A DNA stretch of 64,000 bases from Hanleya hanleyi. Lineage: Eukaryota; Mollusca; Polyplacophora; Lepidopleurida; Hanleyidae. Numbering within the stretch: the first letter of the stretch is position 1; each line of letters begins with the position of its first letter. Both the position numbers and the translations under genes were made by a program. The DNA is taken from assembly GCA_036873755.1 (NCBI GenBank), contig JAVTVY010017357.1, positions 1-64,000 of the forward strand, given 5' to 3'. Below the pieces are notes generated by a model. That model saw only the letters and a program-made list of their open reading frames with translations. It had not been told where the DNA came from and did not search any database. Positions 1-64,000 of the stretch are shown one piece after another.

Positions 1-2486
1 AATACGGTCGGTGTCCTACCCACCAGGGCAAACCCATCGACGGGGAGTCGACGATCTCCTATGCGCTTCTCTGTGGCGTTGGTCTGATGGCGTATAGCAA
101 CTCCCCATCGATAGGCTTCCCAATCCAACCACTGGTCAGCCAGATGCTTGTAAGAAGCGCGTTGCGGTGTAAAATGCCGCCCTTCCGCCAACCAACGTGT
201 ATAATGTCCACTGGGCATAGGTTGGGCCAGAGACCACAGGTACAAGGCATTGGCATCGAAACCGATGATCTTAGCACAGGGTTTTCCACCGGGGAGAGTA
301 GTGACATCCTTCTCGTGATAACGGTGGAAAATAAGACTCGGTCCACCCACAATGTTCTGCTTTAGACAATCATGCATGTCTGCATCTTTTTGCTGTATCA
401 GCGAGAAGTACGTAGGACACGCTTGAAAAAGATGGCGAAGCGCCAGACCCGGTAAACTCAAGCACTCCTTGAAGATGTCGACGTGCATCTGACGACGAAA
501 TAGTTGAACCATCTTCTCAGCCGCTTCCAGGAAAGGAACCACATCTAGGTTATTATACCATATCAGGAAATCTCGCAAGGTCTGCATGTGTTGGTCGTTC
601 CATACCTGCTCTAGTTCCCGGTACGTGTCTTCCGGACATTCCACTTGCTTCAAATCGTCAAAGAAGGCGTCCCGGGGTGGCAACTGCGTTTCCTGCAAAC
701 GGTCGAGCGTCGATATATACGTGTAAGGGAACCTCCCTTTCGTTTGTGCACAGTCATACGCCTTCACCCACTGATCATAGCTATAATTAGGAGCTAAGTA
801 GTTGCGTACATCCAGGAAATGAAGTGATGTGGTAGTGAGGGCCATATGATTATTGATCTTCTTGATGACGGACTTGATGGTATTCGCCTGGGCCAAGTAA
901 GGGTAGAGAAATTCCTTCACCATGTTCAAATCATAGCGCCCCGAGTTGAAACCGAGCACCGGTAACTGGCCTAGGTATTGTAGGAAGCGCGCTTTCAATT
1001 TCTCCGCATACGGTTTGGGTAAAGGCACATCCTGCAACTGCATGGGCTCCGACTGCGACTCCGACTCCGACTCGGACTCTTCATCATCACTAAACGATAC
1101 ACCCGGTATAGGAATCCGATCGTCCAGTTGGTCCAGTACGTCCTGGAACTTGGACATCAACAATTCCGTACTGGCCGCACTGACTTCCTCTAAATACTCC
1201 ATCATGCGGGTGATCAACTCATGGGAATCGCCGGTAGACACGAAACAGATCGGTGCAGCGTCATAGCCAGGTACGTTGCTGGAAATGCTGACACTGAGGG
1301 GAATATGGCGCTGCGTCCACTGTGTTTTCGCTGAAAACAGGTCCATGGGCTCCAACAGGGCCTCAAAATCATAACACGCCCGGTAGGGAAAATAACGGTC
1401 CGCCTCCGGTATGATGAGACCCTCATCGGCCAGTTCCTCGAAAATAGTAGGCGTATTATGATACACACCACCAGGATATACTCGCTTCACAGCGTTCGTA
1501 CAGATTTTCTCGTGTCGATGTAAGTTGGTGGAACGGTGAAACACCCGATGGCATTGTGCGCAACTGTAAGACTGGGCGTACTGGCTCATATTGTAGATCA
1601 GCGAAAAATGACTCACGCCATTGTAGTCGAAAACATTGACTTTCATCGTAGAAGCATACCGTTCTGTTGAACGACGAACCAATTCAGCCACAAATGTATC
1701 CTCCTCCTCGCATCGTAATCGGTATACAAAGATATTGATGTTGAACAGTGTTTCCACGTCATCCAAATTCTTGAAAGGGACTCCACGGAAGTGCCGCTCA
1801 TCCAAATCTTGCTGCTCTAAATACTGCTCCCAATAGCCATTGGCCACTCTGTCACAACCCTGGGGGTCACACTCGTCCACATGCACGGCCAAACACCGAA
1901 ACAGACATTTCCGGTCTTTGTAGGGCCCATTTGCCCCTCGCGTTAATGCATACAGTCCGGGTCGATGAAGCAGCCAAGGAGGAAGTAGTACAGGAGCACC
2001 GATAGGATGATCTCTCATTTTCGTGACGAAAAATGTGACGTTGGTGACCATTTCCACAAGCCATTGGGTATTGGGGCGTTGCAACCGGGCCCATTCCAAT
2101 GAATCCAACGTAGTCAATTGGTCGAGGAGTGGCTCCAGGGAAATCGCATCCGTCACCGTGAACGGCTGGTCAAACACATAGGTATTATTGCTGGGATAAT
2201 AATACCGCACCTGGTCCGTCTCCTTGTGCCGTAAAATATACCCGAATGTCATATTGAACTTGAATGCTGTGACCTGGTCTGTGAAAATGTTCTCAGCATA
2301 AGTAGACAGATAGGTGAGGTCCTGCAGTCGAAAGTTATACAAGTCCAATAGACGACGGTCACGGTGAAAACAATGGCGTATGGTAGCCCAGTGTCGTTGA
2401 TAAATGTCCCTCACACGCTCGTCTTCAGGCAAGACTTCAACCGGAGGTGCTGCTGGGTCCCAGGGAAAATCTTCTCCACGTCTCAT
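1..2486 (-). CDS. POLB: Polinton/adintovirus-type DNA polymerase B, N-terminal 828 residues (runs off window)
   Basis: One open frame reads from an ATG at 2,486 to base 3 with no stop, so the gene continues left of the window. Order of parts: an N-terminal domain (about residues 26-165) shared with the zinc-finger protein at 61,435-62,376; a C2HC finger (C309, C312, H325, C329); exonuclease motif I (YDFEA, D373/E375); exonuclease motif II (FNSGRYD, F513-D519); an exonuclease III-like YNNLD; and polymerase motif A (DANALYLW, D744). Motif order and the finger placed before the exonuclease fit the protein-primed family B polymerases of Polintons and adintoviruses, which replicate the element. 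Palm motifs B and C would lie beyond the edge. The start is the first ATG after a TATA box about 220 bp upstream. An acidic SE/SD/SQ stretch lies between the two exonuclease motifs. No frame break is seen in the visible part. Confidence 0.93.
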   Translation of the reverse strand, partial: MRRGEDFPWDPAAPPVEVLPEDERVRDIYQRHWATIRHCFHRDRRLLDLYNFRLQDLTYLSTYAENIFTDQVTAFKFNMTFGYILRHKETDQVRYYYPSNNTYVFDQPFTVTDAISLEPLLDQLTTLDSLEWARLQRPNTQWLVEMVTNVTFFVTKMRDHPIGAPVLLPPWLLHRPGLYALTRGANGPYKDRKCLFRCLAVHVDECDPQGCDRVANGYWEQYLEQQDLDERHFRGVPFKNLDDVETLFNINIFVYRLRCEEEDTFVAELVRRSTERYASTMKVNVFDYNGVSHFSLIYNMSQYAQSYSCAQCHRVFHRSTNLHRHEKICTNAVKRVYPGGVYHNTPTIFEELADEGLIIPEADRYFPYRACYDFEALLEPMDLFSAKTQWTQRHIPLSVSISSNVPGYDAAPICFVSTGDSHELITRMMEYLEEVSAASTELLMSKFQDVLDQLDDRIPIPGVSFSDDEESESESESQSEPMQLQDVPLPKPYAEKLKARFLQYLGQLPVLGFNSGRYDLNMVKEFLYPYLAQANTIKSVIKKINNHMALTTTSLHFLDVRNYLAPNYSYDQWVKAYDCAQTKGRFPYTYISTLDRLQETQLPPRDAFFDDLKQVECPEDTYRELEQVWNDQHMQTLRDFLIWYNNLDVVPFLEAAEKMVQLFRRQMHVDIFKECLSLPGLALRHLFQACPTYFSLIQQKDADMHDCLKQNIVGGPSLIFHRYHEKDVTTLPGGKPCAKIIGFDANALYLWSLAQPMPSGHYTRWLAEGRHFTPQRASYKHLADQWLDWEAYRWGVAIRHQTNATEKRIGDRRLPVDGFALVGRTPTV

Positions 2487-2514
2487 GCTTTCTGTACTCC
2501 TCTCGTCCAAACAC

Positions 2515-2660
2515 GCTGGTCAGGCAGGCAGGCAGGCAGGCAGGTCAGGCAGGCAGGCAGGCAGGCAGGCAGGCTGGCTGGTCAGGCAGGCTGGTCAGGC
2601 AGGCTGGTCAGGCAGGCAGGCAGGCTGGTCAGGCAGGTCAGGTAAGTCAGAGAGCTCCGC
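2515..2660. repeat. CAGG/GGTCAGGCA simple-repeat leader of polB
   Basis: Dense CAGGCAGG units interspersed with CTGGTCAGG. On the - strand this is a CCTG-rich 5' leader between the TATA box and the polB ATG. A shorter copy lies at 2,990-3,020. The CARD gene at 13.5 kb has a similar CCTGCC-rich leader. Confidence 0.85.
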
Positions 2661-2701
2661 AAGGTAGTGCAATGAATACACGCAATCCACTAAAAATCAC
2701 C

Positions 2702-2711
2702 TCCTTTTATA
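2702..2711 (-). promoter_or_regulatory. TATA box of polB, proximal copy
   Basis: On the - strand the sequence reads TATAAAAGGAG. It sits about 220 bp upstream of the polB ATG. The surrounding segment of about 95 bp (2,635-2,730) is duplicated almost exactly at 3,015-3,110, giving two candidate core promoters. Confidence 0.7.
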
Positions 2712-2721
2712 CGTTTTTCTC

Positions 2722-3490
2722 ATGCCGCCATGTTGTACACCGCCATCTTGTATTACAACATGGCCGCCAATGCCGCCATCTTGTACACCGCCATCTTGTA
2801 TTACAACATGGCCGCCAATGCCGCCATCTTGTACACCACCATCTTGTATTACAACATGGCCGCCAATGCCGCCATCTTGTACACCGCCATCTTGTATTAC
2901 AACATGGCCGCCAATGCCGCCATCTTGTACACCGCCATCTTGTATTACAACATGGCCGCCAATGCCGCCATCTTGTACACCGCCAAATAGGCAGGCAGGC
3001 AGGCTGGTCAGGCAGGTCAGGTAAGTCAGAGAGCTCCGCAAGGTAGTGCAATGAATACACCCAATCCACTAAAAATCACCTCCTTTTATACGTTTTTCTC
3101 ATGCCGCCATCTTGTACACCGCCATCTTGTATTACAACATGGCCGCCAATGCCGCCATCTTGTACACCGCCATCTTGTATTACAACATGGCCGCCAATGC
3201 CGCCATCTTGTATTACAACATGGCCGCCAATGCCGCCATCTTGTATTACAACATGGCCGCCAATGCCGCCATCTTGTATTACAACATGGCCGCCAATGCC
3301 GCCATCTTGTATTACAACATGGCCGCCAATGCCGCCATCTTGTATTACAACATGGCCGCCAATGCCGCCATCTTGTATCTTGTATTACAACATGGCCGCC
3401 AATGCCGCCATCTTGTATTACAACATGGCCGCCAATGCCGCCATCTTGTATTACAACATGGCCGACAATGCCGCCATCTTGGTCCCACAC
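2722..3490. repeat. Tandem array containing GCCGCCATCTTG (YY1-type) units
   Basis: Two blocks of tandem units of about 33 and 51 bp each contain GCCGCCATCTTG, often followed by TATTACAACATGGCC. The reverse complement CAAGATGGCGGC matches the established YY1 consensus AAnATGGCGGC. More than a dozen copies are present, just upstream of the polB promoters. Long open frames here are repeat artefacts. Confidence 0.9.
3081..3090 (-). promoter_or_regulatory. TATA box of polB, duplicated distal copy
   Basis: A second TATAAAAGG on the - strand lies in a direct duplication of the proximal promoter segment (2,635-2,730 versus 3,015-3,110). It could drive a longer leader that includes the first repeat array, or be a silent duplicate. 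Confidence 0.55.
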
Positions 3491-3545
3491 TTGACCTCAG
3501 TGACCCCTGTGACGTCATAGTTACATCCGGGTGAAATATGGCTCC
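3480..3545. other. Likely outer end of the polB-bearing element (E1)
   Basis: Read on the - strand, this segment has TTTCACCCGGATGTA, then a TGACGTCA-type site, then GACCAAGATGGCGGC leading into the repeat array. The same order appears at 49,777-49,930, the left end of E3. The boundary with unrelated DNA is therefore placed near 3,545. Confidence 0.5.
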
Positions 3546-3689
3546 ATTTACTCTATGTACACTACTGGTCTCGCTTCATTGTAAGCTTGTTGTTTGGGAA
3601 ATAAAGCTTAGCTGAAATATTCAACAAGTTAGGAGAAAAGATAAAATACAACACTTCTAGAGAGACCAATGCAGCCAATTACGGTGCCC

Positions 3690-4430
3690 CACAGACGATA
3701 TTTTTTAATTTATTCCAAGTTTCATTTTTTTGTGTTAGGTTTCATTTCTTTGTTTTAGGTTTATTTCTTTAGTTTTCATCCGGATGAAATCGTTTTCTCC
3801 CTGGTGAGAAGGTTTTCATCCAGGTGAAAACGTTTCCACCCGGGTGAGAAGGTTTCCACCCTGGTGAAAAGTCACGTGGTTGTGCCCTCGTGTTCATTCC
3901 CTTGCACTGCCCTTTCGGCAAAATGAAGTATGGTTCGTTCAAAAGTATAGATGATGTTAGTCGAACTGTCAGACTGAACGTTTATGTTTGCTAATGCAGT
4001 CACTAAATGATATTTCACGTCTTCCATCTACAAGATTATACAGGACCTAGTTATTCTTTTCAGACATGACAAGCTCGTGTGCTCACAGAGAGCTCGGGTT
4101 TGAAAATACAACTTATATAAAACATGCAAGGCGTGAAATATCATTTATGGACTGCATCAGCAAACATAAACGTTCAGTCTGGCAGTTTGACTTACATCAT
4201 CTACACTTTTGAACGAACCACGTCCATTGTGCCGCAATGTCTGAGCAAGGTAAGAAAAACGAGGGCACAATCGCGTGACTTTTCACCTGGGTGGAAACCT
4301 TCTGACCCAGGTAAAAACTAAAGAAATAAATCTAAAACAAAAAAAAATGAAACTTGCCACAAAAAAACTGAAACCTAGAAGAAAAAAAATAAATTCAAAA
4401 CTAAAAAATATAACATGTCGTCTATGGGCC
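3690..4430. mobile_element. Foldback/MITE element with arms of about 300 bp
   Basis: The left arm (about 3,690-4,020) and right arm (about 4,125-4,430) are inverted copies. Shared landmarks are GTGAAATATCATTTA, AACATAAACGTTCAGTCTG, GAACGAACCA, GAGGGCACAA and runs of GGTGAAAA/TTTTCACC. No coding frame lies in the loop of about 100 bp. It is a non-autonomous DNA element of unknown family. Confidence 0.75.
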
Positions 4431-7160
4431 AACGTTAATGCCTGGAGAAACATGTCACCTTTTTAACAGAGAAACAATTCAGTGCTGTGGCTTATACAGA
4501 GTACATGCAAGTGAACTGCATAATGCATACACGCTACGCTGAAATTTACACTGCAAACTGTGCTATTTTTATGTGAATAGAAACCGAGGATGTTAACTGT
4601 TTACAAGAAAATATCTCTGTCTGGTGAATAGTACCTGACCTGAACTAGCTTAAAATTTTCGCAGTTTCTTTTAGTGGGGTGAGTCGGAACGAAAATGGCC
4701 AGAAGGACGAAAATGGCCAGAATAGTTACACGCCGGACAAAAGCACCAATTTTCTTCTGGATACTCCCAGGGGTATCCGGATGAATAAATGCTTAAGCTC
4801 CAAAGAATTCACTGCACGGAACGGAACGGCTGGGACGTCATCATAACGTCAGCGAATGAATAAAACCTATAAATGACTGAAAAATCCGTTTTCGATTAAA
4901 CATTACTTTCTCAGATGCTTTTGACCCATAATTTCCAAATAGCAACAAAATGGCATACATGTCATTTTTGTTGTACTTGATAGGGTAATCAATATATATT
5001 TTGACTTAACCTGGGTGAGTGTTCGCGATATTGATTAAAATCGTCACATTTAACACAGGATCTAGCAAATGCTACCAGGCGAGACATTTATACGCCATAT
5101 GCAGGTCCCTCTGGTATATTACTGTCCAGAAAGGGATAGTTTACGATGTCGAGATTGTAATCATCTCTTTTTCGTAAAGTCGACGAGAGAGAAGGCCCAC
5201 TTCATATTTATAGAGATGTAGGTCTAAATAAGATGTGCCGTTAAGACCATCTGTAGTTTCCTTCAAATTCAGTGAAGGAGGATATATATCCTTCACTGCG
5301 TCGTTTATATAGCGAATATTCACATCAAGAAGATCGTCTATCTAGCGGTTGGTGAATGAGAGGGAACGGGTTTTGAAATTGTCTGTTTTTTTTAATAAGT
5401 CTTATAGTCGTATTCTTAAGAGAGCAGATATAGGTCAGCCAAAAGGGATGCACAATTAGTTGGAGCGATATGCAAGAGTACCCATTAGAATACCTGTATG
5501 CTGTTGATATATTGTATTGCCAAATTTCACAGATATTATTAATGCGAAATTCAAGCAACTCTATAAACAAAGAAACATCCCATGAATGATATCCCCTTTA
5601 TGTAGTAGAGCTAAAGAATGCTTTATGGCTTCTGATATTAATACATCGGAGATCAGTTTTCTTGAACACCAATACTATTAATGAACTAAGACGGTCAATA
5701 AAGTTAAAGTTTGACGATTCACAATCACAACTATAGCCTCCAGACATGTACAAGTTTCAGTCAAACTGCTTGACAGCATTAGAGTAATTGAATACTTTGG
5801 TGGCTATAGATTTAGTATACTTCTATGAAATGCAAGGGCGTTCTGAGAACTTAAAATGGTTTGGTACAGTGCTACGCACCTCAGAATCATTCAGGATTCG
5901 TGGTAAATTGATAATGTCCTGTCCTTTATCCAAGTAGTTGAGCCGGTCTTTGGATGTTTCGGTTGTGTTCACTGGACGCTACCATCGAAAATACGCTATA
6001 TCTTGACAAACTTTAGTGATTGTGGGTGGTATAATATTTCTTTATAGACACAGATCTTTAAATATCTCTATTTAAAACTTTTATAGATCATACAGGGCTG
6101 TATGCAAGTTATGTACATACTGTTGGGTGTTCTCCAACAATGGCTGTGATGTCTCGATGGGGAACTCCGCAGTATTCGAGACCATACTCTGGCATTCATT
6201 CAATCTGACACTGTATTGAGTTGATAACCTTGTTGTTTCAAATGTTGTTATATATCTTTGCCATTTAAGGTAGAACAAGCGCTGGATTAGCGCAAAGACC
6301 TCCGTCGAGGCAACAGGGTCCGTAGGGGAATACATCGTTGAATAACATAGGGCCGGATGCCAAGCCCAATTTTGCATTTGTTGGACGTTAACTCCACCAA
6401 TGGTAATTAACCTGGGATTGAGGGTTCCCCACTAGCATGTCCAGCCAAGGCTGTGGAAGTCACATTCCCCGCACATAAGTTTTGTCTGATTTCACTTACT
6501 TGAAATATTGGGGTACGGAAAAGAGTATACTGATGGAAAACCTTGAATACTGCTTGAGACATTAGGCCCATTCCCATCCCCACCTCCCCCTGAGAGGATG
6601 CCCCCACCCAAATCAACACGTTAGCGGCAGAAATGAGACCCTGTGTGCCTAGTTGTACCAATTTGCTTGTGATTTTGCTCTATAGGCCCGACACATCAAC
6701 ACTTCATATGTTGTATGTGTACAGTATAGCATCATCATTGAGAGAATCATCTACAAAACACACCTCATTTTACCGACACTCCGTTCTGATCTGCCTCAGC
6801 ATCATGTGGTGAGGATTCAATGCGCTCGGTATAATTTTGTATACTGGTGTTACAGGTCACCTTCACCATACTGTATCAATGACCATGGACTTGTACATGT
6901 ATCACATTCATATTGAATGGTGATGGCTGATGAGAATATTGCCCATATGGAACAAATGGCTGGATTCCAGCAAATAAAATGTTCATATTAATCATAAACA
7001 ACATACAGTTAATAATATTATCAAATAATTATGTGTATTCCTTGTCGACATAAATATATTACAGACAATATTATGACTGAATCATGGTAACAGATATACA
7101 CCTGAATCACACCATTTGTAGATCACTGTCAGGTTATCGCTTAACATTTAACAATTTCTG
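4431..7160. other. AT-rich DNA without a recognised gene
   Basis: No protein is recognised. Short frames on the - strand at 6,081-6,377 and 6,407-6,661 have no motif I can name. A segment at about 4,676-4,760 (ATAGTTACACGCCGGACAAA) is repeated in inverted orientation near 16,150-16,210. Confidence 0.5.
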
Positions 7161-7189
7161 AAAATGACGGCAAATCACTTTTCGTCCGT

Positions 7190-7262
7190 GGTCCGTCGTC
7201 CGTCGTCCGTCGTCCGTCAGTCCGTCCGTCAGTCAGTCCGTCCGTCAGTCCGTCCGTCCGTA
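7190..7262. repeat. GTCC-rich simple repeat
   Basis: Tandem GTCCGTCGTCC and GTCCGTCAGTCC units lie immediately before the 157-bp satellite. Confidence 0.9.
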
Positions 7263-7264
7263 AA

Positions 7265-10200
7265 CAATTCTTGTTATCGCGATTTCTCAGGAACTACTGC
7301 ATGGATCTTTCTCAAATTTGGTACACAGGTTCCCCTTGGGGTCTAGTTGTGCAAGATACCTTTTTGGTCCGATTCGAAAATCCAATATGGCCAACAGGCG
7401 GCCATCTTGGATTTCCCCATGAAACCTTGTTATCGCGATTTCTCAGGAACTACTGCATGGATCTTTCTCAAATTTGGTATACAGGTTCCCCTTGGGATCT
7501 AGTTGTGCAAGAAACCTTTTTTGGTCTGATTCGAAAATCCAATATGGCCACCAGGCAGCCATCTTGGATTTCCCCATGAAACCTTGTTATCGCGATTTCT
7601 CATGAACTACTGGATGGATCTTTCTCAAATTTGGTACACAGGTTCCCCTTGGGGTCTAGTTGTGCAAGAAACCTTTTTGGTCTGATTCGAAAATCCAATA
7701 TGGCCACCAGGCAGCCATCTTGGATTTCCCCATGAAACCTTGTTATTGCGATTTCTCAGGAACTACTGCATGGATCTTTCTCAAATTTGGTACACAGGTT
7801 CCCCTTGGGGCCTAGTTGTGCAGATACCTTTTTTGGTCTGATTCGAAAATCCAATATGGCCACCAGGCAGCCATCTTGGATTTCCCCATGAAACCTTGTT
7901 ATCGCGATTTCTCAGGAACTACTGCATGGATCTTTCTCAAATTTGGTACACAGGTTCCCCTTGGGGTCTAGTTGTGCAAGAAACCTTTTTTGGTCCGATT
8001 CGAAAATCCAATATGGCCACCAGGCAGCCATCTTGGATTTCCCCATGAAACCTTGTTATCGCGATTTCTCAGGAACTACTGCATGGATCTTTCTCAAATT
8101 TGGTACACAGGTTCCCCTTGGGGCCTAGTTGTGCAGATACCTTTTTTGGTCTGATTCGAAAATCCAATATGGCCACCAGGCAGCCATCTTGGATTTTCCC
8201 ATGAAACCTTGTTATTGCGATTTCTCAGGAACTACTGCATGGATCTTTCTCAAATTTGGTATACAGGTTCCCCTTGGGATCTAGTTGTGCAAGAAACCTT
8301 TTTTGGTCTGATTCGAAAATCCAATATGGCCACCAGGCAGCCATCTTGGATTTCCCCATGAAACCTTGTTATCGCGATTTCTCATGAACTACTGTATGGA
8401 TCTTTCTAAAATTTGGTACACAGGTTCCCCTTGGGGTCTAGTTGTGCAAGATACCTTTTTGGTCCGATCGAAAATCCAATATGGCCACCAGGCAGCCATC
8501 TTGGATTTCCCCATGAAACCTTGTTATCGCGATTTCTCAGGAACTACTGCATGGATCTTTCTCAAATTTGGTACACAGGTTCCCCTTGGGGTCTAGTTGT
8601 GCAAGAAACCTTTTTTGGTCGATTCGAAAATCCAATATGGCCACCAGGCAGCCATCTTGGATTTCCCCATGAAACCTTGTTATCGCGATTTCTCAGGAAC
8701 TACTGCATGGATCTTTCTCAAATTTGGTACACAGGTTCCCCTTGGGGCCTAGTTGTGCAGATACCTTTTTGGTCTGATTCGAAAATCCAATATGGCCACC
8801 AGGCAGCCATCTTGGATTTTCCCATGAAACCTTGTTATTGCGATTTCTCAGGAACTACTGCATGGATCTTTCTCAAATTTGGTATACAGGTTCCCCTTGG
8901 GGATCTAGTTGTGCAAGAAACCTTTTTTGGTCTGATTCGAAAATCCAATATGGCCACCAGGCAGCCATCTTGGATTTCCCCATGAAACCTTGTTATCCCG
9001 ATTTCTCATGAACTACTGTATGGATCTTTCTAAAATTTGGTACACAGGTTCCCCTTGGGGTCTAGTTGTGCAAGATACCTTTTTCGGTCCGAATCGAAAA
9101 TCCAATATGGCCACAAGGCAGCCATCTTGAATTTCTCCATGAAACCTTGTTATCGCGATTTCTCATGAACTACTGCATGGATCTTTCTAAAATTTGGTAC
9201 ACAGGTTCCCCTTGGGGTCTAGTTGTGCAAGATACCTTCTTTGGTCCGATTCGAAAATCCAATATGGCCACCAGGCAGCCATCTTGGATTTCCCCATGAA
9301 ACCTTGTTATCGCGATTTCTCATGAACTACTGGATGGATCTTTCTCAAATTTGGTACACAGGTTCCCCTTGGGGTCTAGTTGTGCAAGAAACCTTTTTTG
9401 GTCCGATTCGAAAATCCAATATGGCCACCAGGCAGCCATCTTGGATTTCCCCATGAAACCTTGTTATCGCGATTTCTCAGGAACTACTGCATGGATCTTT
9501 CTCAAATTTGGTACACAGGTTCCCCTTGGGGCCTAGTTGTGCAGATACCTTTTCTGGTCCGATTCGAAAATCCAATATGGCCACCAGGCAGCCATCTTGG
9601 ATTTCCCCATGAAACCTTGTTATTGCGATTTCTCAGGAACTACTGCATGGATCTTTCTCAAATTTGGTATACAGGTTCCCCTTGGGATCTAGTTGTGCAA
9701 GAAACCTTTTTTGGTCTGATTCGAAAATCCAATATGGCCACCAGGCAGCCATCTTGAATTTCCCCATGAAACCTTGTTATCGCGATTTCTCAGGAACTAC
9801 TGCATGGATCTTTCTCAAATTTGGTACACAGGTTCCCCTTGGGGCCTAGTTGTGCAGATACCTTTTTTGGTCTGATTCGAAAATCCAATATGGCCACCAG
9901 GCAGCCATCTTGGATTTCCCCATGAAACCTTGTTATTGCGATTTCTCAGGAACTACTGCATGGATCTTTCTCAAATTTGGTATACAGGTTCCCCTTGGGA
10001 TCTAGTTGTGCAAGAAACCTTTTTTGGTCTGATTCGAAAATCCAATATGGCCACCAGGCAGCCATCTTGGATTTCCCCATGAAACCTTGTTATCGCGATT
10101 TCTCAGGAACTACTGCATGGATCTTTCTCAAATTTGGTACACAGGTTCCCCTTGGGGTCTAGTTGTGCAAGATACCTTTTTCGGTCCGAATCGAAAATCC

Positions 10201-11275
10201 AATATGGCCACAAGGCAGCCATCTTGAATTTCTCCATGAAACCTTGTTATCGCGATTTCTCAGGAACTACTGCATGGATCTTTCTAAAATTTGGTACACA
10301 GGTTCCCCTTGGGGTCTAGTTGTGCAAGATACCTTTTCCGGTCCGATTCGAAAAACCAATATGGCCACCAGGCAGCCATATTGGATTTCCCCATGAAACC
10401 TTGTTATCGCGATTTCTCAGGAACTACTGCATGGATCTTTCTCAAATTTCGTACACAGGTTCCCCTTGGGATCTAGTTGTGCAAGATACCTTACCTGGTA
10501 CGATTTGAAAATCCAGTATGGCCACCAGGCAGCCATCTTGGATTTCCCCATGAAACTTTATTGTCATTTCTCAGGAACTACTGCATGGATCTTTCTCAAT
10601 TTTGGTACACAGGTACGCAATCGATATGCAAGATGCCTTTTTCGGTGCGAATCGAAAATCCAATATGGTCACCAGGCAGCCATCTTAGACTTCCCCATGA
10701 AATTTTTTTATCATGATTTCTCAGGAAGTACTGCCTGGATCTTTCTCAAATTTGATACACAGGTTCAATTGTGCAAGATACCTTTTCTGGACCGATTCCA
10801 AAATCCAATAAGGCGGCCATCTTGGATTTCCCCATGAAACTTTGTTATTGCGATTTCTCAGGAACTACTGCATGGATCTTTGTTAAATTTGGTACACAGG
10901 TTCACCTTGTCGTCTAGTTGTGCAAGATACCTTTTCTGGTCCGATTCGAAAATTCAATATGGCCAACAGGCGGCCATCTTGGATTTTCCCATGCAAATTT
11001 GTTATCGTGATTTCTCAGGAAGTACTTCATGGATCTTTCTCAAATTTGGTACAACGGTTCCCCTTATGGTCTAGTTGTGCAAGATACCTTTTTGGGTCCG
11101 AATCCAGAATCCAATATGGCCAGAAGGCGGCCATCTTGAATTTCCCCTTGAAACATTGTTACCGTGAATTCTCAGGAAATATTTCATTGATCTTTTTGAA
11201 ATTTGGTACACAGGTCCCACATGGGGCCTAGTAGTGCAAGATACCTTTTTTGGTCTGATTCGAAAATCCAAGTTA
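7265..11275. repeat. 157-bp tandem satellite, about 25 copies
   Basis: The unit begins ACCTTGTTATCGCGATTTCT and recurs at exactly 157 bp (for example 7,424 and 7,581). Each unit contains CTCAAATTTGGTACACAGGTT and GGCAGCCATCTTGGATTTCC. Copies are most alike in the middle (7.4-10.4 kb) and drift from about 10.45 kb onward, where several carry deletions. 157 is not a multiple of 3, so open frames across units are chance. Confidence 0.96.
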
Positions 11276-11298
11276 CGCTTCAAATGAATTCGGTATTC

Positions 11299-11558
11299 TC
11301 GAGTTGTGACGTTACATCACAAGAGTCGGCGGATCAAACGGTGGGGCATATTCTATATATTGACTATAGAGAATATCCATACCTTCACCTTCCATAGCAA
11401 GGAGTTCAAATAATTCGGAATTAAAATGTATTTCTTCAAATTTTAAATCAGCTTTCTTTAGTCCATGTAGTAGCAAGTGAACTGCTCCACCCTTTCGTCT
11501 GCCGGCGGGTCGGCTACATGAAGGGACGTGACTCTTGTGACTCAACGTCACAACTCGA
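11299..11558. mobile_element. 260-bp MITE with 29-bp inverted repeats
   Basis: It starts TCGAGTTGTGACGTTACATC and ends with its inverse (GACTCTTGTGACTCAACGTC then ACAACTCGA), with a few mismatches. No coding capacity. It lies just beyond the satellite. Confidence 0.7.
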
Positions 11559-12589
11559 CAACTGTAGACTACTGCATATAAACAGAACAGAATTAGCATT
11601 CGTTCTTAATTATAAAATCTTAAGTATGTTTCATAGCTCATGCCAAAGTGTCAAAGAGATTGGTCTTCGCTTCCAGTACCCAATGATGACACGTGCAAAA
11701 ATATAAATAAATAAAATACTACGAAACAAAGGCGAAGAATTTTCCGTACATGTACATTCACTTTCAGACTAACTTTGCTCATTTCTCTTGTATTATAACA
11801 ACCGACATAAGTACAGTTTCTAGAAATCTTGAAACTCCTGAAACTTAGATTATATCTTGGTGTTTTTCAGTGGCCTTTTCTGATCCTTTTCGCTCAGATT
11901 CGTTTGTTCTTAGTAACAATGGACAAAAAGATCCTCTAGTCATTAGCTTACAATTATCGGACAATGGTGCGCGCCAAGATCCTTCAGGATCTCTCGTAAT
12001 ATCTGTCCAACCTGATATAATTTACTGGCTTACCTATTCATAAATGCGTATTGGCTAAGATCACATTATGCCTTGTATATATACTTTGCGTATGGAGCTG
12101 TTTGTAACTTTGTTCACTGCTGAAGATGCTATAACTAATAGCAAAATATACAGAATAAATTGTGATTCCTACTCGGAGTTGCTTTTCTTCTCTACAATTG
12201 AAGTAAAATGGTGTGTTCTTGTGCATTTTGACAGAATATTTAGACTTTGAAGATGATATGTAATGATGCCCCAAAATGAACTGAATTTTCCGTGTCATCT
12301 GTCTGTCTGTCTCTCTGTTTGCCCATCTTTCATGTCATACCAGATGTGCAGCTGGTGATGGATCAGAAGCCTAATGAAATTGACTGACCTTCACCTGTTT
12401 TATCGAGGTCAAATTTAGCATTAGCAATAAGTTTTAAAGGAGTGAAGATTGGCTCTCCAAATTCATAATACTTGTGCAATTGGTGACTGACTAGAAGCCT
12501 ATCCCAGTTGACTGAATCTATTTTCTCAGGTTATATACTGTAGTAGTAGTATTAACACGGGAAAGGTCGCATTGACCCCTTTGCACTTA
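11559..12589. other. No gene seen
   Basis: AT-rich sequence with a short TCTGTCTGTC run near 12,297. Nothing is recognised on either strand. Confidence 0.5.
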
Positions 12590-13020
12590 AACTTGAGGCG
12601 TTGGCGCTGGAGATTGGAAAGTGACCTCTGCCAGAGTTTGGCCGCCATCTTGAATTTGGTAAAAAAACTTGACCAATGTGGCAGCGGTTTAGTCTGTTGA
12701 ATTCGGATACAAGGTCACGTGACCTTTGGACATGTCCAGACTTGTCTGTGTCGCGTGACCTATGACGTCACTTCCGGTATGGGTGAATGGAGCGTGACCT
12801 CTGGTGAAAACCATATTGACCTCGGGGAAGTACGGAGCGTTGACCTTTGACCTTTGCGTGGCCGCGTACCGTGCAGTATATTGATCTTGGAGGCGGAGTA
12901 CTATTAGGGTTCAAGTGATCGGGTTGTGGGGCCGAATAACACCTCTGGGTGGGGAGGAAAACAGTCCGCGAGAAAAAATAGTGCGGCGAACCAATAGGGC
13001 GGATCTGTATTGAATCCATT
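12590..13020. repeat. Polinton TIR-like remnant upstream of the CARD gene
   Basis: It contains ACATGTCCAGACTTGTCTGTG, TGACGTCACTTCCGG, GAATGGAGCGTGACCT and GGTCACGTGACC. The E3 TIR (51,090-51,170) carries nearly the same motifs in a different order. This suggests the CARD gene lies next to the terminal repeat of a related element whose remainder is not recognisable here. Confidence 0.55.
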
Positions 13021-13142
13021 TAATACATTTAAACATTTAAAACGTTAATACATGTAAAATGGGCTTACCTTGACGTGTCCAAGTTTTATAAGTGGCTGGG
13101 TGTCCGTCCTATAGGCTCTGTGCATATTGGATTGCATCAGCA

Positions 13143-13292
13143 TTGGCTGGAGGCCAACAGCCGGGTTCCGTTGGCACGTATCCAATTGGCTGGGTGCCAA
13201 GTTTTAGATGGGTCGGGTATTGGCCTGGTGCCAACATCCGGGTACTGTTGGCAGGCATCCAATTGGCTGGTTGCCAATTGGCTCAGTGCCAA
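13143..13292 (+). promoter_or_regulatory. Array of seven NFI-type palindromes TTGGC-N5-GCCAA
   Basis: Five perfect TTGGCnnnnnGCCAA sites start at 13,143, 13,186, 13,220, 13,263 and 13,278. Two with one mismatch in the second half-site (TCCAA) start at 13,171 and 13,248. Spacings of 28, 15, 34, 28, 15 and 15 show a 77-bp tandem duplication plus one extra site. The array ends 9 bp before a TATA box. NFI dimers bind this palindrome, and NFI sites are part of adenovirus replication origins. Here they could serve transcription, replication or both. Confidence 0.85.
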
Positions 13293-13301
13293 GTTTTTCG
13301 C

Positions 13302-13309
13302 TATAAAAA
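13302..13309 (+). promoter_or_regulatory. TATA box and CCTGCC-rich leader of the CARD gene
   Basis: CTATAAAAAGGGG lies 190 bp before the ATG at 13,491. The leader (about 13,379-13,470) is rich in CCTGCCTCCAGCCTGCC units. This arrangement of a TATA box and a CCTG-rich leader matches polB at the left edge. Confidence 0.75.
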
Positions 13310-13490
13310 GGGGTCCGTTTTCAAGTCGGTACCAACATTTTCACTGACCACCCGAAGCTATCGACCACACCACTGCCAGCCTCTAGCCTGCCTCCAGCCT
13401 GCCTGCCTGCCTCCAGCCTGCCTAACGGACCTGCCTCCAGCCTGCCTGCCTGACCACTGCCCGCCTACTATCCAACGCTGTGCCGGAGCC

Positions 13491-14693
13491 ATGGACTCAC
13501 TCGACCGAGCTAAGCTTTTACAGCACCGTATCAATATCATTGACGAAATGCAGCATGCGGCCGACATATGTGATCTCCTCATGATGGAAAACATAATCAC
13601 TAAACACAGTGGGGAAGATATCATGGCGGAGAAAACCTATATGGCACAAAACAGAGCCATCCTCGACCTGATACCATGCCGTGGTCCGTTAGCATTTCAC
13701 ACCTTCCTGGAGGCGCTGAAGAAGACGGGGAATGAAGGAATAGCGTCTCTACTTCAACCCCAGGAAAACACCTTAGTCATAGACACCCCGGAAGAGAATA
13801 GACATACCAAACGTGCCCAGGAAGAACCCGGTCCAACTGCCAAACGTGCCCGTCTCCAACTTACACCTTTAAAAATAGGCCAGCAAGCAGAGGGAGAGGT
13901 CCAGTCGTTACTCCCCGTGTCTGCGCAGCAGGTGAATGGTATCGTCCAACAAGCCTACGAAGCGGCCCGTTGCGCAACGCTCTCTCAGTGGGAACTTTCG
14001 CCAAATTTGACAGTGACAGTAAAAGACCAATGCATCCATTTCGACGTTCCAGCCTGCGAAGAAAAGCCAGCCAAGCATATTTCAATCACAGCTAACGTCT
14101 GGGAGAAAATTATAGCTCTGTACGAGACCATAGACTCGCTCATCGATATGCAAGGAAAAGACGAAGTGAAATTTTTCGCAGAAGAAAATATCTTTCTCAG
14201 TTATACACTTTTCCACGATGTGGTGTTGGTCCATCTGCGCAAATGGAAACGTGGAAAAAACAAGTGGTTTCCGCAAACTGAGGGCGTGACGCTGCATTTA
14301 CACGCATGGAATACACTGAAAGAGTTAACACCAGCCATTTCTGAATCGCTGACTGGAGATATCATGCAAAAATTATCCAGCTTATTGTTCGACACTTATA
14401 TGGATGAACTAATGCCGTACATTCGAGCGATACGCATGGAACAATGTGCCGGATGTCAATATAAATCATTCAGTCAAATCGAGCATGAGTGTGTGGGACT
14501 GTTTTTAACAGAGGAGATTTTGAAAGAAGCAGTACAGGAGAGTGATGAAATACAAATCTTGGAGAAGTTTCAAACCCGATGCCCAGCTAGAATTCCACGC
14601 CCCCACATACACGCTTTCCTCTCACAACACAGCTCAGATAAGCAGAAGGGTCATTTCCAAAAACGGTTGCTCGATAGATATTTACAATTCTGA
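13491..14693 (+). CDS. CARD - tandem PC4-like - Cys/His protein (400 aa)
   Basis: The start is the ATG in GCCGGAGCCATGG, a strong Kozak context; the frame is open further upstream but that lies in the promoter. Residues 1-88 read as a caspase-recruitment (CARD) death fold, with the helix pattern and RGPLAFHTFLEAL typical of caspase and IAP CARDs. Residues 107-121 (KRAQEEPGPTAKRAR) look like a bipartite nuclear signal. Residues about 168-220 and 224-290 each end in the strand-turn-helix pattern of PC4/p15 single-stranded-DNA-binding domains (ISITANVWEKI; GVTLHLHAWNTLKEL). A C-x2-C-x9-H-x-C cluster is at 319-334. No intron is evident; a possible AATAAA is at 15,026. The family role of CARDs is apoptosis and innate signalling; PC4-like domains bind DNA. 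Their combination here is inferred to link DNA binding with host death signalling. Domain assignment is by eye. Confidence 0.85.
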   Translation: MDSLDRAKLLQHRINIIDEMQHAADICDLLMMENIITKHSGEDIMAEKTYMAQNRAILDLIPCRGPLAFHTFLEALKKTGNEGIASLLQPQENTLVIDTPEENRHTKRAQEEPGPTAKRARLQLTPLKIGQQAEGEVQSLLPVSAQQVNGIVQQAYEAARCATLSQWELSPNLTVTVKDQCIHFDVPACEEKPAKHISITANVWEKIIALYETIDSLIDMQGKDEVKFFAEENIFLSYTLFHDVVLVHLRKWKRGKNKWFPQTEGVTLHLHAWNTLKELTPAISESLTGDIMQKLSSLLFDTYMDELMPYIRAIRMEQCAGCQYKSFSQIEHECVGLFLTEEILKEAVQESDEIQILEKFQTRCPARIPRPHIHAFLSQHSSDKQKGHFQKRLLDRYLQF

Positions 14694-14699
14694 GCTATA

Positions 14700-17578
14700 A
14701 TACACACTCAGAGAGAGAGAGAGGGAGAGATATTTCCGTGTTGGCTGTTTGTTGACGTTTTATATCCAAGTCACTAGGCCAAATGTTGCGATGTTGCAAC
14801 ATTTTAAGACACTTGTTGCAATCGCGGTAAAATGTCGTGACATTTTAACACACTTGTTGCAACACTAGGTTACATTGTATACATTTGTTGCTCTTCTACT
14901 ACGCTACCGTAAATCAATTACATATTTATAATCGCCCGGCGTGGAAGTAAATGCCTGTAGGAATTATCAGATCGCTATTATCGAGAATAGAAAAAAAAAT
15001 GTTCATTCTTCTGTGTTGTTGTTAAAATAAAAATGGCTATTATTTATGTGTTTCAAGTCTCATGCTTCAACAGTAACTTAAATCATGCTGTATCGGCTGA
15101 GCTGTTGAAATAGCCTTCATTTCCTAGCTCTGACATACTGCATCACTGTCGAAATATGAGTACCAAGACAGAGTGATAGATCACACAGCCAGTGAAGGTT
15201 CCCGATTTACACTGAATGTCGTTATAGTCTAAGGAGTATTAGCAGCATTTTACAACAACAACAATTCGCTGACTTACAGTGAAAAATTATAGTGAAAGGT
15301 ATGTATTTTTTGTTGTTTGGCATTTTTATTTGCTGGCATTGTTTCAGATAGAATACAACAGCCTAATTCATACAATCAGGAATAAAAAGGGGGTTAAAAT
15401 GTTCAAACTTTCGTAGGAAATATAAAAGTGGCAATTTGAAATTTTATTTTTATTCGATTTTTTAATGTCGGTGGGCCCATGAAACGCAAAATAAAGTTGG
15501 TATTGCCTCACCCTGGGTTTCAACCATTGGTGAAGAAATCCTTTCTATCAGGGATGATTCCTGGTTGCTCATCCTGCAGGAGTATCTGCCCCCCACTCTG
15601 TCCCATCCTACAAACAATTGCCACCCCTAATAGGGGGTGTGCCCAAATTGGGGAGATCTAAAGCCCTGTGAGTACCAAATTATGTGTTACAAAATTGTCT
15701 GGGGAAATGCTCTTCGCCCGTGTTTCACACGAGCTTTCATTTCAATTGTGTCCAAAATCATTGCTTCAAAATTTCGTCGGGAACCATGACAAAACCTATT
15801 GGAAATCACATGAGTCGAGGGTTCCCCATATGACAATTATTTGGCGGGAGATTTCACGTTGCATTCCTAGACGTCCGTCTGATCGACGGAGGAAAAAACT
15901 CTGGTGATCTTTAGACCGTAATTTTCAATGAATGACGTCATCCTGACATCATAATCATCAAATAATTTTACTAACTGAAATTTTCTGAAACGTTGACAAT
16001 GTAAAACACTGAACAGATACAATTCTGACAGGTATACGCCTGGAACGACTCATTCATTAGCATTTACCACATGTATCAATTGTTTGTGTTATTTTTTGAA
16101 GTTATTACGTCATCACGACGTCATTACATGCACCCATGTGGTGTTTGAGTGAAAAAAAATGGTGCTTTTGTCCGCCGTGTAACTATTATTTCGCTATCTC
16201 ACTCCACTATATTTGAGCTGATGCATTTCTTCTAAACGTGAAATTTTAATAAATCTGTTGGGTTTTCACTCGCGTGTATTCATAGGCGGAACTCGACCAA
16301 GCACTGATCTTGCATCTTTGCGGTCAATATCCTAATTTAAATACTCCATAACTTCAGTCCACAGAACAGTCCCCCGATCGTCTCCATATATTCTGGAATT
16401 CCAGATTTTCTTCTGATCGCATCAGTAACCATCACAAGTAACCATCAGTAACCATTCCATTCGGAACCATCGAGCGGAAATCTACCAACAGGACCGATCT
16501 TTCACTCGGGGACTCGCAACATGAATTTCCTGTGAATTCACCAGATGTGATGCACCGGAATCGCCTAGCACGCATGACGCAAAATCAAACTACTAACGCG
16601 AACGCATGAATCGTCTATCGGCAAATTGTACACTATGGATCCAAATTTATATCGAAAATACTATAATCATATCTGATATGAACCATGGAAATATAATATC
16701 ACGAAGTAATAGCTTTAACACCAAACAGGTCGCATGTTTAAGTTGTTTAGTCCCAGTGATGGCATAGTTTATTTTCAATTCTGCCAGTTGAACGTCACTC
16801 CTAACAACATGAATCACATGGCCTCTTGCTGATACAATATGGTGCATCGTATTCGATGGACTATCTGTCACCGGAGATCCCCGAGAAGTTGCGAATATCT
16901 GCCACCGGAGATCCCCGAGATTGCACCAGTACTGTACCTAGTACTGCTTGAATGCAATTCTTCGTGGTCCAGTTAGCCCCCAAATTACTCATATACGCTA
17001 AATTAATGATGTAATTATTTATCTAAACTGTTATTTTTATTCCACTCTACTTGTATGGGTGGTCAAACTTTGGAAAAGTATTAAAACATATTCCAAACCG
17101 GTCAATCAATTCAAGCCTGTCAATATTGCTGACGTAACAGAGGTGACTATTTTGTCCTCTTTCAAAAAATTTGAAAGAATTGAAAAAAGTCTATTGTTCT
17201 CAGTACATATTAAATTATGTATTTCCATAGTTTTTAGCCAATTGAAAATTCCATTGAGGATACCGTTTAATACAACCTGTAATCATTTCGGTAAGACCAT
17301 TTTATGGATGGCGAAGTGTACGCAAATGCCTTTAATAAAGTAGCTTGAGAATATATAGCTAGATGTGATGCGTGAAAACAGCTTTTATAACATTTTTCAA
17401 GGGTGGCCAGACTCAGAGGAGGGACCCAGGGTCCTTCACTGGCACAGGAAGTTGGAAAAATATAATTCTGGCGAATTTGGAGGAGATATCGGGCAACATT
17501 CGTGACAATTATATTTTTTTCTATTTATACCACATGGTAATAATGTACAACTTGCATGCTACTTTTTACCATATCCAG
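14700..17578. other. No gene recognised before the alkaline phosphatase exon
   Basis: It holds a GA run (14,709-14,730), a GTTGCAACA-rich inverted stretch (14,780-14,870), and a segment at about 16,150-16,210 that is an inverted copy of 4,676-4,760. A short duplication of CCACCGGAGATCCCCGAGA is at 16,870-16,920. No exon of the alkaline phosphatase could be identified here by eye. Confidence 0.45.
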
Positions 17579-17713
17579 GGTTGGTGGATTACTACGGTCT
17601 GGAGGAAACAGATTCTCCTCTGGACAACAAGCCATCGACGACACTTTTATATGGAGACGGCATAGGTTACAGCATTGGTCAGCCTCGACAAAATTTGACA
17701 GGAATCGATCTTC
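17579..17713 (+). CDS. ALP: Alkaline phosphatase, penultimate exon
   Basis: The exon lies between an AG acceptor (17,577-17,578) and a GTAAGT donor (17,714). It encodes KPSTTLLYGDGIGY and the residues around it, a stretch characteristic of animal membrane alkaline phosphatases upstream of the last zinc-ligand histidine. It enters with two bases of a split codon and leaves with one base, which joins in phase to the exon at 20,821. These enzymes hydrolyse phosphate monoesters at the cell surface. Earlier exons should lie upstream and were not found. The intron of about 3.1 kb that follows holds a foldback element. Confidence 0.85.
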
Positions 17714-18330
17714 GTAAGTATTCATACGTTCAGTATGGCATGCAATGCAGCCACGTTTTGGTGCACCGCCCACTGCCATCGAGGCAAGACGGCATTGTCC
17801 AGGGATTAACTTGAATTTTAGTGCAAATGCCCTGTTAACTTTTTCAAAACAGAGCATGGCCTTATTTGTGAATTCAGTGACCCTTGACCTTTTGAACTCA
17901 AAATCAACATGGTTATTCTTGACGTTTAGGTAAATCCACAGTTGCAAAACAATTAATACACAGCCCAGAACTGGAGAGATCACAATGGCAATGGCTTGGT
18001 GATATACATCAAACTTGGTCATCTTCCACGGCCCCGAATAACAGTGAATCGACATGTTCTACTATTGCCCTATGTTTGGGCTCAGTGACCTTGACCTCTA
18101 TTTTGGTACTCACACCCCCCCCCCCCCCTCCTCCTCTACGCTAATATATCCAGTCGTTTCGAAATCGTTGGTTCATAGTCGTTTCATGCCGTCTGACTGA
18201 AGCATCATGCCACAGGCAGACATGATACTCCATCCATTCACATTATCCTGGCACCAGTTCAACCGTGCCCAAATCTTAACCTTTTAGTAATGTAAAAAAG
18301 CGTTTCCGAAGCTGCATGACCAAGAGCAGG

Positions 18331-20735
18331 GATAAGCGACCTCGTGAACTATTGCCCTTCTGAACTACTGACACCGTGAACTTTTAACCTCATGAACTTT
18401 TAATCTCGTAAAACTTTTGACCACATGGGCTTTGGTCTACGTGAACTGTTTAACATTGTGTGAAAAGAAGATCGATATATAAGCGTTTTTTATGCTCTAT
18501 TTCCAAATGTATCCATTGTCATTCCATCTAATACAGGTCTATTCATGCTCAAAATATTCCGCGTTGAAAGTTTCGTTGTGTTCGAAGCTTATAGGTTAAA
18601 ATACTAGACCTAGTGTCTCACTCCTGTGATTTTGAATGAACCCTGATATTGTATGGGGCACGTATACATTATTCTTTCTAACGCCGCCACGCAGTTGTCT
18701 CTTTGTCATGTGTTACCTTGTCCGCATAGCCTCACCGTTCTAATGTCGAATGTGAAGGTTATAGACTATAGGAAGCATGACTTTAGAGACAAGCAGCCAT
18801 AGGATGTTAGCCCTCCGCCGAAATGGGAGCGATAGTTTTAAGAGCGCTGTTGGTGTTGGTGGTATAAATGAGGGAGTCAAATGCTGCTTGCCATCCATAG
18901 TAGTGCGGGGACGCTGCCTAGGAAATGAAGTCCTAACTCAACCAAGCAGTGAGTTGAAATCAACAGTGTTGTCGTCTCTATGTGCGTTTGGTCGCAAGTG
19001 TAAAAAATTGGTCATACACGTTAATTATCCACTGAACAATCGGACTGAAGTGACGAAATTCCCTCGTGTTTCTATTTAAAATACATGCCGACAAAGCTTT
19101 TACAGAATAAATATAAAGAACAATATTCAGATACTGGCCAATTATAACTGGTACAAATATTATCTCTGGGAATAATATAGCGCTGTGCAAAGACTGGGTC
19201 ACTTAACGAGGCTTAGCCATTCATGAAGTTTAACTTGATCTTTCGATGATGTTAATCGCTAACTGAAAACCGTATGGCCCCCGACAGACGGCAGCTCTCA
19301 TAGGATATTGGCAATCGACCCAACCTCACTGAAGTCACAGCGCTTGTAACACCAGTGAACTAACCACAATATGAAGACGTATTGGTCACATACATATTCC
19401 ATCAAACGTTGTTTAAATCCTAAGTATCTGGACTTCATTAATCTGATTTCCGTCAAGTAAAGTTTCAAATTGAAAAATGTGGTTAATAAAACCTGCATAA
19501 GAGAATTACATTTTGATCCATTTTTTAAGGTGTGGCGAATTTTCCCGTTTTATCAATTTTGTATAAATCAGATCTAAACATTTCTGAGGATAGACTCAAA
19601 CACATGAAATCTATTAGTCGACGTCTTGTCGCAAGGAAAGCATATGCCGAATTTCGGATGAATCTGAAGAGGCGTTTTTATTTCATCGTGTGCGAAGACA
19701 AAATTCGCATGGACGTATGGAAGATTGGAACCAGAGTGACGCCACCTACATGCAGATCTTGCTCAAGCCCAATACGAAACGAGATCTTACGACCAGTGAC
19801 CCACATACCGATTTTTTTAGAAATATTGTGATTTTATCACGTGCTAAAGGAATTATTCACACGAATGGACAAAAACGACAGCCATTAGTGGCGCCACCTG
19901 GACAGATCTTGCCGAAGCGCAGCAGCAAGGAATGAACCCTAGTGGTGTCACCTTCAAACAGATCTTGCTGAAACGCAGCACCAATCGAAATCTTGCCGCA
20001 AGGAATGCATATGCCGAATTTCGGAGGAACCCAACAAAGAGTTGCACATGCAGCATGGAAACAGGGAATGAACCCTAGTGTCGCCACCTACATGCAGATC
20101 AGGGTTGACTCAAAATCACTGAAACAGGCAATAGATCCATTCTTTAAACTAGATATGCCTCTCACAACTCATATCAATTTATCTCGGAATCTTTATAGCA
20201 TGAAAAGACCTGTACCACCAGACGAGACGACAATGGATACATTTGGGAATCGAGCATAGCAAGAGGCGTGCTTATTGGTTCCCCTTTATAACACGATCTT
20301 ATAAGTTCACGTTTTCAGGGATACAGGTTTACGTAGTCAGATGCCTAAGAAAGGCATAAACGGAACAATAGAGACAGCTGTTCTATACAATTCGAAAGTT
20401 CAGAATCGACAGAGCGAGAGTATTACAATGACCGGTATTAAACTGGATGACAATGGATATTGTGTAGAGCATATAGCATAAAAGGCCATGTATATTGATT
20501 TCCTTTTCACACGACGTTAAAAGTTCACATGGTAAAAGTTTATGTGGTCAATAGTTCACGAGGTCAAAAGTTCGCGAGGTCGAAGGTGTACAGGGTAAAA
20601 CGCTCAGCTGTCTGAGAGGCTTAAAGGGAATAATAGAATTCATGAGGTCAAACATTCTGGATGTCAAAACTTCACGAAGCCAAAAGTTCACGAGGTGAAA
20701 TGATGTCACTGATCCCCTTGCTCTTGTGATTTCTC
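18331..20735. mobile_element. Foldback-type element in the alkaline phosphatase intron
   Basis: The left end (18,331-18,540) carries units like GACCTCGTGAACTTTT; the right end (20,510-20,735) carries the inverse AAAAGTTCACGAGGTC repeated several times. AAGAGCAGGGAT on the left matches ATCCCCTTGCTCTT on the right. Inner segments also pair: 18,490-18,540 with 20,206-20,260 and 20,440-20,500. No intact gene lies inside. Family unknown; possibly a composite of nested copies. Confidence 0.6.
19690..20105. repeat. Degenerate tandem repeat with GCCACCTACATGCAGATC
   Basis: Four or five imperfect units share GCCACCTACATGCAGATCTTG, GAATGAACCCTAGTG and CGCAGCA. Frames through it have no recognisable product. 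Confidence 0.6.
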
Positions 20736-20820
20736 TGACTCTCTCTTACACTACTCTTCTTAGTGCTGAGAGTCAAGCCGATATTAATCGAGTGACATTA
20801 AATATATTCCCTTGTTACAG

Positions 20821-21119
20821 ATGACAACGACTTCGTCCAACAGAGTGCGGTTCCTAAATCATATGAGACACATGGCGGGGAGGACGTTGGTGTGTTCGCT
20901 CGTGGACCCATGTCTCACTTATTCCACGGTGTCCGGGAACAAAACTACATTGCTCATGTCATGGCCTACGCCTTGTGTGTCGGCCAAAACAAAGACCACT
21001 GTAAAAAAGCAGGAACGACGGATAAAGTCCCCGATTGTAACCCATCAGGAGTGAAGAAACTTTCAGCTTCATTTTATATAACAGTTTTAGTAATGTTTAT
21101 CGTGAGCAAGTTCTACTGA
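20821..21119 (+). CDS. ALP: Alkaline phosphatase, last exon with C-terminal anchor signal
   Basis: It begins after TTGTTACAG at 20,820 and ends at TGA (21,117-21,119). It contains [15 protein letters not shown], whose His is the conserved zinc ligand of the alkaline phosphatase active site, then the [18 protein letters not shown] block typical of the animal family. The hydrophobic C terminus ([17 protein letters not shown]) fits a GPI-attachment signal, so the mature enzyme is expected on the outer plasma membrane. The phase matches the exon at 17,579-17,713. No damage is seen. Confidence 0.92.
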
Positions 21120-21439
21120 AATCACATGCTGTCCACTGTTTTATAAAGATTTAGGCCTTGTTCACACGACCAAGTTTTCCTCGACAACCGTTCAGTGGGA
21201 CTAAATTTATGGAAGTCTGTAGTGGCCATTATCAAGCTTGTATTATAGACAATGACCAGAGCAGGGTGTAGCGAATGGTCGTAACAGTCTTCCACATTGG
21301 TCTCACTTGTCAAGGAAAACTGGGTCGTTCACACAGTTCGGGAACACAATTTAGACAGCAACGTCATTTAGATTTTTACATTGAATAATCAGAAAATATT
21401 TTTGACACTTAGAAGCCGATCGATTTTCACTATTTTACA

Positions 21440-21650
21440 CTAATTAGTCGAGTCCCATGTCGGATTCGAACCAGCGACCACCAGAGTAAGGCACCCAACC
21501 ACCAGCAATATATGTCGGCTATCTTTTTGTGGGAGGCCCGTTGGACTAGTGGTTTATAGATCGCCGAGATATATTGCTGGCGGTTGGGTGCCTTACTCTG
21601 CTCACCCATCTCTTGTTCGAATTGGGCATGGGACTAGCCCAAATTTCAGC
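21440..21650. mobile_element. Inverted pair of tRNA-derived SINE-like fragments
   Basis: The right copy has an A-box-like TGGACTAGTGG (about 21,543) and a B-box-like GTTCGAATT (about 21,615). The left copy shows GGATTCGAACC in inverted orientation. Arms share GGTTGGGTGCCTTACTCTG and ATATATTGCTGG, so the 210 bp can fold back. They look like Pol III promoter parts of a SINE, not a functional tRNA. Confidence 0.55.
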
Positions 21651-21789
21651 ACTAGAATCTGTGCTTTACAGAGTGAAAGAGTTACTTTTTGAGTACAATA
21701 TTTGAGATCATTATGTTTGCACTCGCTCATGTATCTGATCCTCATGTCTATGTGTACGTATGACCCTTTGCTGCCAATTTTGGTACAGT

Positions 21790-21910
21790 CTAAAGCTGTC
21801 TCGCGAAACAGCGAAAACGCGAAATAGAGAAAATGCGAAAACGCGACAGAAAAATAGTTTCGCGTTTTCGCATCGCGTTTCGTATTTTCACGTTGTCGCG
21901 TTTTCGCAAA
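21790..21910. repeat. GCGAAAACGCG palindromic repeat
   Basis: Alternating GCGAAAACGCG and CGCGTTTTCGC units form imperfect inverted repeats. Frames across it are low-complexity artefacts. Confidence 0.7.
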
Positions 21911-22959
21911 GTACGAGATGGCCGCATTCGCCTTCCATAGTTTTGGTAATATTCTTTGATTTTTCTCTATATTTAATTGAAACGCTCGACTCCATCGCTG
22001 CTGTGGCTCAGTATTTTCGCTCACGTATGATCAGAATATTCCACCTAGCTGTACCACCGCTCGTTTTCCCAGTGAATAATTCGAGCGAGTCCACCGTCAA
22101 AGTGAACAGCGATTAATTGCTGTCGCCTCCACCAGGGCATCATATTAAGCACCCGTCAAAAACGAATGAGTTTGTATATAATTTATTGATGGACAATATT
22201 ATGTATTTAATTACACAAAACTTGCATCAGTATAATTACTAATTTATATATATACAAATAAAATATTTACACGTTTACCGGTACTTCTAACTTTGCACTT
22301 GGCTGAACATCTCATTTAACGAGCGAATTTCATTATAAAAATAAACATTGTAAAATAAAACTGATACATTCGTATGAATTTTTGTCAATCTTGTCCCACT
22401 TTATGTATATGTATAAATAATATTTTCATGAGTAAGGTTCATTATAATGTATTGGCAATAAAACTTTAGAAATGTATTCACACAATAACACGTATTAGTA
22501 TATAGGTATATAATATTTACATGTTTACTATATATATATATCAAGACAATATATTACAAATAAACGTATCTACTTTATTCACATGTTTTATACAGGGACA
22601 ATGAATACGGAAACTTTTGTTTCCCTTTCTGTTTTATATATATCACACATACATGGTTAATGATCTTGCAAATTACAGAATATCAATCGGACTCTATAAC
22701 TCACGGAGATACAGGCCCCGTGGTGCCATTCCAAGTTTCCAAATCATTAACTTTTTAAATTTTAACTACTTGGACTGCCTCGTAACAAATGTCAAATGTT
22801 CTGTATTATGTTTCGCCCTCTATGTTCTTCAATCCAAATACCCTAATGTTAACATATTTATAATTCTCGTACTACTACTAATCGTCTGTGTCATGTTACT
22901 AATCAGCAACAGAAACCTAGTTAATCTGCCTGAAATCTATTTCTCCAGATATCCAATAA
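21911..22959. other. AT-rich, no gene recognised
   Basis: Very AT-rich with TATATA runs near 22,530. The frame from 22,617 joins into the LINE remnant only at its 3' part. Confidence 0.45.
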
Positions 22960-23800
22960 TGACCGTCATTAAGGTTTGGTATTCCAAAATGATTGTAAAT
23001 GGCAGTCATACCCATAATATATGTTCAATTGCATCTAAAAGAAATGGAATCCTGCGAAAATTTAAATTCAAACTTAAAAGAAAAACGCTGAACCAAATCT
23101 ACATCAGCTTTATCAGACCAACCTTTGAATATGCTTCTTAGTCTGGGACAACTGCACCAAAGAACAATCAGAAACTATTGAAAAACTACAATTGACTGCA
23201 GCACGTATTGTTATTGGCTTGCCCGCTTACGCTTCAAGAGAGTCTCCTTATTTTGAAACCGGGTGTGAAACGTTGAAAGCTAGGAGGGAAAATTTAAAAC
23301 TATCAACCATGTACAAAATCCACAATGGTGAAGTACCACAATACCTAGCAAATCTAGTCACTCCTCTTGTTGGTGAAGCAATACCTTATCGACTTAGGAA
23401 TGATAATAACTACTATCCCAAAAACACGTCTAATTCATTTATACCTTCCGTCATTAATCAATGGAATAACCTTCCGTATGACAGTAGAAACTCGAGCTCA
23501 TATAATTTCTTCAAATCTAAAATTTCGGCCAAAAAACCACCCCTGTGTACTACTCGGTTGGATACAGGAAAATGAATATGTCAAACAAAGTTACGACACG
23601 GCTGTAGTCAGCTTAATGGGGATTTATATCGCATAAAACTTCACGAAAACGGGCATTGCTTATGTGGGGAACCAACAGAGGATGCCGAACATTATTTATT
23701 ATATTGTCCGCGATACGAAAATATAAGAAAGGAATTACTTGATACTATATATACCGCCAAATACGAATGTCTATCAATTGTTGTGGGGCAGTCCGTCTGT
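22960..23800 (+). mobile_element. LINE 3' remnant (reverse transcriptase C-terminal region)
   Basis: Broken frames encode the C-terminal thumb and tail of a non-LTR retrotransposon protein: a K/R-rich helix leading to QIYISFIRPTFEYAS, then TAARIVIGLPAY, then a region ending in a CLCGEPTEDAEHYLLYCPRY-like Cys/His pattern near 23,655-23,720. A stop after 23,141 and further frame changes show it is dead. The catalytic core is absent. Confidence 0.8.
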
Positions 23801-24194
23801 TTCGCTAACTAACAATACCCAAGGATTTAATTCTGTCCAAAAATTTATCAAAGACAGTCAGCGATTCAGCTAGATGTTTGTTTCAATGAAGTGGACCAGG
23901 GTGCCTCTTATCATCCTTAAAACCAAGACGCCAATCCGCGCACGTGTAGCCTTCACATTTGTCTATCATTGCCTGTAAGAATGTATATGTTCAAATAGTG
24001 ATCTGTGACTTTCTTTAACAAATTTGTTAGATCTGCACTTGGAGATATGCACAAGTTAACGAGACCGTTACGTCGTATAAGTTTATATATTGCTATTTGA
24101 CTTTCTTAGCAAAATTTGTTTTATCTATATTTGGAGAGGGGAAACTAAGTTGGAAGAACTAAATAAAATAAGTTTAAAAAAAAAACAAATCACA

Positions 24195-24700
24195 TACATG
24201 GTTGATTAATCTGAATGTTGTTCCCGTTGTTGATATATATATCATTATGGGAATGTTTAATATCAATGTTTTCCCCATTGTTGCTAAATATCGCAAAATG
24301 GGTCAGGTTATGCAACAGCAAAGCCGTTGGGTCAGAACGCCGCTCTCGTGTCAATATTCAGGCATCCCACGTCTCGGCTTGGTTAATTTTTATGTTGTTC
24401 CCATTGTTGATATGCATCAGTCTGAATGCTGTTCCGTTGTTGCTATATATCGCCAATATGTGGTAGGCCATATAGAGTCCGAATGACTCGTGTCAATTAT
24501 ATATCCCACATATGGGATTGGTCAATTGAACGTTGTTCTAGTTGTTGCGATATATCACGCATATGAGGATGTCTAATTTGATTGCCGTTCCCGTTGTTGC
24601 TATATATAACCAGAAACTGCTTCTGATATATCCCATGTGGATTTGCTTAATTTGAATTTTATTTCCCGTTGTTGCTATATATCGCCCACATGGGTAATCT
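24195..24700. repeat. Minisatellite overlapping the 3' end of the transporter gene
   Basis: Imperfect units of about 50-70 bp contain CCCGTTGTTGCTATATATCG and an ATGGG or CATATG motif. The array enters the coding sequence: the last codons and TAG stop of the - strand gene (24,675-24,700) are made of one repeat unit. Confidence 0.75.
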
Positions 24701-25088
24701 GAATATTGTTATCGTTTTTGTTATCTTTGTTTGCACCTTCTTTGTTGCTAAAGTGGCTATACATAATAACGGCCGGCATAATCACGGCTAGACCAACCAA
24801 CGTAAAACAAGTGGTTATATCAAATTCCGGATCCCAATGAAAAGACGGAGCCGGCTTGAATATCGTCCAGAAGAGCGTAGCCAACGGCGTTACCAACGCC
24901 AGAACGACGACGGCATAGACCGCACCTTCGGCATACTGTATAAGTAGGAAGGAAAACAGGTTCGCGGTGCAATAGGAAAAAACGAACATCCAGGACTTGA
25001 AAGCAGTTCCATAGCAGCTAGCAGATGATGAAAAGTTACACCTCAAGGAAACAGTCAATCGATCGGCGAATTCTCCAAATGATTTTGC
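24675..25088 (-). CDS. CRT/DMT-like transporter, last exon
   Basis: On the - strand the exon follows a TTTGCAG acceptor (cut at 25,088/25,089), is in phase 0, and ends at TAG (24,675). It encodes about 137 residues with three or four hydrophobic segments (SYCTANLFSFLLIQYAEGA; VYAVVVLALVTPLATLFW; TTCFTLVGLAVIMPAVIMY), then a hydrophilic tail. The pattern resembles the C-terminal half of chloroquine-resistance-transporter-like proteins of the drug/metabolite transporter superfamily; substrate unknown. The last nine or so residues come from the minisatellite. It joins in phase with the exon at 26,169-26,264. Confidence 0.75.
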   Translation of the reverse strand, partial: AKSFGEFADRLTVSLRCNFSSSASCYGTAFKSWMFVFSYCTANLFSFLLIQYAEGAVYAVVVLALVTPLATLFWTIFKPAPSFHWDPEFDITTCFTLVGLAVIMPAVIMYSHFSNKEGANKDNKNDNNIQITHVGDI

Positions 25089-26168
25089 CTGCAAATATAA
25101 AATAATAATATCTATCTATGAATTTGAACTTGAGTAGATTTTAGAATACAACCATCTTGATCTAAATTTAATAAGCAGTCCTAATCAGCAAAGAACTTTC
25201 GAGAAGTATATTTTTCATCGATCAGAAATATTAAAGCATATAAGAAGGCCATCAATATAGTTTGTCCGCTGTCTCATAGATAAATGCTAATTTGCTATTA
25301 GTACGGCTGATATAATTATTCATGCTCTAAAATATACATTGTGTAAGTTGGATACATGGCAATCCGTTTTACTTTTTATTTAGCATTTGTTGATACCATT
25401 AAATATTCGCTGATATCATCAAATATCGATCGTTGATCATATAGGACCATATTTTGAATTTGAATTTATTTCTTAATGATATCGCGAATCGATTTGATTA
25501 TATCAGGAACAACTTCTATGATTTGCTGATATCATCAAATGAATTCGTGATATTATTACATTTGACGGCATGTAAAAATAAGCCTAAAGGCCTGCTCCCT
25601 TTTCCTCCAGAGTGCGGGTTTAACCGTTTGTAACTTTGCAGTATCACGTGTGCAGATATCGACCAATCAGCGTGAGTGTGAGGAATTCAACATTAACACA
25701 GATAAAGCGCATTTAGCGACCAGGAGGGAAAAATATTTGCCGGTATCAAAGACCGATCGAACAACGAGAGCAAGGGACGAATATGGTCCAACGCAGATTG
25801 AATGAGCGTATCGCAAAAATAATCATGTATTATGACAATGAAGCCTATGAAAAAATGGATATTTTAAACCAAAACAATATGTGATATCAGTTCTGTAGCA
25901 GAAGGAATCGCTGTTCATTTCTGAGCGCAAACCCAAATTGAATGTAAATGAGTGTTCAGTTCCACTCCGACTTTTCAATGTTTAAACCAATGCTAAAAGC
26001 TTCTGTACACTATATATATGTGTATTTGCCACTCTATCAGAGGATGGAGAAAGTTTTTCTCTGAAAGCTTGTAGAATGGACTCTTACAAAATTGTATCCG
26101 TCGTCATCTTTATTCTGGGATTAGTTAAACCCCTCCATGGAAGGATATAAATGAAGGAATTATCTTAC
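25089..26168. other. Transporter intron, nothing else recognised
   Basis: AT-rich, with several GATATCATCAAAT repeats around 25,390-25,560 and a TATATATATG run near 26,010. No coding frame is supported. Confidence 0.5.
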
Positions 26169-26264
26169 ATTTCCGAAGCTTGGGATGAAGTCCAATGGGA
26201 AAAGCATGACGACGAACACCGTCTGAAATAGCTGAACCCAAGAAATGAAAACCATCGACTCCGC
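26169..26264 (-). CDS. CRT/DMT-like transporter, internal exon (32 codons)
   Basis: On the - strand it lies between the acceptor CATTTTAG and the donor GTAAGA. It is exactly 96 bases in phase 0 and encodes ESMVFISWVQLFQTVFVVML followed by FPLDFIPSFG. One membrane helix followed by a P-x-DFIP turn fits the CRT-like family and continues directly into the exon at 25,088. It is too short to be found as a simple open frame. The intron upstream is 20.7 kb and holds E2 and E4; E2 begins only about 100 bp from this exon. Confidence 0.75.
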
Positions 26265-26360
26265 CTAAAATGACCAAACATAGAATATTAAGTGAATCCA
26301 CGTCAACGCTGTATACATGTAGGCCTACGACTGGAAGAGAATAACTGTACCTTTACCCTC

Positions 26361-28006
26361 AGAAAGCGTATCTGGAGCCACATTGACCTTTGACCTCTCA
26401 GTGCATTTTGTGACGTCAATTCCTGTTCCGGTCACGTGACCAGAAGTGGCGTTTGACCCCTGCGCATGCGCACAATACCGTATAGTTACGGTGCGCAGAT
26501 GAAGGGTCACTTGTGGTCAAGCGACCGGAACCGGAGTTGACGTCACAAAGTGCATTCAGAGGTCAACGGTCAATGTGACTCCAGATACGCTTTAGATCAC
26601 GAAACCTGGCTATTAATACGAGGGTCAACGAGGGTGTGCTATATTTATCGCACCAATACTACTTCATTTACTCTTTGGGGTTACACGTCTATGAGGATAA
26701 AGTCATGGAGGGCATCTCCCATCCACTCTACCCATACACGTTGGTGGAATATTAAAAACAACATAACCTATAGGTGATGTACGATGTTATTATTACGTGC
26801 CTATGATCACTGCGACCACAGGTTCGAGCGTTTCATGTCCACTATCTCTCCACCATTTATAACAAAATTAAATAGCGGCTCTTGCTTTGGGAATTTTCCT
26901 TTCGACATCGATCGTGCTGCCATCTGGATGCGAGGAAGACACCTCTGACTGGGCGAAAACCGGGTTATCTCACCTGATTCGAACATTTGCGCTTCTGAAT
27001 AGGTTAGAATTTGCCTTTGAGTTATTTCCAGGTTAAAATGTCCGGACATGTCCGGTGACGTCACGTCTAGGTCAATAGGCCTCCAGATTCCCTTCAGTTA
27101 AGTGACATTTCCGGAGATGCATGTTTGGGGTAGGAGTATTCAAGTAAGGGTGATCATTTTTCTTCTTCTGGACTTTACTATGGAGTGTGGCGCCTTGTTT
27201 TCTCTGTCCCACCACGTCGAAGACGATGGGAAGGGTCTCGATGCCATGGAGTGACTTTCGCTGAAAAGGTCTGAGTGCGCATACGTACCCCATATGCAGG
27301 CCTGTTAGGGATATTTTGGGATCGAGGTGGCCCACTATTGTTCCGATTGGGCCGTACGAGGTGTCATAGTGAAGCACTCGTGAAGGAGCATCCGACTGGA
27401 AGGGTGTGGCGTGGAGCTGACGTCATACTGCGCATGTGCAGTAAAAAAGGGCACTGGAATGGACGTTTTGGGGTCTAGGTGGAACACTACTGGTCCGATT
27501 GGGCCGTGGGAGAAGTCATAGTGAAGCATCCGTGGAGGGAAACACGACTGGATGAGTGTGGCGTGGAAATGACGTAATTATGCGCATGCCCAGTAGAAAA
27601 AAAATGCATGAGAATGTACGTTTTGGGGTCGAGGTGGACCACTATTGGTCTGATTGGGCCGTGGGAGATGTCATAGTGAAGCACTCGTGGTGAAGCATCC
27701 GACTGCATGAATGTGGCGCATGCACAGTAGAAAAAGGGCTTAGAAATGGACGTTTTGGTTTAGAGATGGTTTATCCTTGCTCCGAATGGGCATGCGGACT
27801 GGTCAAAAGTCACTTTTATCACTGCGCAGGGGCAAAATATCACTTCCGATCAGGTGTCCGGAACCGGAAATGACCTCACAAAGGTCCCAGGCAAATTTCC
27901 AAGATTATTTTGACCTTTAATGCACCTTCCAAGGCTCAAGAGGCGCCTAAGTGCCCTTCTGGAACCTGGCGTGGGGCCCAGCAAGAGTTGACTGCTACTG
28001 AATACG
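26361..28006. repeat. E2 left terminal inverted repeat
   Basis: It pairs with 36,192-37,909. From outside in: a 231-bp palindrome; a segment with ATGTCCGGACATGTCCGG and GCAGCACGATCGATGTC; about three tandem units of roughly 150 bp with GGTCCGATTGGGCCGTGGGA, AGTGAAGCA and TGCGCATG (27,290-27,720); then GGTCCGGAACC-type and GGAACCTGGC segments. Palindromic sites TGACGTCA, GGTCACGTGACC and TGCGCATGCGCA recur. Confidence 0.85.
26363..26593. repeat. 231-bp near-perfect palindrome at the E2 left end
   Basis: It starts AAAGCGTATCTGGAGCCACA and ends with the inverse TGTGACTCCAGATACGCTTT, with the centre near a TACCGTATAGTTACGGTG stem. Both arms carry TGACGTCA, CCGGTC and TTGACC. The whole segment can form one long hairpin. 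Confidence 0.85.
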
Positions 28007-28313
28007 ACTGTTTTTGTCTTTCAGTTACTTTAATGTTAACTGACATGTACGGAAAAAATGCAGCAAGAGTTATCTGCCCCTGAATATGACTGTATATCCA
28101 ATTTTAATCTCCCGGAATGCTCGGCATCAAGCATGGTACCCGACAAAATACGCCAGCATAAATGCCAAGTGTGGAACCCTTCTTTTCTCCACATGTTCCA
28201 TACCGAGAACCTGAGACATGGAAATTGCACCGAATGAGTCGCTTGAACCAAGGCTTCTCTAGGGTAGTGTGAATAAATAGGCTGGTCATGCGCAACCGGA
28301 CGAACCAATACAC

Positions 28314-28321
28314 TATAAATA
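28314..28321 (+). promoter_or_regulatory. TATA box of the E2 PC4-like pseudogene
   Basis: TATAAATACGGCG lies 57 bp before the ATG at 28,371, the same arrangement as in E3 (TATAAATACGAGG, ATG about 50 bp downstream). Confidence 0.7.
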
Positions 28322-28370
28322 CGGCGATCAGTGACGTTGTGGGTCATTCATCTCGCGCCATTTGGTCAGC

Positions 28371-28916
28371 CATGTCGCCAGTCCTACGAGCGCTCCTTTC
28401 CCTTACACTCCAGGTGGGTATACACGTCCATGAGGATAAAGTCACCATCGTGGAAGATTGGGATATTTGCAGGTCGGGCCCGGAGTCCATATCGAATACG
28501 GTTACGCTATACCGTGACGACTGGACCAAATTTGAACGGGTGTTGAGCGGTGAGCTCGATGGTGCCCCATTCCGCGTGGCGAATGCCATCTACGTACACC
28601 GTGGTCCCTTCTTCGCGCGCCTGGACGTTACCAGGACCAAAAGCGAAGCTTCATCCCAGAATGTGATCTGTGCACAGCCTTCGAGAAGGTGGTGTCTATT
28701 GTGAACCAGCTGTTTCCACCGGAGGACCGGTCAGCTGTTCAGTGGGCCTTGTCTCGTGCTATTGAGGACGCACTGGCCGAGTCCAATGAGCAAATTATCA
28801 ACCACGAGGAGGAAGACGAGAGGGACTATCCGGTTCTCATCTGCGTCACCTATAAAGATGTCCTGAATAAACTTAACATCCGTATTCCACCGTCGTCGGA
28901 CGACGACGCCATATAG
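28371..28916 (+). pseudogene. PC4-like protein 1, frameshifted E2 copy
   Basis: It begins MSPVLRALLSL, matching the E3 protein at 60,558. Similarity holds through WTKFERVLSGELDG and IYVHRGPFFARL, then the frame shifts near 28,622. The C-terminal part continues in another frame from about 28,625 to the stop at 28,914-28,916 (AFEKVVSIVNQLF, acidic tail). It is the best preserved E2 gene, with essentially one break. Confidence 0.85.
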
Positions 28917-29324
28917 ATTACCCGTGTATACTTAGTCGACCCAGTGGCAATCGCATCCATACAACGGAGGCCGGTACGGCGTTAGAACCCGAATGAAAGC
29001 ATCCAGAAAGGAACTTCGAGCCCCGCGCCAGATATTCACGGATAATATGGGATGTACGTTTCATTTTGCTATCCTATGATACACCATATTCAAGGCTAAT
29101 AAATAGAGTAGATTTTTAGGACTGTACTCACTTACCTTAAGACAAGCGACGTGAAAGGTTCCACCCACCGCTCGCCAGGAATCCAGTCCCCACTGAGAAG
29201 GGCAACTTTAATACAGATCCCGACGAACCGCCCAAAGAGGTGTTACCGATAGAGGAAGCTTATGTGACTGAAATGATCGATCACTCGATCCTTTGATCTC
29301 ATTCCATTGGCATTTCCTCCTTAT

Positions 29325-29722
29325 AAATACGAGGGAGAGTCACATCTTGTGCTTGACCCCGATGTCTTTCTGTACGTATATGCGCATAAGGTCGATATCA
29401 TGGAGGACAGAGACATCTGTGATGCGTACCCTACACAACCGCGCCCGGTTAACATTCGTTTTTCCATGGAGGGCTGAACCAAATTCAAACGGGTGTTGTC
29501 TGGTGAACTGAACGGCTACCTCATCCACTTGTGTCACGATGTGTACATTCTACGCGACCCCTTCTTTGCTCAATTGTCTCGGCTAGATGAGGGTACAGTG
29601 CATTTTATCTTTCATCCTGTTCTTTGATCCGCGTTGGAAGATGCCGTGGCGGGTGTGGATCAGGTGCTTACAGAGGAAGCGCGGTCATCAGACGATTTGG
29701 ACTGGCCATTTACCATATAAGA
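29325..29722 (+). pseudogene. PC4-like protein 2, E2 copy with stops
   Basis: TATAAATACGAGG at about 29,321 precedes it. Frames encode matches to the E3 protein at 59,979 (YVYAHKVDIMEDRDICDA; LIHLCHDVY; DLDWPFTI). The N terminus is shortened, in-frame stops occur near 29,477 and 29,626, and at about 29,722 it runs straight into integrase sequence. A deletion has removed the integrase 5' half. Confidence 0.8.
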
Positions 29723-29724
29723 TG

Positions 29725-30420
29725 TGCTGGCAGTAGCTGCGTTCAAGGGCATCTTCAAGACGGGTCGCAAGTCGTTGTATTTGCAAACCGACGAAGGCAC
29801 GGAATTCCTCAACAGGCTCTTCCAACAGTTCTGAAATGCCAGAAAGTGTTCTTCTTTCACGCGTACAACGAGAGGAAGGCATACGTTGTGGGAAGGTTCA
29901 ATCGGGCGTTCAAAGGCCGCATGTACAAATATTTCACCCACAAGAATACAAGGCGATACATCGATGTTCTTCCAAACTTTCGGCTGGTTATAATCGAGCC
30001 TACCACTGGAGTATTGCGAGAACACCTATCACCAATACCAAGCACAAAGAATATCGAGTTCGGCGTATCTTGTACCCCATGCAACACCAACCACGATCGA
30101 AGGAGGTGTTCAAGATCGGGGACCCTGTCAGGATCAGTAAAATCAAGAGCAATTTTGAGAAGAGTTACCTCCCCCAATGGAGCGATGAGCACTTCGTGAT
30201 TAAACGCCGCATACTCCGACACCCGCGAGTATATGAACTGGAGGATCTTTAAGAGGAACCGTTACCAGGAACGTTTTACGAGCAAAAATTACAGCCCGTG
30301 GAGAAAACAGGCCAAGACTAAACCGACCGACGCCGAGGCAAGACGGTGCACCTCGTAAAATGGCAAGGCTGGCCCAGTTCCTTCAATTCAGGGACTCAGG
30401 CAACCAGATGAAACTGCTAT
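29725..30420 (+). pseudogene. INT: Integrase, 5'-deleted E2 copy
   Basis: It starts in the middle of the integrase core (AAFKGIFKTGRKSLYLQTDE, second catalytic Asp retained). The first Asp and N-terminal region are missing. Frame changes and stops follow (near 29,833 and 30,250). The C-terminal chromodomain segment is recognisable as WQGWPSS near 30,365-30,385. Confidence 0.85.
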
Positions 30421-30478
30421 AAACCCGCGAACAACAGCCAGTAGCGATCATTCTACGTTCGACCATGAACACGATACT

Positions 30479-30935
30479 ATGGACAAACAGCACCTGCCTC
30501 TGAATCAGCGTATCCAGAAACGTGCAAATGATAAGTGAACTATGTGGTGACATTGCCAACCCTGCTGGGCATTTTATATGGGGGTGTGTTTTACGACGTG
30601 GCATAGCTCAACACTCATCTCATCCAACCAAAGACACAACCACCAGCCGTGAGTGCAGGTCACACGAAATTATAGACCCCCTCCACGCTAGCGCTAGTCA
30701 AACCTCGTCTGGCCCCAGCAACCACCACACCGAGTATACAGTCCAGGTCAGCATCGAGTCCCACATCAAGTATTGCAGCGACCACTACGCCAGAAACCCC
30801 GCCATATACGACCATCTACGGTGAACGCACTAACGTAACCACAACGGTACCAAGGCTCTCTACACACACCAGTGATCCGACGACAGCGAACTCGGTTCAC
30901 TCGTACCAAATTTACAAGAGCGGATTACCATGACA
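30479..30935 (+). pseudogene. Membrane protein, degenerate E2 copy
   Basis: It begins MDKQHLPL, matching the E3 start MDQQQLPL at 58,352, and ends with VHSYQIYKSGLP. Frame breaks and stops lie between; the membrane segment is largely destroyed. Confidence 0.7.
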
Positions 30936-31190
30936 GAGAATACACCTCCAACCACGAACTCCCGGTGGCAACACCTCTTCCCCTGCCTCTTTGCTGGGTC
31001 GAAAGACTCACTTCGTCTAGAAACTTGCTCAACACGCCGACAGCATGATTACCCCTTCCATTGCCCAGGCCATGTGGTGTTACCGAAAATGGCAAGCGGT
31101 ATATTGAGCAATGACAAACATCACGTTCATGGACGTCCTACCCAACCTAAACGATTTGAATCCGGACACTTCAGCCGGCATGGACGATCT
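30936..31190 (+). pseudogene. ATP: Packaging ATPase, degenerate E2 copy
   Basis: RWQHLFPCLFAGSKD corresponds to the E3 ATPase start at RWQHPFTCLIAGPTG, but the Walker A lysine region is lost. Only scattered blocks remain before the sequence jumps to the next gene near 31,190. More than half is deleted. Confidence 0.75.
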
Positions 31191-31194
31191 CATA

Positions 31195-31340
31195 GGAGAG
31201 ACGAAACCCTGGTCCGGAAGCGAGTCCCACAAGCACAGAAGAATAAAATCTAACAGAAAGGCGGCTTTCCCGGTGCGATATTAGCTCCCTTGGCTGCTTC
31301 CGTATTCGACCATCTACTCGCTGGTCTCTTCAGTCGATAA
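31195..31340 (+). pseudogene. Hydrophobic-tail protein, E2 remnant
   Basis: It shows KRVPQAQKNKI, a stop, then KGGFPGAILAPLAASVF, matching the C-terminal half of the E3 protein at 56,819-57,163. Confidence 0.8.
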
Positions 31341-32442
31341 TGAACCACACGAAAATACTAGTCCACATCGAACCACGCCTGATTCAAAGCCCCCAATCGC
31401 CGTTTCCGATCCCACCTACGGTGAAGACGATCAACACACCCGATCACGAGATGCAACAGATTCTACAACGACTTTGGTTAAGCGACAGTGATAAAGTACA
31501 ACAGTACAATCAGACGCTTCATCGGTATATCACGTTCGTGGGGCAAAACAAGGCCCCTGAACCAAGCCCAGCGTCAGTCGCAGAGCCAGCACAACGTGTA
31601 CCGCCAACACCAGTTGTCCTACAGTCGCCATTACCAGGTTACAAGCGTCTGGTCCGTCATTCATACTTCAGCCGTCGTCCATTAGAGAATATCCGCGTCC
31701 ATAATCCAAAGACCTATTCCATATTCCATATAACAGTATTAGCACCAAATTCAAAAAGACAATCATAGTATACATAGACATAGGCTTGTTTCCTGCAAGA
31801 GAGAAGCTGTCAACAGTTTTCAATGATGCCGGCAAGACATCATGATGTTCCAAAAATATCAAATCTGTATCGCTGATCAGTATTCTTAATCCATAATAGT
31901 CGTTGTAAAGTCGTCATCTAAAGAATCATGTATCTCAGTCACGCTTTGATTGTGACTGTTCATATGAGTACCATAAGGATCTTGAAGTACATGGGTTCAT
32001 ACGGCCCCTAGCCCCGGGTTAAGCGGAATTAGACACAAGTTACGAGTTACGACTTGATGCGTCAACCGAGGTCACACACGGATCCTCAATGATGGGAGGT
32101 GTTTGCCCAAGCATTGAAAGACGTGCATGTACCGTAGGAAGTGGCGAGGATCCCCCAGCGCTGGGCCTGGATGCAGCGTGACATGGGACAGCAATCTCCG
32201 GTACACGCACCCCGGAATTCACAACAACAGACTCGAACCCCACGGACCTGGAAAGGCGAGTGGAATCTTAACTCACCGCACACAACACCACAATGGATAC
32301 GCTCCTTACGGAAAGCTTTCACACTCCTTAAAACACCACCCCTGGTCAATACACCCACGTCTCCAGAACGGTGACACGTAGTAAGTCAACGCGACGATCA
32401 CGACGCAGGAAACAAGGTCTCAAAGTCTGGCAACACTATTAA
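31340..32442 (+). pseudogene. Proline-rich protein, E2 copy interrupted by an insertion
   Basis: The N-terminal part (31,340-31,640) matches the E3 279-aa protein (MNHTKILVHIEPRL; a TVKTINT block). The C-terminal part resumes near 32,050 (LMRQPRSHTDPQ, stop; QRWAWMQRDM). Between them lies a repeat of about 320 bp (31,640-31,965) found twice more in the window, plus some 80 bp of degraded sequence. Confidence 0.8.
31640..31965 (-). repeat. Dispersed repeat with small membrane-protein frame, copy 1
   Basis: It begins TTACAAGCGTCTGGTC and ends near CACGCTTTGATTG. On the - strand it is open for MIFLEHHDVLPASLKTVDS, continuing to MYTMIVFLNLVLILLYGIWN (one membrane helix) and a short C-terminal tail ending at 31,668. 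Other copies are at 37,945-38,345 (- frame) and 39,720-40,030 (+ frame). Confidence 0.75.
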
Positions 32443-32475
32443 AACCAACAGCGGCAACAGGAAATCTCAGTCGTC

Positions 32476-33125
32476 ATGTTTTACTTCACACTACCCAGTA
32501 ATATCTCGGCTGCGGTGTTTCCCAACAACAGCTTAGCCCATTATATCACACAGCTGCAACATCCATTACATTCCCCAGGGACTTTGGGAGTGTGACCTAA
32601 TGGGTATACAGTACACGTATACGTGGTACAACGTGCAACACGATAAGGTGTGGTATGAAATCTTGCACGAAGGCAACACCTATAACTTCACACTTCCCCA
32701 AGGCCACATCAAGGCCACATGAAGATTTCATCAAGAGCTTGAGCCCTGGAGGAATCAATATCTTCTCCTTTGCGAACGCGATCCGAATGGAGTACCACAA
32801 GTGGAACCACAAGTTCCTGATCATCCTCCAAACCAATGTGCACCGTACGTTTCATCAAGACGTTGAAGGAGCTGTGTGCACTAGAGAAGAATAACTATCT
32901 CGGGCCCGGTGGGATCCAGAGGAAGACCATGCTGCATATTAAGGTTGGCTTGTTGATATGCAAAGGGACTGGGAAGATCAGGTCACAATGCTTTAGCCAC
33001 GTACTCTGTCCATCGAAGCGACAGATTGACATCCGTACCATCACCATCGATATACGAGGTGACACCGGACAAGATCTGGCGTTCAAAATTGGGACAAACT
33101 TCATTTTCGACAGGCATGCTCTCCC
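32476..33125 (+). pseudogene. mCP: Penton-like minor capsid, degenerate E2 copy
   Basis: The start MFYFTLPSNISAAVFPN parallels the E3 gene at 55,949. Stops and frame changes occur from about 32,600, and the C-terminal block (RQIDIRTITIDIRGDTGQD, near 33,020-33,080) is still clear. The middle is deleted or scrambled. Confidence 0.85.
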
Positions 33126-33149
33126 AACTTTGTATAATGAAGGTACCTT

Positions 33150-33530
33150 AAGAGTGCGATGCACACGGACTATTATACCCAACAGGCCGGTGGCGGCCTT
33201 CCTGTCTTTGCAGGTACATGCATCCAACGAGGTCATGGGCTGGGGAAACTACGCAGAGTATCGTCAAAACGTTCCTGCCCCTGGTGACACGTGGGGTAAA
33301 AGCGGTCGGAAAACAAGCGGTCCGAAGTGGGGTACAAACACTGGGAGATGCGTTCAGCGGTGTCCCCGTCCGAGAGGCATTGAAACGCCCGAGTCAAAGA
33401 AGCAGGAGGTGTCTTGGTCGCCAAAGCATAACGCACCGTATGGAATAAAAGACCTGCACCACCGAGAATGCGCACCAGTTAACGACCGACTCATCGAGGA
33501 CGCACATCGAAGACTCGGGATATCTTTGCG
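33150..33530 (+). pseudogene. Basic core protein, E2 copy
   Basis: SIVKTFLPLVTRGVKAVGKQ and VREALKR match the E3 protein at 54,755-55,162. The upstream frame is broken near 33,240 and the C-terminal basic tail is scrambled. The sequence then runs into capsid sequence. Confidence 0.8.
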
Positions 33531-34790
33531 TAAACATGTCCTGCCCTCCACCAACAGTGAATGCGGATACGGCCTATGTGGACTCAGCCCATATGTACTT
33601 GTATGTGAAAGCCAAAATCTTCAAGGGGGATAGCTCCAGAATCGACCTTGCAACGGTGGGCCCAACGAATCTCTGGCTGCACTCTGTTTAAACAGGGTGG
33701 ATATTTTTCTGAGCGACAAACTTATCAGTGACTCTACCAACACGTACCCATATCGAGTCTAGATCTAAACGCTGTTGTTGTATGGGCGAGAGGCTAAAAA
33801 ATATTCGTTGACAGCCTCTGTATTCTACCGGGACACACCCGAAAACATGGGCACGGAGCACGACAACGCGGGATGGAACAAACGGAAGGGATACACCGTG
33901 AACGGCAGCTCGGTCGATCTCATCGGCCGATTGCACGCACTCCTTTTCATGCAAGACTAGTACCTCTTGAACAAGATCCCCATCAAAATCCGACTGATAC
34001 GGGTGCCCTGACCTTCGACTTGATGGCCACTGACGTAGACGGTTACGCAGCTGACTATAAGGGGGAACTGCCCAAGCGATTGACCCTCGCCTGTGTGAAG
34101 AATACCAGTTTCAGTGGAGCCTACTTGGAGAACCCATTTGACTTTAAACATTTCGGCATCAATTTTGTGGCCTACATGTGGACTGACAACAGGTCCCACC
34201 CATTGCCTTAACACTAAACGTTGGGCGCGAGAATTTCACTCGAGCTTATGAGAGCCATAATGTGATGTCTAGCACTGTAATATCACTTGTCTTTATTGCA
34301 CCATGTAAGCGTACTGTCTGTGTGTTGTGCGCTGTCCTCAGTGTTTTATAGGGTGGATGGAAGGTGTCTGGTTTCATGCTGCTTCAAAGATTTCTTCTTT
34401 GAAGTAGCAGGAACACAACTGGGCTGGGTGGTGCTTAGTTGGTTCGTCCTGATATAGCTGAAATATTGTTGAAAGCGACGTTAAATTCTATTCACTCACT
34501 CGCTTATAAGAGCCTGTTTACAGCGACCGGTCAAATCAACGAGGATGAAGGATGAATATGATCAGTCGGAAGGACTACGCTAACGGATACACGTTGTTCT
34601 GGTTCGATCTGACCCCCACGTTAAAGAACGACCATCAGCTGAACCTCGCCAGGCAAGGCAACTTACGGCTGTAAATCCACTTTGCACGAGCCCACGGGAA
34701 TAACATCAATATGATATGCTACTCCGTGTTTGAAAACATCGGACAAGCGGACAAGGCGCGCAACGTCATGTTTGACTTTGCCATCCAACA
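33530..34790 (+). pseudogene. MCP: Major capsid protein, E2 copy broken by a SINE
   Basis: Recognisable blocks are NADTAYVDSAHMYLYVKAK, ATVGPTNLWLH, LLYGREAKKYSLTAS and VKNTSFSGAYLENPFDFKHF. The order matches E3. The 5' end, a central block and the frame are lost, and a SINE of about 240 bp sits at about 34,259-34,496. The last block ends near 34,788, just before the protease ATG. Confidence 0.88.
34259..34496 (+). mobile_element. SINE insertion with CACTCACTC tail and target duplication
   Basis: The inserted segment ends GAAATATTGTTGAAAGCGAC, then GTTAAATTCTATTCACTCACTC. The target is duplicated as GCTTATGAGAGCC on the left and GCTTATAAGAGCC on the right, within major capsid coding sequence. 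Tail and duplication fit target-primed retrotransposition of a SINE; a clear tRNA head is not seen. Confidence 0.75.
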
Positions 34791-35082
34791 TGGATACAGA
34801 TCAGAATACCGCCGTGCTGGAGAATGACCTAGGGACACGCACTATCTTTCAAGAAATATTCTCCCGTTAGACCGTGTGTATCCTGCCACATACGTCCTCA
34901 ACACGGAAACGATGGATCGTCCCGGTCAACATTGGGTGGCCATGTACTTGACTGAACAGCAGGGCGAATACTTTGATCTGTACGGACTTCCACCACTCCA
35001 TTCCTACCTGATGGACTTCATGGACGAAGGCAAAGAGACGTGGTGTTGGAACAGTCGAGCGTTGCAAGGCCTGAGCAGATAG
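34790..35082 (+). pseudogene. PRO: Adenain-type protease, truncated E2 copy
   Basis: It starts MDTDQ and retains RPGQHWVAMYL (putative catalytic His), GEYFDLYGLPP and WCWNSRALQGLS, then stops at 35,080-35,082. Early residues are frameshifted. The C-terminal third with the catalytic Cys is gone. Confidence 0.85.
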
Positions 35083-35089
35083 GCCAGTC

Positions 35090-36191
35090 AGTGAGTAAGC
35101 TGGGAAAGCAGCCAACCTGTGGCCTAGGATGGGGTCAAATTAACCAATCAATGTTCAGAAAACAAACCAATGCAAGGGCACTGCCGTAAAACAGAAAGCC
35201 AATGAAATCATCCCACAGACCAAGTACATGAGGAAGGGCCATGGCAAGTTACAAGAGCAACAGGAGGAGTGAAAAAAACTATAGGTTTCGAGGTGCGGGT
35301 AAAGACCAGAAAGACGGCGAAAATGTCCAAGGCAGGTGTCCGACCACCGATGCAATGCCCAGAGGTGATATTGACAGAAATCCGAGGTGGGGCAACACGG
35401 ATGATGAGCATGTATAACCCCGAAAGAGTGAGGACCGTCTACCTGGATTGCGGGGGAAAAATCAGACCACCACCCTCCTGAGTACCGGTACTACTCGACA
35501 TCAACCGGGTAGTACGTCAGTCCATGCCTCCAATGGATTCTTCCTAAACAGTGAGAAAACATGCTAAAATCACCCAAAGGCCCTGTTTAGGACAATCAAT
35601 CTTTGCGAAAGAGAACTTCTTGCTAAGCGCAATGCGAAGCCCCACACCCTCACACCCCATTACCCTAGGGAACCACGAGTCCATGCGACTCATTTGGTGC
35701 AATTCCCATGTCTTTGCTTCTCGATATAGGATGGAGAAAAGGAGGGTTGTCATTTATGCTGATCATATACCTGGTGATATTGTCGGGGTTCGTTTTTGAT
35801 GACGTGCATTCCGGAAGATTAACCTTGATGAACTACAAACCCAGACCAGTGCTAGTGGGACAAAAAAGGGCTTACGTGTCGTCCAGAACCAGATACGCTC
35901 CTACACCCAGCAGCGGGACGCCTTCACCTTCTTTTACCCCAAGCGCAAAGTTATTCAAGGCGGTCTGACGACGACGTATCTGAATATTTAGATTGATGGG
36001 TAGCCTAAAAAATGCTAAAGTAAAGGTGAACTTACACTGCAAATATTCCACTGGACATCTGTCGTTGGTGTTATAATAAGGAGAAATAACTGTTTAAAAT
36101 ATATTGTGTTCTCTGTGGTGAAAACAAAACCTGGCTTTTCCTACAACAATGTGATTTGGTTATGTTGTAGGCCGTAGTTAACCAGTTTATG
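35090..36191. other. E2 interior beyond the protease, no known gene
   Basis: About 1.1 kb with no counterpart in E3. A frame at 35,708-35,968 (+, 86 aa) has a hydrophobic stretch (MLIIYLVILSGFVF), then a Ser/Thr/Pro-rich tail. Another at about 35,269-35,481 lacks an ATG at its start. Both are unassigned and may be remnants of a cargo gene. Confidence 0.4.
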
Positions 36192-37909
36192 GTGTATTCA
36201 GGGCAGATAAATCTTCCTCGGCCTGAATGCCAGGTTCCGAAAGGGCCCGTAGACGCCTCTTGACCCCTTCAAAGTGGATCTTTGCGCGTATTGACCTTGA
36301 AAATTTGCATAAGACCTTTGTGACGCCACTTCCGGCTCCGGTCACGTGACCGGAGTGACATATGACCCCTGCGGATAGTGATCGAAAGTGACTTTTGACC
36401 GCTGCGCATACCCATTAAGATCAACGATAAACCATCTCTACACCAAAACGTCCATTCCCATGCCCTTTTTCTACTGCGAATGCGCAGAATGACATCAGTT
36501 CCACGCCACATTCGTCCAGTCGGATACTCCCGCACGAGAGCCTCACTACGACATCTCCCATGGCACAATCGGACCAACAGTGATCCGCCTCGATCCCAAT
36601 CCGTTCATTTGCGTACACTTTTTATACTGGGCATGCGCATAATGACATCTTTTCCATCCCACACTCGTCCAGTCGGATGCTTCTCCACGTGTGCTCCACT
36701 ATTACACCTCCCACGGCCCATCGGACCAATGGTGATCCACCTCGACCCCAAAACATCCAATCCAATGCCCATATTTACTGCGCATGCGCAGTATGACGTC
36801 AGCTCCAAGCCACTCCCATCCAGTCGGTTGCTCGTCCACGAGTGCTTCACTATGACACCTCCCACGACCCAGTCGGAGCAACAGTGGGCCACATTGACCC
36901 AATAACATCTCCACATGTCTGACTATGGAGTGCGCATGCGCAGTCAGAACTTGTCAGCGAAAATCGCCCATGGGTTCGAGACCCCTCTCATCATCTTCCA
37001 CGTGGTTTGACAGAGAAAGCAAGGTGCCACATCCCATAGTAAAGTCCACAAGGGAAACAAATGACTACACTTACCCGAATATTCCAGACATGCATTCCCG
37101 GAGATGTCAATTAATTGAAGGGGATTTGGTGACCTTTGACCCGGACGTGACGTCACCGAATATGTCCCGACATTTTAACATGGAAGTAACTCGAAGGCAA
37201 ATGCTCACCTATTCAGGGGCAAAAATGTTCGAATCAGGGGAGATAACCCGGAATTCGGCCAACAGTTTTCGCCCAGTCAGAGTTGTCCAAATGGCAGCAC
37301 GATCGATGTCAAAGGGCGAATTCCCAAAGCAAAGTCTGCCCTTTTATTGGTTTATAAATCGCGAATAGATACTGGATACGAAACGCTCGAACATGTGGTC
37401 GCACTAATCATAGCCACGTAATAATAACATCGTAAAGCAGGTTATGTTTATTGAATATTCCACCCACTTGTATGGGTACAGTGGAGTGGAGATGCTCTCT
37501 ATGACTTTATCCTGATAGACGTGAAACCCAAGGAGTAAATGAAGTAGTACTGACCTTGAACATTTGCATATGACCTTTGCGACGTCACACGAGGAAAACA
37601 TCGATTCATGGAGAATGACGTGCGATAAATATCGCATCCGCTCGTTGACCCTCGTATTAATGGCCAGGTTTCGTGATCTAAAGCGTACCTTGAGTTACAT
37701 TGACCATTGACACCTGAAAGCAGTTTGTGACGCCACATCCGGTTCCGGTCATATGACCGGAAGTGACCTTTTACCCCTGCACACCATTATTGTCCGGCAT
37801 TGTGCGGATGCGCAGGGATCGAAGGTCACACTTCTGGTCACGTGACCGGAAGTGACGTCACAAAGTGCACTCACATGTCGAAGGTCAAATGTGACACCAG
37901 ATACGCTTT
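36192..37909. repeat. E2 right terminal inverted repeat
   Basis: Inverse of 26,361-28,006, in the same order from inside out: GGTTCCGAAAGGGCCC segment, GGTCACGTGACC segment, about three tandem units of roughly 150 bp (36,480-36,920), the CCCGACATTTTAACATGGAA segment, and the terminal palindrome (37,680-37,909). Arms have diverged by substitutions and small indels, so the insertion is old. Confidence 0.85.
37680..37909. repeat. 230-bp palindrome at the E2 right end
   Basis: It starts AAAGCGTACCTTGAGTTACA and ends GTGACACCAGATACGCTTT, with internal GGTCATATGACCGG and GGTCACGTGACCGG. It mirrors the left-end palindrome, so each TIR arm is capped by a self-complementary unit. Confidence 0.8.
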
Positions 37910-37944
37910 GTATACTACTGACCTTCCTGATTCCTTATGAACGA

Positions 37945-38345
37945 TTACAAGCGCCTGGTCCGTCATTCATAATTCAGCCGTCGTCCATTAAAGAATATCC
38001 GCGTCCATAATCCAAATTATAACACATATAAGGGAAGTGGGAAGAGGTGACGACATACTGACAGAGCCACATGACTTCACAGTAACCTATTCTAAAGCGC
38101 ATACTAAGAATCTAACGATTCGTGATATGTGTTGTTTCTCAGGCCTATTCCATATTCCATATAATAGTATTGGCACCAAATTCAAAAAGACAATCATGGT
38201 ATACATAAAGATACCTGCAAGAGAGAAGCGGTCAACAGTTTTCAATGATGCCGGCAAGACGTCATGATGTTCCAAAAATATCAAATTCGCATCGCTGATC
38301 AGTATTCTTAATCCATAATAATCGTTGTAAAGTCGTCATCTAGAG
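37945..38345 (-). repeat. Dispersed repeat with small membrane-protein frame, copy 2
   Basis: Same repeat as 31,640-31,965 and in the same orientation. It is interrupted by a 119-bp MITE (38,018-38,136), which truncates the membrane-protein frame after GIWNR. It lies between E2 and E4. Confidence 0.75.
38018..38136. mobile_element. 119-bp MITE with ACACATAT inverted ends
   Basis: The ends TATAACACATAT and ATATGTGTTGTT are inverted repeats. The flanking repeat is uninterrupted at this point in its other two copies (31.7 and 39.95 kb), so the insertion is directly visible. Related 133-bp copies are at 52,505-52,637 and 53,014-53,146. Confidence 0.8.
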
Positions 38346-38515
38346 AATGACGTCCCTGCCCCTGAATGATGTCACATGTTTCCACCCCATGGACAGATTC
38401 TAACACACAATACATATGCAGAATCAGGGTTGGGTCAGGCCTTACATGGTTAGTTTCAATTAGCCAAATATTGTATTATCCATCACAGGATCCCTGAACC
38501 AGGGTCTCGGGGGTA

Positions 38516-38860
38516 GGAGAGGTAGAGAATATGATGGAGAATTCGAGAGTAGTAGGGAAATCGTAAATTCCCGAGTACTGAGGCTGAGGCTAATGTGGCA
38601 CGTGGCGTGACGTGGCGATGACGTCTCGGATGACGTCACTTCTGGTTACATCACTTCCGGTCAAAGGGCACTTCCGGTTCAAAGGTTATTTCAGGGTCAA
38701 AGGTCACTTCCGGTCACGTGACGGCCCAGCAAGTGTTATCTGCCCTTACATGAGACCCCTGTGGACTTTTTTCTTGTGGATTTTACTATGGGGTATGGCA
38801 CCTTGTTGTCTTGTCTCGCGATGCAGAACACGAGGCCATGAGTTGAATCTGATCTGAAAA
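38516..38860. repeat. E4 left terminal inverted repeat
   Basis: Inverse of about 45,790-46,160. It is rich in CACTTCCGGT, GGTCAAAGG, TGACGTCAC and GGTCACGTGAC. Confidence 0.7.
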
Positions 38861-39184
38861 GATCTGATGACGCATGCGCATCAGTTAAGATCACGCTCCT
38901 AACATATCATCGCATGCGCCCGCACTTTTGTTGCGCTCGAACCCTGGTTTACCCTATGCCCTACGGGCTATAGGGCACAGGGTGCACCACAGGTACGGGC
39001 GCATACGTGCGATGACGTCACTTCCGAGCTCCAAGAGCTCCTAGCTCTTAACTGATCCATCCCACAGCCCCGAGCTCTGTAGTTTCTGAAAGAGCGACTT
39101 CTGATTGGACAAGAGCAGCCGAGAATACACCTAACGAACAAGAACAAATATGACAGGTACGAGATAAAATGGGTGTACCACACA

Positions 39185-39460
39185 TGCGTTAAGGCGTTAC
39201 TATATCGCGTTAAAGCTTTAAACAAAGGCGTTAAGATAAGGCGTTAAGAAAGGGCGTTAATGCGTTGAGACAGACGTTGAGGCGTTGAGGTGGGTTTTAA
39301 GGCGTAGCGATGGGCGTTAAGGCGTAACGACGGGCGTTGACGGGCATCACTGCATTTCGATGAATTAGTGTCATTTCCATGGAATATCTAGAAAAAATAA
39401 GAGCTTCTGAGCTATTTCACCAGGGCGTTGAAGCGTTAAGGTGGGCGTTGACGGGCGTTA
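39185..39460. repeat. GGCGTTAAGGCGTTA-type degenerate repeat
   Basis: Units of 8-20 bp built on GGCGTTA or GGCGTTGA. A second block in the same orientation is at 41,150-41,260. No function is evident. Confidence 0.7.
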
Positions 39461-39719
39461 CTGTTCATAAAAGCAAGCGTATCCCAAAAACTTGTACAGT
39501 CGACGTTCAGCCATCAACAAGACTTATACTTGCTCTGATTGCGTTACGATGTGATGCGACACCACAAGAATATACATGGGATTGAAACCACCGAGGCGCA
39601 AGAAGCCGATACAGATGCTGAGAATATGCCAGGTGATTCTCAGAGTCCGCCGACTGATACCGAAACAGAGACTACTGATATAGAGAGCTTGATCTCAGAT
39701 AGTCAGGCTACATTCCCAA

Positions 39720-40030
39720 TCAAAGCGTGACTGAGATACATCATTCTCTAGATGACGACTTTGCAACGAATATTATGGATTAGGAATAATGATCAGCGAT
39801 ACGGATTTGATATTTTTGGAACATTATGATGTCTTGCCGGCATCATTGAAAACTGTTGACAGCTTCTCTCTTGCAGGAAACTAGCCTATGTTTATGTATA
39901 CTATGATTGTCTTTTTGAATTTGGTGCTAATGTTGTTATATGGAATATGGAATAGGTGTTTGGATTGTGGACGCGGATATTCTTTGATGGACGACGGCTG
40001 AATTATAAATGACGCACCAGACGCTTGTAA
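39720..40030 (+). repeat. Dispersed repeat with small membrane-protein frame, copy 3
   Basis: Inverted relative to the copies at 31.7 and 38.1 kb, and free of the MITE. The frame from ISDTDLIFLEHYDVLPASLK reads to a TAG at 39,882-39,884. An ATG at 39,888 then opens 37 residues to TGA (39,999-40,001): MFMYTMIVFLNLVLMLLYGI, then a charged tail ending SLMDDG. The tail is conserved with copy 1, which suggests a former small membrane protein. Confidence 0.65.
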
Positions 40031-40040
40031 TCAGGAGAGC

Positions 40041-40352
40041 ATGAATGAGGAAGAACGTACCTTTTAGGATCGTATTGTGACAGCAGCTATTATTACTTAC
40101 GCTGCAGCGATCGAGGACGAGGGACAGGATAACTTACAACAGGCGTACATCCAAATGCTAACCTGCATTAGGAAAACAGTCATGGCGATCTATAAACAGT
40201 ATACCCTGCTACCGCTTGAAAAGAAAGGCGGCCCCATGCAAAGGACCATCATGAAGACCAAGCGTCACCTACAAGAGGATATGGGGCTACCACCCACCGA
40301 GGCCCTGCAAAATGCGATCAAAATGCGCAAAGAGCTGGCCGACGACGATTAG
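40041..40352 (+). pseudogene. Unknown helical protein with one premature stop
   Basis: ATG at 40,041 reads eight codons (MNEEERTF) to a TAG at 40,065-40,067, then the same frame is open for another 94 residues to 40,352. The product is charged and helical, with GQDNLQQAYIQMLTCI and a KKGGPMQRTIMKTKRHLQED stretch, ending in acidic DDD. Not recognised. It follows closely on the small membrane-protein frame, so the two may have been neighbours in E4 cargo. Confidence 0.5.
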
Positions 40353-40516
40353 AGCAAGGGATCAGAACGAACATGACCAAAGATTGACTTTCTGAAATAG
40401 CGGTTTCTGATTGGACAAGAGCAGCTGAGAATTCATCTAGCGGGCAAGACCGAATATGAAAGATGCGACCCCAAATTGGGACTTTTGATTGGACAAGAGC
40501 CTACGAGAATTGTCAA

Positions 40517-40549
40517 CATACCCAATGCGGCTCCGCCAGCGTGGGTATG
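40517..40549. other. Conserved hairpin, E4 copy
   Basis: CATACCCA and TGGGTATG arms enclose GCGGCTCCGCCAG, followed by GGGGATAATGAACTATATAA. Nearly the same hairpin and downstream sequence is at 62,528-62,560 in E3. Confidence 0.7.
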
Positions 40550-40573
40550 ATGTGATGGAGGGGATAATGAACT

Positions 40574-40798
40574 ATATAAAAACATTGATCTCTCTTTCTC
40601 TTAACTGTCTGCATCATGGCATTATGCCGCAAGAGATTAGCTATAGAAGACGTTAGGGCGTTAACCCCATTTCTCCTCTTCTTCCTCCTCCTCCTCTTCC
40701 TCCTCCTCCTGCTCCTCCTCCTCCGCCTTCTCCTCCTCCATCTCCTCCTCCTCCTCCTCCTCCTCCTCCTCCTCCTCCACGCACGCAAACACAGGTAA
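40574..40798 (+). other. TATA box, ATG and CTC microsatellite
   Basis: TATATAAAAACA (about 40,574) lies 40 bp before an ATG at 40,616. The first 18 codons (MALCRKRLAIEDVRALTP) look ordinary, then a CTC/CTCCTC microsatellite (40,673-40,780) gives a poly-Leu frame. It is probably the 5' end of a lost E4 gene overrun by the microsatellite. Confidence 0.45.
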
Positions 40799-41695
40799 CC
40801 CCAACAGGTAGCCAGATGAGACAAAACTCTCATCTCCCCAAAAAGCTCCTTCGCACCTCTGAAACTTCCCTTTCTCTACTACTCCCGAAGGACCCATAAA
40901 TAGAACCGGGTTTCTCCCAGAAAATTTCCAAACAATTTACCTTGAAATATAGAGCGATGACCTACATAACAGGAGTTTTCTCAGCTAAACACCGCGTGCA
41001 ATGCCCCGGTGTAGAGCGATAACATCATCGAGGGCCACCATGTTTTATTCCCTGGTGTGAATGGATTGATACATATACCTTGTCGATGCGTTCTTATTAT
41101 ATAATAGCATGGTACAATCTCGAGCAAAAGATAAATAACTGGTACGCTAGTGCGTTTGGGCGTCAGGATAAGGCGCTAAGACAGGGCTTTATGATGTTAC
41201 GATAAGGCGTTAAGGCGTTCAGATAGGGCGTTAAGGGTTCAGAGAGGGCGTTTAGATGTTGCTGTATAACTCTCCACAAAGTCACAGGACAAATATACTG
41301 GGTTTCTGTTTTCTCTACTACTAAGGGGCAACTGGATTACTTCTCTTGACGTTTACTTCCCCGAAATTGAGAGACTACACTTTCTCAACAACAACAACAA
41401 CAATCTCATTTCCATGATTCACCAGCTGTAAAGTCTTTCTGTGAAAACAGACACCCACCCATGGCTTGATCGGCCTGGAGGAGCTCTTCACATGGATGCC
41501 CTCCCCGACCCCAAAGTGTCCATTCCAATGCCCCTTTCCCACCCATTCCCTGCCTGCGCATGCGCACCATTGCGCTACTTTTACCCCACACCAGTCCAGT
41601 TGGACGCTACCTCACGAGAGCTTTAAACTGATACCCAACACGACCCATTCCAACCAATATAAGTCCACCTCATCCCCAAAACGTCCCTTTCAAAA

Positions 41696-44600
41696 GTGAT
41701 CTTTCACACAGAAGCCGATGTATTCTGTGTAAGTGAAACACACCTATCAAATGACAGTTTGATTGGAAATTCTTTAAGTGATAAATATATGTGGTTGGGT
41801 CATCACAGGAAATATTCACACGTGAATGCCCCGAAAACATTTGGTGGCGTCGGCATGTTTATAAAAAAAATCGATGCTTCAAACATACGCCGTCAACATT
41901 GTGGATAAAGGGCTTGATGGGATTTTGGGTGTAGAATTCAAAGATAAAGTCTCTGACTTTAAGTTTATCATATACAGTGTTTATTTGCCCCCTGAAAATT
42001 CTCCATATGGGAGAGATGCGTCAAACTTTTTTAATCATTTGGTTTCCCAAGTATATATGTATGCTTATGAACATGATGCGTTAATAATTTGTGGTGACTT
42101 AAACGCTCGAATCGGAACTATGTCTGAATCGATAAATGAAGTTGATCAGTTAGCTTCTGTTTTTTCGAGATCAAGTATAGATGCCGGTGTGAATAACCAC
42201 GGTAAATCCCTGATTGAATTTTTAAATGATTGTAGGATGTGTGTGGTCAATGGGCGAATAACGCCCGAATATGATACGTTTACATGTATTAGGTCGTCTG
42301 GTAGATCTGTCGTTGATTATTTCATTGTGCCTCATGATATGATCTCAGATTGTGTATCCTTTAAGGTAGAAACATGCAGAGATAAAATAAATTAGATGAA
42401 CTACAATTACACCACCTGTTATCAGATAAGTGTAAAGTGCCAGATCATGCCACTCTCACCTTGAAAATCAAATTAAGGAACAACACACCTACATTTATAA
42501 GTGATGATAATGATGATTTAGACACAGAATTTATCCCAAATTATTATAATACTTGTCGATATAAAACGCGATGTATGCCTGCTGATTTTATGTCGTCTGG
42601 TGCTTTATGCCAATTTATAGTAGAATTTATCGATAGCTTGTAACAAACTCGACACACACAGGCTGCTATTGATGCAAAATATAGTGAATTGACTGAATTA
42701 ATTATTTCTGAAATGAAAACCCATCTTTTGCCGTTAGAAGAAACCAATAGACGTAATCGTAAACGTTATAAGAATGCAAAACCCTATTGGAACACTGAGC
42801 TATCAGAATTATGGAAATCTATGCACGAGAAAGAAAGATGTTTTGTTAAATGCAGAGGCAATAGACAAGTCAAAAACAGGTTACATAATGAATACCGAGT
42901 AGCTTTAAAAGATTTTGATAAAAAGCTTAGATACATGTATTATAAAAGAAAATATAACAATGAAATTATGGAGAAAATAGAATCAGTTTGCACACAGAAT
43001 CCAGAAACCTTTTGGAATCAAATAAAGAAATTAGGACCGAAACGAAAAACTAATATACCAATGGAAATTGTTGACGACAACGGAGATGTTTGCACGGACC
43101 CGGCAATTGTTTTGAAACGCTGGCATGATGATTATCAGCAATTATATAATATCAATGATGGAGTTTATGATGAGCATTTTTATACTAGTAAACTTAATGA
43201 ATTAGATGAAAAGGAGAATTTAATGAATTCAAATAACCCATTAAATAGACCATTAGAGAAGAGAGAAATTTGTAAGGCTATAGATAATGCAAAAAGTTAC
43301 AAAACGCCTGGAATTGATGATATTCCTAATGAAGTTTTGAAAAATAATACAGTTAAGAATGTGTTGCATACCTTCTTGAATTTATGTTTTAAAAATGATT
43401 TATTGCCAACAGCTTGATTGAAAGCGTTGATTTTTTGTATCCCAAAGGGAAGTAATAACGATCCTAGAGTTCCTTTGAATTACCGGGGAATTAGTATACT
43501 ATCATGTTTATATAAAATTTATAGCAGTGTGCTTAACGGCCGAATTTCAACTTTTGCAAAAGAAAACGATTTGCTTTCTGATGAACAAAACGGTTTTCGA
43601 AAAGACAGATCTTGTATGGACCATATATTCTCTCTGCAAAGTATAGTTGATAATTATGTATCAGAGGGTAAGCCTGTTTACTCTTGTTTCATTGACCTTA
43701 AAAAGGCCTTTGATTTGGTTAATAGAAATTTACTTTTTTATAAATTACTGAGTTCTGGAATCGATGGTGATATATATAGAGCTGTCAAAAAATGTATTCT
43801 AATACTATATCTGCTGTAAAGGTTAATAACTATCTTACTGATTGGTTTATAACTAACTCCGGAGTGAGGAAAGGGGATACTCTATCGCCCACACTATTTT
43901 CAATTTATATAAATGGTTTAATTGAAGAAGTAAAACAATGTAATTTGGGAGTTAATATAAACGAGAAGTTGATATCTATTTTGGCTTATGCGGATGACAT
44001 TGTTATTTTAGCTGACAGCGAATCTGATTTACAAAAATTATTAAATGTTGTTAATACCTGGTGCAGCAAATGGAGATTTAATGTAAATATTAATAAATAA
44101 AAAATTGTTCACTTTAGAAAACGTAGGGAAAAACGTAGTACTTTTGAGTTTAAGCTGGGTAATATAGTTATTGACTACATAGATAGTTACAAGTATCTTG
44201 GGGTAATATTTACAGAATATATGAATTTTGAAATTGCTGCTAAAACCCTATCGGAATCCGCAGGTAGAGCGCTTGGATCAATTATTAGCAAATGTAGAAA
44301 TATATCAGGTCTTGGTTTTAAAACTTACACTGCTTTATTTAACAAAGGCGTTCTTCCTATACTCAACTATGGTGTCGCAGTATGGGGGATGGATAAACAT
44401 ACTTTTCCTGTTTGTAATGCTATTGTAAACAGGGCCGAGAGATATTTTCTTGGCCTTCATAAATTGACCCCACTTGATGCTTTTTATGGTGATATTGGTT
44501 GGCCTTCTCTGAAAACTTTAAGAAATGTTGAAATTTTGAGATTGTGGAATCGTTTAATTTCGATGGATAACTCTCGTTTAACGAAATTTATTTTTATATG

Positions 44601-45255
44601 GGATTGGTTACGCCAGGGTGGGTGGTGCAAAAATCTATTTAATATCTAAAGTGATGTTGACTTAGGTAATGTTTATAATAGCATGAAGCTGTGTGATCTT
44701 GAAATGTACCAAGCTCTATCCTTGAAGCAAACAGCAGATCGATGGTGGATTATTATACAGGAAAAACCAAAACTAAGGACATACGTCACTTTCAAACATG
44801 AATATAAAACTGAAAATTATGTTTTATTGAATCTGTCAAAGTTTGAAAGATCACTTGTTGCTCAATTTCGATGTGGTGTTTTGCCCTTAAGAATTGAGGT
44901 CGGTAGATACCGTGGAGAAAATGTTAATGATAGAATTTGTACAGTATGTGACGCTAATCAAATTGAGAATGAAGAGCACTTTGTTTTCTACCGTTCAGTT
45001 TACGAAGATGATAGTTTTTGGAAATCTGATATCAAACGCTGATAAGCTGAAATACCTTTTTGAAAACCACACAAGGAAATTTGGTCATTTTATCCGGAAA
45101 GCTTTTGTCAAAAGGAGAAATGTTTTATATGCGTACCATGCCACGTGATTCAAATATTCATTTGTTTAAAGTGGCTGATAAGCCCGTATGGGCTGGGTGG
45201 TGTTGTGTAATGTTTGATATATTTGTTTTGTTATGTACCTGCCACTATAAATAAT
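41696..45255 (+). mobile_element. 5'-truncated, broken LINE (endonuclease-reverse transcriptase)
   Basis: AP-endonuclease sequence begins mid-domain (DVFCVSETHLS, then IICGDLNARIG near 42,090 and SVVDYF near 42,312). Reverse transcriptase follows (KTPGIDDIPNEVL; NYRGISILSCLYKIY; FIDLKKAFDLV; AYADDIVILAD with the catalytic Asp pair near 43,989-44,000), then a C-terminal Cys/His stretch near 44,940-45,000. It is dead: frame change near 41,880, stops near 42,394, 43,415 and 44,098, and more. The 3' end is an ACT repeat. TIR-type repeat sequence lies on both sides. Confidence 0.92.
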
Positions 45256-45264
45256 AAAGAACTA

Positions 45265-46160
45265 CTACTACAATGCCCTTTCCCCATAATTCCGTCTGTA
45301 TGCGCAGAATGTTGAAAACGGATGACACATTAGTTCAGTCGGATGCTACTTCCCGGGAACTTCACTTTGATATCTCCCGCAGCCCAATCGGGCCAATATT
45401 GGGCTATCTCGACTTCAAAACGTCCACTAAAATACACTTTTTCTAGTGCGTATGTGCAGATAAACGATATGCCTACCCCACACCCATTAAGTTGGACGCT
45501 CACCCACGAATGCTTCACTATGACACCTCACACGACCCAATCGGACCACCTATGTGTCCACCTAGACCCCAAAACGTCCATGCATGCGTCATCAGAACAA
45601 ATTTTCAACAAATGTTAACGCATGACCTCGAGACCCTCCCATCGTGTTCTACAGCTCGAGATAAAGTAAACAAGGTGCCATACCCCATACCGCAAATGTC
45701 CATGAGTGGGTTACTCAATGGGACTAACATTTCCCACTGCCCCGGAATGGACCTAACATGTCCACCACAGACCTGCGTGAAGTTTTCAGCGAAATTCATC
45801 CCATGGCCTCGACACCTATCGTGATCTACATCTCGAGACAAAGAAAACAAGGTGCCGCACCCCACCCACAAGAAACAAAAGTGACCACCCCAATAAATCA
45901 TATCCCATACATGCATTCCCCTGTCACTGGGGTCTTATGTAAGGGCGGATTACTCTTGCTGGAACGTCACGCGACCGGAATTGGCCTTTGACCCGCAAGT
46001 GCCCTTTGACCCGGAAGTGATGTCACCGGAAGTGGCGTCATCCGTGACGTCATCTTCACGTCACGCCACGTGCCACATCAGCCTCGGCATCAATACTCGG
46101 GAATTTACGCTTTCCCTACTACTTTCGAGTACACGGCATCTCCATACCCTCTCCTGTGTA
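45265..46160. repeat. E4 right terminal repeat region beyond the LINE
   Basis: It holds tandem-unit sequence (CCCAATCGGGCCAATATTGG; GACACCTCACACGACCCAAT), then two related segments with CTCGAGA-AAAGTAAACAAGGTGC, then the outer TIR inverse of 38,516-38,860. Confidence 0.65.
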
Positions 46161-46998
46161 AGTTTTGTTGTAAGCATCTTAGTCAAATTCAAAATGGCGG
46201 TTATGAGTAGTCATCTGGATCTCATAATTCATCGAGGCATATTTGATAATCCTTCATATTTGTCAGCATTTATATAGCTAATGGATGGCTAATTGTGTTT
46301 GGTTTCTAGTAGCTAATTGGTATAGCCTACAGTGTGAAGTATTACGGAAATATCACGGTTAAATTCATCATGGTTGATTATACAATATACAAAATATATT
46401 AGAAAATATACAATCCTACAATTCTTGTCTAATTTGGGGATCTCGAAGGGCTAGGGTTTGATACACACTTTTCGTCTATATGACTAATAATGCGAGCAAA
46501 TTACCACTGGAAAATTGAGAACGATGTTTAAGCTAGGTCAGAATTGTACAACAACATTTAATAAGACGGGAAGCAGATCGAGTTTTGAGGAATGAATTTT
46601 GCCCAAAATTAGATCAAATTAGGCAAGGATTGTAAGAATAATGTGAATTTCAACTGAGACTTGAAATATGTCATTCATAATTTATCCAAGGTGCTTTGGT
46701 TGGAGGGCTATGCGTGCAATCATAAATTGTATCAATAGTATACGCAATACTGTGGTTGCGTTTGATTTTGACATTACATTGGGGTAACAGGAATGCCAGA
46801 AACACGACAATCATTCCAGATAACCATTCCCCTCGTGGCCGCTATTTTTTAATTTGACCATGGTGCTCCCCTACGCAGATTATACAACGCGGTCCAGTTG
46901 TAACTTGGGAAAGTTTATCGTTCTAACGAGAAAATCTTGCCTACTTGGCGACTTTTCCCACCAGATACTTTCCCCGGTCCCCTTTGAAATCGATTTAC
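46161..46998. other. Host intron, nothing recognised
   Basis: AT-rich sequence between the E4 end and the transporter exon. No coding frame is supported. Confidence 0.5.
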
Positions 46999-47219
46999 CT
47001 CTTCTGCCTTCGTTACCCTCTCCACGTAAACATTGAGAAGAGCTGCGGGGACAAAGCCAAGAGCAAAACACATAGGCCAGAGGAATTTCCCAATCCCTGT
47101 TGATCCCCCGTTTCCAGATTCCGATCCGGTGCCTCCAAGACTCCAGATTTGTGGTTCGATCGTTATGAACAATCCGACAAGAACGACCCCACAACAGACC
47201 AAACGTTTAATGCTCACAC
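46999..47219 (-). CDS. CRT/DMT-like transporter, upstream exon
   Basis: On the - strand the exon follows CTTTTGGACAG and ends at GAAGAG before a GTAAAT donor. It encodes SIKRLVCCGVVLVGLFITIE (one helix), a Gly/Ser loop, and FLWPMCFALGFVPAALLNVY, ending ERVTKAEE. The W-P-x(8)-GF-PAA-NV-E pattern resembles CRT-like transporters. It exits in phase 0, as required to join the exon at 26,264. The first codon is split, so an exon upstream is expected; it was not found. Confidence 0.72.
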
Positions 47220-47984
47220 CTGTCCAAAAGCAAAACATAAAAATTACTACACTACTTCTCACAGAGATCTATCTATTTCTCAATTTGTATGCTATGATTT
47301 CAATACAAGCAAATATTCGGGTGAACGCTGTAGTGGTACTATTCGGGAAAGTTAGACAGATACATACTCATCGATCGGATGATGTGGTTACTGTATTTTT
47401 CTACTACTGTGTCTTCTATATCGCTGTGTATTAATATGCACGCGTCACCCCTGAATAGATATTTCCTAGTTTAAATTTAATTTGTTGGAAAATATTTTTA
47501 GCATATATTATTTCGTGTTACTATTAAATGTGGAAACGTCGATCGGGCTGGTTGAAATAATCCTGGCAGGTTGGGCTCCATCTCCAAACTTTCTCTTTTG
47601 TGGAAGCTACATACACTATATAACACGCTAGAAATTATTTACATCGGGATGTAAATATCATCGCCGCAGAGGAAACATTTCCACTGTGTAAATATTTTTT
47701 TTGTTTATGTTGGGAAAATTCCCAATATGATATAAATCATATCCATCACTGTGGAAACATGACCGGTTGTTAAGCTCCATATTTATTAAACTAGGCTTTT
47801 TTTTATTTTCGGGCTGGCTAACCTCGCTTCAGGATGGTTTGAATGACAATATTACATGTTCGCAATAGACCTAAACGTTTCATCTACATTTCAATCACGT
47901 GATGATTCGCGAATCCATTTATTTACATGACGATCAATTCCTGAAATCTAGCATCGCTTATTACGTAACGCGTGACTATAGTCT

Positions 47985-48628
47985 GTCCATTTTAATTAGT
48001 CGTCTACTTTGGAGCTTGTCAAAAATCAGTAGTTAACTCTGCATAAATTTTCCTTTCTGCATCGTGTAGAACAAACTGAACTCTACAAAATGACTACCAT
48101 TACTTCGTGATATCGACAATATATCACGCTTGGAATAACTTTGTAATTCTCTCCATATAAAACTCCAGTACGGTTGTTTCATGTACCCGGTCTCAATTAC
48201 CTAGTGAGACGTCATAATGTATTCATGATCACTGGCACAAAGGTCATTGATCCCGTATAAGGTAATAACAGGCGGTCCGTTTGATTGTCGCTTATATCCC
48301 ATGCCCAGTGAAATTGCCGAATGATAAATCGCACACACTTCTATGACCATACATGGCATTGTTGACCTTTGTGCTAGTAAACACGAATATATTATGACGT
48401 CTCCCTATGTAATTGAGACCCGGTACATGAAACAACTGTACTGGAGTTTTATATGTAGAGAATTACAAAGTTATTTCAAGCGTGATATATTATCGATATC
48501 AAGAAGTACTGGTGGCCATTTTGTAGAGTTCAGTTTGTTCTACACGATGCAGAAAAGAAAATTTATGCAGAGTTAACTACTGATTTTTGACAAGCTCCAA
48601 AGTAGACGACTAATTAAAATGGACAGAC
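47985..48628. mobile_element. MITE of about 640 bp with inverted repeats of about 260 bp
   Basis: It starts GTCTGTCCATTTTAATTAGTC and ends with the inverse. The arms share ACAAGCTCCAAAGTAGACGA, CACGATGCAGAAA and TGAGACCCGGTACATGAAAC. The short frame inside is a by-product. It is non-autonomous; family unknown. Confidence 0.8.
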
Positions 48629-49776
48629 TTATAATGTCAGTATCAACACGGAGTACATATCTTGAAGCCCTATATGTAACCCGACACACGCAACTAAGAT
48701 CGCTCTTTCGGCTTTGCCACTCCAGAAATCTCGCACTGGCAATTAAATCGATGTCCTGTTACATGAGGGAGGTGACAGACTAATGGAAGTGTATTATTAT
48801 GTCCAGCTGCTATTTAATTGTCGTGGATGGACATTGCCTCATGGGCTAGAAGAGGGATAAACCGTCACCAGGGTTAAGCCTATTCTGCGAATTTTCTAAA
48901 AATGAGCTTCAACTATACCAGGAAAAACGTATTGTGGATGAAACAAAAGTTGGCGGTTATCCGTTGGTTTAAATATACTTTGATGTGAACGCATCCTGCG
49001 GATGCAACCTTGCTATTACCATTATATACCATAACATCTAGGAATAGTACACAGTGAATCTGGACGTTGTATTGAAGCTGAATATTGGGTTTACCGGAAT
49101 TCAGTATATATGTACTAATGCTAATAGTGCCAGGCCAGATCTCACAAATAATCGATACACCGTTGTCAATGAAGGCTGCTCCGACAGGGCTTCGGAAACT
49201 ATTGTTATACCGGCGGACACGATATTGGAGTAAAGAGTTTCCAAGTTCATAGTAAACCAAGTTCAAAAACCTAGCTGGCCATTGCTCGAAGTTTCTGATA
49301 GATATTTCAGAAAATCAACAGTATCAAACGGACATGAATTAGAGAGAGAGGGTTCATCCAAAATTCGATATACTTCGCAGCCCTGGCTGTTTCACCAACA
49401 TTGTCCGGAACAATACACTATGAGGCGCCGTTTGTGACAATATTGTCAACGACAAATATATAGAGTTAAAACCAAAATATAAAGTCGCCGTTTGTGACAA
49501 TATTGTCAAACACAAATATATAGTTAAAACCTTTGTAAATATATATAAAACGATATAAATAGGGCCTATATATAAAGTTATTTTTTTTAAATTTTTATAA
49601 ATATTTTTTTAACATAAATAACGATAGGAAGTTAAGACGTTAAATTTAACGTAAATATAAAGTACACGAACTTGTAAAGTGTACATGTAAACCGGATATG
49701 CCCAAAGGAAGCTGCGCAATCGATGTGCGCGCGAGTAATACTGGTTAGTAGTAGGTAAAACACATTTAACAGCCCA
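48629..49776. other. No gene recognised; small tandem duplication
   Basis: A unit of about 63 bp with CGCCGTTTGTGACAATATTG is duplicated at 49,420-49,530. The frame at 48,913-49,266 (-) has no recognisable motif. Confidence 0.45.
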
Positions 49777-49912
49777 TTTCACCCGGATGTAGTGACGTCA
49801 TGAGGAGGATTGAGGAGGAACTAGTGGCGCCATCTGTACACATTGGTGGCAAAAACCCGCACTAGGGGGAGACAACTCTGGCTGTGTCGTTCATCATCCT
49901 CTGGAGACCAAG

Positions 49913-50190
49913 ATGGCGGCTGTGGGTGGTGGGTTCAAAATGGCGGCTGTGTGGTGGTGGTCAAAATGGCGGCGTGTGGTGGTGGTCAAAATGGCGGCGT
50001 GTGGTGGTGGTCAAAATGGCGGCGTGTGGTGGTGGTCAAAATGGCGGCGTGTGGTGGTGGTCAAAATGGCGGCTGTGGGAGTGTGGTCAAAATGGCGGCG
50101 TGTGGTGGTGGTCAAAATGGCGGCGTGTGGTGGTGGTCAAAATGGCGGCTGTGGGAGTGTGGTCAAAATGGCGGCGGTGTGTGGGACCAA
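49913..50190. repeat. Array of 11 AAAATGGCGGC (YY1-type) units
   Basis: Units of about 25-32 bp read GTGTGGTGGTGGTCAAAATG then GCGGC. The motif matches the YY1 consensus. It occupies the same relative place at the left end of E3 as the GCCGCCATCTTG array does next to polB (2,722-3,490). Confidence 0.9.
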
Positions 50191-50361
50191 CATGGCGATG
50201 GGGAGCCACAAATGGTCCGATTGTGTCGAGTGAGGTATCAAAGTGAAGCATTAGGATTTCGCTGACGTCCTAGTAATAAACATAATCTATAGGTGTTGTA
50301 CCATGTTAATAGGATCAGTCTAGCATCTGTACCACCCTAGGGTCGAGCTTTTATTGTCCCG

Positions 50362-51448
50362 TGTATCTCCGCAAGAAATCAACAAACAAAATGGCGGCTC
50401 CAGGATGGTGTGGGGACGCCCTTTCCACATCACGGCGTCCATCCAAACCATAGCGCCATCTGCACACATTGACGCAAGGGAGACAACTCGTGTGGACCAA
50501 GCTTATGGAAATAGACGTTTTGGAGCTAGGGGAGTTACTCATGGTCCAATGGGGTCATATGAGGTATCAAAGTGAAGCTTATGTGAGGGGGCATCTGATG
50601 GGCTGGGTGCGGGGTTGAAATAGTGGCATTCTGCGCATGCGCGGTGGCCCAAGGGTATGGAAATAGCCGTTTTTGAGCTAGGGGAGTTACTCATGGTCCA
50701 ATGGGGTCATATGAGGTATCAAAGTGAAGCTTATGTGAAGGGGCATCTGACTGGACTAGCGGCTGGGGCGTTGTCACCATTCTGCGCATGCGCGGTGGCC
50801 CAAGGGTATGGAAATAGCCATTTTGGAGCTAGGGGAGTTACTCATGGTCCAATGGGGTCATATGAGGTATCAAAGTGAAGCCTTCGTGAAGGGGCATCTG
50901 ACTGGACTAGCGGCTTGGGCGTTGTCACCATTTTGCGCATGCGCGGTGGCCCAAGGGTATGAACATAGACGTTTTGGGCTCGAGCGGGATTTCTCATGGG
51001 CCGATGGGATCGAGTGAGGTATCCATGTGAAGCCTAGGTGAGGGGGTTACACTAGGGTGTCGTATCCATTCTGCTGCGCAGGTCACGTGGGGGTTGTGAC
51101 GTCACTTCCGGTTGTTGTGAATGGGGCGTGACCTTGGGTACATGTCTAGACTTGTTTGTGTGTGTTGATGTACTGGGGTTTTTTTCCCCCACAATGGCGT
51201 TCACCTTCGGACGTGGTTTGGTGGGTCTGCGCAAGTGTGTGACGTCACTTCCGGTTTTCACTAAAACTACCTCCAAACCCAGAAGAGTTCCAACGTTCAA
51301 CCCTCCGGGGTGTTTTCCCGCCCCCGCCCCGGCGCCCCGCAGCGTGCGCGGGTTCTCCGGCCGCAGCGCGCGCGTCATCCCCGGCAGTGCCCGCGCGCGC
51401 GCGGGTCAAAAGGTCAAAGGTCACCTCCAGGTCAGACGGTCCAATGTC
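50362..51448. repeat. E3 left terminal inverted repeat
   Basis: Inverse of 62,618-64,000. It contains three 151-bp tandem units (TGCGCATGCGCGG at about 50,635, 50,786 and 50,937), each with GGTCCAATGGGGTCATATGA and AAAGTGAAGC. Then come a TGACGTCACTTCCGG segment and a CG-rich stretch with GCGCGCGCG. The frames of about 108 codons seen in both arms come from this repeat, not from selection on a protein. Confidence 0.92.
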
Positions 51449-51544
51449 CAATGAGACAATGTTACGGCATCGATATAGTCAGAGCTTGAACCCCAAAAAG
51501 GGGATTGTAAATGAACCTGGGAAGGATGGGCAGGTCCATTTGGA

Positions 51545-51625
51545 CCAATCAGCGGTCGAGAAAAAAGAGCCAATCAGCGGTCGAGAAAAGGAACCAATCA
51601 GCGGTCGAACAATCAGCCAATCGAA
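51545..51625. promoter_or_regulatory. CCAAT-box array inside E3
   Basis: Three copies of CCAATCAGCGGTCGAGAAAA start at 51,545, 51,570 and 51,594 (spacing 24-25 bp), followed by partial copies. CCAAT is a classic NF-Y site, but no gene start follows within E3, so the role is unclear. Confidence 0.7.
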
Positions 51626-52085
51626 TTGCGGTACTCACGGTGTGCTATCGCTGACGTCCGCGCCTACATCTGGGTTCTTGTACACCCGGGTAATGTTTTC
51701 TGGACATGGATGGGTTACCTTTGGCTCCATTCTAGGCCACTGATTGGCTAATACGGTGTTCAAAGCCAGTTTCATGCATTATGCTCATAGAACTTATAGT
51801 CATAATCTATACGTGTTGGACGAGTCTCTTCACTCACCGTATACACGTACCTCAATGAAATGCCCGCTCCAAACCTAGACCAATAACACGTACTTGGTCT
51901 GTAGGCTGATTTCATTGGCTCTCTATTTTTACTATAGTGCTCTTGCATTCTAACACTGATGGGTTACATTTTGGCCCCATCCTACACCACTGATTTCAGT
52001 TTGACTGAATCTCCACATTGGGCATTGATGCATTATGAATGAAACACACAAGACAGGGTTTTTTGGTGAGATCTCATTTTGTTTT
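51626..52085. other. E3 interior beside the left TIR, no gene
   Basis: No frame is supported. This is where a polymerase gene could have been, but nothing resembling one remains. Confidence 0.5.
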
Positions 52086-52091
52086 TTTATT
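52086..52091 (-). terminator. Poly(A) signal for the E3 late gene row
   Basis: AATAAA on the - strand lies about 160 bp after the protease stop at 52,249 and past a hairpin array. It is the first such signal downstream of the capsid-protease genes. Confidence 0.55.
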
Positions 52092-52131
52092 CAGTAACAA
52101 CAACAACGTGAGAACAACCACGTGAAAACTC

Positions 52132-52276
52132 AAGCCCAGAACAAGGGGCTTGTACATTGAAAGAATTGAAGCCCAGAACAAGGGGCTTGTAAACTGAAGC
52201 CCAGAACAGGGGGCTTGTAAACTTAAGCCCAGAACAAGGGGCTTGTAATTAACTTAAGCCCAGAACGGGACTTGTA
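52132..52276 (-). repeat. Five tandem hairpins AAGCCC-N8-GGGCTT in the protease 3' region
   Basis: AAGCCCAGAACAAGGGGCTT is repeated at spacings of about 28-38 bp (52,132; 52,169; 52,196; 52,223; 52,255). Each unit can form a 6-bp stem. The innermost unit overlaps the last protease codons. Confidence 0.85.
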
Positions 52277-53439
52277 CATTGGAAATGATGGGCGGCCCAG
52301 TCATATACGAGTACATCGCGGTCCTCGGCCTTGGGGTACTCGTCAAACATCTGTACTATGGTAGATAAGGGTCTTCCCCGGCATCGATGGTACAGGTAAA
52401 ACAAGCAATATTGTCCGCACACGCTACTGGTCAGGTGCTAGGGGCCGTGTGGTCATATCATCCAAGTTGCCACATGAACAGGTACAATAAAAGCGTACCT
52501 GAGATACAACACATATCACGAATCGTTAGATTCTTGGTATGTGCTTTAGAATAGGTTAACCAGAAGACTATTCTGTGAAGTCATGTGACGCAGTCAGTAT
52601 GTCGGCACCTCTTCCCACTTCCCTTATATGTGTTGTAATTTTTACCTGTATATGGCGAGATTCTGCTGGTGGACGTTTCGTCCCCGAGGCCCGCCCCCTG
52701 TACAGACCTTTTGGTCTTTGATATATGTTGGCATTTGTGGGAAGTTGATGCTGGGTCGACATCGGGCCTTACAGACTAGTCTTTTGTGTTAAATGCCGTC
52801 ATTTACATCTGACGACGATACAGCTCACCAATCTCCAATGTACGAGTTGTCACAGCGAAACAGCTCACCAATTACCAGTATACGAGTTGTCAGAGCATTT
52901 CCATCATAGCTCTCTAGATTTGTATCTAATACCGCTTATGCCGGTGCTAGGGGCCGTGTGGTCATATCATCCAAGTTGCCACATGAACAGGTACAATAAA
53001 AGCGTACCTGAGATACAACACATATCACGAATCGTTAGATTCTTGGTATGTGCTTTAGAATAGGTTAACCAGAAGACTATTCTGTGAAGTCATGTGACGC
53101 AGTCAGTATGTCGGCACCTCTTCCCACTTCCCTTATATGTGTTGTAATTTGCAACGTTTGACTGCTCCAACACCACGTCTCTGTGCCTTGATCCATGAAG
53201 TCTGTTAAATCGGCATGGAGGGGTGGCAGGCCGTACGGGTCAAAGTATTCGCCCTGATGTTCTGTCAAGTACACGGCCACCCAATGTTCACCGGGCCGAT
53301 CCATCGGGTCCGTGTTGAGAACGTATGCAGCAGGATACACACGGTCTAATGGGAACACATCTCGGCCGAACACCCCTTGAAAGACCATACGTGTCTCTGG
53401 GTCATTCTTCAGCACGGTGGTTATCTGGTCTGTATCCAT
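52249..53439 (-). pseudogene. PRO: Adenain-type cysteine protease split by a 716-bp insertion
   Basis: The N-terminal part starts at ATG 53,439 (MDTDQITTVLK), two bases from the capsid stop. It carries GEHWVAVYL (putative catalytic His) and GEYFDPYGLPP, and is interrupted after WSSQTLQ at 53,150. The C-terminal part (52,433-52,249) carries SVCGQYCLFYLYHRCRG, with the putative catalytic Cys in the C-G-x-Y-C motif, and ends at TAA. Adenovirus-type proteases cleave capsid and core precursors during maturation. Without removal of the insertion, the product ends in foreign residues and lacks the Cys. The insertion edges do not show a clean GT...AG pair, so splicing is not obvious. Confidence 0.85.
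52434..53149. mobile_element. 716-bp insertion with 207-bp terminal direct repeats
   Basis: The repeats 52,434-52,640 and 52,943-53,149 are nearly identical, begin GGTGCTAGGGGCC and end GTTGTAATT. Each contains a 133-bp MITE with perfect TACAACACATAT inverted ends (52,505-52,637; 53,014-53,146). The 302 bp between them hold a CAGCTCACCAAT repeat and a short frame (MSTQHQLPTNANIYQ). The structure is LTR-like or a tandem duplication; no primer site or TG...CA ends are seen. Confidence 0.75.
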
Positions 53440-53440
53440 G

Positions 53441-54751
53441 TTAGGTGGAGAAGTCACACAGCACGTTGCGCGCCTTGTCCACTTGAATGATGTTGTCAAA
53501 CTCGGCGTAGCAGATCACATTGACAGTGGTCGCCAGGGCTCGTGCAAAGTGGATTTTCACCCGTAAATTGCCTTGCTTGGCCAGGGCCAGCTGATGGTCG
53601 TTCTCTAAGGTGGGGGTCAGATCGAAACAGAACAACGTGTATCCGTTCGCGTAGTGCTCCCGACTGATCAAATTCCCTTCGTCCTGGTTGATTTGACCGG
53701 TGGCTGTAAACAGGCTCTGATAGGCTCGAATGAAATTCCTGCGCCCAAAGTTCGGTGTTAAGGCCGTGGCTGGCACCTGTTGTCCATCCACATGCAGGGC
53801 CACAAAATTGATGCCGAAATGTTGAAAGTCAAACGGATTCTCTGGGTAGGCTCCGCTGAAACTGGTATTTTCCACACAGGCCAGGATCAATCGCTTGGGT
53901 AGTTCCCCCAGGAACAGGTTTTCTTTGTTGGCGCCCATATTTCCAGCAGGCACAGAGAACACTTTGGTTTGTACACGTCGGATAGGGTACTGGGCTGGTT
54001 TTGTTTCCAAGGCTTTCATGTGTCCCAATTGAACGGCTGGATTCGGTTTCACTTTTCGGACATACCGCACTGCCTCTTGGATGACAATCTTATAGTCCGC
54101 TGCATGCCCGTCTACGTTAGTGGCCATCAAGGCGAAGGTCGGAGGCGCCCGTATCAGTCGGATTTTGATGGGGATCTTGTTCAAGAGGTACCGGTCTTGC
54201 ATGAACATGTCTGTGTGCAGTCGACCCATCATATCCACCGAGGCACTGTTCGCAGTGAAAGCCTTCCGTTTGTTATATCCCACATTGTCCACCGTGTCCA
54301 TGTGCTCGGGTGTGTCCTGGTAGAATAAACCGGCTGTCAGCTGAGACTTTTTAGCCTCTCGGCCATACGACAACAGTGTCTCGATGTAGGCTCGGTACGG
54401 GTACGTGTTGGTGGAGTCACTGATGAGTTTGTCGCTGAGAAAAATATCCACCTGTTGAAACATCGAGTGCAGCCAGAGATTCGTCGGGCCCACCGTTGCA
54501 GCTTGGACGATTCTGGTGCCATCCCCACTGACCACCTTGGCTTTCACATACAAGTATGTATGGGCTAAATCCACATAGGCCGTATCCGCATTACTGATGG
54601 TGAACTCGATGGGCCCGGTTTCGTTGATGCTGGAGAGCGGGAGATGCTCCACCCATAATCCTTGTTCGGCACTGGTCTGTGTGGGCGGCACGGTCCACAA
54701 ATCAAATTCACTGTTGGTGAAGGGGCAGGACTCGGCGTGGATCAAGGACAT
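53441..54751 (-). CDS. MCP: Major capsid protein (double jelly-roll, hexon-like)
   Basis: 436 residues, starting MSLIHAESCPFTNSEFDLW three bases after the core-protein stop, and intact. The N-terminal block (FDLWTVPPTQTS; PIEFTISNADTAYVDLAHTY), GPTNLWLHSMFQQVDIFL, TYPYRAYIETLL and NPFDFQHFGINF are hallmarks of the capsid protein of invertebrate Polintons and adintoviruses, related to adenovirus hexon. It forms the main capsid shell. It is close-packed with the core and protease genes, as a late-gene block. An intact frame implies recent activity or selection; the E2 copy is destroyed. Confidence 0.9.
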   Translation of the reverse strand: MSLIHAESCPFTNSEFDLWTVPPTQTSAEQGLWVEHLPLSSINETGPIEFTISNADTAYVDLAHTYLYVKAKVVSGDGTRIVQAATVGPTNLWLHSMFQQVDIFLSDKLISDSTNTYPYRAYIETLLSYGREAKKSQLTAGLFYQDTPEHMDTVDNVGYNKRKAFTANSASVDMMGRLHTDMFMQDRYLLNKIPIKIRLIRAPPTFALMATNVDGHAADYKIVIQEAVRYVRKVKPNPAVQLGHMKALETKPAQYPIRRVQTKVFSVPAGNMGANKENLFLGELPKRLILACVENTSFSGAYPENPFDFQHFGINFVALHVDGQQVPATALTPNFGRRNFIRAYQSLFTATGQINQDEGNLISREHYANGYTLFCFDLTPTLENDHQLALAKQGNLRVKIHFARALATTVNVICYAEFDNIIQVDKARNVLCDFST

Positions 54752-54754
54752 GTT

Positions 54755-55162
54755 TTAAGAAAAGATATCCTTTGTCTTCTTCGATGTGCGTCGTCGCTGG
54801 GTCGGTCGTCGACTGGTGCGTGGTCTCGGTGGGGCAGCTCTTTTATTCCCTACGGTGCGTTGTGCTTTGGCCACCAAGACGCCTCCCGCTTCTTTGGCCC
54901 GCCGTTTCAAGGCTTCTTTGGGTGCCGTACCCCCCAAGACATCACCGGCCACTTGCAGTCCACTGCGTACCGCTTGTTTACCCATTGCTTTCACCCCACG
55001 CGTCACCAAGGTCAGGAACGTTTTGACGATGCTGCCGAGTATGCTCCCTAGCCCATGTCCTCGTTGCATGCGTGCACCGCTAAAGACCGGAAAGCCACCC
55101 CCGGCCTGTTGGGCATAATAGTCCATATAGCTGCGTGCATCGCACTCGTAAGGTACTTTCAT
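54755..55162 (-). CDS. Basic core/capsid-associated protein (adenovirus pX/pVI-like)
   Basis: 135 residues from ATG 55,162. The N terminus includes YYAQQAGGGFPVFSG; the middle is GHGLGSILGSIVKTFLTLVT, an amphipathic or hydrophobic helix followed by RGVKAMGKQAVRSG. The C terminus is strongly basic (RTSRRPTQRRRTSKK). Adintovirus and Polinton genomes carry such a gene beside the major capsid gene; the role in the virion is packing DNA or disrupting membranes. Its place between penton and MCP agrees. The assignment rests on composition, order and the GHG motif. Confidence 0.75.
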   Translation of the reverse strand: MKVPYECDARSYMDYYAQQAGGGFPVFSGARMQRGHGLGSILGSIVKTFLTLVTRGVKAMGKQAVRSGLQVAGDVLGGTAPKEALKRRAKEAGGVLVAKAQRTVGNKRAAPPRPRTSRRPTQRRRTSKKTKDIFS

Positions 55163-55221
55163 TATGCAAAGTGGGGAGCACGTGCTTGTCGAAAATGAAG
55201 TGTCAGCACCACTTTCCCGCG

Positions 55222-55949
55222 TTAGAATGCCACCGGTCGTCCCGTGTCATCTCTTATATCCAACGTGATCGTGTTGATGTCGGTTTGTCGTACGGGCAAG
55301 TAGAGCATGTGGGTGAAACTGCGGGTGACTTGATCTCCATACGTCTTTTTAATGGGCACTACCCGTAACAGAGGTGTGTTGATATCGCCCACGATGTGGT
55401 TGTCCACCACGTCCGAGTAGACGTAGAGTCCGTACATACCCGACTTCATATCCATCGGGATCTCGCCATGGTGTTCGGTGGGACCAGCGAACGTCTTTAG
55501 ATCGAAACCCAGCATTTGCTGTAGGATAGGACTCAGTACGACACTCGCTTTGCCGGTGACGATAAGCTGTGCCTTGTCGTTGTGTGCGTTGTAATCGAAG
55601 TCCACGTGATTCTTGAAGGGAAACGATTTGATGGGTTTTGAAGTATTCGTGACCTCCCGTAGAGCCTTATAATGCAACAGTCTTGTCAGCCCACCCATGA
55701 ACTCCTTGGGGTATCGTATTGGCCTTCGGGCAGGGTGAGTCGGGTGTTTTTGCCTTCGTAGGTCACCTCGTACCACACTTCATTGGCTCGCACGTTGTAC
55801 CATGAGTAAGGGTACTGAATATCCACCAGTCCACATTCCCACCGGCCAGGTAAATGTAACGGTTGTGGTAATTGAGTCACATACTTGGCCACGGTGTTGT
55901 CAGGAAACACATCCAGCGAACTGTTACTGGGTAGGGTGAGGTAAAACAT
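55222..55949 (-). pseudogene. mCP: Penton-like minor capsid protein, one frameshift
   Basis: The N-terminal frame starts at 55,949 (MFYLTLPSNSSLDVFPDNTV; WECGLVDIQYPYSWYNV) and hits a stop after about 87 codons. The rest of the protein is open in another frame from about 55,715 to 55,222 (KNHVDFDYNAHNDKAQ; TDINTITLDIRDDTG). The switch lies at a run of four C near 55,705-55,712, which suggests a one-base indel, real or from sequencing. The family is the single jelly-roll vertex protein of Polintons. Without the indel the gene would be about 240 residues. Confidence 0.85.
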
Positions 55950-55982
55950 GGCGACTGAGCTGTCCTGCTGCTGCTGTTGGTT

Positions 55983-56822
55983 TTAATAGGTGTTCCAGGC
56001 CTTGGGCGGTTGTGTCCGGCGTCGTGTTCGTCGCGTTGACTTGCTACGTGTCACGGCTCTGGAGATGTGGGGTGTCCTGATCGAGGGTGGTTTTTTAAAG
56101 GTTTGAAAAGAAGGTGCCCGTTGTGGTGGTGGTGGAGTTTTGGGGGGTGACTCCGGTTCCCAGTCGGCTTCCCAAGAAGGTAGTGGGCCACTCGGCGATT
56201 GCTGGGTTCGCTGCATAAAGGCCCAGCGCTGGGGGTTCCCCACCAATTCCTGTGGTACATGCATGTCTTTCAAGCCTTGAGCGAAGACCTCCCATCCTCG
56301 AGGATCGGTGTGCGACCTGCGTTGACGCATCAGATCATTCACTAAATCCGTCATGTGGGTCCCCGGGACCACCTGATTCTGTACCAGGAGTTCGCCTTTA
56401 TCATTCCAAGTCATGTTAGGATTCTGTTTCATCCGTTGTAATACCAGGCCAGCTTGTTTCTTGAACGAGGCAGGTACACTCTTCAGCACTTCGTCTTCCA
56501 CCCACTGTGGGGCTGTGGGTGGTACCCCTGGTAATGGCGGCTGTTGGAGCGGGGCTGAGGTCGGCGGTCTGTCACGTGGTGGTGGTGGTGGTGGTGGGGT
56601 AGAGAGGGTTTTGTATTGGTCCATGTACGTCATGTACCGTTGAAGCGCCTCATTGTACCGTTGTACTTTCTCACTGTCGCTTAACCCCGGTCTCTGTAAG
56701 ATCTGTTGCATCTCTCCATCGAGGGTGTTTATGGTCTTCACCGTAGGTGGGACAGGGTAGGGTGATTGGAGGTTTTGAAGGAATCGTGGTTCGACGAGGA
56801 CCATTTTTTTCGTGTGGTTCAT
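55983..56822 (-). CDS. Conserved Polinton proline-rich protein of unknown function (279 aa)
   Basis: It starts MNHTKKMVLVEPRFLQ; its ATG overlaps the TGA of the upstream gene by four bases (ATGA). Parts: an N-terminal helical region (VKTINTLDGEMQQILQRPGL; SEKVQRYNEALQRYM), a proline run (about 76-105), a middle with RGWEVFAQGLKDM, and a basic tail (RSKSTRRTRRRT). A gene with this N-terminal pattern is common in invertebrate Polintons, between the ATPase block and the capsid genes. The role is unknown; virion association is plausible from its position. Confidence 0.75.
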   Translation of the reverse strand: MNHTKKMVLVEPRFLQNLQSPYPVPPTVKTINTLDGEMQQILQRPGLSDSEKVQRYNEALQRYMTYMDQYKTLSTPPPPPPPRDRPPTSAPLQQPPLPGVPPTAPQWVEDEVLKSVPASFKKQAGLVLQRMKQNPNMTWNDKGELLVQNQVVPGTHMTDLVNDLMRQRRSHTDPRGWEVFAQGLKDMHVPQELVGNPQRWAFMQRTQQSPSGPLPSWEADWEPESPPKTPPPPQRAPSFQTFKKPPSIRTPHISRAVTRSKSTRRTRRRTQPPKAWNTY

Positions 56823-57163
56823 TGTCGGCCGAAGAGTCCACCCAATACTGGACCCAACACGGAAGCGGCCAACGGTGCTAAGATGGCCCCGAGAAAGCCG
56901 CCTTTCTGTAACACCTTTTTCTTTTGTGTTTGAGGGACCCGCTTCTGGACTAGGGTTCGGAGACCTGTCTTATGCTTGGCCAACTTGGTCTTCTGAGCCG
57001 GAGTGAGCGGTACGTTGCCTTTTAACAGGTTGTACCCGATCTCGCACAGACAGCGTCCAAGGTCAGGGTCCGCACCGCGTACAATGGTTCGGACCAACTC
57101 GGGTGGGGCCGTCTTCAATACACGGAGCGTGGGAGCGTGCTTCCGTACTCGCGCAGACATCAT
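56819..57163 (-). CDS. Small protein with hydrophobic glycine-rich tail (114 aa)
   Basis: The start is the ATG at 57,163, with a second ATG adjacent. The N-terminal part is helical and basic (VRKHAPTLRVLKTAPPELVR), with two cysteines in GRCLCEIGYNLLKGNVPLT. The tail QKGGFLGAILAPLAASVLGP continues to GGLFGRQ and resembles a membrane-active or amphipathic peptide. A gene of this type lies next to the ATPase in many adintovirus-like elements; a pVI-like or entry-related role is only inferred. It overlaps the next gene by ATGA. Confidence 0.75.
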   Translation of the reverse strand: MMSARVRKHAPTLRVLKTAPPELVRTIVRGADPDLGRCLCEIGYNLLKGNVPLTPAQKTKLAKHKTGLRTLVQKRVPQTQKKKVLQKGGFLGAILAPLAASVLGPVLGGLFGRQ

Positions 57164-57312
57164 GTACAACTAATGCCAGAACCCACAACTCTGCTCTTTT
57201 TATCTATCTCAGAGACAAAGTCAACCCTGCTGTGGTATTCATTCTTTTTATTATCTCCATCATCAAACACACACACATCCCAGCTGGGGGAGCCACTGTG
57301 AGTGTGTTTACA

Positions 57313-57921
57313 TTATTTTTGCAAGTACACGTGGTGGGTCTCTCCGGGAAAGATGCCGGTCCGTAGTCGAAGGTGGTCGGGGGTGGCTTGCTTGAGGTCG
57401 AAGAGCATATATCCGTGCTGAGGGATTGTCGCATCTTTAAAGGCTTCCAACGCAAACGGTGTGCGGCCGGGATATATCTGTCTCGCCAGGTGCAGCAGTT
57501 GGGTGGTATCTCTCGGGTTTTTGAAGACCACCAGGTAGTGGGCATTTAAGCTAATGTTCCGATGTTCTTTGTTTTTACTGAACAGATTCTGCACAATGTA
57601 GATGATGCTGAGCCGTCGATGGTGGCTGCCTTTGGCAAAGAGTTGGGTGACCCGCGCATCCGTCTCCGCCATGAGATCATCCAGAACCACCAAGGTGTCG
57701 GGTTCCAAATCGGCCAGGTTGGGTAGGCCTTCCACGAACGTGATGTGGGGCATTGCTGCATATGCTGCCTGCCATTCTCCGTAACACCACACGACTCGGC
57801 CAATGGGTGGGGTGATCATGCTGTCGGCGTGTTGAAGGAGCTTCCTGACGAAGTGCGTTTTGCCGGAACCCGTGGGTCCTGCGATGAGACACGTGAAGGG
57901 ATGCTGCCAACGGGGGTCCAT
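57313..57921 (-). CDS. ATP: FtsK/HerA-type genome-packaging ATPase
   Basis: 202 residues, intact. Walker A is GPTGSGKT (residues 15-22) and Walker B is LVVLDDLM (about 76-83). IIYIVQNLF and ISLNAHYLVVFKNPRD follow, the order found in A32-like packaging ATPases of Polintons and related viruses, which pump DNA into preformed capsids. The start at 57,921 (MDPRWQHPF) lies inside the 3' end of the membrane-protein gene, an overlap of about 106 bp in another frame. Confidence 0.92.
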   Translation of the reverse strand: MDPRWQHPFTCLIAGPTGSGKTHFVRKLLQHADSMITPPIGRVVWCYGEWQAAYAAMPHITFVEGLPNLADLEPDTLVVLDDLMAETDARVTQLFAKGSHHRRLSIIYIVQNLFSKNKEHRNISLNAHYLVVFKNPRDTTQLLHLARQIYPGRTPFALEAFKDATIPQHGYMLFDLKQATPDHLRLRTGIFPGETHHVYLQK

Positions 57922-58352
57922 GGTTCGAGGTGTATCCGTTGTCGTGGTAACCCGCTCTTGTAAATTTGGTACGAGTGAACTGAAGTGGTGGTGCGTACAA
58001 CGTCGGTCGTCGTTGTCTGTACACTGTCAGGGATGAAATCCGGTGGGTCTTGAGACGTAGTGGGTGTTCTTGGTGTAGGTGTAGAGCTTGGTGTGGAGCT
58101 CGACGTGGCTTGTACACGGGGTGTGGTGGTGGTGACTGGGCTCGATACGGGGTTGACTGGTGCTCTCTGTAGACCGGTTTCGCTGGTGGCTGGTGTTCTC
58201 AGTTGGTTAAGTAACGTGCTGACATAGGCTACGTCGTAAAACACACCTCCGTACAACACACTCAGCAGGGTTAGCACTATCACCACAAAACCCACTTGCG
58301 CTTTGCGCGTTTTGGGAGACGCTGTCTTCAGAGGCAGCTGCTGTTGGTCCAT
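57816..58352 (-). CDS. Single-pass membrane protein with Thr/Ser/Pro-rich ectodomain (178 aa)
   Basis: The start is the ATG at 58,352 (MDQQQLPLKTASPKTRKAQ), 50 bp after a TATA box (58,401-58,407). The frame is open further upstream but that part overlaps integrase coding. One membrane segment (VGFVVIVLTLLSVLYGGVFY) is followed by a long Thr/Ser/Pro-rich stretch suited to O-glycosylation, then SYQIYKSGLPRQ. It looks like a type II membrane or mucin-like protein. No homologue is recognised; E2 has a degenerate copy. Confidence 0.7.
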   Translation of the reverse strand: MDQQQLPLKTASPKTRKAQVGFVVIVLTLLSVLYGGVFYDVAYVSTLLNQLRTPATSETGLQRAPVNPVSSPVTTTTPRVQATSSSTPSSTPTPRTPTTSQDPPDFIPDSVQTTTTDVVRTTTSVHSYQIYKSGLPRQRIHLEPWTPVGSIPSRVSSQDPRVPAKRTSSGSSFNTPTA

Positions 58353-58402
58353 ATCACTGTGGTCCGACGTGGAATGAAGGATGACGGCAGTGGTGTCTGG
58401 CT

Positions 58403-59476
58403 TTATAGTCGTTTCACCTGGTTGGCAGCGACCCAGGAATTGAAGGAACTGGGCCAACCTTGCCATTTCACGAAATGAAACAGTTTGCCATGTCGACGTT
58501 CCGTTTTCAAAATCTGCTCCACCGTGTAGTAGTCTTGCTGTGTTTTTACGACAGGCTGTAATTCCGTCTCGTAAAACGTGCCTAGCAACGGTTCCCCTTG
58601 AAGATCTTCCAGTTCATAGACTCGCCGCTGTCGGGGTAGGCGCCGTTTAATCAGGAAGTGCTCATCGCTCCAGTTGGGCAAGTAACTTTTCTCGAACTTG
58701 CCCTTGACTTTACTGATCCGTACAGGGTCCCCGACCTTGTACACCGCCTTCGTCGTTCGCTGCGATGGCCTGGGGTACAAGACACGGCGGACTTGGGCTT
58801 CATTGCGTTGGGTCACGGTAATGGGGGCTCTCTCTATACTCCGATGATAGGCTCGATTGTAACCCCTCACCAGTTTCGGGAGAACATCGATGTACCGCCT
58901 TGTATTCTTATAGGTGAAATATTTATACATGCGGCCTTTGAATGTCCTGTTGAACCTTTCCACCACGGAAGCCTTGGTCTCGTTGTACGTATGGAAGAAA
59001 AACACCTTCTGGGCTTTCAGAAACTGTTGGAACGGTCTGTTGAGGAATTCTGTGCCTTCGTCGGTTTGCAAATACAAAGGTTTGCGCCCGGTCTTGAAGA
59101 TGTCTTGGAACGCCGCTATGAGATTCGCCCCCGTTTTCGTCCGGATGGGTACCACCCACGCATACTTGGATAGGATATCGATGCACGTCAAGATATACCG
59201 ATTCCCATCGTTGTGTTTGGCAAAGGCGCTCATATCGACCAAATCCGCTTGCCACTGGGCATCTATTCCTCCCACGATGACCCGGTTCCGTAGAAAATGG
59301 CGACGGACAGCTCGATGTAAGGTATAGGTGTCTTGTTTTCTTAACCAATCTCGGACTTGGGCACGTTGTATCCCCTGGGGTTTGGCCGCTCGATAGAGAG
59401 CCGACAATGCACTATAGGCCGCCGGACTGTCGGGACTGTAGTATAAGTTATCCAACACCTTCTCCCAGCGCTTCAT
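58403..59476 (-). CDS. INT: Retrovirus-like integrase with C-terminal chromodomain
   Basis: 357 residues, intact, with its own TATA box (59,513-59,520). The catalytic core has D78 (WQADLVDM), D139 (LQTDEGTEF) and E173 (VVERFNRTFKG), a D,D(33)E arrangement. The N-terminal region binds DNA in this family. Residues 240-310 form an SH3-like region (YKVGDPVRISKVKG). A chromodomain (about 314-357) has YTVEQILKTE and FHFVKWQGWPSSFNSW, which in relatives recognises methylated histone tails and guides insertion. It inserts element DNA into host chromosomes. Confidence 0.95.
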   Translation of the reverse strand: MKRWEKVLDNLYYSPDSPAAYSALSALYRAAKPQGIQRAQVRDWLRKQDTYTLHRAVRRHFLRNRVIVGGIDAQWQADLVDMSAFAKHNDGNRYILTCIDILSKYAWVVPIRTKTGANLIAAFQDIFKTGRKPLYLQTDEGTEFLNRPFQQFLKAQKVFFFHTYNETKASVVERFNRTFKGRMYKYFTYKNTRRYIDVLPKLVRGYNRAYHRSIERAPITVTQRNEAQVRRVLYPRPSQRTTKAVYKVGDPVRISKVKGKFEKSYLPNWSDEHFLIKRRLPRQRRVYELEDLQGEPLLGTFYETELQPVVKTQQDYYTVEQILKTERRHGKLFHFVKWQGWPSSFNSWVAANQVKRL

Positions 59477-59511
59477 GGTGACACAATGATGATGGACCCT
59501 GGCTCTATCGT

Positions 59512-59979
59512 TTATTTATAACGGGTATATCTTGGGCCGGAGTTTCTTTCTGATTTTCTTCGTGGGCTTTCCACAGTGTCCATGGTAAATGACCAGTCCA
59601 ACTCGTCTGATGACCGCTTGATAAGCACTTCATCCACATCTACCACGGCATGTTCCAATGCAGACCATAGACCAGGGTGAAGGGTAAAATGCACTGTACC
59701 CCCATCTAGCCGAGCCAATTGAGCAAAGAAAGGGCCGCGTCGGATGTACACATCGTGACACAAGTGGATGAGATCGCCGTCCAGTTCACCAGACAACACC
59801 CGTTTGAATTTGGTCCAGCCCTCTCGGGACAGACGAATGTGAGCCGGGCACGGTTGTGTAGGGTCCGCATCACAGATGTCCCCCACCACCTCCTCCATGA
59901 TATCGACCTTATCCGCATACACGTGCAGGAAAACCTCGGAGGTCAAGCTGAGATACGCCAGTATTATATGCTCCGCCAT
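59512..59979 (-). CDS. PC4-like protein 2 (155 aa)
   Basis: Starts MAEHIILAYL, 40 bp after TATAAATACGGG (60,019-60,026). It is a paralogue of the 168-aa protein next door: both share VYxDKV, WTKFKRVLSGELDG, an IHxxxxxYxxRGPFF block and a second strand-helix unit (here VHFTLHPGLWSALEH). Each half ends in the strand-W-helix pattern of PC4/p15 domains, suggesting a tandem or pseudo-dimeric single-stranded-DNA-binding fold. The role is probably replication or transcription accessory; by-eye assignment. C-terminal tail basic. Confidence 0.7.
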   Translation of the reverse strand: MAEHIILAYLSLTSEVFLHVYADKVDIMEEVVGDICDADPTQPCPAHIRLSREGWTKFKRVLSGELDGDLIHLCHDVYIRRGPFFAQLARLDGGTVHFTLHPGLWSALEHAVVDVDEVLIKRSSDELDWSFTMDTVESPRRKSERNSGPRYTRYK

Positions 59980-60051
59980 GGTCAGTACGTGAATGGTACC
60001 AGAGTTGACTGTCTCCCGTATTTATAGGGACAACCCCGTGAGATCAAAGGA

Positions 60052-60558
60052 TCAGGTTGTCATGTCACTGGGCTGACTGAGTCTAGCCGGGTAATCAATG
60101 GCATCGTCGTCGTCGGGTTCATGGCTAGACAGTTGTTCATTGGGTTCTGCCGCCGCTTCTCTCAGGGCACGAGCCCACTCCATCTCGTCTGATGACCGCT
60201 CGTCTGGTGTAAACAGCTGGTCCACGATAGGCACCACTTTCTCGAAGGCTATCCACAGATTGGGGTCTAGGGTGAAGCCTCGCGTAGGATCTTGGTAGCG
60301 GCCCAGGCGTGGGAAGAAGGGTCCACGGTATACGTAGATGGCATTGTCTATGTGGATGACGTGTCCATCGAGCTCGCCGCTCAACACGCGTTTAAATTTG
60401 GTCCAGCCGTCACGGTGTAGCGTCACCGTATTCGATACGGTCTCAGCGGGCGACCAGCAAACATCTCCACGGTCTTCCACGAGGGTGACTTTATCTTCAT
60501 AGACGTGTAACCCCACCCGGGGTGTAAGGGGCAGGATGGCTTGTAGGACGGGTGACAT
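60052..60558 (-). CDS. PC4-like protein 1 (168 aa)
   Basis: The start is taken at ATG 60,558 (MSPVLQAILPL), not the earlier ATG at 60,591. The latter is only 18 bp from the TATA box (60,609-60,616) and would be upstream of transcription start. The E2 copy also begins MSPVL. Residues about 15-65 (VGLHVYEDKVTLVED; VTLHRDGWTKFKRVLSGEL) and 65-115 (IHIDNAIYVYRGPFF; GFTLDPNLWIAFEKVV) are two PC4-like halves. The tail is acidic (EPDDDDAIDYP). A tandem duplication with the neighbouring gene is evident. Confidence 0.72.
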   Translation of the reverse strand: MSPVLQAILPLTPRVGLHVYEDKVTLVEDRGDVCWSPAETVSNTVTLHRDGWTKFKRVLSGELDGHVIHIDNAIYVYRGPFFPRLGRYQDPTRGFTLDPNLWIAFEKVVPIVDQLFTPDERSSDEMEWARALREAAAEPNEQLSSHEPDDDDAIDYPARLSQPSDMTT

Positions 60559-60608
60559 GCTTGACCCAATGACGATCGGTGAATGACACACACTCTGTCT
60601 GACCCTCG

Positions 60609-60616
60609 TATTTATA
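60609..60616 (-). promoter_or_regulatory. TATAAATACGRG core promoters of E3 early genes
   Basis: TATAAATACGAGG here serves the gene starting at 60,558. Close variants lie before 59,979 (60,019-60,026, TATAAATACGGG), 59,476 (59,513-59,520, TATAAATAAACG), 58,352 (58,401-58,407, TATAAAG) and 60,946 (60,993-60,999, TATAAAA). ATGs lie 36-58 bp downstream. The capsid block lacks such boxes before each gene, suggesting a different or shared promoter. Confidence 0.75.
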
Positions 60617-60619
60617 GTG

Positions 60620-60946
60620 TCAATGCCATAGCGCCAGGGTCAATAGGGCACAGACTATTGTGAGGCCAACCAGCCGGCGCTGGTTCCGGCGTGAGCGCTC
60701 CTGGTCCATAGCCCGAGCATCAAGGATGGCTGTCATAGTCCAGTAGTGGTGAGTGATGGCACACCTCTCCATCGAGTGCACTCTGTCGAGGACCGCTTCT
60801 GTAAACTCGTTCAAGATCTGGCGTCGCCCCTCGTTGTCGTCGCCATCTGCAAACATGGACCGGACCACTGCTCGGTAACCCGTGAATGAATTCACCGCGG
60901 TGGCATGCTGTAAAATGCGAGTCGCATAGGGCTGGATCTCTGCCAT
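60620..60946 (-). CDS. Tail-anchored helical protein (108 aa)
   Basis: It starts MAEIQPYATRILQHATAV, 47 bp after a TATA box (60,993-60,999). The body is helical with several Arg/Glu (DDNEGRRQILNEFTEAVL; RVHSMERCAITHHYW). The extreme C terminus is a membrane anchor preceded by basic residues (RRNQRRLVGLTIVCALLTLA). Tail anchoring would place it on mitochondria or ER with the body in the cytosol, as in apoptosis regulators; no Bcl-2 motif could be confirmed. No homologue is recognised, and E2 has no copy. Confidence 0.65.
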   Translation of the reverse strand: MAEIQPYATRILQHATAVNSFTGYRAVVRSMFADGDDNEGRRQILNEFTEAVLDRVHSMERCAITHHYWTMTAILDARAMDQERSRRNQRRLVGLTIVCALLTLALWH

Positions 60947-61180
60947 GGCTCTGCAACCGTAGAAATGAAAGTGTGTGATCCAGAGAGACGTGTTTTATAG
61001 ACCAGATGTAGCTCTACGGGTGTAGTCCGTGATACGTACTATTCTGATGGGTTAGTCCAAAAAAGGGAGCAACAACAACAACACAGATTACAGGTCAATC
61101 CTTTTTATTATGCGTGAACATCATAGGAATGCATGTACTGACCTGTCTGTGTGGGTTTCCCACAATGGCGTTCACCTTCG

Positions 61181-61250
61181 TGTCTTTTCGGGTACGTCCG
61201 TGTCTTTTCGTTAAAGTCCGTGTATTTTCGGTAAAGTCGGTGTCTTTTCG
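61181..61250 (+). repeat. Four 20-bp iterons with TGTCTTTTCG cores
   Basis: The core begins at 61,181, 61,201, 61,221 (one mismatch) and 61,241: an exact 20-bp period, two helical turns. The spacer is close to GTAAAGTCCG. The array lies 185 bp upstream of the zinc-finger gene start and just after a short TIR-like segment (CACAATGGCGTTCACCTTCG, 61,161-61,180). Confidence 0.85.
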
Positions 61251-61381
61251 GATCAGTGACGTCCGTGTCTATCATCCGGGTACTTCGCGTCTGCGCAATG
61301 CGGCTCAGTCGTACACCAGTACACCAGTCTCGATCCTCGACTTGGGGTAGTGTGCTAAAAATAGATTACCAGCTAGCGTGC

Positions 61382-61389
61382 TATAAAAG
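61382..61389 (+). promoter_or_regulatory. TATA box of the zinc-finger gene
   Basis: TATAAAAGGGAAGCGG lies 46-53 bp before the ATG at 61,435, the same spacing as the divergent E3 genes. Confidence 0.8.
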
Positions 61390-61434
61390 GGAAGCGGCCT
61401 TGGCGTTTCATCAGACACTCTGTCAACCACCAAG

Positions 61435-62376
61435 ATGTTCACTTGCACAACTTGCCAGAAGCAGTTTACTCTTCTAGATAATTTACGACGCCACGAGGCC
61501 TCCACCCACAACGATGCACGGTATACTTGTATAACCTGCGCACGGTCATTTAATCGGGAGGATGATTTACTGCGCCACGAACGCCCATTCCACGAGGGCG
61601 CGACGGAACAATGTAAGGATTGTGGTGAACTCTTCAAACGACGCAGTCAGTTGCTGCGACACCAACGGTTGATTCATGCCCCGTCTCCACGGTTTTGGCG
61701 ACAATTTTCTACTGAAGAGGAGCCGCGGAAGGTCAGACCCAGTGAAGATAAGCCCGGTGAGACGAACGCCACTGGTGATGCGATGACGGAGAGCCCGCCT
61801 ATACCCACAGTTGGGAAGAGCCTGGATTTCCAGCCGGACCCCACCGTTACGGTTTCGAGTCATACGTCATACATCGAACATTTTCTGGACGAGCCCATAA
61901 ATGTTCCTAGCGATCTCTTACCCGAATATGATCCAGAGAGTGACATCTCTCGGCGCCATTGGACCATGACACGGCACTGTTTCCACCGTCATCGCCCTAT
62001 TCAAGATATCTACAATTTCCCACTGACCAAGCTCACCCGTCTACGCAGCTACGTGGAAACCATCTTCAATGACCAACCTACGGCCTTCACATTAAATGTA
62101 GCATTTGGGTACATCTTATGCCATAAGATGACGGGTGAATTGCGATATTTCTATTCCAGTGCCCTCCACCCAGTGTACGACCAACCGTTTACCATCAATG
62201 ACCGGAGGTCACTAGAGATGATGCTGGACCAAGTGGAACAATTGGATGTCTTGGGATGGGCCCAACAACAACGACCCAACACCAAGTTGACCGTGAAGAG
62301 GGTGACCAATGTTACATTTTTCCTTACCAAGGTGATTCACCACAGCCATGGGTTGAATGCGTCACTGGTGCACTGA
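61435..62376 (+). CDS. Three C2H2 zinc fingers fused to a Polinton polB N-terminal domain (313 aa)
   Basis: Fingers: C4, C7, H20, H25; C32, C35, H48, H53; C60, C63, H76, H81. After an acidic Pro/Ser linker, residues about 170-305 match polB residues about 26-165 at the left edge (HWTMTRHCFHR versus HWATIRHCFHR; YILCHK versus YILRHK; DQPFT; RPNT; VTNVTFF). No exonuclease or polymerase motif follows; the frame ends at TGA, with AATAAA at 62,476. It is the only + strand gene of E3, in the slot where a divergent polB would be expected. It could bind DNA through the fingers and replication proteins through the polB-type domain. Confidence 0.88.
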   Translation: MFTCTTCQKQFTLLDNLRRHEASTHNDARYTCITCARSFNREDDLLRHERPFHEGATEQCKDCGELFKRRSQLLRHQRLIHAPSPRFWRQFSTEEEPRKVRPSEDKPGETNATGDAMTESPPIPTVGKSLDFQPDPTVTVSSHTSYIEHFLDEPINVPSDLLPEYDPESDISRRHWTMTRHCFHRHRPIQDIYNFPLTKLTRLRSYVETIFNDQPTAFTLNVAFGYILCHKMTGELRYFYSSALHPVYDQPFTINDRRSLEMMLDQVEQLDVLGWAQQQRPNTKLTVKRVTNVTFFLTKVIHHSHGLNASLVH

Positions 62377-62527
62377 TGAATACCATAACATGTCGTACGT
62401 ACTCTCTATGTCTACATGCTGATCATTGACTTGAGCTCAGTAAACACTTGTACCTAATGTGACGGTGCGTTAAATAATAAAACATGGTGTTTGATATTTC
62501 AATTTGTTTTGCTGTGAACATACTAAA

Positions 62528-62560
62528 CATACCCAGGGCGGCTCCCCCAGCCTGGGTATG
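62528..62560. other. Conserved hairpin, E3 copy
   Basis: CATACCCAGG and CCTGGGTATG form a perfect 10-bp stem around GCGGCTCCCCCAG, followed by GGGGATAATAAACTGTATGA. It lies between the zinc-finger gene and the right TIR. The E4 copy (40,517-40,549) preserves length, loop and downstream sequence. Confidence 0.8.
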
Positions 62561-62617
62561 ATGTAACATTGGGGATAATAAACTGTATGAACATTGCTGA
62601 ACTTCTCGTTATTCATA

Positions 62618-64000
62618 TTGGACCGTCTGACCTGGAGGTAACCTTTGACCTTTTGACCCGCGCGCGCGGGCACTGCCGGGGATGACGCGCGCGCTGCGGC
62701 CGGAGAACCCGCGCGCGCTGCGGGGCGCCGGGGCGGGGGCGGGAAAACACCCCGGAGGGTTGAACGTTGGAACTCTTCTGGGTTTGGAGGTAGTTTTAGT
62801 GAAAACCGGGAGTGACGTCACACACTTGCGTAGACCCACCAAACCACGTCCGAAGGTGAACGCCATTGTGGGGAAAAAAAACCCCAGTACATCAACACAC
62901 ACAAACAAGTCTAGACATGTACCCAAGGTCACGCCCCATTCACACCAACCGGAAGTGACGTCACAACCCCCACGTGACCTGGGCAGCAGAATGGATACGA
63001 CACCCTAGTGTAACCCCCTCACCTAGGCTTCACATGGATACCTCACTCGATCCCATCGGCCCATGAGAAACCCCGCTCGAGCCCAAAACGTCTATGTTCA
63101 TACCCTTGGGCCACCGCGCATGCGCAGAATGGTGACAACGCCCAAGCCGCTAGTCCAGTCAGATGCCCCTTCACGAAGGCTTCACTTTGATACCTCATAT
63201 GACCCCATTGGACCATGAGTAACTCCCCTAGCTCCAAAATGGCTATTTCCATACCCTTGGGCCACCGCGCATGCGCAGAATGGTGACAACGCCCAAGCCG
63301 CTAGTCCAGTCAGATGCCCCTTCACATAGGCTTCACTTTGATACCTCACTCGACCCCATTGGACCATGAGTAACTCCCCTAGCTCCAAAATGTCTATTTC
63401 CATACCCTTGGGCCACCGCGCATGCGCAGAATGGTGACAACGCCCAAGCCGCTAGTCCAGTCAGATGCCCCTTCACATAAGCTTCACTTTGATACCTCAT
63501 ATGACCCCATTGGACCATGAGTAACTCCCCTAGCTCCAAAATGTCTATTTCCATACCCTTGGGCCACCGCGCATGCGCAGAATGCCACTATTTCAACCCC
63601 ACATCCAGCCCATCAGATGCCCCCTCACATAAGCTTCACTTTGATACCTCATATGACCCCATTGGACCATGAGTAACTCCCCTAGCTCCAAAACGGCTAT
63701 TTCCATACCCTTGGGCCACCGCGCATGCGCAGAATGCCACTATTTCAACCCCATACCCAGCCCATCAGATGCCCCCTCACATAAGCTTCACTTTGATACC
63801 TCATATGACCCCATTGGACCATGAGTAACTCCCCTAGCTCCAAAACGTCTATTTCCATACCCTTGGTCCACACGAGTTGTCTCCCTTGCGTCAATGTGTG
63901 CAGATGGCGCTATGGTTTGGATGGACGCCGTGATGTGGAAAGGGCGTCCCCACACCATCGTGGAGCCGCCATTTTGTTTGTTGATTTCTTGCGGAGATAC
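62618..64000. repeat. E3 right terminal inverted repeat (runs off window)
   Basis: Inverse of 50,362-51,448, with five 151-bp units (TGCGCATGCGCAG at about 63,117, 63,268, 63,419, 63,570 and 63,722) against three on the left. Copies are nearly identical between arms outside the tandem block, so E3 is much younger than E2. The outer end lies beyond 64,000. Confidence 0.92.

What the first reader, a model, noticed from the sequence alone, without database searches (positions are those of the whole stretch)
13491..14693. Intact gene joining a CARD, two PC4-like segments and a Cys/His cluster beside a Polinton-type terminal repeat
Seen: one 400-residue frame with a perfect Kozak start, TATA box, CARD-like N terminus (RGPLAFHTFLEAL), bipartite nuclear signal, two strand-W-helix units and a C-x2-C-x9-H-x-C cluster. 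Known: CARDs assemble caspase and innate-immune complexes; PC4 domains bind single-stranded DNA. Inference: a decoy or sensor that couples element DNA to cell-death control. The PC4-like part resembles the two E3 early proteins in layout, so it may be a Polinton protein that gained a CARD.
Basis: partly seen in the sequence, partly recalled or inferred. Interest (0 to 1): 0.88.

Follow-up and report, generated by a model that had tools for sequence, protein, structure and literature searches.

The report
Polinton-end gene fusing CARD with PC4
An intact 400-residue reading frame, lying beside what is likely the broken end of a virus-like transposon (Polinton), joins a cell-death signalling domain (CARD) to a stretch that matches the PC4 family of DNA-binding proteins, and is predicted to hold host cell-death machinery in check where the element's DNA is copied.

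Summary
The frame is real: 400 codons, first in-frame ATG at 13491, TATA box 189 nt upstream. Residues 8-90 are a CARD (Pfam E 8.8e-13), nearest to CED-3, RAIDD and caspase-9. Residues 232-278 match PC4 at cut-off level (24.9 of 25 bits; 26.3 as a fragment). The unit before it has no family match; a low-confidence AlphaFold model of both units ranks human Pur-alpha repeats I-II first. The C-x2-C-x9-H-x-C cluster is present. Upstream lie AGTAGTAGT (12542) and a perfect TGACGTCACTTCCGG (12763); the window's other 16 copies of that motif (0.07 expected in all) sit near ends of three elements with Polinton-type termini. The leader resembles that of the left polymerase-like gene. No core Polinton gene, right terminus or target duplication was found with it, and no relative in the collections searched, which seem to lack animal CARDs. 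Likeness to the two 'E3' proteins is not established. Best reading: an accessory gene at a truncated Polinton end, predicted to be a nuclear, DNA-tethered CARD inhibitor; mechanism untested. A new variant of known viral CARD proteins.

The parts
12542..13060 (+). Polinton-type terminal sequence, likely a left end: AGTAGTAGT at 12542, perfect TGACGTCACTTCCGG at 12763. The inner limit is approximate.
   Evidence: (AGT)2 is the commonest terminal motif of vertebrate Mavericks (PMC8097293 section 7); 17 copies of the 15-mer with up to 2 mismatches in the window, 0.07 expected, the other 16 near ends of three elements; 38-nt and 35-nt blastn matches to the terminal repeats of the 50-64 kb element, E 1.5e-8 and 7.6e-6. 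AGTAGTAG alone is not specific: 9 sites in the window, of which 38548, 46123 and 49747 sit at ends recognised otherwise.
13302..13308 (+). TATA box (TATAAAA), 189 nt before the ATG
13301..13490 (+). TATA-to-ATG leader without ATG, with CCTGCC repeats, alike to the leader of the left polymerase-like gene (rc of 2487-2711)
   Evidence: local score 115 against at most 32 in 2807 random windows and at most 63 in 1000 first-order resamples; 8 of 17 plus-strand CCTGCC sites of the window lie here
13491..14693 (+). CARD-PC4 gene, 400 aa, single open frame
13512..13760 (+). CARD, residues 8-90
   Evidence: Pfam PF00619 E 8.8e-13, 7.7e-14 as fragment; CED-3 5.7e-8, RAIDD 2.8e-7, procaspase-9 2.8e-5
13809..13853 (+). 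bipartite basic signal, residues 107-121, predicted nuclear
   Evidence: read from the sequence; motif recalled, no predictor run
13983..14156 (+). first strand-strand-strand-helix unit, residues 165-222, PC4/PUR-like by low-confidence fold only
   Evidence: no Pfam match; no likeness to unit 2; secondary structure, partly; fold matches
14184..14324 (+). PC4 domain, residues 232-278
   Evidence: PF02229 24.9 bits whole, cut-off 25; 26.3 bits when residues 215-290 are scanned alone; human PC4 1pcf weak, E 1
14445..14492 (+). C-x2-C-x9-H-x-C cluster, residues 319-334, possible zinc site
   Evidence: sequence; no significant family
15026..15031 (+). nearest AATAAA downstream of the stop

Best explanation
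This is an intact gene that joins a CARD to a stretch matching the PC4 family and stands beside a Polinton-type terminal sequence, so it is likely an early accessory gene left at the end of a truncated Polinton, and its product is predicted to work as a nuclear CARD decoy that would block host initiator-caspase assembly where the element's DNA is copied. Shown: the frame, the CARD match, the PC4 match at cut-off level, the TATA box and leader, the terminal motifs. Inferred: the basic stretch carries the protein into the nucleus; two PC4/Pur-like units pair within the chain and grip single-stranded DNA such as protein-primed strand-displacement copying of an element would expose (pathway recalled); the CARD, with no caspase or ATPase match in the same protein, binds host CARDs of the CED-3/RAIDD/caspase-9 type and stops them from nucleating a productive complex. 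The CCHC cluster may add a zinc-stabilised contact.
Confidence: 0.42

Rival explanations
1. Activator or sensor: the PC4/Pur-like part senses exposed single-stranded DNA and clusters the CARD to switch caspases on, either as a host defence gene captured by or next to the element, or as a domesticated survivor of it.
For: The frame is uninterrupted although no core gene of an element was found beside it, as expected if the host kept it; CARDs of caspase-adaptor type also activate (relatives; function recalled).
Against: The terminal motif, TATA-leader arrangement and single exon look like the element's genes. No orthologue could be sought.
Confidence: 0.22
2. Ordinary host gene that sits beside an unrelated lone Polinton terminus; the CARD-PC4 fusion is a host lineage-specific innovation.
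For: No recognised element gene within 11 kb on either side; no right terminus.
Against: Leader match to an element gene far above random windows, single exon, terminal motif 0.7 kb upstream in the orientation commoner at left ends.
Confidence: 0.2
3. A Polinton replication or transcription protein (PC4-like single-strand binder) in which the CARD serves only self-assembly, not cell death.
For: PC4/Pur-like part; a leader shared with the polymerase-like gene would fit joint expression.
Against: The CARD's nearest solved relatives are caspases and caspase adaptors.
Confidence: 0.13

Closest known systems
Ranavirus CARD proteins (grouper iridovirus GIV-CARD)
   Same: A viral DNA genome coding for a CARD protein; GIV-CARD is early, becomes nuclear and is anti-apoptotic (PMC4457926, abstract read).
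   Different: GIV-CARD is 91 residues and the abstract likens it to human ICEBERG; here 400 residues, a caspase/RAIDD-like CARD, a PC4-type stretch and a CCHC cluster. No sequence comparison with GIV-CARD was made.
CED-3, RAIDD and caspase-9 CARDs
   Same: CARD similarity: 5.7e-8, 2.8e-7, 2.8e-5.
   Different: No caspase or death-domain match follows; the partner is a PC4-type domain.
PC4/Sub1 and Pur-alpha
   Same: PC4 profile at cut-off; fold matches of a low-confidence model. The matched Pur-alpha chain also holds two repeats.
   Different: Fused to a CARD; the first unit shows no sequence match.
Accessory genes of Mavericks/Polintons
   Same: Position next to a terminal repeat; such regions hold diverse proteins (PMC8097293 section 7).
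   Different: The words CARD and PC4 do not occur in the main text of that paper; core genes were not found here.

Membership tests
CARD (Pfam PF00619) | score above the curated cut-off over the whole domain | tested here: met
   48.5 bits, cut-off 23.9, profile 3-84 of 85
CARD (Pfam PF00619) | six-helix death fold | tested here: inconclusive
   helices predicted within 3-88 but pLDDT about 35
CARD (Pfam PF00619) | binds another CARD | not testable with these tools
   needs a binding assay
PC4/Sub1 (Pfam PF02229) | score above the curated cut-off | tested here: inconclusive
   24.9 against 25 in the whole protein, 26.3 as a fragment
PC4/Sub1 (Pfam PF02229) | PC4/whirly-type fold | tested here: inconclusive
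   top Foldseek match PURA, PC4 chains within the first 25, none at E 0.001 or better; model pLDDT 50
PC4/Sub1 (Pfam PF02229) | single-stranded DNA binding | not testable with these tools
   needs an assay
Polinton/Maverick element | (AGT)2-type terminus and terminal sequence shared with other elements of the window | tested here: met
   AGTAGTAGT at 12542, motif at 12763
Polinton/Maverick element | second terminal repeat and 6-bp target duplication | tested here: not met
   no right end followed by TACTGT in the window; the neighbouring 38548-46123 element does show TTCGAG on both sides
Polinton/Maverick element | polymerase, integrase, capsid and ATPase genes in the same unit | tested here: not met
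   tblastn has no hit better than E 0.1 between 14.7 and 26 kb; hence filed as a gene at a truncated end, not as an element
E3-type proteins of the 50-64 kb element | sequence similarity to the PC4-like part | tested here: inconclusive
   49, 24 and 278 of 3000 shuffles reach the score; hhalign probability 1.9%

The most novel reading that the evidence does not exclude
A virus-like transposon of an animal carries its own death-domain protein that is anchored to single-stranded DNA: a CARD riding on tandem PC4/Pur-type units, which couples the state of the element's replicating DNA directly to the host's caspase platform, holding it off or setting it off at the replication site.
Probability: 0.3. 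Interest if true: 0.85.

Novelty: new variant of a known kind. Interest (0 to 1): 0.6.

Why it matters
Viral CARD proteins are known; the ones met here are small ranavirus proteins (and the listing). A CARD joined to a DNA-binding-type domain at a Polinton end would link cell-death control to element DNA and would fit the view that Polintons act as viruses that must manage host death. It gives a concrete gene to test that on. In ten literature searches (capped listings of 8 to 20 papers each), passages of three papers and one abstract I saw no CARD-PC4 fusion and no Polinton CARD; the library omits most subscription journals.

Tried and rejected
No relatives: three protein searches (whole protein at E up to 1e-3, 2464 candidates; residues 140-400 at E up to 10, 1435 candidates; residues 1-100 at E up to 10, 26 candidates) gave nothing. 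As even the CARD alone found no protein, the collection seems to hold hardly any animal CARD proteins within its length limits, and the absence says little. Viral contigs, 6 scans: P0001, E3a, the left polymerase-like gene and the capsid gene found no relative; a polymerase motif pattern gave 0 stretches; a CARD motif pattern gave 1 (L001), whose translation looked to me like a chance motif; no comparison was run on it.

Full-length AlphaFold without an alignment: pLDDT 35.5, used for no fold claim. A joint alignment with the E3 proteins was misaligned by eye and not folded. 'PC4 part derived from E3' is left as unproven. A profile of the two E3 proteins finds no PC4 in the PDB. Unrelated chains (DUF155 family, cupin-like) score close to PURA, so no other fold is excluded.

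The name 'polymerase' for 3-2486 and 61435-62376 rests on recalled motifs and position: Pfam and PDB gave no such match, PHROGs a DNA polymerase at E 0.2 only.

Full report
What was checked. The frame at 13491-14693 translates without a stop to 400 residues. The stop-to-stop run around it is 533 codons; in 100 first-order simulations of the 64-kb window the longest run was 260. Its synonymous codon score against the window's Polinton genes is -0.008, near neutral, but above all 500 recodings drawn from base composition (mean -0.071, best -0.019). The first in-frame ATG is at 13491; a TATA box lies 189 nt before it and the leader holds no ATG. The nearest AATAAA is at 15026.

Setting. At 12542 the sequence reads AGTAGTAGT. 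(AGT)2 is the commonest terminal motif of vertebrate Mavericks (PMC8097293, section 7 read). AGTAGTAG occurs at 9 places on the two strands; 38548, 46123 and 49747 sit at ends recognised otherwise, the remaining five besides 12542 do not, so it is not proof alone. The unit 38548-46123 has the same six bases, TTCGAG, on both sides. A perfect TGACGTCACTTCCGG stands at 12763. It occurs 17 times with up to two mismatches (expected 0.07 from 15 simulations); by my reading of the positions the other 16 all lie within about 1.8 kb of a seen or inferred end of three elements with Polinton-type termini (26363-37909, 38548-46123, 49747 to beyond the window), and 12 of these 16 are plus at a left end or minus at a right end, as this one would be if the gene is inside. 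Blastn adds 38- and 35-nt matches to the terminal repeats at 51.1 and 62.9 kb; the reversed query used as control gave one match at E 0.58.

The leader between TATA and ATG is filled with CCTGCC repeats (8 of 17 plus-strand sites of the window). The only other dense tract is the leader of the left polymerase-like gene (17 of 30 minus-strand sites) with its tandem copy at 2990-3011 (4 sites), also behind TATAAAAGG. The local score between the two leaders is 115; 0 of 2807 random windows (best 32; 193 of 3000 draws that fell on the leader regions were dropped) and 0 of 1000 first-order resamples (best 63) reach it. It is simple sequence, so common descent is likely but not certain. That left gene shares 53% identity over 159 residues with a gene in the 50-64 kb element, which also codes an rve integrase with a chromodomain.

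Against. Tblastn of 12 other element genes shows no hit better than E 0.1 between 2.5 and 26 kb, no right terminus with the flanking TACTGT was found in the window, and the terminal motif stands between this gene and the left polymerase-like gene. It is therefore filed as a gene at a truncated Polinton end, not as an intact element.

The E3 link. The two E3 proteins are paralogues (46-48% identity) without any Pfam match. Their likeness to residues 165-290 is at or near chance: 49, 24 and 278 of 3000 shuffles; hhalign 1.9%; of the 8 unit pairs between this protein and an E3, the best is reached by 3 of 1000 shuffles and the worst by 499.

Mechanism. The protein has a CARD but no caspase, ATPase or kinase match. 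Such arrangements can act as dominant blockers (recalled); grouper iridovirus CARD is an early, nuclear, anti-apoptotic example (PMC4457926, abstract). With a predicted nuclear signal and PC4/Pur-like units, the likeliest action is to sit on single-stranded element DNA and occupy host CARDs. A sensor that triggers death, a plain host gene, and a self-assembling replication protein remain open.

Limits. The genome itself could not be searched and the protein collection used found no CARD protein even with the CARD alone, so copy number, orthologues and selection are untested. The organism is unknown.

Noticed in passing
38548-46123: A 7.6-kb unit with AGTAGTAG ends, 81% identical terminal repeats (38543-38763 / 45925-46128) and a 6-bp duplication TTCGAG; it holds frames that look like a non-LTR retrotransposon (recalled, not scanned).
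   Followed up: partly
49747-64000: Polinton-type element whose polymerase-like gene (61435-62376) stops after 313 residues, 240 nt before the right terminal repeat; the right end runs off the window.
   Followed up: partly
60620-60946 (-): 108-residue frame behind a TATA box with a hydrophobic C-terminal tail, between E3a and the polymerase-like gene; no significant family or PDB match. It looks tail-anchored.
   Followed up: partly
12763, 26411, 38631, 51097, 62963 and others: TGACGTCACTTCCGG recurs in the terminal regions; it joins a CRE-like and an ETS-like site (recalled names) and may be an element enhancer.
   Followed up: partly
7270-11271: Satellite of 25.7 copies of a 157-bp unit, 1.3 kb left of the terminal sequence.
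   Followed up: no
2517-3481: Leader region of the left polymerase-like gene is duplicated in tandem (2610-2977 / 2989-3344) and carries 48-bp and 33-bp minisatellites.
   Followed up: no
52434-52641 and 52943-53150: A 208-nt perfect direct repeat covers the 3' end of the protease-like gene.
   Followed up: no
26363-37909: Decayed element with broken pieces of the integrase, ATPase, capsid-like and E3 genes of the 50-64 kb element.
   Followed up: no
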